Source: Liolophura sinensis (taxonomy: Eukaryota > Mollusca > Polyplacophora > Chitonida > Chitonidae). Taken from it: a stretch of DNA of 64,000 nt. The notes below the pieces were generated by a model. That model made no database searches. It had not been told where the DNA came from and worked only from the letters and a program-made list of their open reading frames with translations. Made by a program: the position numbers and the translations under genes. Where the stretch lies: NCBI RefSeq assembly GCF_032854445.1, contig NC_088300.1, positions 16,435,570-16,499,569 of the forward strand. Direction: 5' to 3'. The first letter of the stretch is position 1, and each line of letters begins with the position of its first letter. Shown here one piece after another: positions 1-64,000 of the stretch.

Positions 1-1970
1 TTCCCCCTTGGATTTTGGATGTTACAGCAGCTCTGGAACATTCCTCTGTCCTATGATAATAAGAGGCTTATCTTTTGTCGCCTGTTGTTATACCACATGT
101 ATTTACAATCGTAGTATGTTGCTCACGCAAGGTCAGTGGTTAGATGAAGGCTGGACTAATTTCCTTTATTTCGTTATATCTTCTTCTACATATGTGAAGC
201 CCGGAACACAACCATGCTGAAGCTAAAGTTTATGCACGTGGCGCACAAGTATTCCAAACTGGTGAAGCCCCAGGGGTTAGGTTGACCGAAAACATCTCCA
301 CAGAACCCAAAACTTCAGTGAAACCCGCTGGAAGGTTTATAGTATCTAAAAATATATATCAGTCTTTGCGAACACCTGGCGGAATTTAGCTTGAACTACA
401 TTACGGTAACCTAAGAGTGTTAGGACTTTCAATTAAACACTCTAATGGTTGTGCATAATTCGCTGCACGAATGTACTTGGGTAAAAGCCATTTATACTAT
501 ACTCGGCATATATACTGTGTTCGACATATACACTATATTCGACATCAACGACTTTGTTATGAACGTTCTTGTATAATTATGCAGCGGTTATGTCTGATCA
601 CACATATACGTACGCATTTGTCTGTAATGGCGCTATCAACTTGAACAAAGTGCGAAAGTAACTTGTTTTTAAAGTTATCGCAGTAATTGCTCTGAATTGT
701 TTATAAAACGATTTGCAACTGACTCTTTAATTGTCAGAAATACTGACAATACTAGAAGCAATTTTGCCTTTCTCGTTCATCAAATCATACATAAGAAGTT
801 CACCACCACATACCCCGAACGAAATGAGAGAATTAAACTATATACGTTTGCATAATTAAACGATTGTTTCGTGTTGGTTTGAGAGTTCTGACCTAATAAC
901 CCACTTCCCACCTGTACCCAGTGACATGTGCAACACACGAAGACATGGCATGTAGATCCCAGTAACCTGTATGCTCCAGTATAACTACGTGTGTACTTTT
1001 AGCGTAATGCACTGTGATAGACAGATACAGGTATGATAGGTACGAATAAACACATATCTATATAAAAATAACTTGGAATTGTCTACTCCACATTTCACTG
1101 GTAATATACAATTCCAGGACAATTGTAACAATTTCTTAACTCGAGCACATGAATTTCATCAAAACAGGAAAAAAACTCACCCATTAGTGAACAAGCTCGG
1201 GGCACAAGAACTAACGCCTCTGGTGTTACTGAGCATTAAAAACATTAATAATTACATCCTGGATCCATTCGATAAGCACATAGCTACAGGCCTACAAAGC
1301 GTATTCTCACTTCGCTTCAGTTCACTGGACACGATCCATGCACACCGGGTTTGGCAAAATATCAGACCCTGCTCTCTGATTTATATCAGCCAATTCTTTG
1401 TTACAAGAATGTCACACCAAAGGAGAAACTTTCGTGGCAAAGCACCGTAGAGATCATGAGTATGAGCGTTTAAAGTGTGAGACGGGGAGTTTGTATAAGT
1501 TCTGTCAGAGTTTCAATAGAACTGAGACAGTCACGCTGGGATGTTCAACACAAAAACTAGGCCAGTTCACAGCCTGTTCTAGTGTACTTGAGGCAGCCGT
1601 GTATGTAGTGATCTGATGTACTCCGTCAAATTCGTGGCAGACAAAGATAAATGTGTAGCTCGGACAAAAATCTGAACCGGTAAATCTGGGTGAACGATAA
1701 TCCAATTTCGGGAATGTTTTATGATATTTTTAACGATCCTTTTCGTGTATAGTGTACACGTATTCTACATGTATAAAGAGACGGTCAAGTACCGTGTCAA
1801 GTGTGTCAATTTACATATACCCGTTTCCTTCTGCTGTGTATATAGCTATTAGTGAACGCCATCTTAATCGTGTACCGTGCTTCATATATATATATATATA
1901 TATACCATCTTCCCCATGTACGAACCAAGGTTGCCATAGACCTTATCTTCGGATACCTTGCCTGTTGTGT
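1..1970. other. non-coding, nothing recognised
   Basis: Only short chance ORFs. A run of degenerate motifs (ATATACTGTGTTCGACATA, near 505-545) and a short AT repeat at 1887-1904 are the only structure seen. Confidence 0.55.
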
Positions 1971-2310
1971 GAAAGTGAGTGAGTGAGTGCTAGGGGTTTA
2001 ACGTTGTACTTAACAATTTTCCAGTCATATGACGACGAAGGAATCCTTAGAGTGCATGTAACGTACCTCCTTGTTGCTGGATGGATTTCCACCGCTGTTT
2101 TATCAAGTGCTGCTTCACTGAGACGCCTTACCGAAGGCAAGTAAGCTGCCCCGCCATTATACTGATAAGGGTCGACCAGTCGTTGCACTATCCCCTTCAT
2201 GTTGAACGCCAAGCGAGGAAGTTATAACTTCCTCTTTTAAAGTCTTAGGTGTCACTCGAACCACGATTGACCCTGGATTTACCGCTCCCGAAGCGGACTG
2301 TTGGGTGAGA
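1971..2310 (-). repeat. tRNA-derived SINE, family B
   Basis: Left end GTGAGTGAGTGAGTGC, then GGTTTAACGTTGTACTTAAC and TCAGTCATATGACG style sequence shared with 27770-28127. Body lines up base by base for over 300 bp (CTGCTTCACTGAGACG, AAGCTGCCCCGCC, AGCGAGGAAGTTATAAC). The inverted tRNA-like head is at the right end, weaker here. Confidence 0.75.
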
Positions 2311-2600
2311 ATCTTGACACCTGTATGCGATGCATGTATAGCTATACATAACGTACATTTTCAAGAAGAATACAATGTGTATCCCACATTATATGTTTAA
2401 TATTGGCGACACGAATTATGATAAATTTTCAGTCGGTCACAATCACGCGACACTAAATTCTTTATCATTCTGTGCAACCTGCCGCAGAAGGAACAAAGGA
2501 TATAGTTTATAAACGAGTATGCCGGAGCTTGGATAGTTGTATGTCAGGAAGTGGCATTATATATTGTACGATTAACCAGCACATTTTGTCTAGGTGCATG

Positions 2601-2714
2601 GGCCCCGTTACACAAAGCGCACGTAACGTTACGGTCAGCACTGTATATAGGTATTACGTCACCATGGTAGTTACGAGGATGTAACACTACGTGCGCTTTG
2701 TGAAACGAACCCCA
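2601..2714. mobile_element. palindromic MITE-like element
   Basis: Arms of about 32 bp: GGCCCCGTTACACAAAGCGC at the left, and GCGCTTTGTGAAACGAACCC at the right, are inverted copies with few mismatches. The centre holds further partly self-complementary sequence (ACGTAACGTTAC, ACCATGGT). Short, non-coding, hairpin-forming, so consistent with a non-autonomous DNA transposon remnant. Confidence 0.6.
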
Positions 2715-4728
2715 GGTAACTCCATAGTATCTATGTGGAAAGCATGTATTAAAGCTATGTCACCGTGTGAGCAAGATCAAAGGTGGTACGAAAATCGATA
2801 TCTAGCTTGGAAAGAAAATCAATAACAGAGATGGAATGATACTGATTTCCGTGTTTACCTTATTCTGGTAAGACATCCGTATTAAACATTGGGGTATCTT
2901 TTTCATCCAGATGGCGACATGAGCCTAAGGTGAATTAAGTATACAGGGTGTTGGCTATATGATCATTTATAACATTTATAAGAATGGTTAGGAGGGGGTA
3001 TTGGGTTATGGGGACACACATTGTAAATTGTCTTGCAATGCAGGAAGGATACATTAATGGTTTGGCCACATAACGCCATAAGAAACGTACCAATGAACGT
3101 GTAACTTCCAGTTTTTTTTAGACGGGAAACGTTTCCAATACCCCCAAAGAAACCTGATAACTATGTGGTACAATGTAACGCGGCGCAGCCGCGCGAGTTG
3201 CAATGCGAATCAAAATGTTGAAAAAGGAGACAAGACGAAAACGCGAGCTTTTCTCATCAGTAAGTTCTCAAATTTAATGTACAACTACCTAGTATCAATG
3301 ACAGTTCAATGGAGAAGTCACTGTTGTTTGAGGGAACTGAACGCAAAATACCCTTCTGCGCAGACTACAACAAACACAACATGCATCTCATTAAATTTGC
3401 ATACCAGTTACATATTTGCAGCTATATTTGAAATCTCTGAAGACAATGCAGTTAATCAGTGGGTCATATACCATTATCTTCACCCTGTCAAGGTGCGTGT
3501 ACCACGCTCGTTCGGACAGTGAGCATGGATGGAGTACAAGTTGAGGTATGCGTATAGACATTACGATGGTGAACAGAACTAGAGCACTTGCCACGACTTG
3601 TCAGAACGAACATCCTATACATAAATTATGGCACTCTGTTCACTATGTGCATGTTTCGCCGGGTTATACAAAATGCGGTTACCCACTGCGTACACGTCTA
3701 AAAGTGACTCAAAGGCATGAGATTTAAGCAGGACAGACAACCCCCCTTTTTCACCCTCCCACACATATTAGAAGGTAAGAGTGTCATCAGCACACCCTTC
3801 CGGAGCATTGTTTCCCGCCCACGGTGTTTTTTTTTCTAAAGAGAATTATAAAACGGAGACACTATATTTACCTCTGCAACTTTCTTCTAAAACTAATTTT
3901 ACTTCTTCTCTCGGGGTTGATGGAAGGTGTGGAAGCAAAACAGAATTGAAAACCATTTTTAATCAATGTGAATAACATGTCGACGCTGACAATAGCGCAT
4001 GGAATGGCCTTTAACCGATACATTGCATGTCAACGTTCGACAAAGATTCTGTTCATGCGTGAATACGGCCAGCTCTTGGACGAGTAATACAAAAGACTTG
4101 TGCTGTTAAGCACTATGTCGATTTCTTGTTGGTAAATCTGACCTTGCCGAATAAGGCCCATAGCAACAGAGGCGATCTCATCTTAAGTGAGAATGAGCTC
4201 ATACTCAAGCTTATCACAGTACTAAAGAAAAATGCTATTCTGGATTTTCCTCAAAGAGCGTCACGACATGTATATAATAAAGTAGTTAACTCAAATAGTA
4301 AAGTGTCTGGAAAACTCTATTGGCCATTGACCTATACAAGACCTGATTCGCTTTTGACTATACAGTAATTCACGTTTGGACCGTATGTAAGAAGAACCCG
4401 TTGTAGAGATCGTGTACTACATAACGCTTTACAAACTGGTACAACGCACACAACTGCCAACATGTACAGAGGTCGCCCCCGAGAATAATATACTACATAC
4501 ACCAAGGCCTATGTGAAAATGTACAAGCTGTACCACTGGAAAATCCAATTCTACAGATGTACCTATATACAGCATATATATGTACATATAGCAGATATAC
4601 AACAACAGGTGTCAAACACAAATAAAATAATATACAGGTTTGGCAACAAATACATCAAATTCAGTATTCACCGCTGAAAATAACATTAATAACTATTATA
4701 TTAAGTACCTATATGCACCTTGGAAAAT

Positions 4729-4733
<5 letters not shown>
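2715..4733. other. non-coding, nothing recognised
   Basis: Chance ORFs up to 119 codons, none with a motif, signal peptide or repeat-family match I can support. Confidence 0.5.
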
Positions 4734-4800
<67 letters not shown>

Positions 4801-4810
4801 TGTGTGTGTG
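4734..4810. repeat. (GT)n microsatellite
   Basis: Uninterrupted GT dinucleotides apart from one TA near 4792. Produces chance Cys-Val and Thr-His ORFs on both strands. Confidence 0.97.
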
Positions 4811-5527
4811 AAGTTGTGGGAATTGGGAATTGGGAATTCGTGCAGGTTGATAACTTTCGAAATTGCGATTGTGAAAGAATTAGGGCTACAGCTAGAGAGT
4901 TCACCACTTGTCTGCATAATTTATAAACTAGAGATAAAACTACAATACTGAATAGGCATTTTGCCGGTTATGCAAGTGAATTCTAGTTTGAGTGCAATTC
5001 GAAATTTTCATTCAGATTATCAGTCAGTCAATCAGTTATTGAATAGTATTTGCTGTGGCTCGTTAGTATGAAGTATCTAACACATTTTGGAACTGCGTAA
5101 TTTAAATATAATATTCTACCCCACACTCAAAAACATGTCATTCTGACATATTAACGGCGGCCTAATTTATGGGCTGAGTATACGCCAGAGCTCAGAAGAA
5201 ATCATCATGAATATATAATATATACACGCGACCCTGACTGTTCTATCTATACAGTGCTAAATAACGACAGAACCCACACAGGCGGCCATGCATATAACTA
5301 CCAGGAAGTTTACATTACGGTAATTTGATACCCAGAAGGATTAACAGTTTGAAACAATATAAGATGTGAACACGCACTTGTCCTATTATAGTTACCATTG
5401 CCTTGAAGCATTAAAGTTGCCCACTCTCAATGCCTGTGCGGTCTTGGACCACTTGCGCGGTCTTACTTTCGTTTATTGAATTAAATTTCAAAAGATAGCT
5501 ATGACAGGCCAACACTGCATACAGCTA

Positions 5528-5645
5528 AATATTTATTTATTTATTTTAATTGCTGTTTTACGCCGTATTCAAGAATATTTCACTTATACGATTGCGGCAA
5601 GCATTATGGTAGGAGGAAACCGGGAAGAGCCTTGTGCTTAATAGC
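5528..5645 (-). repeat. family A SINE fragment
   Basis: ATTTATTTATTTATTTTAAT, then TTTTACGCCGTATTCAAGAA and GGTAGGAGGAAACCGGGAAG: the inverted 3' part of family A. Confidence 0.75.
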
Positions 5646-6028
5646 TATACTTAATTAATACATTTAGTGAAATCAGCATGACGCCCGGTGTAATTAATAT
5701 GCAAATGTGTAAATATTTGCCATGTTCATAAACATGCAAGACTTATTTTTGCATAGACGAAGGAGAGACGGTGAGGCGTAAATGAGGTATAAAATATACA
5801 TGCACGTAGAATCAAGGATAAACAAAGGGTATCCGTAAAAATAAAAACAATGTGTATCGGCTTATACATGTAGGTACTGTATCTTACATGACAGTAAACA
5901 GTGGTGGCTGAGCGAGGCCTCCATTGGCTCAGAATGTAGATTCATGCATACATATTGATACAGCTGAATAGGAGGACAGTACACAGTATAAATATATTTT
6001 GTACTAAACAGGCTGCAAAAGATATATT

Positions 6029-6850
6029 GTGAAATGGGATGTAATAGAGACAATGTATGTGGAATCGGGCGTAACAGAGACAATGTATGCGTAATTGAGG
6101 CGTAACAGAGACAATATATATGTGAAATGGGATGTAACAGAAACAACGTATATGTGGAATGGGGCGTAACAGAGACAATGTATGTGGAATCGGGCGTAAC
6201 AGAGACAATGTATGCGTAATTGAGGCGTAATAGAGACAATATATATGTGAAATGGGATGTAACAGAAACAACGTATATGTGGAATGGGGCGTAACAGAGA
6301 CAATGTATATGTGGAATGGGGCGTACTAGAGACAATGTATGTGGACTGGGGCGTAAAAGAGACAATGTATGTGGAATGGGGTGTAACAGAGACAAGGTAT
6401 GTGAAATAGGATGTAACAGAGACAATGTTAATGTGGAATGGAGCGTGATAAAGACAATGTATGTGGAATGGGGCGTAACAGAGACAATTTAGTGAAATGG
6501 GATGTACTAGAGATAATGTAAATGTGGAATGGGGCGTGGCAGAGATAATGTATGTGGAATGGGGCATAACAGACAATGTATAAGTCGAATAGGCGTAATA
6601 CAGACAATGTATGTGAAATGGGTTGTAACAGAGACAATGTAAATGTGTGACGAGGCGTATTAGAGACAATGTAAATGTGGGATGGGGCGTAATAGAGACA
6701 ATAAAATACTAAAGATAATGTATATGGAATAGGGAGTACTAAAGACAATGTATATGAAATGGGGCGTAATACAGACAATGTACTTAGAATTGGGCGCAAC
6801 AAAGACAATGTGTGTGGAATGGGTTGTAATAGAGACAATGGACGAAGGCA
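6029..6850. repeat. 30-33 bp minisatellite with 125-bp higher-order unit
   Basis: About 27 imperfect copies of a unit like GGAATGGGGCGTAACAGAGA plus CAATGTATGT. Near the left end a four-unit block repeats with a 125-bp period (6061 against 6186), including the same odd variants GTAATTGAGGCGTAAC and CAGAAACAACG. Chance minus-strand ORFs with repeats of HTLSLLRPIP come from it. Confidence 0.93.
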
Positions 6851-8802
6851 CAATGTATACAAGGATGACTGGGGTTCAAGGAAAGAGGGTGCGTATATAC
6901 CGAACTGGTAAACAGACACAACACCTTCGTATTAACCGATGAGTTCAATAGCATCTCACCATGAAGTCATGTTTTGTACCAGAACGGATTCTCAGTGCAG
7001 GCTGGGCTCAAATCAGCTAGAATCAGCTATACTGGACCGGACGGCTCATCTAATTCATGTATGTATATACACATTTCATCACCACGATTTCCCCAACTAA
7101 GACATTATTCCCACCAAAAACTTTGAGAATATATCACCGCGTGTAGCATGATAGGACCGGATTAAGTGTCCTGTGCAAATCCAGCTATGCAACAATAACG
7201 AGGTCAGCAATATGTGGCCGATAATTCAGTCAAGCAGAACGGAATAGCCATCTAACATACGCTCCGCTTGACTGTACCTATAAATAGTCATAATTTGGTA
7301 GTAAATAAAACAATGCACGAGGATGATTCATTAAGACACTGTAGTGTAGGAGTTTCAATTCCTTTGTGTGGCGGTGCCGCTTCGGTTTGCGTGCGTGTGT
7401 GATGAGACAATGCACGTTTCCAGACTACATGGGGGATATGGGTAAGTAGCCTCGGGCCTGACATGCCCTGTACAAGCTCTGGACATGGGTCAGAACATCA
7501 TGCACCCCTGCCCCTCTCACACTGTGGCTGACTTACCTGTTTTCTCTGGCCTGTGAGAGATACCACCGGCTGCCCCGTTGGTACTGTTAGTCATGACGTT
7601 CGCCTGGCTGCCTAACAGTCGTTCTGTGGGTAGCCTACGTTGTCTTCGTAACCTCTCCCCGAGTGTTGGGGCCTATAGCCTGTGCCTGATGTGGATTGTA
7701 ATACAGCCCCACGGAATCGGAGCTGGCTCAGACTGGGTGTTGACCACGGTCGGTTCCTCGGGACTGCAGGGTTGACTTGGTGTGCTGAGACGGACTCCTG
7801 CCACTCATTGCTCCGTTTTAAACCCGGCTGCAATTAAAATACATCATCATTAGTCAAACATGAGTCTGTATGTAGAGTATGTAGGCTCTGTAGCGCGCAG
7901 TGAGTCAACTTGCTACAGACTGCAGTCCACGATTGACACGCTCCACTGTCGTATTGCCCGCCTTAGATATTAATGTCGTGAGCCGGTCGGGTTCGCATTC
8001 ACACGATTTCGGCTTGACACCACAAAGTAGTTCGGTAGTGTCGACTGCACGAAACGTGTCACGTGTCGGATCGTGACGTCAGGGAAACGGTGCGGATGAC
8101 TGACGGTGGTGTTCCAAGTATTTGTTTAGAGCAACAGCTTGCGAATAGTGCCCTTTTCTGAATGCTGTGACACTCGAGTTCTCGCTTTGTGTTTTTGTTG
8201 TTGTTGCAGCAGCTTTGTACGGCCAGGAAAACGTGTTACTCGATACTTGCCCAAGCCTCTTCATTCTTAATCACATCTCTGGCGTATGTCATACAAACAA
8301 GTCGTTTTTATTTTTAGACTGCTGACAATTAAACTGATAACTGTCTGACTGGATGCAAAAATAAAATGATTAAACAGAAGTATTAAAAAAACAAGCAAGT
8401 TTCATGACTTTTCATAACTTATTTGCTTGCATGCACGTACTCTTGTCTCTCGATCAGTATAGATATTTAAAGGTGATTTATAGGTTAGCAGATCTTTTTT
8501 ATTTTATTTCTAATTTTCAGTTTATTGTTATATATTATTTAATTCATTATATATTAATGACAAATTAAACACTAAAATTAAAATATTCCCTTGACTATAC
8601 GCCTACTGCGCAAAACACCAATCCAAAAAAATAAATAAACATTATTTTTAAGAATAAATTGTAAGAATGAAGTTATATAAAACAGTCACCAATGTATTTA
8701 TTCTGAGTACGGAATTTACAATATATTTTTATGTGTTCACGAAATGATGTTAATAACGCGGTTGATTACGTTATACCATGCATCGCCTGTATCGTATGTT
8801 TT

Positions 8803-8804
<2 letters not shown>
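6851..8804. other. non-coding apart from the repeat at 7430-7855
   Basis: 8280-8760 is notably AT-rich with runs of A and T. No gene is supported. Confidence 0.5.
7430..7855 (+). repeat. candidate interspersed repeat, GC-richer than surroundings
   Basis: About 425 bp of higher GC, starting near GGGATATGGGTAAGTAGCCT and ending ACCCGGCTGCAATTAAAAT then ACATCATCATTAG, a 3' end with short trinucleotide repeats like a retroposon tail. Short chance ORFs only. Single copy in the window. Confidence 0.35.

Positions 8805-8871
<67 letters not shown>
8805..8871. repeat. (AT)n microsatellite
   Basis: About 33 AT dinucleotides. Confidence 0.97.
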
Positions 8872-8874
<3 letters not shown>

Positions 8875-9197
8875 GTGAAGTCGCTAGAAGTTCATTGAAC
8901 GATATTGATTCTCGTCTAGGTGTCTAGGCCTATATCAAGTAACGCATGGGGATGTCTGACGTGTAAGCCTATGCCTTCAGCATAATATAAGCGCATCAAG
9001 CATGCAGTGGTACTGGGCTTGGTAATCGATTTCATGTCCATCTGTATACTGTGTGTTATCTGATGACTCGTGATTTACTACATATAGGCCTATCGTGTCA
9101 GTTCTAAGACAGACTGAAGACAAGTTTGTCTAGATTACACGGAAGGCACGAGAAAACAGAACCCGGGAAAATTCTTTATTGCTTGTCTGAAAAGGGA

Positions 9198-9300
9198 TTA
9201 TTTATTCATTTATTTATTTACTTATTTATTTTATTGATGGTTTACGCCGTACTCAAAACTATTTCACTTATTCTGTGGAGTCCAGCATTAGAGTGAAAGG
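9198..9300 (-). repeat. family A SINE fragment
   Basis: ATTTATTTACTTATTTATTT then GGTTTACGCCGTACTCAAAA and a decayed continuation. Confidence 0.65.
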
Positions 9301-9867
9301 GGATTAGAGTGACTAGCTTTTTATAGCAAGCATATTTTGTTCGACGCTGTGAAGTGCCCGTGGTATTATCTTTATGTAGAAATATTCGCTATTTTCCAAA
9401 GTTACGTAACCATTCATTGGCCAATCACCACTACAAAACTGGTGCGGAAGGAAAGGGTGGGTAAACAATTTTCAAGTTTCATTATCATTACGTGGTAAAT
9501 GATAATACCACCTTTTGTGACAATTTCTGGTAAATGAATGAAATAATGAGTTCCGATGTCCGGGGACAGGAAACATGGGATGTAATCATGTATAGGCCTA
9601 AATACTTGTGACCTCGACATTTCCATGTATAGGTGCATTTTCAGATCTTTGCACGACAGGGGAGAGGCGGGTTCAGCCAGTGAGGTAATTCACCGTGTAT
9701 TAACGTGTTTTCTTCATGCGTGTCCCCGAGTACATAGTACGTAAGAAGTTTTTGTCTTATGTACGACAACGGATATGTCTGTGCATGGAGGTAAGTGCAG
9801 TGCCCGAAGTAATGCATCACCGGGCATACTGTATGGTATATTTGAGAAAGCTATCGACACAGCCACA

Positions 9868-9958
9868 TCCAAATCACCGAGAGCTGGATTCGAACATGCG
9901 ACCTCATTGCACAGACGGGGGGAGGGGAGGGGGGGGGGGGGTTCGCCAGAGGCCAGTG
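9868..9958 (-). repeat. SINE head remnant with G-run
   Basis: GAGCTGGATTCGAACATGCG then ACCTCATTGCACAGACGG: an inverted pol III B-box-like motif similar to the family C head at 60095. Followed by a G-rich run with about ten consecutive Gs (9927-9941 region). Confidence 0.4.
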
Positions 9959-10231
9959 GATTTATCAAACGAGCAACGCGCACAGTCAAAAGAACTTGCT
10001 TTAAAGTTTTATTCCAGTCAGGAATAACGCTGCATGTTCTCACCGCCTGCAGCCGATCTGTCCCAATGTATTCGTGGGTTCTAACCCAGTTTTCGTCGGC
10101 TCGGATGCTAATTTGCTGAATTTTTAAGAAGTTTGCCAGGTATAAATGCAGAAAGACTAGCGAAAGACAGTTGTTTACCCTGGAAAATTGGTGGGGGGGA
10201 GGGGTAGTGAGTGAGGTGGGAGAGAGAGGGG

Positions 10232-10480
10232 GTCCTCAGCAGCCGAATGATTAGTGTGCTAGTGCAGTGAGCATCTCACCAAAACTGCCGCTGTTAGTCC
10301 AACTTACACCAGCTTCCTTTCCTGTCAAACGTGGGAATGTAAGCCTATGCGGATGGTCATGAGTTTCCCCGGGCTCTGCCCACGGTTCCTCCCACTATAA
10401 TACTAGTAACCGTCTTCTAAGCAAAATATTTTTACATACGGCGTGAAAATTCACTTAATGAAACAAAATAAATAAATACT
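10232..10480 (+). repeat. degenerate family A SINE
   Basis: TCCTCAGCAGCCGAATGATT opening, GCTTCCTTTCCTGTC, GGATGGTCATGAGTTTCCCC, CGGTTCCTCCCACTATAAT and ACGGCGTGAAAATTC match family A in order with many substitutions. Confidence 0.6.
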
Positions 10481-13357
10481 TCGTGAATTCAGGTTTACAT
10501 CATAAGGACCGTCGTCACAGATATATTAGTGAAATATTCTTGAGTATATGGCTATAGATTCCAATTTAACAGAGCATAAATTTTACATTCCAAAGTGACA
10601 GTAAACTCGTATATTCATCATACAGAGTACACTGTTAAGAAAATATGTATCATGCAAAATCATGCAAACTCATGCAGCGGAGCAGAAACGAAACAAACGC
10701 CTGAAAGAAAATGTGAAAGTGTATAAAATACCGTGCTGTGGCGTTGAATTTCCAAGTGTAACAGATCAAACCAAATTCCTTCCAAAGCGAATGCCATGTC
10801 TTTGTTTTGGTGTTGGACTACGTGGGGGATTTCTTTATTGTGGTCATTGGATATGGTAGTATAAACAGTGGGTTACGGCGAGTGAGCACATATATATATA
10901 ACTAAATCAGGCCCCTTCGGTACCTTTAAACGGTACAACACAAAGTACCACAATCTACTCAACAACTCTGAGATGTGGACGTTTTCACTGTTTACAAAGA
11001 CATTAAGGTCCCGTCCTGGGCCAGTTCACCTCGCCCCCTTAAACGTTCAGGGAGACCCCACACGATGTTTGGTACACTCGTACTTAAATCTTGTAATCAC
11101 CAAAGTAGATCAACATCCACAAAAATAATGCACTGCGTCAACTGCCAAGAGATTAACTCCATTGAAAAAGAATTATTGACCGTGAAGGTCACTGCATGCG
11201 TATTATACCCATTAAGTTCTGCTTTCAAAGTTCTGTCGTATTTCTAACACAGTCTTAAATGTGATGTGATTATTACAGTAAACATGTGAAATATTTACAC
11301 TGCAAAATCGAGGATATTTTCAATGAATATAAATAGTCCAGTTAGTAAACATAATTTGTTAAATTGTAACAGAAATGAATTTTAAAACGAAACACTTACT
11401 ATTAGTTTATAGGATACAATTTCCTATACTCACAATTCAAATCGTAATGTGATCTGCTTATACCCTTAGAAGCTTATAGTTTTTGCCAACAGAATATGAG
11501 AGTATTTATATTGTCCCACTTGCGCACGGTTAGCGACAGAGTATATAGAGTAGGCACCTATATACAGTACAATACTATCTGCCCGGATCGTCGCTGCAAG
11601 CTTAGGAGAACAAACAATAGAATGCTTATCACCAGACTACGGATTACTGGAGAGGTTAGGCTAGCGACATGGGTCACTGAATCATAGTCAGTGTAGAGAG
11701 ATCACTAACAACCATGCGAAGCTAAAAAAAAGTAAGGCTGATGAGACATTTTATGTCTGAAATCGATCAGATATGTTTCGAGCTTCGATTCACATTAACA
11801 CTGTATTATGAAATCTCATCTGGCAAGGAAGAAATGTGGTAGGCCTATGAAACGGGTATGAGAGTGAAGCTAATTCGGCCTATATCCTATAAGCACTGTT
11901 ATCTTTGTTAAGTTTACAGTTCGCACTTTCACTGCACAGGTATTATAATACTGCTTTCATCTGAAAAGTTGCAAGAACGCTAAACTCCATATTCGCTATA
12001 ACGAAATCAAATTTTCTATACTTGCCAAGAATATCTCAAATTATTGCCTCCCAACCGGGACGTGCTCTCAGTAAATATCAGATTCGTACACCCGTACTAT
12101 TTATAGTGTTAAAATGATTCTAAACTTTGAAAAAGTAAAAAGTGACCAGCTTTATAGGCCTAAATTTTAGGAACTTTAGTCTCGATTTTGAACGGTAACA
12201 CGTGTATAGATGAGACTGATATTTTGCGAAAGATGATTATTCGGGCTATTCTAAAATAATATAGCTGGACATATAGGGCCTACTCACCTATATATAGGAT
12301 TAGGCCTAAAATTTATAGTGTTGGTTTTCTTACCTATATAGCTGGTGCCAGCTGTAGTCGCCAAGTAGCGCTAGTCTATGCCGTATAAAACAAACCTGTA
12401 GGCCCTACGACTGGTCAGCAAATACTTTGGTTAATATGTAGACCGCTATAATGCGTATTATATAAAGTGCCTGACGTTTGGCTGAGTATGTCAGTGTTCG
12501 TCAGCTGGAATGAAGCTTCTCTGGCGCTGAACGGATGGTATTATATAAAGCGACACGACAAACGCTCGTCAGCTGGACTCGGACGCCATCTTATTGACGG
12601 CAAATGTTCCTTTTCCAGCTCATCACGACGTTGTATTAAAAACAGAACAACGTTACAGTAGAAAATGACACAATGTAACACTGCAAATTTTGCACTTCAG
12701 TCAGCTTTTGACGTAACCATGGACGGAGTTCCTACTTCCCACTAGCACCACCTCAAGCCATTAAAACATGCATGTCGCCTCCCCATTGTGCCTAATAATG
12801 GTTGAAGCCAGGCCCTAAGTTTTGTACTTAGCCTAAAAAAAATTGTGTTACATTATATTAAATATGAACTAAAACTGCTGCTGTTATACTTTGACTTTGG
12901 ATAACTGTATTGGCTGCTGAGTTTGGTAAAAATATAAATATAAAATATGACCTAATACCAGTATTAGCTAATACACTTTCGAAGAACTGGGCCATGGATT
13001 TTAAATGATTTAGCCTGGTGTCTGACTAAGATAATTTTCACCATCCATAAATCTGACGCCGCCACTACGGTGTCCGAGAGGCATAAGAGGCAGAATCGTC
13101 TGAACGCTATTCATACCTAATATATATAACACGGTACATAATTCTAATGCTTGAGGCAGATGATAGAACTTTACATAGGCCTATTTGGACATAAAATACG
13201 GGAAAAATAGTCCAATCTCAACCAAACAACATTCGTTCGAAAGCTGACACACTAAGATTTACATTGGTGTGTGAATCGGCAAACAAGCATGTTTTCACTT
13301 GACTACACGAAGCCGGAAACCCATAAGTCTGTACGTATTGTGTTTAGTAGGAGAAAT
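10481..13357. other. non-coding with a duplicated TATA-like segment
   Basis: TATTATATAAAG occurs at 12457 and again at 12539, each followed at 27-32 bp by GTCAGCTGGA. No ORF of note follows. Otherwise no features. Confidence 0.4.
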
Positions 13358-13627
13358 CCGGTAACGTTGGTTAGCGCGCTAGTGCAGCGTAATGACCCAG
13401 GGGCCTCTCACCAATGCGGTCGCTGTGAGTTCAAGTCCAGCTCATGCTGGCTTCCTCTCCGGCTGTACGTGAGAAGGTCTGCCAGCTACCTGTGGATGGT
13501 CGTGGGTTTCCATCGGGCTCTGCCCCGTTTTCTCTCATCATAATGCTGGCTACTGTCGTATAAGTGACATATTCTTGAGTACGGTGTAAAACACCAATTA
13601 AATAAATAGATAAATAAATAAATAAAA
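13358..13627 (+). repeat. tRNA-derived SINE, family A, near full length
   Basis: tRNA-like head GTTGGTTAGCGCGCTAGTGC with a B-box-like GAGTTCAAGTCC. The body has GGCTTCCTCTCCGGC, TCGTGGGTTTCC and the tail TGAGTACGGTGTAAAACACC followed by AAATAAATA repeats. Confidence 0.85.
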
Positions 13628-14454
13628 AATTAATTAATCAAAGTGTGGATGTTGTTAAACCATGATTCAATGCAGGCGTACCCCTACGTATACAGTTTTC
13701 ATTGGTACACGTTCAAAAGAAAGCGGTTCGCCAGTCAGGTTGATAAGTACAATATTGGGAAGAACAGTATAACCGGACGATATTCTCTCAGCAGATTGTT
13801 AAATTTTCTTTTGTGCTTTATCTTTACTTCGCCCATCTGTCGGTCAACACTAAATTTAGGATGATGCTTTTAGCAGTGATTTTCAACCAAGTACCTGACT
13901 GTTGGAGCTTTTCTAATTCAAATAGCTGGTAATGCTTGCTGAAGTTTCTTTCCAGTCACTCTCCAGTGGCTTGTTTGAGTAGTCATCTGTGGTAACCGGG
14001 TCACAACTTGTAATAATGAGCGAAGTATCCAGATCACCGTTTCACTGATCAGTTAAGCATAACACACTAGGAGTGTTTACCCGAAAAACTATCGAGAGAG
14101 AAAACATCATCTTAACTCAGTATTTCGGCATATGTTTTTTTCGCGATCATCAGAAAAGTACAGAATAGTTCACACGCACTTGAGATCATGAACGGGATTG
14201 AAGACCTCAGTTTTCCTGCCCGGTGTTGGAGCGTACCTGTTTGTGTGATGCTTGAAAATAACTTTACGTTCTATCATAACATAATGAAGGCTGACCTTAT
14301 ACTAAGTTTTAATTTTTCGATTTTTTATTATTTTTGATCCATCAGGAAACCCGCATTATAACATAACCAATGGTAGTTATAGATCACAAGACTAAAATAG
14401 GGCCTATGTGAAATATGAAGATAAGAACAAGAGCAGTGTAAGATAAGCATGATG

Positions 14455-14600
14455 ATTATTTGTTTGATTGTTGTTTAACGCTATAGTCAAGAAATTTTTT
14501 TTTATTTTATAAAATATATGGGTGGAGGAAACGAGAGTGCAGGGGATAAACCACCGACCTGTGGCATGTTACTGACGAACTTTTCCACAGGTGACGTAGG
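14455..14600 (-). repeat. SINE family C fragment
   Basis: GTTTGATTGTTGTTTAACGC then GGGTGGAGGAAACGAGAGTG and CCACCGACCTGTGGCATGTT, similar in layout to 59935-60060. Head missing. Confidence 0.5.
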
Positions 14601-14948
14601 AATATATACAGCAAATTGTCTTCAGTGAGCGTCAGACCGCTCAAACGGTCACACTTTAAGCGTCGACGACCACAGCGGGAGAGTACAACACAACAAAATT
14701 GTGTATATTTATGCAAATATATTTATGCAACAAAGGCATTTTTTTATTGCTATATATGTTTCTGTATTGTTTTGATGTGTATACCGATAGCCATTCAAAT
14801 TGTATTTTAATATTATTTAGCATTAAAATCATGTGATTGGGGTGTTATTTTTTTACACCAATAAAATCCACCGTACTGATTAATTTAATCAGAAAGTCAG
14901 GTTAACTTAATCTCACATCTGAGAGATCTTACGAGATCGTACAAAGTA

Positions 14949-15355
14949 TCAGGTAAACCACAAGATCAGAATATGGACAGTCTCCGGTAAACCGAAAGAT
15001 CAGAATACGGACAATGTCAGATAAACCACAAGATCAGAATATGGACAAGGTCAGGCAAACCACAAGACCAGAATATGGACAAGGTCAGGTAAACCACAAG
15101 ACCAGAATGTGGACAAGGTCAAGTAAACCACAAGATCAGAATATGGACAAGGTCAAGTAAACCACAAGATCAGAATATGGACAATCTCAGATAAACCACA
15201 AGATCAGAAATATGGACAAGGACAGGTAAACCACAAGATCAGAATATGGAGAAGGTGGGGTAAAGCAACAAGATCAGAATATGGACAAGGTCAGGTAAAT
15301 CACAAGATCAGAATATGGGCAATCTCAGGTAAACCACAAGATCAGAATATGGCAT
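14949..15355. repeat. 34-bp minisatellite, about 12 copies
   Basis: Unit GGTAAACCACAAGATCAGAA then TATGGACAAGGTCA, with small substitutions and a few one-base indels (AGAAATATGG at 15205). Confidence 0.95.
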
Positions 15356-15939
15356 GTTGCAGGTTAAAATGTACATTTCCTCGTTTCACTATCTTGCTAA
15401 TATATTTCCTTTTACAAGTATGAATATATTTTGATCCGTCTTCACTGTACAATATGAAAACAAAATTTTCCATGCCCACTTATACCTCCGTAGTTTCCTT
15501 TTTCTCAGTGAAATTACCAATTCAATGGATTAAGCGTCCACGTTTGAGGAGGATATCTGTCTAACAGAGTTCTCTCAAACAACGGCTAAACTGTACAAGT
15601 TGGAGGTTTTTGACAGTTGTTTTGCGGTGAACGGAAAAACCTTCGTACTGGAGTCCTTTGTTTGCAGAAAGTCAAGTGTCACGCGGACGTTAAATGTTAC
15701 ATGTTCGAAGCAAATGACAAAACTGTGAGAATGTGAAGGATTTCATTAAGATAAACACAAAGAACCGAAAAGATTTTCTCGCATAATGTCAACTGAACAG
15801 GGCATGTATAGGCTTACCTTTATATTAACTGAATGCTCGGAGTTACACGCCATCTACTCAAGAATGGCACTCATACGAAGGCAGTCATTTTCAAGCGTGG
15901 AAAAAAACAGAACAAACCATGGATACATGTCATCAAACG

Positions 15940-16022
15940 ATTTTATTTATTTCTTATTTATTTGTTTAATTTGTGTTGTAGTACGCACTCAAAAATGTTT
16001 CACTTATACAAAATTGTGCTTT
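15940..16022 (-). repeat. decayed family A SINE tail
   Basis: TTTATTTATTTCTTATTTA followed by GTACGCACTCAAAAATGTT and TCACTTATACAAAATTGTG, a mutated form of the family A 3' end. Confidence 0.5.
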
Positions 16023-16778
16023 TATTTTCTTACAAATGATTTTCCAGCCTCACCCCCCACCCGACTCAAGAAAGACTTTTGGTTGTCATAAATTACACAC
16101 CTTTACCATTTAGGCATGTGTAGATTTACTCAAGCGTTTTCCTGACTTTTTTCAGTCAATATCCCCACTTAAAATTTTGTGTGGGAAGAAACTCACGAAC
16201 TTTCCCACATGTGTCGCGCAGATTTCCGCTCCCACACCTAACTCAGTGCCTATGCCATATTTGGTGGTAAGCAACTTCCAACAACGGATGACCAATCTAA
16301 CTTGCATAAGCAATGTTGACCCTAGACTCCAACCAAGGATCGAGACTATAGTGGAGATATGCAAGAGAAACTCGAAAATTCCAACGCCATTGGTACTGAA
16401 CCAACAATTGTAAAGTGTCCAAACACCTTACAGCAAACAGTTCTCCAAAAGGCACCCGGCATGTGCTTTTGGATATGCTCTTGGATTACACACCCGGTAT
16501 ATGCTCTTGGATTCAATACGCTGAGATAAACCTTGGAACTTAAGTTGTTCTATGACAGCACCACAATAACCGCAATAGTTGGCGCGAGAGAGCCGAGTTC
16601 AAACCCGATTCCCGACTTTAATAATGTTCAACATTATTTAAACATCCCGAGATATCAAATAAACGTAACTGACCTAGAATTAATAACGTGATTGTCAGAA
16701 ACAATTTAAGGGTCGACCGACTCCATCTTGTCATGACGTTGGCAGTGTCCATCTTGTGACACAGACGACAAACAATAC

Positions 16779-17001
16779 CAGGGGTCGATTTTAAAAAGCC
16801 TTTTGTGACTTAAATCAAAAGTTAAAATCGCTTCACAATGCTCAGTTTTTGGTACTGGGAGTTGAAATTCAGACACACTTGTCTTAACGTAACATAGATT
16901 AGGTGAATAAAATTTTAATTTCTAAAGCCGAAAAATTAGCTTTAAGATCGCATTTTAAAATTTGACTTAAATCATAAATGACTTTGTGGAATTGGCCCCA
17001 G
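16779..17001. mobile_element. MITE-like inverted repeat element
   Basis: About 223 bp. The left end CAGGGGTCGATTTTAAAAAG leads to TTGTGACTTAAATC. The right end, read inverted, is CCTGGGGCCAATTCCACAAA leading to TGATTTAAGTCAAA. Imperfect terminal arms of roughly 55-60 bp, no ORF. Confidence 0.55.
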
Positions 17002-17537
17002 GCGTATTCGTGCAAAACTTCAGTTCTTATTCCCCCAAATCATTAATCAATGAGCACAGAATGTGTCGGAAATGTATCTTACTAATTACTTCCCTTTGCA
17101 GGTATTGTGGGGCTAGCTGCTCCTGATGGGATTACAGTTATTTTAAAGGTTGGGTGGCTATCATGTAACGTATCTTCATCACAGGATTCCCTATACTGAC
17201 GAATCAATCATGTAAGCTGTAGCAAGCAGGTTTACGGACGTGATATCTGACCTCCAGATGACACGTGGACGCAACTGGGAAAGCAAATGTCATCCCGAGA
17301 ACAGCAGGCTATATATCCTGATCAGTACATGGGTCTGTGCTGGTAATGAGTGGAGTCCTATCAGCTAATGTAATACTAACGGTTATAGACCCCTTTTTGG
17401 TAGCTGGGTATTTTCTTATGGTGTATGTGACTGGCTAATTCATCTCGATGGATTCCGTGAGTGATTATGGCTGAACATCATCAGGGGAAAACTGCAGCCA
17501 CATTGTTGCGATCGAAGAACCGTGCCATGTTTCGAAC

Positions 17538-17645
17538 GGATTTATTTACTTCATTGGTGTTTTACGCCGTACTCAAGAATATTTCACTTCGTCAACGACG
17601 GCCAGCACTATGGTGGGAGGAAACGGGGTTTAATCCGAGGGAAAT
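17538..17645 (-). repeat. family A SINE fragment
   Basis: GGATTTATTTACTTCATTGG, GTTTTACGCCGTACTCAAGA, then CGGCCAGCACTATGGTGGG: inverted 3' half of family A. Confidence 0.75.
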
Positions 17646-18290
17646 CCACAAATTAGAGTCTGCCATGTTTGGAATTTTTTTCTTTTAACTTCGGGCAAGG
17701 TGAGGGGCCGCGAAATCTTATCCTACCAAACATTCTAATTAAAATTTGCATGCCCTGTATAAACAGAATGTCGGGTGTGATAAATTTTTTGCAGCCCGTC
17801 ACCGTGCCCAAAGATGAAAAAAAAAATTCCAAACATGGCACACGCTGATGTCCGATTCGAAAGTTTAAACGGCTGGATTACTGTTGAACAGTGATTTATC
17901 AATGCTGGCTTCAACATATTACACTTCGGGCGTTTTAGGGAATCGGTGGATAGCAAAAATGAAGTAGGGTTCGAGCCGGGGATTTATTTGGTGAAGTAGT
18001 CCGCGTGGAAGTGTATATGACCGAAGCTGGTATGGTAGGAACGTCCAGCTTAGCTCTGAGCAACGGAGAGCAAGTTTCGCTAAGAAGAGCACACCCAAAC
18101 CATAACGTTTATTTTTGATTGGTGATTTTATTGATAACACTTTATGGTACATTTGGTTTACAAATAACACTGAAAGCATATGTTTATGAACGTCGTATAT
18201 ATGAAAATCACATGGAATTACCGGTATAGAATCAACAGTATGGTATAGGAACACCCACACACTTTCGCGCATATGTATGCATATGTGTGT

Positions 18291-18293
18291 GTG

Positions 18294-18353
<60 letters not shown>
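18291..18353. repeat. (AT)n microsatellite with GT start
   Basis: GT repeats (18285-18293) run into AT repeats with one AA interruption at 18305. Confidence 0.95.
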
Positions 18354-18357
<4 letters not shown>

Positions 18358-18889
18358 ACAGAATGTGTGTGTGGTAACACAAATACATGTAAGCTACAAG
18401 CATTGAAATATTTTATTAAATTCTCTTTCTAAGACATTGATTACTTTACCCTTCTTTACACATACCAGCCCAAAAAAAGTCCAGCAAGCCAACATACAGG
18501 ATTTATCTACGTTCAGCGAAGAGTCACACCAAAGATGGACAGAATATAGCCCTTGTGCAATACACAGTGAGAAAAACCTGCGACAAACCGTATACACATG
18601 TATTACTTATTACGTAAAAGCAAACATTAAGCTGATATCCCAATTCAAACTCATCAATACCACTTCTCTAAGAATACACCACGTTTCAAAACACCACGCA
18701 TTATGTATATTTTCGTCAATATTATACAAAGAGACAAGAATGCAATAATCCCGGATAAATGTACCTTCAAAGAAGTAAATTCATGATGACCTATACATCA
18801 AATATCATTGAACCCGACCTACATGCATGTACGTGCCTAAACGTAGAGGAGAGCAGATTATTATAGGATACATACTTCATGAGCTTCAC

Positions 18890-19080
18890 ATTAATTCATG
18901 GTCGCAAGTTCGAATCCCCCTGGTTTGACCATGGCTTTAAGTCACAAGGTTCGCGATATATCTGTTGAGGTGCGGCCGGGGGGTTCCCACGCACCTCTGA
19001 CAAGATTCCCCATCCAAAAAGCTGGCATCCGTTTTGTAAAGTAACGTTGTTCCATTGAGTTAACCAACAAAATTTGAGTC
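18890..19080 (+). repeat. tRNA-like SINE candidate
   Basis: ATGGTCGCAAGTTCGAATCC is a B-box-like motif, followed by a body with GGTGCGGCCGGGGGGTTCCC and GAAAAGCTGGCATCC-type sequence. No second copy is in this window, so family status is open. Confidence 0.35.
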
Positions 19081-19731
19081 GGCTTGGTTTCAGCCAAAGT
19101 TCATTCAAAGTTAGATGGTACAGGCATCGTAAGCAGCTTTCAGAAAATTTCATACAATGATTTTTCAGAGTAAATAACTGGTTTATGTGTGGTAACTCCA
19201 TAACGTTGACATCATTGTCCGTAAATATACATTCCGTAAATTACGTGACTCCATAATGTGGTGTCATTTCCGGAGAAAAAGTTTCGTGAGAAATTGTGTG
19301 AAAGTGGTCTCAAGGCAGGTCCCCAGTGACAATTTTTGCCCATGTGTACATAGCCGTTAACTGCATGTATACGAAACCAGCAAAATATTATTTTATATTA
19401 CAACCCAGTAAACTTACAACTTACCGTAAGCAATATGATGGCTTTTAAAAATATTATATGTCGCAAAACAGACATTAAATACAACTACATATTTACAAGA
19501 AACATTTTTTTTCTACTCTTTTCGGTAATTATAGACAACATACAATGTATATAAGAAAGTACAAACTATATGTAACATGTACAGATTACATTAATCCGCT
19601 GTGTGTAAGGCATTCATAAAGAGACACTCCAGAGCAACAAACAACAGCAACCTCTACGTACCATATACACATATGTTCCCATAAACTGCTTACTGGAATG
19701 TTGATGCTTGAAATTGGTCTCAACATAAATT

Positions 19732-19732
<1 letters not shown>

Positions 19733-19816
<84 letters not shown>
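19733..19816. repeat. (AT)n microsatellite
   Basis: About 42 dinucleotides with one TTTA interruption near 19786. Confidence 0.96.
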
Positions 19817-19819
<3 letters not shown>

Positions 19820-22035
19820 CGTCAACACAAGGACACTCGGTAAAAAGCCAGCAGGAATTTAATGAACCAAAGCAAAAGTTTTTCCCAACAGACAGATTTG
19901 ATAAAAACAAAGAAAACACCATTACTAAAATCAGTGTACTAGATACAATATTTTGCATGAATGCTTCAATTCAGAGAAACTTTGACACATGTCCTGCTAA
20001 ATGATATGATCAAAGTACATGCAATATACAATTATCAGAAGCAACGTTAAAAACGTTACCATGGTAACATAATGCTGGCAGTATTAGATACGCTGGTCTC
20101 TTTCCGTTTAAAGAAAAGAAGGTTACAAAACTGGGGAAATATATACATACGAGTGAACCTGCAACTCATCACATCTCCACGACACACTGATATAATAAAG
20201 AACAAATGCTCGCTTAGTGGTAAACACAAAAGGCACACAACGTTGTGAAACATAAGATCCCATTATATTCTCACTCACTTAAGCGTAAGTCTTTTTTTTT
20301 CAAAATTCAGTAAGCCCAAAATCCATAAATGTTATTAACTAGTGACTTTGATTCCTCGAAAATAAAAATAGGCAATCATAAAAGCCTCTTGTCAAAGCTA
20401 TACGTGCGCTGCTTCAGTATGCTGGCATTCTATATACATGCTGGTAACCGGAAATACCCTGGAAAATGGGAAATCCGTTTCTTCTAAATCAATAAGATGG
20501 CGACTCAAGCAACGATAAGGTTTGCCGACGTTCCAGTATCAATCTTGGAAGTTGATAGCTGGTTCCAGTGAAGCAGGCCGTCTACTTGCTGCAACACAAT
20601 ACGCGCCAAATCTCCCATTGATCTTCATCTATTCTTCTCCTTACAACCGAGACTCCATTAACCCATTATTAACTGGAACATTAACTTTATGGATTTATGG
20701 AGAGCGGAAATTATTTCTTCAACACGGATTTTCTAGAAGTGCTGCCGGAGACTCGTGTTTTAGGGCATGCAACACGTTACATGCAACCATGAAAACTATA
20801 TGTTTGCATGCTTTACATGATCTGACTGGGTTTATTTCCTTCGCCTATTTACGTCCAAAGTAATTTAGATATTAACAAATCACCAACTTGACAAGCCTTT
20901 TTCTGATCTTTTACTCAGAACCATGTCTGCTGGATTACAGCTTTGCACACGTCTTTACACGCAAGTCAAAACCGGGTTCCTAGTTTACCTAGCTCTCTTA
21001 TCCAGAGCTTGATACCGAATTCATGATGTAGGTCAGATATTCACTAACCAGCTGTTACCTCTCGGTGTTATGCGTAGGTCATTGATCCAGATCCGAATTC
21101 AACCAAGTTTGCAATAAAAGGCATTTTACGCTCAGTGATTACATCTGGGTATGAAAGCTTTTCACCATGTGAAGAAGGCTTTTATGAGAACAAGCCATCA
21201 CTAGATGTATACGTAAGGTTGCACCAGTGCTAACTGTCTGCTTAACGGGATACAGAATCAACACTCATTGGCTGACAGTGCAGATGGTTTTCTCTAGTTA
21301 AATCTTGCAGCCTTGGTTGTGCAATAAATGTATGTATCATACCTAAAATTCAGCTCAGGCAAGGTATAGTGTAGACTTATCCGACTCTGTCACCAGCCAA
21401 TCAGAATCGATTCTGTATCCCTTTAAGGTCTTAAGGGAAACAAATGCTAACACCATAGATAAGGTGTTCAGTAACAAGGGGAAGGTACATATAGATGAGA
21501 TGTGCAAACCAGCACAAGTAACTGTAAACAGAGACAAAATATTGTACTACCCTAGATCCTAAACCAATTCCACCAGTACTGCAAAATTTTAGATGCATTT
21601 TGATGACTATAAAATGTATTGTTCAGGTAGGAGCCTGTATGAACGTCTCCGAAATTATGAAATGAACTGTTCAGATAAGAAAATTTTTTTGTCTAATATG
21701 CCAATACCTGCTCAATAATATCTTTGGTAGAATTGGTTGAGGATTTAAGATAACCATTGCTGGTATGTTTGCTAATAATCAAACCAAAAAACAGAATAAC
21801 AATCACCTGTTTCCCATTCTTGTGCTGAACTACTGGGATAACCTGAACGACAACAACAGTTACCTCATCCGCTGGTTAGTGTTTCTCGATAACAGGTGAG
21901 ATAATCCTATGTTGAGGGGAGATAATCCATTTTGATCCCATGATAATCCACTCACAAGTCAAATAATGTTAACGTCAGGACAAATGTTACAGAGGTACTT
22001 CTTGGCAAAGATCCATTCCAAGTTTGCTACTATTA

Positions 22036-22265
22036 TCACAACAAATCCATTATATGATAGTATCGAGATGTAGGAATCTCAAAACAGAAATCTTTTTGGC
22101 GTGGCCTCTTTATGCATACCCATATTATGCCTGCTATGGCGAGTAAGAAGACAAGCCCATAGATAAGCCCCAGGATAAGGGCCAGCGTCAGAGGGTTGAT
22201 CCCTGCAGGTCCACGGCCCACTGCTACCCTCGGGGAGGTGGTTGTTGTGCCTTGTGAGGTGTTAT
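22036..22265 (-). CDS. DSL gene alternative last exon B: transmembrane segment and short tail
   Basis: Starts [19 protein letters not shown] after a CTGTTGTAG acceptor (phase 1, same as exon A) and stops at 22036. The membrane segment [15 protein letters not shown] plus [12 protein letters not shown] is followed by a tail of only about 26 residues, [10 protein letters not shown] through YYHIMDLL. It has no NPxY. Because exon A has its own stop, A and B must be alternatives, not serial exons. B could also be the TM exon of an undetected neighbouring gene, which is less likely given the matching phase. Confidence 0.66.
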
Positions 22266-25200
22266 CTACAACAGGGCATAATACAAACAACTACATGCAT
22301 ACATATGCTGAGCAGAGAAATAATCACGGACTAATGTACTGACTAAATTTAATGAGTGAATGAATGAATGAATGAATAAAAATATGAGGATGTACCTGTT
22401 TTCTACCATTATCTTGCTACCCTAATTGCTCAAACTTTTCCCATATGTGAGAGCAACTTTCAGTGAGAGTTATGCACCATTTTCATTTGCTTTCAGAGAC
22501 AAAACTGCATTGGTTAGGTTGACCAATTTCAGGACTTCACCAAAAGTATAATTTTATCAGTCTGCTTGAATAAACATCTTAAAACACACAAAGGTTGAAG
22601 AATTACAGTAAGTTTAATGAAAGTAAATTAATTTGTGTGTAAATGTCACACAGAGAAATAAACTCCAAACATTTACATTAATGGCACAATGGTTAACTTT
22701 TCAGATAATAACTCTGGCCAAAGCTGTGCACACTGATGTACTTGTGATAAAATCTTGTGGGTAAACTAAAACTGATCATCTGCTTTCTGTAAATTGTCTT
22801 GTGGAGATATTGCTTGTAGATCCTGTCTGCCGAATATGTGTATGAATTACGTGACATAATATTTCTTCTCATGTGATGAATACTAAATAAACAAGTCATA
22901 TTCTTTTTCATAAAAAACATGGTGTTCATCAAAACCAATAGCACTCTTCAACAGTATACATATATACCAACGTACAAGTATGTACCAATGTTGTCATTTT
23001 ATCACAGACTTCAACTCGTAATACAAATGCATGTACTGGTTAAGTGTTGACCACACAATACCACCTGATCTACATCTACACTTAGTCACAACATCTTGGG
23101 TCATGACAGTTTTTATACCATTCATTTTAAGTGTCACAGTGAACAATAATATACGTTCAGATGACTGACTGCTGCTGTCAGTTGAAATACATCATTGGCC
23201 AAAACTTAATACTTAAAAGTAGTTATTAATACTGTGGTAATCACAGAACCAGTTTACGTCGCAAATGAAATTTAGAAAAGTATAGATCATACACTAATAT
23301 CAATGTAGAGATGCTCATCTGCACACTTAACTGACGTGATTCACAGAGAAATATAATCAGCTAGTACACATTGTACAAAAGAAAAAAATTAATTATTAAT
23401 TAATTAGATATTAATTTTAGTGTGCATCAAACAAATATACACATGTGTAACATACAATAACACAAGGATCTGCTTATGTGCAGGCAAGTGCATGTTAAGT
23501 GAGAGAGCTCAGGTAAAGCATTAGTGATTAGGTTTGAAGATCAAAGGCATTATAGACAGGGTTATCACGAGTGGAGGTGCGACAAAAGTCATTGAGCCAG
23601 CCTCTTGGAGGCGTGTTTTCACAGTAACTAGTGGCGTCAGAGTCTATGTAAGAGAGATAACTCCGTTCACAGCTCCTTAAGCTACTGTGGTCAGTGAGGG
23701 AGGAGGTAGCATCAAGCTTAAGTCGGGCGTAGCAGCGAGCCCCCCACCACACCACAAAGGCCAGCAGGAATATGAAGAGTAGGCCGAATACGTATGCGAG
23801 GATGATAGTGATATAGGTGAAGCCTGATTGGCCGGTTATGATAGGGTGAGGAAGGCCAACTGTGGAACCAATCGCAGGATCGTCAATAACTTCTGTCCCA
23901 TTCTCAGCTGTGGGCAAGATAAAAACAGGCCCTTAGGTTCCTGTGTACACATCTTTTCCTAACACCAAACGTACATGACATACCAGTACAAACCAGGTAA
24001 ACAAGCTACACAGAACATACCAGTACAATCCAGGTAAACAAGCTACACAGAACATACCAGTACAATCCAGGTAAACAAGCTACACAGAACATACTAGTAC
24101 AATCCATGTTAACAAGCTACACAGAATATACCAGTATAATCCACGTAAACAAGCTACACAGAACATACCAGTACAATCAAGTTAAACAAGCTAAACAGAA
24201 CATACCAGTACAAACCAGGTGAACAAGCTACACAGAACATACCAGTACAATCCAGGTAAACAAGCTACACAGAACATACCAGTACAATTCAGGTAATCAA
24301 GCTACACAGAACATACCAGTACAATCAAGGTAAACAAGCTACACAGAACATACCAGTACAATCCAGGGAAACAAGCTACACAGAAAATACCAGCTACACA
24401 GAACATACCAGTACAATCCATGTTAACAAGCTACACAGAACATACCAGTACAATCCAGGTAAACAAGCTACACAGAACTTACCAGTACAATCCACGTAAA
24501 CTAGCTACACAGAACATACCAGTACAATCCAGGGAAACAAGCTACACAGAATATACCAGCTACACAGAACATACCAGTACAATCCATGTTAACAAGCTAC
24601 ACAGAACATACCAGTACAATCCAGGGAAACAAGCTACACAGAACATACCAGTACAATCCAGGGAAACAAGCTACACAGAACATACCAGTACAATCCAGGT
24701 CAACAAGCTACACAGAACATACCAGCTACACAGAACACACCAGTACAATCCATGTTAACAAGCTACATAGAACATACCAGTACAATCCAAGTAAACAAGC
24801 TACACAGAACTTACCAGTACAATCCAGGTAAACAAGCTACACAGAACATACCAGTACAATCCAGGGAAACAAGCTACACAGAACATACTAGTACAATCCA
24901 GGGAAACAAGCTACACAGAACATACCAGTACAATCCAGGGAAACAAGCTACACAGAACATACCAGTACAATCCAGGTAAACAAGCTACACAGAACATACC
25001 AGTACAATCCAGGTAAACAAGCTACACAGAACATACCAGTACAATCCAGGTAAACAAGCTACACAGAACACACCAGTACAATCCAGGTAAACAAGCTACA
25101 CAGAACACACCAGTAAAATCCAGGTAAACAACATACCAATGCACGTGTGTACAACACAACAAATGAGTACAACCAATGTAAGGATCTCTTACAGCACAGC

Positions 25201-28200
25201 TCATAGATACACACAACACACCAATAAAACCCATGTAAACAACTTACAAATGTCACTCATATTCACAATTTACCAGTACAATTTCTTATACACAAAATCT
25301 GTATGCCCCAGGCGTCCTCAGCTCCAGAATACCTCACATCCATACAACCTCAGAATTCCACCTCAGTACAACCTTCCTGTACACCTCAGCCTTCAACATG
25401 CACACAACCTTCCTCCATAGGTCCACATCCATGCAAAATGCTTGTACACCTCAAACTTACACATCCATACAACCTGCCCAAACGCTTAAAAGTTCCACAC
25501 ACATACAGTGTACAACCTGCCTGTACACTTCAGATTTCCACTTTCATACAACTTGCCTGTACATCTCAGACTTCCACATCCATACAACCTTCCTGTACAC
25601 TTCAGACTTCCACATCCATACAATCTGCCTGTACACTTCAGATTTCCACATCCATACAACCTGCCTGTACACTTCAGATTTCCACATCCATACAATCTGC
25701 CTGTACACTTCAGATTTCCACATCCATACAATCTGCCTGTACACTTCAGACTTCCACATCCATACCATCTGCCTGTACACTTCAAATTTCCACATCCATA
25801 CAATCTGCCTGTACACTTCAGACTTCCACATCCATACAACTTGCCTGTACACTTCAAATTTCCACATCCATACAATCTGCCTGTACACTTCAGACTTCCA
25901 CATCCATACAATCTGCCTGTACACTTCAAATTTCCACATCCATACAATCTGCCTGTACACTTCAAATGTCCACATCCATACAACCTTCCTGTACACTTCA
26001 GACTTACACATCCATAGAATCTACCTGTACACTTCAAATTTCAACATCCATACAACCTGCCTGTACACTTCAGACTTCCACATCCATACAATCTGCATGT
26101 ACACTTCAGATTTCCACATCCACACAACCTGCCTGTACACTTCAGACTTCCAAATCTATACAACCTACCTGTACACTTCAGATTTCCACATCCATACAAT
26201 CTGCCTGTACACTTCAAATTTCCACATCCATACAACCTGCCTGTACACTTCAAATTTCCACATCCATACAACCTGCCTGTACACTTCAGACTTCCACATC
26301 CATACAATCTGCCTATACATTTCAAATTTCCACATCCATACAACCTGCCTGTACACTTCAGATTTCCACATCCATACAACCTGCATGTAAACTTCTGATT
26401 TCCACATCCATCCAAACTGTCTGCAAACTTCAGATTTCAACATCAACAAAACCTGCCTATACACATAAATTTCTACACTTCAGACTTACACATACATACA
26501 GCCTGTCTGTATACTTCCACCCTATGCATATAGATCACAATTCTAATTTTTCAATAGTTTCATTAGGCACATAACATGGGTGTTAACAATACAGGTACAT
26601 GCATCACGTACACCACAAGAAGGGAAGATACATGATTTTGCAACTGTCATTTACTCACAATTTAAATTTTTCAAAAATCTGCACATTTTATCGTATGTTC
26701 CTTTAAGTTTAATTTGTAAAGTGAATGAAGACCAGTAAGGTTTTTTCATGAAACTTTTTTCCATTAATTTATGGAAATATTCAGTTATCTCCCCTTGATT
26801 GCTGGTTTAGAGGTGTGGTTTAGAGTACACCCATGGCACACACTGCAAGGCTTATACAACAATCAAGATATAATATTAAAATATAACCATCAGTTCTTAT
26901 TAATTTCTTAATGCAAATTAATAAGATGGGTAATCACAATGTCGATCAATTTCAGAATGCAATTATATGCAACTGGCAGATACAAAATCAAGTTTGGAGT
27001 GATACTGGTGCAGACAAAGGAATCATATTTTCCCATATTTTTACTTTAACTTGCTTAAACATTATACAATCCATAAGAAAAACTAATACGATACCAAAAT
27101 GATACTGTGCCGAAGTTTTAAATGGCATATAATATATAACCATCATTGCCAAAATCAACTGAGAAAAGTTACTGACTGACAGATTGCACAGGAGACAAGT
27201 TAAACTGTGCGTCAAGTATAGGGACAAATTCAACAAGGGGAACGCACCAAACGCATGTAGAAGGCACAACCAGTTAGGTAAGATAGTGGGTTTGATTAGT
27301 AATTAACAAGCAGGTAAAAAGAAGGGATGCAAGAGGTGCCAATATTGGAAAGTTTTATAAGCACACTGAATTGACACTCACCACAAACTTTGCCAAAAAG
27401 CCCAGAATCAGGAGGGCAGTAGCAATAGAAGTCATCAATCCAGTCTACACAGCGCCCCCCATTCTTACAGGGATTTGGGGAACAGTCATCAATGTTCACA
27501 CGACAACTTGACCCATTAAAACCTAGGTAATACAAAATGTAATGCAGACTATAAAGTGCACATTTTAAAACAATGTTTTTAAAGAATGGAACAAATTATT
27601 TTTTACTTTTATACCAAACACGTCATTTTAAACAAATTTTTGAAAAGAATGTTTTACAATTTCCGCCTTATAATAATCAAATTTTAGCAAGCTGAAACGA
27701 TATGAGCTCACCTTTATTAACAACTTCATGAAAAATACTTAATAATAAATGACATTTTAGCCCTTAGAGAGAGTGAGTAAGTGCTCGGGGTTTAACATCG
27801 TACTCAACAATTTTTCAGTCATATGACGGCAAAGGAATCCTTAGGGTGTATGTAATGTGCCTTCTTCTTACAGGATGGATTTCCACCGCTCTTTTATCTA
27901 GTGCTGCTTCACTGAGACGATTTACCGAAGACAAGTAAGCTGCCCCGCCCAAGCCATTATACTGATACGGGTCAACCTGTCGTTGCACTATCCCTTTCAT
28001 GCTGAATGCCAAGCGAGGAAGTTACAACGTCCTCTTTTAAAGTCTTAGGTGTGACTCAACCCAGGATTGATCCTGGATCTACTGCTCCCAAAGTGGACGC
28101 TTTACCAACTGTGCTATCCAGGCCAGTTTTAGCCCTTAGATAATCCAATTGGAAAACAAGCGGAAATAGTAAGAAAAGTGTTTAACAAACTTTCTTTTTT

Positions 28201-31200
28201 ACAATCATTAGTGAAAACAGTTTGGAATGAAATCAAATCTAAATTTGATATTTCCTTAAAACTGTGACAAAAATCTTCACCAGTCTTACCTTTTGACAAC
28301 TCAGATTTATGTGAACTGTCTCTGAGCTGATTACAGCACACCTGGCACACTTACCTTTAGGACATTCACAGAAGTATGTGAGATCATCACGCTGTAAGCA
28401 TACACCCTCGTTGAAGCAGTAGTTGGTTCCGCATGGCACATACGGTAAACCAGGTAAAGTCTCATCTGACAACAGAGACAACTTTATGTGAGGGCAAGTC
28501 TATTCAAAGGAACACATATGCTCATTCTTCTTGTTGGGCACAGAAATACCACAAGCTTTTCAGAGAAGACATTAACGCATTGTTTGGACATCTTTCTGCT
28601 CTTTCATACAAATGTTCATACGCCAAAAAAAAGGTAAATTCTAGCCAATAAAAAAAGAGGATTAACACTGCCCACTAGGTATAAAGCATTTATTTCTTTA
28701 TTTGATATGAAATTAATGCTGTGTATCAAGAATTTTTCAATTACATGTATATGAAGGCAGTCAGGCTTATGGGCGGAGGAAACCAGCGTGCTGGAGGAAA
28801 CCAGAGTGCTGGAGGAAACCAGAGTACTGGAGGAAACCAGAGTGCTGGAGGAAACCAGAGTGCTGGAGGAAACCAGAGTGCTGGAGTAAATTATCAACCT
28901 TGCTATATGTAGGTACCTGACAAAACCATGACATACAGAATCAGCCAGAGACAGAGGCCATTGTGCGACATTTGTGTCTCTGTACAATAATCAACAGAGC
29001 TGAGAAAAGCAGTTCCTCCCAGGGCTAAGGGGGATAATCAAACTTACTGCAGATCTTCCCAGTGAGGGGAGGGGGGACAGTCACAGTAGAAATCATCTAT
29101 GGACCAGTCCAGACATCGGCCGTTGGCAAGACAGGGATTAGGATCACAGTTGTTCAAGTTCTGTTCACAGTTCACACCACTTGTTCCTATTCAATCCAAA
29201 CAAAGGTAAGTTATATCACACCTTAAATAGAGTTACATGCCAAGTCATTATTTTATGAGGGTCCTCCGTGGCTCAGTTGGTTAACGCGCTAGCGCAGCAT
29301 AATGACCCAGGAGCCCTCTCACCAATGCCGTCGCTGTGAGTTCAAGTCCAGCTCATGGGAAGGTCTGCCAGCAACCTGCGGGGGGTCGTGGGTTTCCCCC
29401 AAGCTCTGTCCAGTTTCCTCCCACCATAATGCCGGCCGTCGTCGTATAAGTGAAATATTCTTGAGACGGCGTAAAACATCAATCAAATAAATAAATAAAT
29501 TATTTATGATGTTTAAGATGTGGAAGAAGTACCAATTGTTCAGAAACAGTGACATGAAATTTCTCACACAAAATGACTGTCAACTGGTCAACCATTTCAC
29601 AGATGGTTTATTGATCATACTATGGAGAAAAACAGTTACAAAACATCAAAATATGCCCTTGATTTTTTACCTGATACATAATACTTTATTACCAGAAGAT
29701 ATCTGAACACTTTATATGTATATCCCTCGTTCCTAAGTCCTTTTGTGAACTAACCTGAGCAAGATCTTCCACTTAGAAAACTTACTTTAAGTTTTGTGAA
29801 AGTGGCTTTAAGGTCTTGTTGTCATCAAAGGCCAAATAAAATATGAAAGCCTCTGACAATGTTAACATTTACATGATACAGTTAGTAATAAAAACATAGT
29901 TAAAAATCAGATTTATGTCAACAAACCAAACACATCCAAACTTCTGACAGCCAGACTCACCTTTCATGCAGGCACACCTGTACCTGGTGATCTCGTCAAT
30001 ACAAATGCCCTGGTTAAGACATGGCCTGCTGGCACAGTCATCAATATTCGTCTGACAGTTAAACCCTGTGAAGCCAGGTAAACACTCACAGAGGTAGGTC
30101 CTACTGTCAACTTCCTAAAACATTTTGAGGTAGACTGTTAATTTGGAAGTTAACATTGGGCCACCAGTTCAATCCAAAATAATATCGTAACTAAGCTTTA
30201 TGACTTTCTTTGTCCAATCAGGGTTCCAACTACAGTTCAGCCCAAATCAGTATTTTTGACTGAAATAGGTATCATGTATGGTGTTCTGGCATGGTATTAC
30301 AGTCAGGTAGCACTTTAAGGTATCTCAACATTGACTGAAATCAACTAAAAATATGCTGGCATTCAAACCAATGAACCAAATGGACAGCTAGGTTAAGGTA
30401 TTTCACTGACCATAACATTGACATATAGAAATACATGTAATTACTTACAATGCATGTTCCTCCATTAAAACATTTCTTGTGACACAAAAAGCTCTGGAAA
30501 ACATAAAAAAAAGAATTTATTTCAGTGAAACTGTCAGTATGCATTATACAGTCATGGAAAAAATTATTAGACCACTCATATTTTCTTTGGTTTCTTGTTC
30601 ATTTTAATGCCTGGCAACCCTAAAGGTGTATAACCGAAGATTACAATGAATACGACAAAAATCCAGCTGATTCCATAATACTTTGTCGTATTTGATATGC
30701 TTTAAGGTCAGTTGTATTCCTAGGGTGTATGCGAGGCAATTTTCATGCTTTCCATTTACATGCAGACTTACATAAAGAGTGGTTTCCTGTTTACATGTAG
30801 GCTTACATAAATAGGGGTCTCTTGTTTATATATTAAGACGCAGCACAACTCGGTAGTTGTCAGCTCCCATAATGCCTAAAACGAAAGAATTATGTGGAGC
30901 CAGAAAGGCAGCCATCTTGGCACAGCTGGATACTGGATTGAGCGAGCGACGAGTGGCCAAAAAACTGAAGATCTCTAAGACAGCAGTTCATTACACCAAG
31001 AAAAAGCAAGCCGAACATGGTACTACAAAACTGCTAGCTGGTCGAGGCAGGAAACGTCTTTCTACCCCACGAGATGACCAAGCACTCATCCGGTCCTGTA
31101 TCAAGAATCGTCGTCAGACCTCCAGAGACCTTAGAAATGAGTGGGCATTGTCAACAAATGTGACTTGTTCAGCAAGAACAGTTCGAAACCGACTTCTTGA

Positions 31201-34200
31201 AGCTGGTCTAAAGTCGCACAGGGCACGGAAGAAGCCCTTCATCAACGAGAGGCAGCGGAAGGCCCGCTTGCGTTTTGCGAGGGATCACAAGAATTGGACT
31301 GTTGATGATTGGGCTAAAGTTCTCTTCAGTGATGAATCCAATTTTGAGTTGATGCCTACTCCAGCCAACTTACTGGTTAGGAGGAAGCCTGGGGAAGCCT
31401 ACAAACCAGACTGCCTTGCTCCTACTGTAAAGCATGGGGGTGGATCAGTGATGATCTGGGGTTGTTTCAGTATGGGTGGAACAGGACAGATGCAGTTGTG
31501 TGAAGGGAGAATGAACCAAGTCACATACAGAGCTACTCTTGAAAACAGTCTTCTTCCATCAGCTGCTAAACTCTTTCCTGGCTCGAATGACTGGATTTTC
31601 CAACAAGACAATGCCCCTTGCCACACGGCAAGGTCAGTTAAAACCTGGATAGAGAACCGGAACATTCGAACCATGAATTGGCCTGCTCAGTCACCTGATC
31701 TGAATCCAATTGAAAACCTGTGGAATATTATCAAGTTCAAAATGGAGAACCACAAGCCCAAAAACAAAGCAAATTTGTTCGAATTTTTGCAACAGGAATG
31801 GGCTGCTGTGACTGCAGGGCAATGTAACAAACTGGTGGAGAGCATGCCAAGGTGCATGGCTGCAGTCATCAAAAACAATGGGCATGCAATCAAGTACTAA
31901 CTCCCGTATGAGACTGAGAGTCATGTGACTACGTGACTAGGAGACAGGAGAAAAAATGAAATGCCAAAATGTTTTTGAGAATACAGTTGCCACATCTACA
32001 GATGTATGAACTTAAGTGATTTTGGTCATTGTCAAGAAAGTCATAGAGAACTGATAGATATCACCTCTTAAATAAAACCCTTATGAACTATTTCTGTTTT
32101 CATCACTTTCTTTGCCCAAACAAATGTTCCTTCAGTTGTGCAAGGTATTAAAATGAACAAGAAATGGGAGAAAGCAAGGGTGGTCTAATAATTTTTTCCA
32201 TGACTGTACATGTAACTGCAGTGCTAACATTTATTTGATTAGAGTTTTACACCGAGCTCAAGAATATTTCACTTATATGACAGCGGTTAGCATTATGGTG
32301 GAAGGAAACCCAAGATCATCGGCAGCTAGCTGGCAGAGCTTCCCACATGACGGGTGTGCAGTGTAAATACCCATTTACAGTAAAATGCTATATACCTGTT
32401 TATTAAAATTCGCAGTACAGATCTACTTATCATTCATTATTACATAGGGACTTGTGTTTACTGTTTTCAGCATACATGTAACAAGACAAAAAAACATGCT
32501 TTGTTCTCATCTATCAATGTAGATTCAGGCCAGAAATTTGAAATAACTTATGTGCATAAGTTTCTACATCTGCCTAGGATGATATAAATATAGTCAATCA
32601 CCTATAATTTCATGGAATTTTTCCCCAGCTAATAACCCTGATGTATTAAGTTTTTGGAAATCTCCTGGGAAATTTTATGTCATAAAAAATTCTGGGATAC
32701 TTACTGTATACCTAGAAAAAAAATTAAGACCAAAAAGTATGTAAAAAAAACTTCACTGACCACTCTGACAGAATTCCCCGTAAAAACCTTCCAAGCAGAC
32801 ACAGCTGAATTCTCCAGGTTCTCCTTCCAAACAGACGGCGCCATTGAAGCACGGACCAGAGGCACACTCATCAGTATCTGAAAACAGGCATCAGGCCAAA
32901 GATAATATTCACACATTGTTTGTAGGTATTATCAAAGCAAGATATACGATTACAAGGACAAGTATCTCCTCTTGATAGAGATGTTTAAATGGGTAAGCAT
33001 GTGAAGATTTGAATCAATGCATGATTTCCATAGCTTTATACCATGTCAAGTTACAAAATCTTTAAAAACTACTTATAAAACTTGAGGATGTGTGATTGGG
33101 TCAAAAAGTCAAGAATGGTTTATTTGTAGTGCCAGCAGTAAGGTTTACTGTGCAGCTGGCATAGGAAATCTGTACAGTGCTAGATATCTACCTCTCAAAA
33201 TTAGAGTTAACACCAAAAACTGTGGGACCTTGAGCTGGATATGAGCATGTAGCCAAAATGTGTCAAGAGCTGGGAAGACTGACTTAGATCACAAAGGCGC
33301 TGCAAAAAGGGCTGCATCCCTTAACTTTGTTACCTTGTGAAGCATGCTATTTGATAATGTTCTTAAAAGTACTGCACCCCCCCCCCCCCTGAAATGACCA
33401 CAAGGGAGGTATACAGATGTAACTGAAAAACAGTCTGATCACGTTAAAAAGCAGCTGTTTAAAACATCCTAAATTTCAGTTGGTTGCTATAGAAAAAAAC
33501 AGAAATCTGATCAAATCAGCCACATTCATTTTATAAAGTACTGAATGGGTGGACGGCCATGTGTCATACACAGGATTTCCACTTACGTCATTATGACAAG
33601 ACAGTGATATCCTAGTACAAAATAAAGTACAGTATGATAAGGCTGCAAGCCCATCTCTTAACCTGGATACATATGTGATAAAATTACTGGATACATATGT
33701 GCTAAAATTACCAACAGAATATCTGCGAAAGTTTACATCAAATATTGTTTAATTAGATTTCTATATTCTATATACCACCAGACATTTAAATGGGAAGAAT
33801 GACCTATACCATGCCATAAGGCACATTGTCACACAGAACAGGGCTAAGCTTTGGCCAGCATAAGTGACCTTGCCAAATGTCACTCTTGCACATCATGTAA
33901 CTTACCAAGTTCACAACTGTCACCTGAGGAACCCCTCGAGGACAGCGACATATGTACGAGCCTGGGGTCCCCTTCTACAACAGGTTCCTCCGTTCATGCA
34001 GGGATTACTGTCACACTCATTCACATCTGCAAGCAAAAAGTAAGGAATCAAGAACAGTCTAATCAGGCCTTGACCTTAGAACTTGAAAAAACTTTCCAAT
34101 TCATTAAATCAAAATCACAAAAGCACGAAAATTTAGATTAATACATAACATTTTGACATTTCAAATGGACTGTGGGTGTCAAGATTTGGAGACCAATCAC

Positions 34201-37200
34201 TGATTGATTAATTGAAATGGTGTTTAAGGCTATGATCAAGAGATTTTTTTTCACTTGAATGATGGCTTTAATGCTGAAGTAAACAAATCAAACACTACAG
34301 AGATGTTGAAATAAATTCTTATAACACCCTAGCTAACTGATAGTTTTACTTACCTATACCGCAGAGTACCCCCTGGTAGCCACTTGACATGCGCAGGTGA
34401 AGTTGCCAAATTGCCTCCCTTGAGTACAGATGCCATCATTTTCACTACGGATTTAGGTATGCACTCATTAACATCTGTCTGGCACTGTTTACCTGACCAC
34501 TCCTATAGGACAAGTGCAGGTGAAGCTTCCACCTGGCTGCCGATTACAGGGCCTCCATTACGACACGGCTCCGACTGACAGGCATTGATTTTCTATCTCA
34601 CACTTGCTCCCTCGGAACCGGCTGGGCAGGAGCACCTGTATACGCCAGGGCGAGGCTGGCTACATCTCCCACCATTCTTACATGGATTGGGATCCACTTC
34701 GTTAATATCTTCGCCACAGTTTGGACCTGAGTAGCCATCGCGACAGAGGCAGGTGTTACGTACCAGGTGGTCCCTGACTACAGAGACCACCGTTACGACA
34801 AGGTGAAGAGTCACACTCGTTAATATCCGTTCGACACTGAGTACCGTTAAAACCATTGGCACACCTGCAGAAGAAGGTACCAAGGCTCACCTTCATCACA
34901 GGTGGCCCCATTATAACATGGACGGGACTCACACTCATCTATGTCGATGTCACAGTTGCGGCCAGTGTAGCCAGGTCACACAGTTGCAGGTGTAGGCTGC
35001 AGGTCGGTTTCTGCAGGCAGCTGCCTCCATTGCGGCACGGCTGTGATGCGCAGTAATCTACCTCACCCTGACATGTCCTCCACCGCTAAATCCTGGCCTG
35101 CAGGTGCAAACAAATGTCCCCAGGGGGACCCTGGCGACATGTACCCCCATTTCGACAGGGGCGTCTCTTGACACTCGTCTATAATCCGTGTCGCAAATAA
35201 TTCCAGTGTATCCTGCCTTGCACTCCGCAACGGAATGAGCCAGGTGCCCCCTCCACACAGCGACCATTTCTACAGGGGTTTTTAGCACACTCGTTGATGT
35301 CTGTTTCACACCGCTGCCCTGTAAAGCCTGTGGAGCACATACAGTAAATCTTCCAGGTACAGCATTACTGCAGCTTCCTCCATTCTGACAGGGGAAAGAT
35401 TTCACACTCATCTTTGTCAATCTCGCATAATTCACCCTCATAGCCCACAGGACATTGACAGATGAACGTACCGGGGGTACCCTCCACACAGCGCCCCTCT
35501 AGCACATGGGTTAGGAAAACACTCATCTATATCCCCTCCACACTGCTCTCCGAAGAAACCCTTGGGGCACTCGCACTGGTAAGAACCGGGACGCCCTTGG
35601 GTGCAGGTGCCTGAGTAAGACATGGGTTGGAACAGGCACTCATCAATGTCAACCTCACAATTTACACCTGTGAATCCCTGAAGACATGTACAGGTGTAAT
35701 CCCCCTGCCAGATCCTCACAACTTGCCCCATTCTCACATGGCTGAGCAGTGAACACTCGTTTATGTCTCTCTGACACAGGTTACCAGAGAATCCCGCCTT
35801 GCAGTCGCAGACAAACTTACCGGGGGCACCCTCACGACACGACGCTCCATTCTGACACGGTCGACTTTCACATTCGTCAATATCTGAAAATTTAATAACA
35901 TTTCATATTTCAGAACAACTGGCACTATGTTATTGCACTTAGCATTCAGAAACAATTATACATAATTTTTTCATTAAAAATGTTTTGCATAATCCTGTTT
36001 TGAACCGTTATTTCAGCATTAATTGCATGCCAATAACAGAATTACACAAAACGCATTTTTAAAGAACCTAATTCATACTTTTATCGTTTTGATTTTTAAT
36101 TTGCAGGGCACATGTAGTGAAGAGGTATCTTTAAGAGTTCCTTGAATATGATGCACTGCAAATTAGCTTTGCTGTGCACAACTGCTAAAATAAAACCTAG
36201 ACAGGTAAAACCAAATATTGAAACATACATGTATTTAGAACAACTTAAATGTCCTGTAACAAAACAATGAAAATGCCAAAAAATGCCATTACTGACCAAA
36301 GTAATTCTTGGACCACGACATTTCCTTTACAAACTTTAAACTTTAAACACCTCACTCACCGGTTCATCCTTAAGTTTAGGTCTATAAAGAATACTGTGGC
36401 CACCGAACATGTTCCCGTTCAAACTTGTTCGCTCAATTACTTAAGTTTCGGGTAAAATGTCAGCGTCGACAAATAACAAGTTCTCTAATTAGCTGACATA
36501 GTATTTTGATTGTCACTCACGGTCAGTCAGAGGATATTGATTGACACAGACGACTGGTCAATAATGTTGACTCACCAATCTGACAAGTCTCCCCAGTGAA
36601 GCCAGAAGGACACAGACATTTGAATGAGCCAATCAGATCACTACAGGTGCCTCCATTTGCACATGGACCACTCTGGCAGTCATCGATACCTGAAGAAGTT
36701 AGCGCCATACATATGTAATTCATACAATGTTGGTTTCTTACAACTTAGCAAAGATTACTCACAATTTTGTATCTCATATTTACTTCTTAGTTGTCATGCA
36801 AACCACACATTAGCCAAGGTACTCATTTTACCTGATTTCTACTGATCTTACAAACATGAATCTGAGGTTCGTTCAGAATAATCTAATGGACAAATTTCAG
36901 TTTCAGCAGTAAAAGTAATATTTAATGGTCTCTAATTGCCTCCAAAGATGCATTTTGAGTGATTACAGTATACCTGTCCGACGTACCTAGCTCACAGTAA
37001 ACCCCTGTGTACTTTGGCTTGCACATACAGGTGACATTCTTATCTCCTTCTTCATAGCTGCACGTTGCCTCATTTTTACACGGCGCACTCAGGCAAGGAT
37101 CTGAAATACCATCACTTATATCAGCGTTCATGTGATATCATGTGATTTCATCTATGATAATGGTGAAATACAAAGAAATCTTCAGGTCATAAAAAGGCCG

Positions 37201-40200
37201 ACACCCATCTAAGGGGAGGTAATCTGCAAAGGGGGATAACTCACACATGCCACAGGAAAGAATTACATGCATGGTACATGCAGTTGTTGTTTTAGTACTG
37301 TTTGATTTTTACTTTTTCTTATGTATAAAATGAAAGAAGTTAATGAAGAGAACCAACAATATGTAACATGACAAGTCCTGCACACCTGTGGCTTGACGTC
37401 TTTGCCTCTCAAGGATTGTTGCTCGATACTCCTCCAGAAGTTCACTGTCATGTGACCCTCCATCCTCTCCCCAGTTGTCCTCAGAGGCCCGGTAGTGGAC
37501 AGGCCTAGGCGGGTATTGTCGGACAGGCTGGTTATCCCAGGAATCCAGTCCCAGTACAGGCCTTTTGTATTTTAGTCCTTCATCCTGTTCATTGTGGTTG
37601 TGTGATTGCCAAACCTTTCGGCTAACATCATTATGTTCTGGTTCAAGTAAAGACAAAATAAGCCATGAAATAATATTATTAATTACATGTACATATAACA
37701 TTATAACATACACAGTCTTATACAGTACTTGGGGTAAGACTGAATTAAGTTTTCAAATGGAATCCATATAAACAATTGTACAAACATTTGCAGAAAGAAC
37801 CTTTCAGGGATGTACGTGGCATAGCTTTTAATGAAACCACAGCTCAAAACTAGAATAAACGGCGCAAGATACACCGCTGAAAACAATATGTACAAATCAA
37901 ATTAAATACACTTAAATTTAAATTTTAAGGTGGGCTTTTGGTTCAAACTGCCAATGGCAAAATACTGTGACTTCACATCACTTTTTTTTTCCTTTAACTT
38001 CAAAAACAAGCCAATTTTTCGTGAACACGGTTTTCCACAATCTATGACAATCTTCGACCAACAACATATACAACCAGAGGCTCGCATCAAGTCTTTTACT
38101 TGTAACCTTTTTGGGTCATAAGGGCTATTCCAACATTAAAAGATGTGTCATCAGAGTACCTAAACAGTGGATATATGGTGCACAAAGCCCACCATAGAAT
38201 TTAACCATTGCTCTTAACATTACTTAGTAATTTAGATTCTTTTCACTTTAATGGAACATGCATAATATTAGCCTTTTTTATGTTATAATAAGCTTTGCTC
38301 ATGTTGATCACAGCTTGCGTACCTGAGATCAAGACGTCACAGAGAACACCTGTCCAGCCAGGCTGACAGATCCTCCTTCCCTGCTCGTCACAGGTGTAGT
38401 GATCAGAAGGACCCGCCTTACATTTCACTTCACAGTCCTCACCAAATGAGCCGTAACTACAGAACCACTGAACAACAGAAGAGAAAAACTGTTCTTGTCA
38501 ACTACCAGAAACAGGCAACAAATACTACTACGTGTTCTATCTACATATCATTATGTATTTTGTATACCTTATATGCATTTAAATAGTATGCATACATAAA
38601 TATAGCACATTTGATACAAATACATGTATAAAGTTCCATATGTCCCATTTCTTCATCTGAGAAAGGACAATGCATTACATATGCAAATGTGGGATAAAGA
38701 ATTGTAATGTGAACAAGGTTATTATAATTTATATCCATATATCCTTTAATAAATTTCTGATGTCACCAAAATATTGATTTAAGAAACTGTTCAAAATATT
38801 AGATCGTACCTTTAAAACTAGATATGTATTTGATAAGTTATGAATTACAGGAAACACTGACAAAGTCACACAAAATTTAGAACTGAGTTGTATTGCTACA
38901 TGCAATGCAATACAAGGTGTTCTTACTCTGACGAAGATAAAATAATCCTTATCCAGCTCTTTGTGTTTCTCATCTGTGAATGTCTGTTCCACTTTGACTC
39001 TCAGCCACTGATCATGACCCAACTGTCCTCGTGGGAAAGTAAGAGCAGACAACTCTGACCTGCTAACTTCCAACTCTTCCTCACCTGGCATCCTTTGTGA
39101 AATACTGACGACAAGATCAAGAGGCTGAAAATATGAAAGACAGCTTTAGTTTTCCTGATATCTCAAGACAATATTTATTTAACCGAGAAAAAATTACAAT
39201 TATGCAAAGGGCAATGAAAAGAAAAAAAGCACTGGTAGAAAAATAACATTGTAATATGGACAAGAAAAGTGACCTGTCAAAAAGGGCGTATAAAAAGTCC
39301 CGTTTCAGACAAAAGCCATGAAGTGAGAATGGATGCGTAGGTAGGACTGACCCTAATATTCTCCGTCAATAGAACCTTTTATACAGCATATAATGGCTTT
39401 GTAACATTAACAAGAGGCTGGCACACAGCAGAAAAAGTGAAGGGATTATGAAATGTTGTCTTAGACATGATCCTCAAACAAGTGACATTTCACATGTGCC
39501 AGTTTGGGCTGGATCGGGCTGAACCGCCAGAATGAAGTCACTCCAGATCTTCAGCAAACACAGGCCTAAGCGAACAGTCCCAAGTAACTCCCTAAAGGTC
39601 ACAGGTTACAGCATGATGCCTAGAGGCTACCGCAAGCAAATGGAGAAATGCTCACTGAGAAAATGCAGATTCCGCCTGGCTTTAAATTTCAGCCTCTAAT
39701 GTAACACTTGTACTGAATTCTTTCCAAAATACCATAAATTACCTGTTTCATGGCATTATTTTTAGAGCATTTTTTTTTTCAAAACAATTTCATACAGTCA
39801 ATGGAAAAACACACATGGTTATTTTATAAAAGACATATTCATGTAGCTTAGGTTAAGAAAAGAATATTAAATGCACAAATGACTTGGTCTATTCATTCAA
39901 AACATATATATTGACAAGATCTATATGGCAAAAACAATATCTTTTTCCTTATCAACTGAGACAGAAAAGTTCTCTAAAATTATATTTGAACACCAGGTAA
40001 ACACCCACACAAAAGCCTCTACCTTATATCCCTTTGTTCATAAGCTGGTCACCCAACTCACCTTCCTAAAATGGTCTGTCTCAAACCTTAGAGACTGGAC
40101 CGATTCCTTCTCAGCCACCTCCATAAGTTCAGAGTCATCTTTGTCTTTTTTACAAGCTGCAAACATAAATGTATTTATTTTTTTATTTATTTACTTTAAT

Positions 40201-43200
40201 TATACTTATTAAAATCTTTGTTTTATGTGCAGAGTGAAAGAGTATAGAAAGTCAACATCATCTAATTTGCGGGAAATGTAGACTGTCGCAGCAATTGTCC
40301 CTGTTAAAAATACATTTACACCGTCAGTAATTTCTGGAAAAACAGGAGAATTATAAAAAACATTAAGACTGGCAAAACAAAAGATTACTTTAAAGTTTCA
40401 TTTTTGTTTAATTTTTAATGTCCGCTTGCCACAATCCACACAAAATGCTGCCTCATGCTGTACAAACATTTCACTTGGACAACATCAGTCAGGTTCATGT
40501 GTCAAAAAAATCTGGCAGAACTCCGAGGGAAACACACGAGCTAAACCAGACATCTGATAGCACTACTGATAATAAAATGAGCGTGAGAAATTGTGTACTC
40601 CCACTGCAATTAAATGTTTATTAGCTAAAAATAGCAGATTAGATGTCATCAAATTTAGAAGAATCAGTAGTTAGAAATGACTTGGTAAAAGACATTACGC
40701 GCTATATGAAAATGAACAGTCTTAACCAATACTGGGCATTTCCCACCTAAAACAGCCCAAGTGGTGTACTCTTGTGTTCTTTTTAGTAGCATGTCACTGC
40801 TCCTGTACAGTTGGGCATGTAAAGCAAACAGGTAGTCAATAAGCACATGAAATGATGGGAATTTACACAACTTGGTATCAACTTGTGTAGACAGGAATCC
40901 CCATTCTAGGCATTTTATTCACAAAACTTTGTACAAATGTCTGTCATATAACACTTTGTTCCAACACATTTTGACCAACTCCATTCTTGCAGAAAGTTTT
41001 CTGAATATTTTGAACCATGTAATACTTAATGGTATGGTATCAATTAGCATTGTGATTTTCAAGTTACAAGTGGTTGTGACCATTTCAACAATAACAAAAA
41101 ATATTTTTTCCCCACATCACCATACATCATTAAATTCATTTTTGTTACTGACAAGGATATTTTCCGCTTCTTCTAACCGAGTCTAACCCTAGTGTAACTG
41201 TTTATGGAAACAGAGAGATCAGATCAGCATCCTGTGAATATGCACAACAGGTACACCTGTACAGGTAGAGCAGACACTAACAGGGTCTACCTGTGATATA
41301 TGTAGTCCCATCATCCATGTGCTAACACAAAGAGAGCGTGAGCGGCATTCTAACGAGTTCTTTTTTCTCAGATGACACTTACACCTAGGACAACACATAA
41401 CAAACAGGTGTGTCCTCAGGTAAGTTAGTCACCTCACCACCAGGTAGACGGCGGCAGGTGTACTAGGAGAGTGTACTAATCAGAATCCCATTATACCTGC
41501 CCACAGGTGAGTCTTAACAAACTAGTCCAGGATATCCTCATGTTTTTTACTTATGTTATTTGTTTGGAGCTTAATGGTGCTTCAGCCACATCACAACAGT
41601 ACCATCTTGTGGAAGGAAGATTCCACTGGTATCAAAATTGATGTCCAGAAAAATCACAATTACATTAAGATTACAGATGGTATTCTGCCATTACTTACAT
41701 GAAGTCTAGTCATACCAAACATGAAGTCTAGTCATACCAAACACATAAATCACAGCGGAGAATCTCAATCTACATTAACTGAATAGTCTTTTTTAAAACT
41801 AATTTCTACAATTTTGCATTTGCCTTCCAGTGATTTTATTTCATGCAATTCGTGCTTCACCTTTGGCAGTGATATGATCTTGAATGCATATATGCATTTT
41901 GGGGATTTTAAATAATACTTAAATTTTTATACTTATATCTTTCAGTCATATGACAAGGTGTCATTAGGTTTGTTTACATATACTGTGTCCCCTTGTGCCA
42001 TAACAAGTTCACGTCGCCCAAAAACTGCCACCACTGAAGTATCCTGCCAAAGACACCAGACATGACACCCCACCCAGTTACATTATACTGACACCGGGCC
42101 AACCAGTCCTGTTTCCTTGCTCTAACCTCTCAGTGCTGAGTGCCAAGAGAGGAGTTGACAAGTATCATCTTTGAAGTCCTTTGTATTACCTGACCGAGTT
42201 TTGATCCCAGGTCTCCCAACTTCAAACATAACGTTGAAGATTGGTAGCCAGAAGTTTACTAACTTTCATAATCAGACTATTTGTCACGGAAGATGCTTAA
42301 AGGCCACGTTACAAAAGTTCTTCTTGAAGTGCAGTACTGCTCTATCCTAAAGATATATGTGGCATGGATGTGGGTCGGAGCATCTGCAAAGGGTGTAAGA
42401 AAGGGTGTAAGACCACAGGAAGATGCCGATCATGCAGCCAAGAGGGGTGTACAATCCACGGATAATGGGTATAGGATCCGACTATCATCCGCGTAGGGTG
42501 ATCTAAGGGTGACACTAACTCATCTAACTTACAACAAATGCCACAGTGTGGGACATCACCAACCTTGTTATAGAGCATTCACAAATGGTCCAGTTCCCGC
42601 AGTGGTTACTAATTCACACATAATCATCATAATATGCAGACCGAGTTTTGACTGTTTCTCCAATTATTCCCTATCAGTGCTAAAGTGTTAAATATAGCGT
42701 ATAGTTATAACAAAAATTATACCTGATAATTTTGGCACCACAAATGGCTAATTTGTAATATTAGTACAGCTTCTGGTGAGAACTTACGACGTCACTTGTC
42801 CTGGAATGCGCTTATGATTTCACATTTCCAATCACACTAATAAACTTCATCGAAAAATGGGAAAGCAAAACTCCAAAGGCCTGCACTGGGCTAGCTTACC
42901 TTTTTTACTGGTTTGAATAAGTGAGTGTTAAGCAAATGACAAACCATTCACTAATAGCACTGAAAAGTCTAACTGAATAGAATTTCACTATGATATAAGA
43001 TGCAAAAACAAAAACATCATTTTGATGATTGAGTTAATCAAAACTAATGTGAGTGGAGGCTCAGATTACGCCATCACAATTGATAGCCACCAGAGCTTGA
43101 CAAAATGCCTGACTGCTAAGTGTACATTGTTCAAACAGTCCCATGTCACTTCTTTGTAAACAGTGGCTACACAAGATTTCTACAAATGTAAGAGGATACA

Positions 43201-46200
43201 TGTAGTGACAGAATCATAATCATGGCTATAATGACCACCTACAATGAACAGGTTAGACTAAACAGACTCATCCGGTGGATTTCAATACTTTTTTCTTCTC
43301 ATAAACAAAGGATTTGCATGTAGGTAAATACTCCCAAAGAGATCATTTTTGTTAGAAATCTTCAGCAAATAGCAGAGGTCTAGTCTGGATGTCTCCTTTA
43401 AGACAATGACACAATGACCATTTCCATTTAAAAAAAAAACAGTAGTGGGGGAGGAGGGGAGTTTTTTCAACTTTTCAATATTTCTCCATTTCCATGCTAT
43501 GCTAATCTATGCTTTGATTTGTACATTGTGATTTTTTCTGTCATATGACGATGACGAGTCATTAGGTGTGTGTGGCAGGGTGAGTCCATGCTGCAAAAAG
43601 TGCTGCCACCACAGACACCTGACATGACACTCCATGACACAGGTATTATTCTCACACTAGGCCAACCAGTCCTTCTTCCTTGCTCTAGCCTCTCTGAGCA
43701 CCAAGCAAGCCAGGAACAAGCACCATTCTTAAAGTCTTACATAAGATTTGACAGGGCTTTGATGCCAGATCTTCCAACTTCCCGACAATCTAACAATCAG
43801 GCCACCGAAGCAGTTCACCACATCCACATGAGTAGGGCCTTTACATTCCCAGAGACGCAGGCAAAATATACGGACAAGTCTTTACCACAGATTGCAAGAA
43901 AGACAAAAAATACACATAACTTCATCCATTTCATTGTCATCTCATCCTTGCATTCAACACGACGGTATCCCTAGATATCTAGTATAATCCTCCACATCAA
44001 ACTACTAGCAAACTCATAAAGCTACTAGCAAATGCATGAAGCTACTAGCAAATGTATAAAGTTACTAGCAACCGCATAAAGCTACTAGCAAACGTATATA
44101 CTAGCAAAAGTATCAAGCTATTAAATCTCTATATATTTTCCACAAGGCATAAAACAGGATAGCGCAGGATGGTGCAGCATGGCAACAAGTGTACAGCTTT
44201 ATTAGATAGAATGTTCACTGTGTAGGAACAGACCATCTATGTCCACAGAATGTCCACGTTTGTTAGAGACTCCCAAGGTGATGGGCAGGGAAAGTTTACC
44301 CAACCAGTCTGTCTTTACCTGGCCTGAAACATTAATTAAATGAAGTTTGTTTAAGACAGAGGCAAGGTTGACATTTCACTGCCATTCTCTCCTGTAAGAG
44401 TCTAGCAAGAACTCTACATTCTGTCAGCACGCATGTACAAGCCTCTAAGGTCTATCTTACTACTTAGCATACAAAATACCAAATGTGTGTTTTAAACAAC
44501 ATCTTGAAATGCTGTCTTTGTTCTTCTTGTTCCAACTGCTCTGCATTCCCAGTTCAACAGAGGGGTTTTACATTATTCTCCATTGCCAATTTATTTATTT
44601 ATTTATTGGATTGATGTTTTACCACATACTCAAGAATATTTCCCTTATAAGACGGCAGCCAGCATTATGGTGGGAGGAAACCGGGCAGAGCCCGGGGGAA
44701 ACCCACAACCATCCGCAGGTTGCTGACAGACCTTTCCACTTACAGCCAGACAGGAAGCCATTGCCAATTTCATTTTTGAAATGACAGGACAAATTTCCTA
44801 TCATAAAGATGAGACCTTCTTCTAAAATAGCTTTCTTATTACAATTTTCACCAAAAAGTTATAACTGATAAAACAAGCAAAGATAGCTACATGTATGTGG
44901 TACCCAGAGGAAGGCCAAGAGGATTATCATACCTGTGGTTGTCAGGTAAAACTCCGATCAATACCTAACCTGCAGATTTTGATGAGAAATCCTTCAGAGT
45001 TAATAGGATGATGCAGATAGAGCCAGAATCCGTGGGGCAAGGGAGGATGAGGGTTATCCAGCCTGACCCTGGGAGACAGCACAGTGTGATCCTAAGTCTA
45101 ACTACTACATCCACATCACATATCACCTGACTAAAATCGGAAGACGTATCTACCCCCTCTCTCACGAAAACTCTTGTACAATGGAAAAAGTGAAAAAATT
45201 TTTCCATTTATTATCATAGTGCTATTTATCACATAATGTATCTATTTTATTGTGGACAATTATGCATGAAATAAATAAAGAGAGGGCTCATCCTTCGCAT
45301 CTTACCTGGAACATTTCAAATAAAGAGTCTATATCATATATATGATTTTCAGTTATTTATTCACCTAATCGTTGCTTAACGCCTCATCAAAACTTAGAAT
45401 AGGTGGTTTAGTTAGGTAGGTTTAAGATTTCCAATGAACATGTGCATGTATGCCTGTGTTTACTTTGATATAAGCTGTACCTGAAGAAAACTCCATATTC
45501 CACAGTTCAAACTGGATTATCCACTACACCTACAGATAAATATGTAAACAATGGATAATAACCCCCAACTGAAACCAAGCTTGGAGTAACACAGAATCAT
45601 AATCTGTCCAGGTAAGATGTTACTGTACAGGTGAGCTGGCTGTTCACCTGTCCAAGACGAACAGGTTTGTGAGGGTGTAGGGAGCGGGGTAGTGTGTCGG
45701 TCAGGGGTGTGTACACAGCTCACAGCACCTGACCCTGTCAAACACAGCCTGTGTGCTGCTCTCATAGACACACTTCTAGATTAGCCCAGCTCAAACATTG
45801 CCTCTGATAGAAAAATGCTTTCAAACTGCCAATTTTAACAAATTGTCATAATGTGTGTGGAAACAGTGTTCAAAGTCAGCTTGAGTGTGTACATAAACAC
45901 ACAGGTGAAGTGATAATCCTCCTCAGAGCAGCCAGCCACCTGCCTAGGAGGCTTGAAGAAACGATGCTTTGAAAGTCCTTGCCCAAGAATGATACTATAA
46001 AATTTTAAACACTGTTTTCTACAATTTTATATATGAAATTATACATGAACTGAAATCATTAAGTACAAGCCCAAAATGATTCTTTCTTCAAACATGTAAA
46101 ACTATGTTTTTACACCAAAAGCAAAAGAAAGATACATGTACCCAGGACATTAAACTGCCAAGTTAGCTCATTATACCCCAAACCCAAAATCCAACCTGTG

Positions 46201-48041
46201 TACCTCCATTACAAACTGCCAAATTACCTCGTTATACCCCAAACCCCAAATCCAACCAGTGTACCTCCATTACAAACTGCCAAGTTACCTCATTATACCC
46301 CAAACCCAAAATCCAACCTGTGTACCTCCATGACAAACTGTCAAGTTAACCCATTATACCCAAACCCAAAACCCAACCTGTGTACCTCCATAACAAACTG
46401 CCAAGTTACCTCATTATACCCCATTATTCCCCAAACCCAAAATCCACCCTGTGCACCTCCATGACAAATGACTGTAATAGACATTTACTTGGTTAGCAAT
46501 ATAGTTCCATGACTTTGTACCCCTACATCAACATGCAATGTAGACATCACAGAAGACATTTGCTGCACAAATCATATTACAACAATTAAATGTATGTTTG
46601 GGGTTTTACGTCCTACTTAACCATTTCCTAGCCGTATGATGTGGAGGAGTCATTATATGTGTGTGTACATATCCTGTGTCTTTTTGTGGCAGAGCGAGTT
46701 CAAGATGCCACTACATTATCATGCCAAAGACACCAGACATGACACCCCACCCAGTCACATTATACTGACACTAGACCTACTTCCTTGCTCTAACCTCTCA
46801 AAGCTGAGCACCAAGTAAGGCAGCAACAAGTACCATATTTAAAATCTTTGGTATGAACCTACCCTGCTTTGATTCCTATTCTCCATATGTCATTAGGCAG
46901 TGGTTGACTCAGTTTCTTAGGTGTGTCACTTTATCACAATACACACCTATTCACACAACATCCTTAATAGAATGACCAGTATCATGTTTCAACATGTTTC
47001 ATTACTTACTGTACATAAACTGAATCCATACTTGCTGTGAAAGCAAAAATGTGGAAAAAATTCACAGATTTCTCCAAGGTCACCTACAACTACAAACTCT
47101 AACAGGTGGAAACATCGTATTAGTAAAATTAGTCATATTTGATCTACATGTATGTATGTGTAAGCAGAACAAATGTGTTGAAATCTGAAGGAACACTCAC
47201 CTGGTGTTAAGACAGTCCCCCTCCCCACAGAGCAATCTGCCTCATCCATCTCCTCTGGGGTAAAGGTGGCACACACATGTACTGTCAGACAGCACCCTTC
47301 CCCACTCACACAGAGTGAGTCCCGACTCTGTCTGATAAAGTCTGAGACGTCCACCTCTATCACCACATTACAGAACACTGCCTGAAATACACAAAATTTC
47401 TATTATACCCCACAATTAGAAGTACAGGAACATGTATACAAATATATATTTATTTATTTCATTGGTGTTTTACGCCGTACTGAAGAGTATTTCACTTATA
47501 CAATAGCAGCCTGCATTTTGGTGAGAGTTAAATGGGTGGAGCCCAGGGGAAGCCCACAACCATCTGCAAGTTGCTGGCACACCTTCCCATGTATGGCAAA
47601 ATGATGATGACAACCATCAGAAATATACAACATCTTGCATAACACATGACTATCTGAGGCATAAGTCCAACCATCTGAAATATACAACAGTTTTTTGTAA
47701 CGAACCACCTAAAATACAAAATAACACGTACAATACCACCTGAAACACACAAGATCACATATGAAACCACCTGAAATGCACGAAATCTCATATAGGCTAC
47801 ATGTAACACCACCTGAAATATTCAAGACTACGTATAATATCACTTGAAACCTACAAAAGCTTGAATAACACATCAATATTGAAAGTACAAGTACACAAAG
47901 TTTTGTTATCAACCATCTGAAATACACAACATCCTGTGCATGTATACAAACACAACATCTCCATTGTTTTCCTTGAATGAAAAGAGTGAAACTTACCTTT
48001 AAATATATTATGAAGAGAAGATATTTCAATATGACATCCAT
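22036..48041 (-). CDS. DSL-family (Delta/Jagged-like) EGF-repeat transmembrane protein, whole gene, ~17 exons
   Basis: Multi-exon gene read from 48041 down. Exons inferred from GT-AG sites and matching phases: 48041-47997, 47381-47201, 40156-40062, 39124-38927, 38467-38323, 37637-37386, 37100-36987, 36689-36576, 35883-34354, 34026-33906, 32877-32761, 30493-30449, 30114-29961, 29186-29048, 28465-28355, 27522-27382, then last exon 23907-23528 or 22265-22036. Visible order: signal peptide, MNNL-like region with a VCATF core, DSL domain (about residues 175-218), charged linker with RQRR, about 22 EGF repeats, transmembrane segment, tail. Known family role: membrane-bound ligands of Notch at cell contacts. 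That this protein binds Notch is inference. The DSL domain is divergent, and the EGF number exceeds that of Delta (fewer than ten) and Jagged (about 16). No VWC domain is seen. Indels break several EGF exons, and one exon junction (32761 to 30493) does not match in phase. A Notch-like or other EGF receptor is less likely because of the N-terminal MNNL/DSL pair. Confidence 0.82.
23528..23907 (-). CDS. DSL gene alternative last exon A: transmembrane segment and long tail
   Basis: Starts [15 protein letters not shown] after TGCCCACAG (phase 1) and ends at a stop at 23528. A hydrophobic segment, [12 protein letters not shown] then [14 protein letters not shown], about exon residues 29-54, spans the membrane. 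The cytoplasmic tail of about 72 residues is rich in Ser/Thr/Tyr and ends [16 protein letters not shown] fits the N-P-x-Y motif of PTB-domain and endocytic adaptors; that role is inference. No homology to known Delta or Jagged tails is recognised. Confidence 0.78.
23970..25130. repeat. 37-bp minisatellite with 166-bp higher-order unit
   Basis: About 31 copies of AGAACATACCAGTACAATCC plus AGGTAAACAAGCTACAC. A shortened variant (CTACACAGAACATACCAG, 18 bp) joins four full units to give a 166-bp period; the same CCATGTTAACAAGC variant recurs at 24416, 24582 and 24748. Lies in the intron before alternative last exon A. Confidence 0.95.
25310..26520. repeat. 36-bp minisatellite, about 27 copies
   Basis: Unit CCACATCCATACAATCTGCC plus TGTACACTTCAGATTT, degenerating at both edges. 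The period is a multiple of three and free of stops in several frames on both strands, producing long false ORFs. Adjacent to the 37-bp array in the same intron. Confidence 0.95.
27382..27522 (-). CDS. DSL gene exon 16: last common EGF exon
   Basis: 141 nt, phase 1 to 1. Encodes [19 protein letters not shown], then [17 protein letters not shown] and GLFGKVCG. Its donor (TGTG|GTGAGT) ends in phase 1 with a lone G, which joins equally well to either last exon (23907 or 22265). Confidence 0.82.
27770..28127 (-). repeat. tRNA-derived SINE, family B, full copy
   Basis: On the minus strand it starts GGCCTGGATAGCACAGTTGG, a pol III A-box-like sequence, with a B-box-like GGATCAATCC after it, then a body shared with 1971-2310, and ends in a GAGTGAGT-type tail. 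Sits in a DSL gene intron. Confidence 0.75.
28355..28465 (-). CDS. DSL gene exon 15: EGF repeat, last Cys in exon 16
   Basis: 111 nt, phase 1 to 1. Encodes [17 protein letters not shown] and FNEGVC through CECPKG (the first residue depends on the preceding exon's last base). Joined to exon 16 it continues FNGSSC. Acceptor TTGTCAG, donor AAAG|GTAAGT. Confidence 0.78.
28765..28890. repeat. 18-bp minisatellite
   Basis: About six copies of GGAGGAAACCAGAGTGCT in a DSL gene intron. GGAGGAAACC also occurs in the family A SINE, so the array may have grown from a SINE piece. Confidence 0.88.
29048..29186 (-). CDS. DSL gene exon 14: EGF repeat with one extra base
   Basis: Starts [18 protein letters not shown] and runs to [14 protein letters not shown]. 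After a run of C/G (about 29062-29072) the expected LTGKIC is one base out of frame. The exon is 139 nt; removing one base gives phase 1 to 1 and joins exon 15. W-x-I-D-D-F-Y-C is close to the D-L-V-N-D-F-Y-C of Jagged EGF repeats. Confidence 0.75.
29259..29500 (+). repeat. tRNA-derived SINE, family A, internal deletion
   Basis: Starts GGGTCCTCCGTGGCTCAGTT and ends in AATAAATAAATAAAT. Lacks the GGCTTCCTCTCCGGCC block present at 13440 and 56200. Located about 73 bp upstream (on the gene strand) of DSL exon 14. Confidence 0.85.
29961..30114 (-). CDS. DSL gene exon 13: EGF half plus most of the next EGF
   Basis: 154 nt, phase 0 to 1. [20 protein letters not shown] ends the preceding [19 protein letters not shown] through CACMKG starts the next, whose last Cys lies in exon 14 (TSGVNC). 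Acceptor GTTTTAG, donor AAAG|GTGAGT. Confidence 0.78.
30449..30493 (-). CDS. DSL gene exon 12: 45-nt exon, first half of an EGF
   Basis: Encodes [15 protein letters not shown] between TTTTCCAG and GTAAGT (phase 0 to 0). Joined to the next exon it completes a six-Cys EGF. It lies 55 bp from the Tc1 element's 5' end. The upstream partner in phase 0 is not found. Confidence 0.62.
30549..32206 (+). mobile_element. Tc1/mariner (DD34E) DNA transposon, complete
   Basis: 1658 bp flanked by TA on each side. Terminal inverted repeats begin CAGTCATGG and match perfectly for 27 bp (30549-30575 against 32180-32206). An inner block of about 18 bp (30591-30608, TTTCTTGTTCATTTTAAT) also recurs inverted near the 3' end. 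It contains an intact transposase ORF. It is inserted in an intron of the DSL gene, opposite in strand. Confidence 0.95.
30872..31900 (+). CDS. Tc1-like transposase, intact
   Basis: 342 residues from ATG at 30872 ([16 protein letters not shown]) to a stop at 31900, the usual Tc1 length. The N-terminal half shows the paired helix-turn-helix region ([18 protein letters not shown], then a second with [13 protein letters not shown]) and a GRGRKR AT-hook-like stretch between. The DDE/D catalytic domain has D154 (LFSDESNF), D246 ([10 protein letters not shown]) and E281 ([11 protein letters not shown]), with 34 residues between the last two, so DD34E. No stop or frameshift is seen. The enzyme cuts and pastes the element at TA sites. 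The intact frame and perfect TIRs imply recent movement. Confidence 0.96.
   Translation: MPKTKELCGARKAAILAQLDTGLSERRVAKKLKISKTAVHYTKKKQAEHGTTKLLAGRGRKRLSTPRDDQALIRSCIKNRRQTSRDLRNEWALSTNVTCSARTVRNRLLEAGLKSHRARKKPFINERQRKARLRFARDHKNWTVDDWAKVLFSDESNFELMPTPANLLVRRKPGEAYKPDCLAPTVKHGGGSVMIWGCFSMGGTGQMQLCEGRMNQVTYRATLENSLLPSAAKLFPGSNDWIFQQDNAPCHTARSVKTWIENRNIRTMNWPAQSPDLNPIENLWNIIKFKMENHKPKNKANLFEFLQQEWAAVTAGQCNKLVESMPRCMAAVIKNNGHAIKY
32232..32348 (-). repeat. family A SINE fragment beside the Tc1 element
   Basis: ATTTGATTAGAGTTTTACAC then CGAGCTCAAGAATATTTCAC, GCATTATGGTGGAAGGAAAC and a remnant of the head region. It begins 26 bp after the transposon end. Confidence 0.65.
32761..32877 (-). CDS. 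DSL gene exon 11: EGF repeat
   Basis: 117 nt, phase 1 to 1, no indels. Encodes [16 protein letters not shown] and ends [14 protein letters not shown]. The donor G|GTCAGT is weaker than the others. Its phase does not match the next recognised exon at 30493, so a small exon between them is unseen or the junction is used differently. Confidence 0.75.
33906..34026 (-). CDS. DSL gene exon 10: EGF repeat with two missing bases
   Basis: Starts [16 protein letters not shown], then shifts frame. The middle reads [13 protein letters not shown] in a second frame, and the end SSGDSCEL reads in a third. Both shifts fall in G runs (the shift points are within about 33940-33980). The 121 nt length is two short of phase 1 to 1, exactly what two lost bases would give. 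Acceptor TTGCAG and donor CTTG|GTAAGT are intact. Confidence 0.72.
34195..34270 (-). repeat. SINE family C tail fragment
   Basis: TCACTGATTGATTAATTGAA, GGTGTTTAAGGCTATGATCA and AGAGATTTTTTTTCACTTG, parallel to the family C 3' end. In the intron between DSL exons 9 and 10. Confidence 0.4.
34354..35883 (-). CDS. DSL gene exon 9: thirteen EGF repeats in one exon, with indels
   Basis: Starts [16 protein letters not shown] after TTTTCAG and closes near GIG at TATAG|GTAAGT. Thirteen EGF units can be followed by hopping between frames; starts include [40 protein letters not shown] and [10 protein letters not shown]. Most are calcium-binding type (D-I-N/D-E-C). No unit after the first stays fully in one frame: single-base indels, often in G or C runs, move the EGF signature between frames, and stops appear when one frame is forced. 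The length (1530 nt) still suits phase 1 to 1. Every other EGF exon holds roughly one repeat, so a 13-repeat exon is unusual here. Sequence error is the preferred explanation; a decayed array is the alternative. Confidence 0.72.
36576..36689 (-). CDS. DSL gene exon 8: EGF repeat 2
   Basis: 114 nt, phase 1 to 1. Encodes [19 protein letters not shown] and closes [14 protein letters not shown]. Typical EGF with P-C-x-N-G-G-T-C. Acceptor CTTCAG, donor ATTG|GTGAGT. Confidence 0.85.
36987..37100 (-). CDS. DSL gene exon 7: EGF repeat 1
   Basis: 114 nt, phase 1 to 1. Encodes [14 protein letters not shown], then [15 protein letters not shown]. Six Cys in EGF spacing. No D-x-D/N-E calcium-binding start, so it looks non-calcium-binding. 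Acceptor TTTCAG, donor CTAG|GTACGT. Confidence 0.8.
37386..37637 (-). CDS. DSL gene exon 6: charged linker with furin-type site
   Basis: 252 nt, phase 1 to 1, no Cys. Runs from [18 protein letters not shown] through a Pro/Arg-rich part to [16 protein letters not shown]. It separates the DSL domain from the first EGF, which in known DSL ligands are adjacent. RQRR at about residues 299-302 fits the R-X-K/R-R proprotein convertase consensus. No known domain is recognised. Confidence 0.72.
38323..38467 (-). CDS. DSL gene exon 5: DSL domain
   Basis: 145 nt, phase 0 to 1. Encodes [16 protein letters not shown], then [19 protein letters not shown] and VLC. The six-Cys spacing, the H-Y-T-C, and the closing C-x-P-G-W-x-G-x-x-C are hallmarks of the DSL domain. 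The usual R-D-D-x-F-G stretch between Cys 3 and Cys 4 is replaced by KAGPSDHY, so the Notch-contact loop is altered. The call rests on the motif plus the preceding N-terminal domain. Confidence 0.82.
38927..39124 (-). CDS. DSL gene exon 4: end of N-terminal domain
   Basis: 198 nt, phase 0 to 0. Starts [17 protein letters not shown] and ends DKDYFIFVR, with donor AGA|GTAAGA. The VVSIS strand and the terminal YFIFVR run correspond to the strands that precede the DSL domain in family members (Y-R-F-V-C in Delta). Confidence 0.72.
40062..40156 (-). CDS. DSL gene exon 3: acidic segment of N-terminal domain
   Basis: 95 nt, phase 1 to 0. Encodes [18 protein letters not shown] and ends [10 protein letters not shown] at an AAG|GTGAGT donor. 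The LRFETDHF piece sits where Delta/Jagged have their I-R-F-P-F segment. Flanked by a 7 kb intron upstream that is full of SINE copies. Confidence 0.68.
41695..41745. repeat. 22-bp tandem duplication
   Basis: CATGAAGTCTAGTCATACCA occurs twice in a row. Confidence 0.85.
41930..42245 (-). repeat. family B-like SINE
   Basis: Shares TTTCAGTCATATGAC, CACCAGACATGACACCCCAC, CATTATACTGACAC and the GTTTTGATCCCAGGTCTCCC head region with copies at 43528 and 46595. In the intron between DSL exons 2 and 3. Confidence 0.65.
43528..43805 (-). repeat. family B-like SINE
   Basis: CTGTCATATGACGATGACG, then CACCTGACATGACACTCCA, GGCCAACCAGTCCTTCTTCC and TTTGATGCCAGATCTTCCAA, parallel to the 41930 and 46595 copies. 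Confidence 0.65.
43995..44120. repeat. 20-bp minisatellite
   Basis: About six copies of CTACTAGCAAATGCATAAAG with substitutions. Confidence 0.85.
44588..44758 (-). repeat. family A SINE, 5'-truncated
   Basis: TTTATTTATTTATTTATTGG, TGATGTTTTACCACATACTC, GCCAGCATTATGGTGGGAGG, CAGAGCCCGGGGGAAACCCA and AGGTTGCTGACAGACC. Lacks the tRNA head. Confidence 0.8.
46150..46465. repeat. about 60-bp tandem repeat, five copies
   Basis: Unit AACTGCCAAGTTACCTCATT, ATACCCCAAACCCAAAATCC, AACCTGTGTACCTCCATTAC in order. Intron between DSL exons 2 and 3. Confidence 0.9.
46595..46910 (-). repeat. family B-like SINE
   Basis: GGGGTTTTACGTCCTACTTA followed by CCTAGCCGTATGATGTGG and CACCAGACATGACACCCCAC. Same body as 41930-42245, in the same intron. 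Confidence 0.65.
47201..47381 (-). CDS. DSL gene exon 2: MNNL-like N-terminal region
   Basis: Opens [15 protein letters not shown] after a TTTCAG acceptor and ends ...VLTPG at a CAG|GTGAGT donor (181 nt, phase 0 to 1). The stretch [12 protein letters not shown] followed by a C-x-x-G...VLTPG turn lines up with the conserved N-terminal core of Delta and Jagged, where a Cys precedes an F-x-V-C-L motif and a later Cys-Tyr-Gly turn. This N-terminal region is a C2-like fold in known ligands. Confidence 0.75.
47444..47592 (-). repeat. family A SINE, 5'-truncated
   Basis: TATTTATTTATTTCATTGGT, TTTTACGCCGTACTGAAGAG and GGAGCCCAGGGGAAGCCCAC. It begins about 60 bp upstream (on the gene strand) of DSL exon 2, within intron 1. 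Confidence 0.78.
47590..47945. repeat. degenerate tandem repeat around ACCACCTGAAATACAC
   Basis: Motifs AACCATCTGAAATATACAAC, ACCACCTAAAATACAAAATA, ACCACCTGAAACACACAAG and ACCACCTGAAATGCACG recur at irregular 30-45 bp steps. Located in intron 1 of the DSL gene. Confidence 0.6.
47997..48041 (-). CDS. DSL gene exon 1: start codon and signal peptide
   Basis: ATG at 48041 opens [15 protein letters not shown], a short hydrophobic leader, followed directly by a good donor (AAG|GTAAGT). The exon is 45 nt and ends in phase 0, matching the next exon. Cleavage probably falls a few residues into exon 2. Any 5' untranslated exon further upstream was not identified. Confidence 0.75.
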
Positions 48042-49389
48042 ACTGGTAGTCCTTTTTTATGGAAATAAGTAAATCTGCATAATAAGTAGATCAGATTCTG
48101 AACTTCTACGCCTCACTTTTTTTCATGAGATCCGGGTCTGTTTTAAGACACCATTTCACGCAATTGAGTCTACACAGCTGCTGTAAAAGGCCACTGCCTC
48201 GTCTCTGGCCTTCACAGCTCTGAGACTATCCTTGTGTTCAATTTTCTGTGGAATTTGGCAACTGCTTATTTAGGCTCAAGGCACTACATTAGCCACCCTG
48301 TAGGTAAACAGAAGTGGCAGGAGAGAGGCGCAGTAAGAGAGGGCCCAAACGCTTTGTCACACTCGCAAACTTTAAACCTCAGCACTGTCTTTTGAAAACG
48401 CCAAGACAACGGCAAATGAGGGATGGTCTGCACCAATAAAAATCACACAGGACTACCGTAAACAATAGGAAACTTTGACTAAAGGCAGATTTCAACATGG
48501 ATGACGACATGTGTGGCTGGGCAGTCAACTGGCTTGCTATTGTATGCCTGGCGTCTGAGCTCGCATCTAGTACAGCGGGCAAACAATACGCGCAAATAAA
48601 CACTACCACAGCTTACAGCTGCACTTTATTCTCCATCATTCAAGGTTACTAAACCTGGCTTCAGGTGTTTGAGTGAGGTTTGAGATGTCCAGTAATGTCC
48701 AGACTCAGGTATTTCATACGTGACCCATTGCCTCGCTAAGAGGACAGTCCACCCTGACCAAGAGCCCGCTGACACACAACCGTGGCTACAAACCACAACT
48801 TACACCTCACTATCCCTCGTTAAGCTTACTTCAACATCACATTCTCATTACTCGTCCTGTTTACCTGAGAAATGTAGGGAACAATTATAACACGTTAATT
48901 TCTAATTTTAACAAGGTTTTAGGTTTGAAGCAGCGTGTCTCAAGGGACAGAGTCAGGTCTGTATTTTTAATCTCAGCTACCTGCAAAACTATTCGGAAGA
49001 CGACCACAGGAAAAAGGAAGAGCTGAGGTTTTGTGTGATCTTCTTAACTTGATTTGAACATGTACCATACTATTGTTGGGAACAGGTAGCAGCTATATCC
49101 ATATAACTAAGCCAAGGGAAAAGTTTCTCCCCATGTACAAAGTAAGAAACATGTAGACAGCTCACACATCGTCATTTTTCCCCCCAAAAAATGTCAACAT
49201 GTTTGAAAAGAACATTTATGACATATTTACACTATGTTTCAATGTCTGAATTTCACCCAAAATCAAAGACAGTTTTCAACAAAAGATTTTTGAGCTAAAA
49301 CTAAAATGACTGAAAAGGAGGCCTGTACAGGCTGTAAAGTGGGCATGTCAGAAGATATATTAAAGAGAGACTAGACATCTGTCAATAAA

Positions 49390-49545
49390 TGATTTATTTA
49401 TTTGTTTGATTGATGTTTTATACCGTTCTCAAGAATATTTCACTTAAACGATGGCGGCCAGAATTATGGTGGGAAGAAACCGGGCAGAGCCCGGAGGAAA
49501 CCCACGACAATCCGCAGGTTGCTGGCAGGCCTCCCCACTTAAGTC
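49390..49545 (-). repeat. family A SINE, 5'-truncated
   Basis: ATTTATTTATTTGTTTGATT, GTTTTATACCGTTCTCAAG and CGGGCAGAGCCCGGAGGAAA, then AGGTTGCTGGCAGGCC. In the DSL/C6orf120 intergenic region. Confidence 0.8.
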
Positions 49546-51534
49546 AAACCAATGACAATTAAACTGAACATCACTGCTGAGTTATGCTCAGAAATAAAAT
49601 ATCAGAAATCTGAATTTGTGATCATCTAGATTTATAAAATACTTGAATAATTTACCACACATGATCTGACTCTTTTTTTTTTTTTTTAAGTAAACACTGT
49701 AAAACAGTTGTAAATCCTATGGTTTTGTTAAGACCATTTCTGGCTGGTCTTTGGGTAAAAGCCCACACATAAATCTGAGCCATGGCTTTGGGACACTACA
49801 TGGATTGAGCTGTTCATCTTCTTCAAACAATGAATTATACTTCAGAAACTGGCCTTTTCACCAGTGATAAACGAAACAAAAGATAAACAGTAGTTCTGGA
49901 TTTATGAAAGAGATATCTTGTGTAGGAAGAAGATAAGGTATCAAGCTGTTTCTCCTTAGTTGGCTCCTCACAGCAAACTGTCAGCTCCCTGACAGGGCCA
50001 GAATACTGGCACAAAGCTAATCATGTGACAGCCAGGTAAACTCACTTACCTGCAGCAAACAGCAGGAATATCCACCCAGAAAATGTCAAGGTTGGAATTT
50101 GTATACATCTGAATCACAAAAACAATTTGAGACAAGTTTGAGAAGGTAGACTGAAAAAGACTTCCACTTGACAAAATGTGATTAGCTCTTACAGCTTAAT
50201 ACTAAAGGGCATATTGGGCCTACTGTATCTCACCAAAAAGGTTGCCTATGAAAATATATGCAGTTTCAGGAGAAGATAAAAGCCTTACAATGATACCTTT
50301 AATGCCAGCACTTAGGTTTTTTCTCATAAGAAATAATTTTACAAAAAAGTTATAAATGATCCTACAATTTGGATTAATCAACCACAATGAATCACTTAAA
50401 AAAAGCTGTACTTTACATGAAATGCAATATATGAGAAAGTAGACTGAAACTGACTTTTTTCACATGGCAGAAACTGGTCAGCTGCTACAGCTTACAAAAG
50501 TGTACATTAATTTTTGTATGAAATTAAGTGAAATCATTTGAATTCCAAACCATACGTTACTTGATGCTGATAGACAAAATCAATGGGGTTAAAATAGTTG
50601 ATCACTATAATTAAGGCTGAAAATGGTTTTAATTACATGTAAAACCTGGGTGCAATAGAAACAAAATATCCAAATGTGGACAAAATTTCTGTTTGGAAAG
50701 AATGGATTTTTAAAGATTAATTGGTGTAATCAGATGATTATATAGTGGTTGAAGCATGTCACTTTGTATTTTTGACATTTTGTTAGTGTACCTGTGCCAC
50801 ATCATCTCCTATATCAGGACATCAAGGCCCATCCTAAAATACCCGTCCCTATCAACATCTGTGTAAGGTCAGCTTACTTCTCCCCTCACAGTACTCAGAT
50901 GGAGAAGGTCATCCTGAACAGGTAGGTAAGCTCAGTTCAATGTCTGTACAGCTCTACCTGTCCAGGTGAGATAATGAGACTTGAGAAATAACCCGAGTAT
51001 ATCAGAATATGCTTGTAAGGTCTGTATCCTGAAGACTAGAGAGTAGAGGGAGAACTGGCTGATCCTGTCTCAGTGATGAGACAGCTAGATCAGTATGATC
51101 CCCAATTCTGATTCAGACATCTGATAAAATGCTTTAAACACAAGGTTCCATATGCTTAAGGGGAGTTTACATTCCGCATGCCCATGGAAGTGCTTACTCT
51201 ACATCCAGACAAGCTTTATATCCACTTATAACTGGCTGTACATGTATATCAGCCGAATTAAAGTCTGAGGCTGGTCTATCGACCACATTCCCTAATATAA
51301 CATTTAGAAGGGAGGTCAATGTTATAAACATAAATGACGCTGGAGAAAAAATGATGACACTCATGAATAAAAACAAAAGGTTGACATGATAAACCCACCC
51401 TTTCAAATCGAAACACACCCTTTCAAATCGGAATTTTTTTTAAAGTCATCACAAATTCCTTATCCCACTACATTTCCTTATCAATCACACAATAGTTTTT
51501 AATGATCAAAATTACTTTCTGATCACACAATTGT

Positions 51535-51625
51535 TCCTATTATGCAATTCTAGTAGTTCTTAGTCCGCATTACTTCACAACCACACAACAGTTCTTAATC
51601 CACACAACAGTTCTTAATCCACAGT
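51535..51625. repeat. short direct repeats CACACAACAGTTCTTAATCC
   Basis: Two exact adjacent copies (51580-51620) plus a decayed one before them, in the DSL/C6orf120 intergenic region. Confidence 0.6.
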
Positions 51626-54035
51626 AATTAATAAGCCTGATCAACATCACCATCCACCCTCCAGTTTGCACACACATGTACAGATTACAGCATTTGACCT
51701 AAAATTGAAAAAAAATGGTAAAAAATTTTAGAAGCAAGACAAAGGTTATAAAATATAACACTTGAAAGTAAAACTTTTATCTTTCCAGTAAATTATCATC
51801 CTATCTTCCAAACAATCCTCAAAACACATTTCTATTAACCTGTTAACAGAGCTCTCACAATTAAGCAAAATGAGTGCTCCTTAACAAAATTTTAGGTCAA
51901 AACAGAGTCCAGACTCTGTAGTAACAAATCTGACAGCGAAGTCAAGTGAAACCCAATCAAGTCATATAATTTCTGCATGGTAGTTTGATAACATGGTAAT
52001 CTTTTGTCATCATTGCTGGCCAAGGCCATCAAGGCATAAACCAAACCCTATCAGAAGAAAAATGGGGATCGTTGGTGGTGAACCTTTTGCTTATTCTAGC
52101 AGATGAAAAAAAAAAAGAGAGAGACATGAATTTTTAAAAAATTAACATCGATGAAAAGAACTATCACAAACACTGTCAGAGTAGAGAATCTTTATTTGGG
52201 AGGCACAGCCAGGTTATGCCTAACAAACATGTTTGTCATGATGGCCTGAAAGAGCCAGTCTCCCTTTTGATGTTACCCTTTATGGCCAGTAGGTAAGATT
52301 AATTTTCAATATACAAGTTTACCCGCATTTATAGATTAGAAAAAGCTGACAACTAAATCTCAAATTTTTCAAGGTAAAACAACATTCTATTAAAAGGATA
52401 ATATCAGACTAGGTAGCCACTGCAGTTGCTGAATTAACCAGATGAACAACACAAATATTACATCACACAAAATAAATTTATTTACAAATTTACATCATGT
52501 TTCTTTCAAACAAATAATTATATCAATGCATACATGTACCAGCATTTTACAAATTACATTTGTCTCTGAATCCAAATCGTATCAACAAGCAGTGCAGACT
52601 AAAATAAATACATGTACATGCACAAATGCTTTGTGAATATTCTTCAAGTTTTTAATGAACGGCGACAAAATTTCCAATTCTAGCTCAAGTCTGAATTTTA
52701 TGTAATGTGGGGATGTGATCTTTTTATATGCAAATCTTTTAGAATACAACCATTTTATGGAAATCAGCTTTTTACTTAAATATATACCTGATAGTTTCAT
52801 CTGAAATTCATATATTTTATCAGATTTAAGAATATTTTTCTAACATAGGATTCTGAATTGTGAAAACATGCAGAGGCTCATTGGATGTTCATTAGAGGCC
52901 ACACCACCATACCAGGTATCTGAAATTCTGCTGATGTAAACCAGGTGCCAAGCAAATGGGGTCAGATTTTTATCCCACAATCACACTGGCCATGGGCTAA
53001 TGATGTGACCAAATGCAGACCTGGCACATCCACAGACCAGAGCAGTTCACTAATCGGTTTAATCTAATTACGCTCCTCTTGCATTCTATGTAGACATGAA
53101 GGCTTAACCCATTAACATTAAATAGCAACAGTGCTCAAAACAAAAAATAAATGTGCTTATGCAAAATAGTGGGAGCCAGATTTACAGATTGACTATTTCC
53201 AGGTTTGCAATGTAAATATGGGGATAGAAGAGAAGCTTTCCAGAGGCAGTTATTTCCCTTGTTCTCATCTCTCTGCTCTTCAGCACAGTAGACCAGTTCA
53301 GCTTGATTCTGACTGTGTAGGTTATATTCTCACAACACTGTCTGTTAGCCAGCATTTATACTATACACTTTTGTCTACAAGGAATGGAATTAGTCAATAA
53401 TCATTGATATCTGTGAAAGGCAGATATTCCCAGTATGTACAGGTGAATCCATGTGATATATCAAAACGGTGTGGAATATTTGTACTAGTACAAAACTGTA
53501 TCAGTTATTGATAATTTTCATACAAGATACTGGGATAGCTTAGGACCCTTATGAAAAACTAAGAAGACTTTCTCCTGAATAGCCTCACCATAAACAAAAG
53601 ATTGATATGGAGTTAATTACTTTGCACTTTTATATCGACAACATTAGAATATCCTGTCATTGTTTGTTGTTTGTTCTAATAATGAGAAATGTAGTTACCT
53701 GTACTACCTTGATACAAAATATAAAAAGAAAATGTAACATAGACTTTTTTATTAACGTGATATCAGCCTTACGATCTTAGAATAAAGAAGCATACAGCAT
53801 GTCTTAACTTAGAGATCTGTTCTCGGCTACACTAATGTCACCACATTGCTACAGCCAGCTTGTTACGGTTGTGATAAATGCAATGAAAAGCCATTTATAT
53901 GAACTCATGTAAATAATTCAGCCATACTTTGTGTTATGGATTATTTTTTAACATAGAGTTAATAAATTAAGAAGTTTTCAAAATATAGATTTCATGATCT
54001 ATTGTCTTATCTTTTAATTGACAGACTGCAGCAAC

Positions 54036-54134
54036 CAATACCCACCCTTTAAAAACTAGATTTAGAACACCAAGTATATGTGCTGCAATACCCACCCTTT
54101 AAAAACTAGATTTAGAACACCAAGTATATGTGCT
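54036..54134. repeat. 50-bp perfect tandem duplication
   Basis: CAATACCCACCCTTTAAAAA, CTAGATTTAGAACACCAAGT, ATATGTGCT occurs twice in a row without change. Confidence 0.95.
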
Positions 54135-54678
54135 TTTCATACAATATGACAAACATTTATTCCAATGCAAATACAGAACAGATTTTTGACTTTGACTGTT
54201 TGACTATGATCCAGCTATATCAAAATAATTCTTTCAAGAAGACTCAGGATTCTCCATTTATACTCCAGAAATTACTGTATTTGTTCGACTTTTCCAAATA
54301 TTTTAAATAATACTAAATTATGATGAAACCAAACTTATCATAACATGAATACAATATTGTGTGATACATTAGCTTCTTCACAGTAACATCATAGTATCTA
54401 TAATATTAGCTCAGTTTTAAAATTATGTTAAACAAAAATGATAAAAATTATAGACAAGTTCACTGATGAATTACTTAATATCTGAAACAATAGCCATGAT
54501 TTATACAAAACCTTTAACTTGTGAGCATGTTTGCGTATTTGACATCTGGAATCCAACATGTTACATAAAAAATCATTTCAAATTCAATATTCAAATCTTC
54601 CAAAAAATATGGCTTCCAATATCAGTACTGCTGCTTTTTGATTCTCAAAAATATTTGATGAAGCACTACTTTATTTCA

Positions 54679-55215
54679 TCACAGAAGAATGTCTACAATA
54701 ATTTTCAAAATATTGACAAATATGGTAAAGAGCAAGGACTCCTCTTCCTCGCCTTGCTTGGGCGACATGGGGCGAGCATTGGAGGGTTTTTGAGCAGCAG
54801 CATCCTGTTCCACAGAGTCCATGTAGTCAGAATCAACATCCGCAAGGTGGGATATGGACAACGAATACTCTGACTCCTCGTGTAAGAAGTAACCATATAT
54901 CCCGATCCACACAGGTCTGCCAAAATAAGCAGGAATATCCACCTGATCAATGCCACAAGTCACAGACTGCAATTCACAATCATCATATGAAGGTTTCTGA
55001 TTCTTGTCCGAGACATAAATATCACAGTCCCCTTGTATAGAAGTCAGTGTAAGCTGCAGGTATCCAGGCCGTATAAGACGGTAATATGTGGAGTTCTCTG
55101 CCCCTACAGTGCCATAGAGCACCTGAAGAACCTGCTGGGCGGAGCTCTTCCATACCAGATTCCAGGTAAGCCAAGCGTACAAAATCACCCAACGCCACCC
55201 ACAGGACAACGCCAT
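54679..55215 (-). CDS. C6orf120: UPF0669 protein, C6orf120 homologue
   Basis: 178 residues in one coding exon. MALSCGWRWVILYAWLTW is a signal peptide. The body carries VLYGTVGAENSTYYRL, GDCDIYVSDKNQKPSYDD, CELQSVTCGIDQVDIPAYF and RPVWIGIYGY, which closely follow vertebrate C6orf120 in order and wording. N-S-T is a potential N-glycosylation site. The C-terminus is acidic (GEEEE) followed by a hydrophobic tail, also a family trait. Known family: small secreted or ER-lumen glycoprotein, implicated in ER-stress-related apoptosis in vertebrate cells; biochemical role unclear. The start at 55215 is chosen because it opens the signal peptide; a likely 3' splice site lies just upstream (CACTCAG near 55223), so the 5' UTR is probably split. 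It is transcribed away from STYX. Confidence 0.9.
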   Translation of the reverse strand: MALSCGWRWVILYAWLTWNLVWKSSAQQVLQVLYGTVGAENSTYYRLIRPGYLQLTLTSIQGDCDIYVSDKNQKPSYDDCELQSVTCGIDQVDIPAYFGRPVWIGIYGYFLHEESEYSLSISHLADVDSDYMDSVEQDAAAQKPSNARPMSPKQGEEEESLLFTIFVNILKIIVDILL

Positions 55216-56101
55216 ATCCCCACCCTGAGTGGCCAAAGATGAGTCAGCACAACACCTAAAAGGACAAACCAAGAACTCGTCAAAGGCACATGAGCACACA
55301 TTAGCTCTTCAGCAGTAATATTAAATAGGCTATTTTTAAAAATAAGTTTATTGGCTGTAACAAATCGTCCAAAAAAAGATTTCATTTCCACAGAAAATGC
55401 AATGGCTGTAAGAATTAGAAACTCGGAATTGACCACACATTAACTTAGGTAAAAGTAGTCAATCATGATTCATGACGTGAAAATTTCAAACTAGCATATC
55501 AATTCCATGAATGAATGAATGCCACACTGACGTCTACATTGACTACTGATTCCTATTCTCTACCTGACCCAGATACATCAGCAACCTCAGCATGGTGTGC
55601 GATCAGGATCTAGTCACAGATTTGGTATTTTCAAAACATAAATTTCATCGGCTTGAAACAGAGGCATTACTGGGGGTGAAAACACAGTGAATTTAACCCA
55701 GGCAAGAACAGGCCTTAATTTTACCATAAAACTTAGAACTGGTAGCAAGGCTACCAAAGAGCTCGCCTGTATGAGACACATGGATGCAAAACTTCACTGA
55801 AATCATGAATCTGGTAATTTACAGTAATTAATATGCTTAGAGAGAATCAGCGATGAAACATCCCCCTTGGATCACTGTGCTTTATACATGTATGCATGTA
55901 AAACTTCAGGTCAACAAATACAATACTTTTTAAGATACCACCCCTAACATTTTGTTTCACACTGATTCTAATACCTAATACACGAAGTCAGGAATTCATT
56001 AATTTATGGTACTTAATATGCACACATGCAATCAACATTGGAATTTCCACCTCATGCTATTGTGCTCTATATGTGTGCAAACCCTGAGCTCAATATCTGC
56101 A

Positions 56102-56371
56102 AGGGGCTTCTGTGGCTCAGTTGGTTAGTGCGCTTGCGCAGCGTCGTTAACCCAGGAGACTCTCACCAATGCAGCTGGTGTGAGTTCAAGTTCAGCTCAT
56201 GCTGGCTTCCTCTCCGGCCATACGTGGGAAGGTCTGCCAGAAACCTGCTAATGGTCGTGGGTTTCCCCTGGGCTCTGGCCGGTTTCCACCCACCATAATG
56301 CTGGCCGCCATCGCATAAAAAAAATATTCTTGAGTACGGCATAAAACACCAATCAAATAAATAAATAAATC
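56102..56371 (+). repeat. tRNA-derived SINE, family A, full length
   Basis: GGGGCTTCTGTGGCTCAGTT head, GAGTTCAAGTTCAGCTC, GGCTTCCTCTCCGGCC, TGGTCGTGGGTTTCCCC and the GAGTACGGCATAAAACACC tail with AAATAAATA repeats. Lies between the divergent C6orf120 and STYX genes. Confidence 0.88.
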
Positions 56372-57123
56372 AATATCTGCAGTACTTTTTAAGATGCCAC
56401 CTCTAACATTTTGTTTAACATTGCTTTCTCTATCACTGGATGCAAATACTCAGGGTACGACATAAGCTATGCCTGTACTTTACACAAGAAAGCTAAGAAT
56501 GAAAAATATAGCTTTTAGGGTAGGAAGTCTTTCGGGAAAATTAATCAGAATGTGCCTTGCCTTCAAATATGATAGTTTCAGTGCCCTATAGTACTTTAAA
56601 CATTAGGCATTGCCAAAAATCAACATTTTGCCCATTTAGATCCATGTTATTTATCACCTCTTGCTCCTTGCAAGGAACCCAGATGCTTGATACTATGAAT
56701 TGCAGATTAGGACTCGCAATACTACAATAAGCCGAGTCTGCACTTCAGGAATCTTGCAAGTTCACACAGGTCGAGACAAGACAGGGTGTGGCCTGTCATA
56801 AACTAACGCAGCTAAAAAGCGAAATGTGTATTCAGTCTAGCAAGCACAGTAAAACTCCGCCTCTTAGCAGCATTAGTTTGCAAGAGCCCCCACCCTGTCT
56901 TGTCCATGTATGCATGACTCCTGACATGCCAACTCGGCTTATATTAGAACTCATCAACTACTACAGTTGTACTAGGCAAAAAAAAAATAAATAAATAAAT
57001 AAAAGAATCTTCTTTACACACTGAACACCCGAGAAGTTTATCAAAGGTAAACACCGCCACCACCCGATTCTTTACAACTCCAGTACATGCATCATTCCAT
57101 GACTCCGTGCAGTCATCATGAAA

Positions 57124-57190
57124 TTATTCTTTGGGTTATATTGTTGAGTACGACGTTAAACCCCAAACACTCACTCACTCACTCACTCTT
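57124..57190 (+). repeat. SINE family B tail fragment
   Basis: TGTTGAGTACGACGTTAAAC then CCCAAACACTCACTCACTCA. This is the reverse complement of the 5'-most part of the 1971 copy, so it is the 3' end of a plus-strand truncated SINE, upstream of STYX. Confidence 0.6.
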
Positions 57191-57998
57191 TGGGTTATAT
57201 ATCGAGTTATGTAAGTCTACTGATACCGGTAGTGAAAGGTTGCTGGATGTGCAAATTTCGAGGCGATACACCTCGGGTCGCGCTTGCAAATGCATTTAAC
57301 TGTGCTTTGTTTTTTTAGCAATAGAGGGCTGATATAGCTTAGCGTGCAACTCCACGCTGTAAATACACTAGCCTTACCATAACCGTTTGAGGTTTTAAAA
57401 ATGACACTTCTCCACTGAAGATGAACACATCCTATCTACCTGCACAGTTTTACACTAAAAATGATGACGTTCCCAATCAAGTGTTGTCTTAACAGCCTGC
57501 TCACAGCGGTAGAATTTTTCACGTGTGAAGTGTCTCCTCTGCTAGCAGACGATTCTGTTTAGAGACAGCATTTCAGACATTTCAGGTGTTTCTCTGTATT
57601 TGAACAGAAGTATATCTTTTCTACACCACTAGCAGTAGGGCTGAAATTAATTTTATGGTATAGTTTGTCCGATGACTGGTAACTGTACGAATCAAAGCAG
57701 CCTATTTTTTGTGGCAGAGGTCAAACTTGTTCCAAGCGCGATAAAGCAGAATACATGCGGGGAAATAAAGTATCTGTAGGAGGGCGAAACTGATAACGTT
57801 ACTGATAGAGAGATTTACAGTGTTTTATGACAAGATGATCTGTCTGACTGTATCGTCCCGATGGTCATTTATTGTGTCGAGATGTCCGGTTAAATGATGG
57901 TGTGTTACAGGGGAAGATCAAAGCCTTCATTGTCTTGTTCACAATGAAGGGTGCAACAACAACAACAACAGCTATTGTTGACAAGTCGCAGCCTTACG

Positions 57999-60900
57999 AT
58001 GAATTTTAACTTCCCGCCAGTGCCGAATGAAGGAGAAGTGCCCGGGGTGTGGAACTTATTTTTATTATGCTAAAAATGGGTTAAGCATCACAAATGACAT
58101 TCAAGTTGAACGACACAAACAATTTTAGCTGGATAGGCTGTCATTTCTTGATTGTGTCTGTCATCAGTACCAACGTTTCTATACTAACGTCTGCTTAAAT
58201 CCTCTAGATATCCTAGCTTGTACAAGTGCATATACTGGTCTATGCAGTATGATGTAATGCGGTGTCACTGAATCCATCTAGATGGATTACAGTTGGCTGG
58301 GTCAGTGCGACATGCCTGGGCTCACCATTATTTTATTGAGCACCAGTGAAGAATAGGTTGATCCTTTTGTTTGCTAATGAGCCCTTCTTATCTGTTCGTT
58401 GTGAAAAGCTGGTTCTTCAGTGAATTGACGTCACTCTACCACTTGACAAAACTCAACTTTAAATTCCCATTTTTATTATTGTACTAATAGTTGTTAGTAT
58501 ATAAACATGTAATGCATTTGTTCAATAGAAGTGGGATATTTGTGGCAACCAACTGGTAGCCCAAGGTGTCTACATTGATGTCTACATATTCTGCACATTA
58601 TCAGCATGTTTTGTTCACCAGTAGTTTGGGTTCACAACGGCGTATATAGCACAGTTTGGACATGAATGGCCAAAAATGTTACTTTCTTGTTCAATCCTAC
58701 TCCAGTTATCTATACAAGGACCCTATTTATATATTTCAGTCCACCAACATGGTGATATGTAATGTGTTGGGTGAAAGTCACTCAGAACACCTTGGAACGT
58801 GTGCAGTGAATTGTGCCTTTGACCCAACACCTCACATTTGACCTCGTGTTTGTTTAATGATGGTGATATGTAAATTTGTGTACACTGAAAATAATTTCAG
58901 TTATTAAAAGAAAACATCAAGTTTGTGCCACAGTTCAGAATATTTAGTTCTTTTTATTTATTTCCTTACATTTATTTATATGTTTATTTTTAGGACTGGG
59001 CTTATGCAATGAGAAGAGATATGCAGGTTTGTGATCTTATTTTCTCAATTTTTTCCTTAACTTTTTTAGATGTACACATGTAATTTGGAATATATTAGTT
59101 ATTACAATATTTATTTGATTTACACAAAGAAGGAAAAGGCTATTAATTGTTATAATTTTAGACCAGATATTTAACTAATTTAATAAAAAATTAAAGAGAA
59201 TGATATTTAAGATGCTTGATCTTCATTTATTGTTTACAGTTAGATCTTACAAATTCTTCCTGATTAATACCTAATGCTGATGTCATGAGGTGCAAACTGA
59301 ATGGATTAGAGGAGCACAAATAGTATATATCAGGACCATATATTGTGATCAGTACTGGTAATGTATGATTAAAGCCCTTTGTTTTTTGTCCTCAGGAAAT
59401 TCTTCCTGGGTTGTACCTAGGCCCTTACGCTGCTGCTATGAGGTCGAAGCTGAGTGTATTAGAGGAGAAAAGGATAACTCATATTGTTTGTATCAGACAT
59501 GCAGTGGAGGCAAACTTTGTCAAACCCAACTTCATCAACAAATTTCAGTAAGTGTTGGGGTATTCTGCAAAAAAAACAAAAAAAAACAAATGTGTCCAAG
59601 TTTGTCCATGATTGTAACAACTACAGCAATTGTCAGCTTGTTCCTTGGTGACAGTACAGATTGCAGTAACAGTTACATGCATAAGGGATCAAACTATTCA
59701 GGTAAATGAACAATGATGAAAAACATATTTATAAGTTGCTATTTTCTATACATGTTCATGAATTAGAACTTGAATTTTTGATTGGTGGAACTGAAATCAT
59801 GTAAGGAATGCAATGTCACTGGATGTAGTATCATTTTGATTTCATCGATGGAGGTACGGTACTGTACTAATGAAAACTGTGCATCTGTATCTGAAATAAA
59901 TGGGAATGCTGTTATATAGAGTTCATATATTTAATTTTTTCGATTGATGTTTAAAACTGTGGTCAAAAAATTTTTATTTATGCGACCGTAGTCGGGTTTA
60001 TGGATGGAGGAAACTGAAGTGAACCACCTATCTTTGCCAGACACTTGACTTCCTGACGCAAAGCCTCCGCAGGAACAGCGAGGACTGGTTTTGAAAATGC
60101 GACCTCATTTTTCAGGAGCCTGCTAGTCGCAACAAGTGGCAGGCTTTAACTATCTGAGCCTGTGAGGACCCTTCCTAAATATAGACAACATTCTGAAAGT
60201 CTTACCTACACTGTACATAATGTATTTGTATTTGTTTTTTTATTACAGATACTTGGTCATTGACATTTCTGACTCAGTAACAGAGAACATCATTCAACAT
60301 TTCCCAAAGGTGATTAATGCTTATTGTAATTATCAACCCTGAAAGTACATTTTCGTATGGATTTGTTAGACACAAACTCACTGTGAAATTGACCGTCAGA
60401 TATATTATCTCGCTGGGAACTTGATAGTCAGACATATTAGATGACTGAAATCAACAATCAGATATATTATCTACCTGTATCTCTTCTCAACAGGTGAAGG
60501 GTTTCCTTGATGAATGTTTGCAGTCAGGAGGCAGGGCCTTAGTCCATGGTAATGCAGGTATTTCTCGCAGGTAAGTAGATATTGTGAATGGCACAAACAT
60601 ATTTTAGCATGAAACACTTGTATCATTTAAAATGTCAGATATTTCTTTATTCAAAAAAAGTGTCTGATTTTGTTTGTTGTATATTTTTTTTTGTACTTGA
60701 GAACAGGTATGCATCATAAAATGCTACTGATCTTATTCTGCCATTGGGAATTATTCTAGGTGTCTCAAAAAAAATTAAATGGATAGCAACTTCTTTTCAT
60801 TGCATGAATAGCATTTGGTGTGATTCCATTAATACTTTGGGGGCCTCCGTGGCTCAGTAGGCTAGTGCACTAACTCAGCGTAATGAACCAGTACTCTCTC

Positions 60901-63160
60901 ACCAATGCAGTCTCTGTGAGTTCAAGTCCAGCTCATGTTGGCTTCCTCTCTGGCCGTACGTGGGAAGGTCTGTCAGCAATCTGCAGATGGTCGTTGGTTT
61001 CCCCAGGCTCTTCCCAGTTTCCACCCACCATAATGTCGTCGTATAAGTGAAATATTTTCGAGTACTGCATAAAACACAAATCAAATAAATAAAATAAATG
61101 AATACTTTGATCAGTCACATCCCATTGTTTTATTTGATACATATCTGGAATGGAAACATGCCATAAATGTTTGTGTTAGCTGTTCACCATGTGTGAAAAC
61201 ATCACCTGATTTGATGTGTTAATGTAAGGTTGATAATAGATATATTACATATAGATTGTTATAGATTGATGTTAATTTTCCAGTGCTGCTCTGGTGATTG
61301 CCTACATTATGGAGAAGTATGGACTCTGCTACAAGTAAGGTTGTTATTGAACTATTTAGGCTTCAGTGAAAAGAAAAACACAAACATGAAACCTTTGGTA
61401 AACTAAGGAAATGACTGCCAGTAGAAAATAGAAAGGTTGTGTTTTAATGACTCAGAAGTTGAGACATACCCCCATAACAGTTTATAATTGGATAAAATTG
61501 TGAACCCAATCAAGAATAGGTGTGTTACAGTGATATTTGAAGATATAGATAGTTATGGCTCAGTTAATATGTCTTTAAATTCCCCAGATGTTTTTAGTGA
61601 CGTGTCTCACAATTTTGGTTATCTAACAGTAAGAGTGGACAAAAGATTTTGTGAAAGGAAGGTGTAGAACTTCAGCAAATCACATATACAATTACATGAA
61701 ATTATAAATGTGTGTAACAAAATGGAACAAAAGATATTTGGGTATAAATTCTATGTTGTTGACATCTCAGAGAGTTTATCTGATCAGTGATTGCCTTTCT
61801 CCTGTGTTACCAGAGATGCTTTTGGGTATGTACAGCAGAGGAGATTCTGCATCAACCCAAATGAGGGATTTGCCCACCAGCTTACGGTAAGGAGACAAAC
61901 CAGCATGTTGCTCAAACATTGCAAAAATTTGACATGTTTATTGTTGTTAATAAAATATATTCTGGCCAAAAATGTTAAAAAGTCTTCTCTGACAATTATT
62001 TGTACATGTACTTATATACTTTACTCTGATATGGTGCTGATCATATTTTTCGAGATTATACCTGGCACGTCAGGTATTTGCTAGAAGCGTATGATGGACA
62101 ATATTTATGATGTGTATATACTAATGACTATGATTTTGTTGTATTCGAAGATACTAGCGCAATACCCATAGTTAACATATACTTGTATCCTACTTTCTGG
62201 GTGCAATTTTTCAAATCTCGTCCTTTGATCTTCAACAATGCGCCTGCCAAGTTTATTTATTTGATTGGTGTTTGCGCCGTACCCAAGGATATTTCACTGA
62301 TACGACGACGGCCAGCATTATGGTGGAATAAAACCAGGCAGAGCCTGGGATAAATCTGGAAAGTGTGAAGTCTATGACTTGAATGGTTGTGATGTAAGTA
62401 AATGATGGAGATACACAGACACAGCTTTATAGTTACAAAGTAGTAAAGGTTTTTCACCATTTTTCTGTTTCAGGAGTATGAACCCATCTACAAGGCCAAG
62501 TTAAGTTTACAGAATGGACAGAGATCAGCAGACACTGGTATGCTGAAACAATTCATCCAAAAATATTATCTCTTCTTTGTGTTAATATGTAGTAAAATTA
62601 AACAAATGTACCTGTCGTAGTGGTTTGTTCAGTAGATTAGAACTTTTCTTTGTTGTCCTGAATCATGAATTCATTACAAAATAGTTTCATATGTATAATG
62701 GATTTTAGAGATGTTAAATGACTTAAAATTTCAGCCAGTACTGAGTTGCTATTTTTTGCCAGATTCTCAGATCTAGTTGTTTTGAGGTTTGTTTGGAATG
62801 TGTGATGATATCCAACTTGAAAACTTTTTCGTTTCAGCGTCCAAAGCAGTATTTCATTACATTTATTTGAATGCATTTAAAAAAGCAACCTTTGGGGCAA
62901 AAGTTTGGGTCACTTAACTTTATCTCATTTTATTTGGCGTGAGCTCTCCATTATTTATAATATTGTAAAGAAAAATAAATGTTAACATTTAGATCGGTAG
63001 TAGTATTTTCCAGCCTGTGTGAAGAAGTCCACTTTTTAAAATCCTGACATGCTAAATTTCTTACAGGAATAACAGACTTATGCTCATGTTGGCAGGAATG
63101 TTGAAGAGGAAGTTAACAGAGGACCATGAAGAGGATGGGTGTTCTTGGATGGATACATAA
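57999..63160 (+). CDS. STYX: STYX, catalytically dead dual-specificity phosphatase homologue
   Basis: Nine exons: 57999-58046, 58994-59026, 59396-59547, 60249-60309, 60494-60570, 61284-61334, 61814-61886, 62474-62537, 63096-63160; total 624 nt, 207 residues (human about 223). Read across: MNFNFPPVPNEGE, DWAYAMRRDMQ, EILPGLYLGPYAAAMRSKL, THIVCIRHAVEANFVKPNF, YLVIDISDSVTENII, VKGFLDECLQSGGRALVHG, NAGISRSAALVIAYIMEKYG, DAFGYVQQRRFCINPN and the C-terminal LKRKLTEDHEEDG. The signature is HGNAGISRS, where active DUSPs have H-C-x-x-G-x-x-R-S; Gly replaces the nucleophilic Cys (residue 117), as in vertebrate STYX. Known family role: binds phospho-substrates such as ERK1/2 and the F-box protein FBXW7 without catalysis. 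Exon 1's donor (GGG|GTGTGG) is weak; GAA|GTGCCC at 58037 would remove three residues and stay in frame. Confidence 0.93.
59935..60175 (-). repeat. STYX: tRNA-headed SINE, family C
   Basis: Left end CGATTGATGTTTAAAACTGT then GGATGGAGGAAACTGAAGT. The right end, inverted, reads GGTCCTCACAGGCTCAGATA with an A-box-like start and a GCGAC-rich stem. Separate from family A. Sits in the STYX intron between exons 3 and 4. Confidence 0.6.
60494..60570 (+). CDS. STYX: STYX exon 5: pseudo-active-site loop
   Basis: Encodes VKGFLDECLQSGGRALVHG then NAGISR; the following S is completed by exon 6. This is the P-loop exon. The Cys-to-Gly change at the second position of the signature is the family-defining loss of catalysis. 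Acceptor CAACAG, donor CGCAG|GTAAGT. Confidence 0.93.
60838..61099 (+). repeat. STYX: tRNA-derived SINE, family A, full length
   Basis: GGGGGCCTCCGTGGCTCAGT head through GAGTACTGCATAAAACAC and an AAATAAATA tail. In the STYX intron between exons 5 and 6. Confidence 0.88.
62253..62365 (-). repeat. STYX: family A SINE fragment in a STYX intron
   Basis: TTTATTTATTTGATTGGTGT, TTGCGCCGTACCCAAGGAT and ACGACGGCCAGCATTATGG. Ends about 110 bp before STYX exon 8. Confidence 0.75.
63096..63160 (+). CDS. STYX: STYX exon 9: C-terminus, two possible acceptors
   Basis: With the acceptor TTGGCAG (63095) the exon reads MLKRKLTEDHEEDGCSWMDT and stops at 63160, matching the basic-acidic end of known STYX (L-K-R-x-H-E-E-E). 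A better-looking acceptor TTACAG lies 29 nt upstream (63066) and would give a different short end, ITDLCSCWQEC and stop. The homology-supported choice is the downstream one. Confidence 0.8.
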
Positions 63161-64000
63161 ACACTGCCAGAGCTATTCCCTTTTATTATTGTGGTGCTCA
63201 CCTGTTCTTAAAGGCAACAAATGTCAACAGTTTATGTGGACATCACAAATATTCCTGTGACTCACTTCTCTTAGAAACCTGAGATCTCCACTGGTTTAGC
63301 CACATATTCGTGCCTACCCTGATGGGCTTTTTTTTTTGGAAGGGCTTTTACATATTGTTGCCAGATGGAGTCAGCTGTGAGTGAGTGTTTTCAGAAGAAG
63401 ATTCCTGACAAGCCTAGGTGTCGGACAGCTTAATACAGGGGACCTAATCCTATTTGGAACTGTTGATACCTCACAGAAGAACTTTAATTAACCTCTTGTC
63501 GATCTTCATCTTTGTGAAAATCTACTGCATAGGCCTTCACCATGAGAAACCATTGATAAAAGTGACTGGAGCCTCCTTGGTGAATTTTATGATTATCATG
63601 TATTATAGTTTACAAAGGTGACCAAGTTGTGGTGCACGGTGAATACACGCACATTTGACCAGCCTGAGGAACATTTGACCACCTGACCACTCAAGACTTG
63701 GTTGCGCAGGCTCAAGACACAGTGCAGATGTATGCAACTGCAATTAACACCTGGAGAGTCTAAAGTCACCTGCAGCTTAAAACTTGTCCTGTAAATAATT
63801 ACTTGAAAAGGTATTTTCCAGTCTTTTTTTTTGGGGGGGGGGGGGGTTCTATGAGCGTAGTTGTCTGCCTTGTAGTGTTAACTTCTTGTCTGCCAAAGCA
63901 GCCTGATATGGCCTACAATGTATGTGTCAGTGTTTGGAGTGTAATACATGTACAGTTATAGCCGTTGATTGATGTTTGAACAATCATGAAATATATACTT
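63161..64000 (+). other. STYX: probable STYX 3' UTR
   Basis: No ORF of note and no repeat family recognised. Contains a T-run followed by a 13-G run near 63824-63846. No AATAAA was seen before the window end, so the transcript probably continues. Confidence 0.45.

Follow-up and report, generated by a model that had tools for sequence, protein, structure and literature searches.

The window, by which we mean the whole stretch of 64,000 nucleotides analysed here, carries on its minus strand a gene which we take, with roughly even confidence, to belong to the DSL (Notch-ligand) superfamily and to encode a membrane protein with a single transmembrane pass, namely a divergent paralogue whose canonical binding to Notch is probably reduced and whose sixth exon was probably gained. 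At least ten DSL loci, this gene included, are present in the genome. The predicted product starts with a signal peptide, followed by a diverged stretch where C2/MNNL would be expected and by the DSL domain; 22 ordinary EGFs, a transmembrane segment (TM) and a short tail complete it. An earlier note on this DNA had proposed a divergent DSL protein, and this is borne out by the Pfam and genome-wide DSL scores, by an exon chain which joins in frame and by matches among the sequences of the PDB.

Exons 1 to 8 (48041 to 36576, minus strand) were joined in frame to 381 open residues, with AG ahead of exons 2 to 8 and GT behind exons 1 to 8. The gene extends past the range initially noted, down to a TM exon ending at position 23528 (minus strand). 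Across the complete chain of 17 exons, AG is present at each of the 16 acceptors and GT at each of the 16 donors, those of exon 6 included. The chain is composed of the following features, given in positions of the window:

47997..48041, minus strand: exon 1, start codon and likely signal peptide, donor gtaagt
47201..47381, minus strand: exon 2, N-terminal Cys-bearing region, located where MNNL/C2 would be, ends in phase 1
40062..40156, minus strand: exon 3, phase 1 to phase 0
38927..39124, minus strand: exon 4, preceded by a phase-0 intron
38323..38467, minus strand: exon 5, DSL domain with six Cys and a short Cys3-Cys4 loop
37386..37637, minus strand: exon 6, probable exon for a charged Cys-free linker of 84 residues, phase 1 to phase 1, ends RQRR-QAT
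36987..37100, minus strand: exon 7, EGF 1, an ordinary EGF and not of DOS type
36576..36689, minus strand: exon 8, EGF 2
34354..35883, minus strand: exon 9, 13 EGFs within a single exon, 23 frame slips in this assembly
33906..34026, minus strand: exon 10, one EGF, two frame slips
32761..32877, minus strand: exon 11, one EGF
30449..30493, minus strand: exon 12, first half of an EGF, phase mismatch with exon 11, weak profile match (23.0)
29961..30114, minus strand: exon 13, EGF parts
29048..29186, minus strand: exon 14, EGF parts, one frame slip
28355..28465, minus strand: exon 15, EGF part
27382..27522, minus strand: exon 16, EGF parts
23528..23907, minus strand: exon 17 (TM-A), transmembrane segment, short cytoplasmic tail and stop
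22036..22265, minus strand: TM-B, possible alternative last exon, likewise phase 1, encoding a second transmembrane segment and a stop

Taken alone, exon 1 is weak (45 bp, GC 0.22). The phases are continuous through exon 8 into exon 9. Exons 2 to 8, 11 to 13, 15 and 16 as well as the TM exon are open in the assembly; exons 9, 10 and 14 are not. The 22 EGFs and the TM exon follow each other in order, with the frame slips and the one phase mismatch (exons 11/12) lying within the chain. The hydropathy of TM-A reaches 3.06 across 19 residues. TM-A and TM-B align with a score of 64, which was reached by none of 1000 shuffles, a test that is flattering here since shuffling disperses hydrophobic runs; both may represent alternative last exons. 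Scans of the window for tRNAs and Rfam families gave no matches.

The six-Cys DSL domain that had been read from exon 5 was recognised by the Pfam model PF01414 with 34.6 bits (cut-off 24.2). For the determination of further DSL loci, the 609-Mb assembly with its 632 contigs was searched, in which the window is located on contig C6. The DSL model matched 12 places in the whole genome, the window with 39.5 bits, and these places correspond to ten loci: the window gene and nine others, labelled D1 to D9. In a sequence search of the PDB, the best match was DLL1 (4xbm, E 1.8e-05), and the matches below E 0.2 were DSL-ligand chains, i.e., Delta-like, Serrate and Jagged. Up to E 1 the search comprised 13 sequences, with DLL1 at the top followed by Delta-like, Serrate, Jagged and Delta chains; two lysozymes in this list (E 0.66 and 0.67) were regarded as chance matches. 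A small AlphaFold2 model of the DSL exon alone, folded together with six relatives, reached a pLDDT of 81.4 and a pTM of 0.51. The alignment used for this purpose contained seven of the ten DSL loci, with D4, D5 and D9 omitted. A tree of the DSL domains (12 rows, 47 columns) displayed very long branches for the window gene and D8, and none of its nine inner branches was well supported; therefore no placement of the window gene is claimed.

The paralogue D8 (C1:87.05 Mb) allowed a comparison of the exon order. It consists of an MNNL exon, DSL, EGF1, EGF2 and a single exon with 12 EGFs. D8 shares with the window gene this exon order, phase 1 after the exon in the MNNL position and after DSL, and phase 0 before DSL. 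The exon before its DSL was read as ending with SIQVK in phase 0, its DSL exon starts with TYC, and its EGF1 begins with DNPCFSAPC, compared to DPCLSAPC in the window. A simple pattern search for exon 3 of D8 yielded no candidates. The differences are a missing linker exon, an MNNL match over the Pfam cut-off and the presence of Phe in the DSL loop. Moreover, the 12 EGFs of the large exon of D8 are encoded without any frame slip, whereas the 13 EGFs of exon 9 contain 23. Because D8 carries the same exon order, we consider the DSL and EGF exons of the window as one gene; together with the unbroken phases up to exon 9, this supports the assignment of exons 1 to 6 and the EGF exons to a single gene. 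The best donor candidate directly after DSL is in phase 1 in the window gene as well as in D1, D2, D3 and D8, a property which the window gene has in common with the canonical loci D1 to D3. In these three, parts of DOS-type EGFs follow the DSL domain, as judged by eye.

In known ligand structures C2, DSL and EGF1 are arranged in a row. Exon 6 would insert 84 residues between the latter two. Its product contains no Cys, is rich in E, R and D and ends with the RQRR-QAT stretch given above. The GC content of exon 6 is 0.504, compared to 0.321 and 0.357 in flanks of equal length, and a level this high was reached in 9 of 1267 overlapping intron windows of the same length. The open frame comprises 147 codons and the composition of the exon is protein-like. 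We scored its splice sites with a model derived from the gene's own other exons, a small set, by leaving one out. With 5.1 the acceptor is mid-range among the 15 others (0.9 to 12.4), and the donor with 3.2 scores below 14 of the 15 others (1.3 to 12.8). Within the introns, 11.5% of 1418 AG sites and 10.7% of 1988 GT sites scored as high as those of exon 6. Codon bias, trained on 21 exons (2016 codons) from other loci, was discarded as proof of coding: 14 of 173 null frames were as high, and the +1 frame of exon 6 itself was higher. A search for relatives of exon 6 in the genome detected none beyond the exon itself, the next match having an E of 2.55. On these grounds exon 6 is a probable but unproven coding exon.

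Since exon 6 has phase 1 at either edge, its omission leaves the frame intact. This property also fits an explanation in which exon 6 is non-coding or rarely used and DSL is joined straight to EGF1, as in an ordinary divergent Delta-like gene. We regard this as a serious possibility, albeit one that we tend to doubt. The weak donor, the uninformative codon bias and the lack of a relative in the genome are in line with it, and so is D8, whose DSL and EGF1 exons are about 300 bp apart, which leaves scarcely space for an exon of 252 bp. Opposed to it are the sharp GC step at the edges of exon 6, the mid-range acceptor, the 147-codon frame and the protein-like, Cys-free composition. Of the Cys-free stretch of 84 residues proposed between DSL and EGF1, the open frame and the fitting edges and phases thus stand, and its status as an exon is probable. 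The further claim, that DSL is uncoupled from EGF1, holds if exon 6 is spliced in and fails if it is skipped, the frame being kept either way.

Returning to the reading in which exon 6 is coding, it appears as an exon gained within an intron, because D8 has the same exon order without it. We therefore consider it probable that the exon arose inside a phase-1 intron which the relatives have as well, and that it represents a symmetric, possibly optional cassette. RQRR is the sole RX[RK]R motif in the 381-residue product; the motif was present in 9.8% of shuffled linkers. Furin cleavage follows the rule R-X-[KR]-R, to which RQRR of exon 6 conforms. With exon 6 included, the head would be located on a flexible linker and a furin-type cut may occur at RQRR. 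After such a cut nothing covalent would hold the head, because the linker is devoid of Cys. One could imagine that splicing of the exon 6 cassette, in combination with furin acting at RQRR, decides whether the DSL head stays tethered or is shed, and that the choice of TM-A or TM-B sets the tail, but we consider this full scheme improbable. Within the literature searched (titles and openings of abstracts), no linker exon between DSL and EGF with a furin site was described.

The second characteristic of the window gene is the loop between Cys 3 and Cys 4 of the DSL domain. Here the earlier note had reported a changed Notch-contact stretch, and the comparison with further loci agrees. The window gene has nine residues between the two Cys (KAGPSDHYT), compared to eleven with the core RDDxFGH in D1, D2, DLL1 and the Delta-like chain 4xl1 (CRPRDDxFGHxxC). 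D9 is likewise two residues short at this position. All six Cys, HYTC and PGWTG are retained in the DSL domain of the window. According to a review, the conserved face of human Jagged1 includes F199, R201, R203 and F207 (PMC3415683). By manual placement on the alignment, the corresponding residues of the window gene are K, K and G, with the fourth position deleted; the change of R201 to K is a mild one. Judged from the sequence, the window gene does not show the conserved Notch-contact residues that characterize canonical DSL members, and altered Notch binding of its protein is plausible. The loss of the contact Phe is not special to the window gene, because among the nine other loci just D1, D2 and D8 keep it; it is absent in D3 to D7 and in D9.

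A working Notch ligand with canonical binding in spite of the altered loop, in which the spacer merely adds reach, seems unlikely to us. Such a protein would be compatible with the preserved Cys frame of DSL, with HYTC and PGWTG, and with the presence of a membrane anchor. Furthermore D3, which has DOS-type EGFs, is also without the contact Phe and carries an Ile instead. Against canonical binding speak the positions of JAG1 R203 and F207, which are changed or lost, the loop shortened by two residues and the absence of DOS-type EGFs. The EGFs 1 and 2 are ordinary ones, different from the DOS type of canonical Delta and Jagged proteins, and the EGF_DL_JAG model scored 15.7 bits in the 381-residue product (cut-off 27), with the match located in the tail of DSL.

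The divergent paralogue that we favour also differs in its N-terminus. An MNNL-like core, as suggested earlier, was not recovered: Pfam MNNL had no match in the 381-residue product at E up to 1, and the N-terminal part of 160 residues matched no Pfam family at E up to 10. In a comparison by hhalign, the N-terminal stretch of the window alone against six MNNL exons reached a probability of 0.2, and the linker as a control reached 0.5. For this MNNL alignment six of nine genomic places were used, those of D8, D3 and C8:44.67 Mb being omitted. Local alignments of the N-terminal region with D1, D2 and D8 were matched by 1505, 1178 and 815 of 2000 shuffles, respectively; for the N-terminal region of D8 against D1 or D2, none of 2000 shuffles reached the score. 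The MNNL exon of D8 exceeds the Pfam cut-off (25.6 bits against 22.5). A joint profile of the window and D8 compared with MNNL gave 91.3, a value which leans on D8, because D8 alone passes Pfam MNNL. The introns speak for a diverged C2: judged by eye, the phase-0 intron ahead of exon 4 seems to match the phase-0 intron after FSWP in the C2 region of D1 and D2, and phase 1 at the end of exon 2 recurs at the end of the MNNL exon of D8. From the position, the intron phases and the MNNL match of the paralogue, a diverged C2 in the N-terminus of the window protein is likely but unproven. A further MNNL match (25.4 bits) was observed at C8:44672021-44672158, a stretch of C8 on which the DSL search gave no match.

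The EGF array was counted exon by exon. The 22 EGFs are distributed as 1, 1, 13, 1 and 1 over exons 7 to 11, and five more are encoded by exons 12 to 16, where four of the five are split by introns and were joined by eye. EGFs 1 and 2, inside the range first noted, read cleanly, and 13 of the 22 are located in exon 9 with its frame slips. The number of about 22 proposed before was thus confirmed, and it does not fall outside the range of the family, since Delta proteins with 0 to 75 EGFs are reported by Gazave et al. (PMC2770060).

For a frame-tolerant alignment of exon 9, an EGF profile was established from 11 units of D8 and three of the window. It revealed 13 EGFs with 23 slips, Cys at 76 of 77 Cys-column codons and no stop, with a score of 875.6 (two shuffles gave 18.6 and 14.8). 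Based on the D8 units only, the profile scored 804.7; the number of slips was again 23, of which 22 had unchanged positions, and Cys was once more read at 76 of the 77 codons. With the combined profile the large exon of D8 contained no slips, a control that is not independent as EGFs of D8 are part of the profile. In the region 20000-36570 the 11 remaining stretches obtained chance-level EGF-profile scores only (12.6 to 18.4). Searched as DNA against the genome, exon 9 matched itself and no second copy. Homopolymers coincided with 6 of the 26 frame slips, compared to 0.12 for control positions, which is no strong association.

Since 76 of 77 Cys are kept, the slips of exon 9 are read as indels of the assembly rather than as decay, and we infer assembly errors as the cause of the indels. 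Neutral change in animals comprises several substitutions per indel. If each indel were accompanied by 2 or 5 substitutions, the expected number of Cys codons hit would be 6.2 or 15.4, and the probability that at most one is hit amounts to 0.015 or 3.3e-06, respectively. At 1 or fewer substitutions per indel this probability is 0.19 and 0.54, values compatible with decay. A decaying pseudogene, to which the slips in exons 9, 10 and 14 (23, 2 and 1), the exon 11/12 mismatch, the single copy found by the DNA search and the missing strong tie to homopolymers could be attributed, is quite unlikely in view of the kept Cys, the stop-free slipped frame, the low probabilities at 2 or 5 substitutions per indel and the open exons 2 to 8, 11 to 13, 15, 16 and TM.

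Divergent relatives from invertebrates are already known, which makes the window gene an unusual variant and not a new kind. With Delta, Jagged and Serrate it shares the six-Cys DSL domain and, in the predicted chain, the EGF array, a single TM and a likely signal peptide. In contrast to Delta and Jagged, an MNNL was not detected by Pfam, the R-D-D-x-F-G loop is lost, EGF1-2 of DOS type are absent, the EGFs number 22, and a probable linker exon is located between DSL and EGF1. Seven Delta genes are reported for Lottia (Gazave et al., PMC2770060), and the same work describes MNLL for the majority of deuterostome Deltas, unlike those of protostomes. For Platynereis, three Delta-like genes of uncertain origin (dl-like1-3) and additionally DSL-like1-3 are listed (PMC5356439). 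A survey of lophotrochozoans recorded 138 DSL genes and a rapid differentiation of the combination of DSL and EGF (PMC8166818). The window gene resembles these lophotrochozoan Delta-like and DSL-like proteins, as far as the excerpts characterize them, in its divergent DSL with EGFs and in the highly variable EGF number. It joins a known and loosely defined set of divergent DSL/EGF genes, within which it stands out by the rebuilt loop, by EGFs that are not of DOS type and by the probable spacer. The excerpted descriptions of DSL proteins from Platynereis, Lottia and lophotrochozoans do not mention a Cys-free exon at the junction of DSL and EGF1, so that its probable linker would set the window gene apart.

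In the resulting picture the DSL head would be presented on a long EGF stalk and the canonical contact of DSL with EGF11 would not be used. With this contact unused, the window protein may therefore bind Notch weakly, modulate it or serve as its decoy, or else be the ligand of another receptor. A naturally occurring DSL protein with a rebuilt contact loop and a cleavable spacer behind DSL would be a convenient test of the parts that are needed for Notch binding and pulling force, and would also illustrate how extra DSL genes of invertebrates drift from Notch. If exon 6 is not used, the gene is merely another divergent DSL paralogue.

The searches revealed further combinations of domains at other loci. 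D5 is a mixture of DSL, EGF and Thr-rich stretches. On C7 (8.088-8.091 Mb; L017 and L018) three DSL matches were detected, two of them inside an open frame of 842 residues which mixes DSL, EGF and Thr/Ser-rich, mucin-like stretches. A CBM_14 chitin-binding domain (63.2 bits; L024) was found at C1:87060028-87060262, 2.4 kb past the large EGF exon of D8.

Within the window, the intron between the EGF exons 11 and 12 harbors an element of the Tc1/mariner type (30549-32206, plus strand) with identical inverted ends of 26 bases and TA flanking each end. Its transposase frame is open over 342 codons and matches HTH_Tnp_Tc3_2 (74.2 bits) and DDE_3 (65.6 bits) of Pfam. The intron before the TM exon contains two large minisatellites at 23978-25131 and 25422-26464 with units of 37 and 36 bp, respectively, the latter of which yields long spurious Cys-rich frames. 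A neighboring open frame (54682-55308, minus strand) belongs to the UPF0669/C6orf120 putative cytokine family (132.1 bits).
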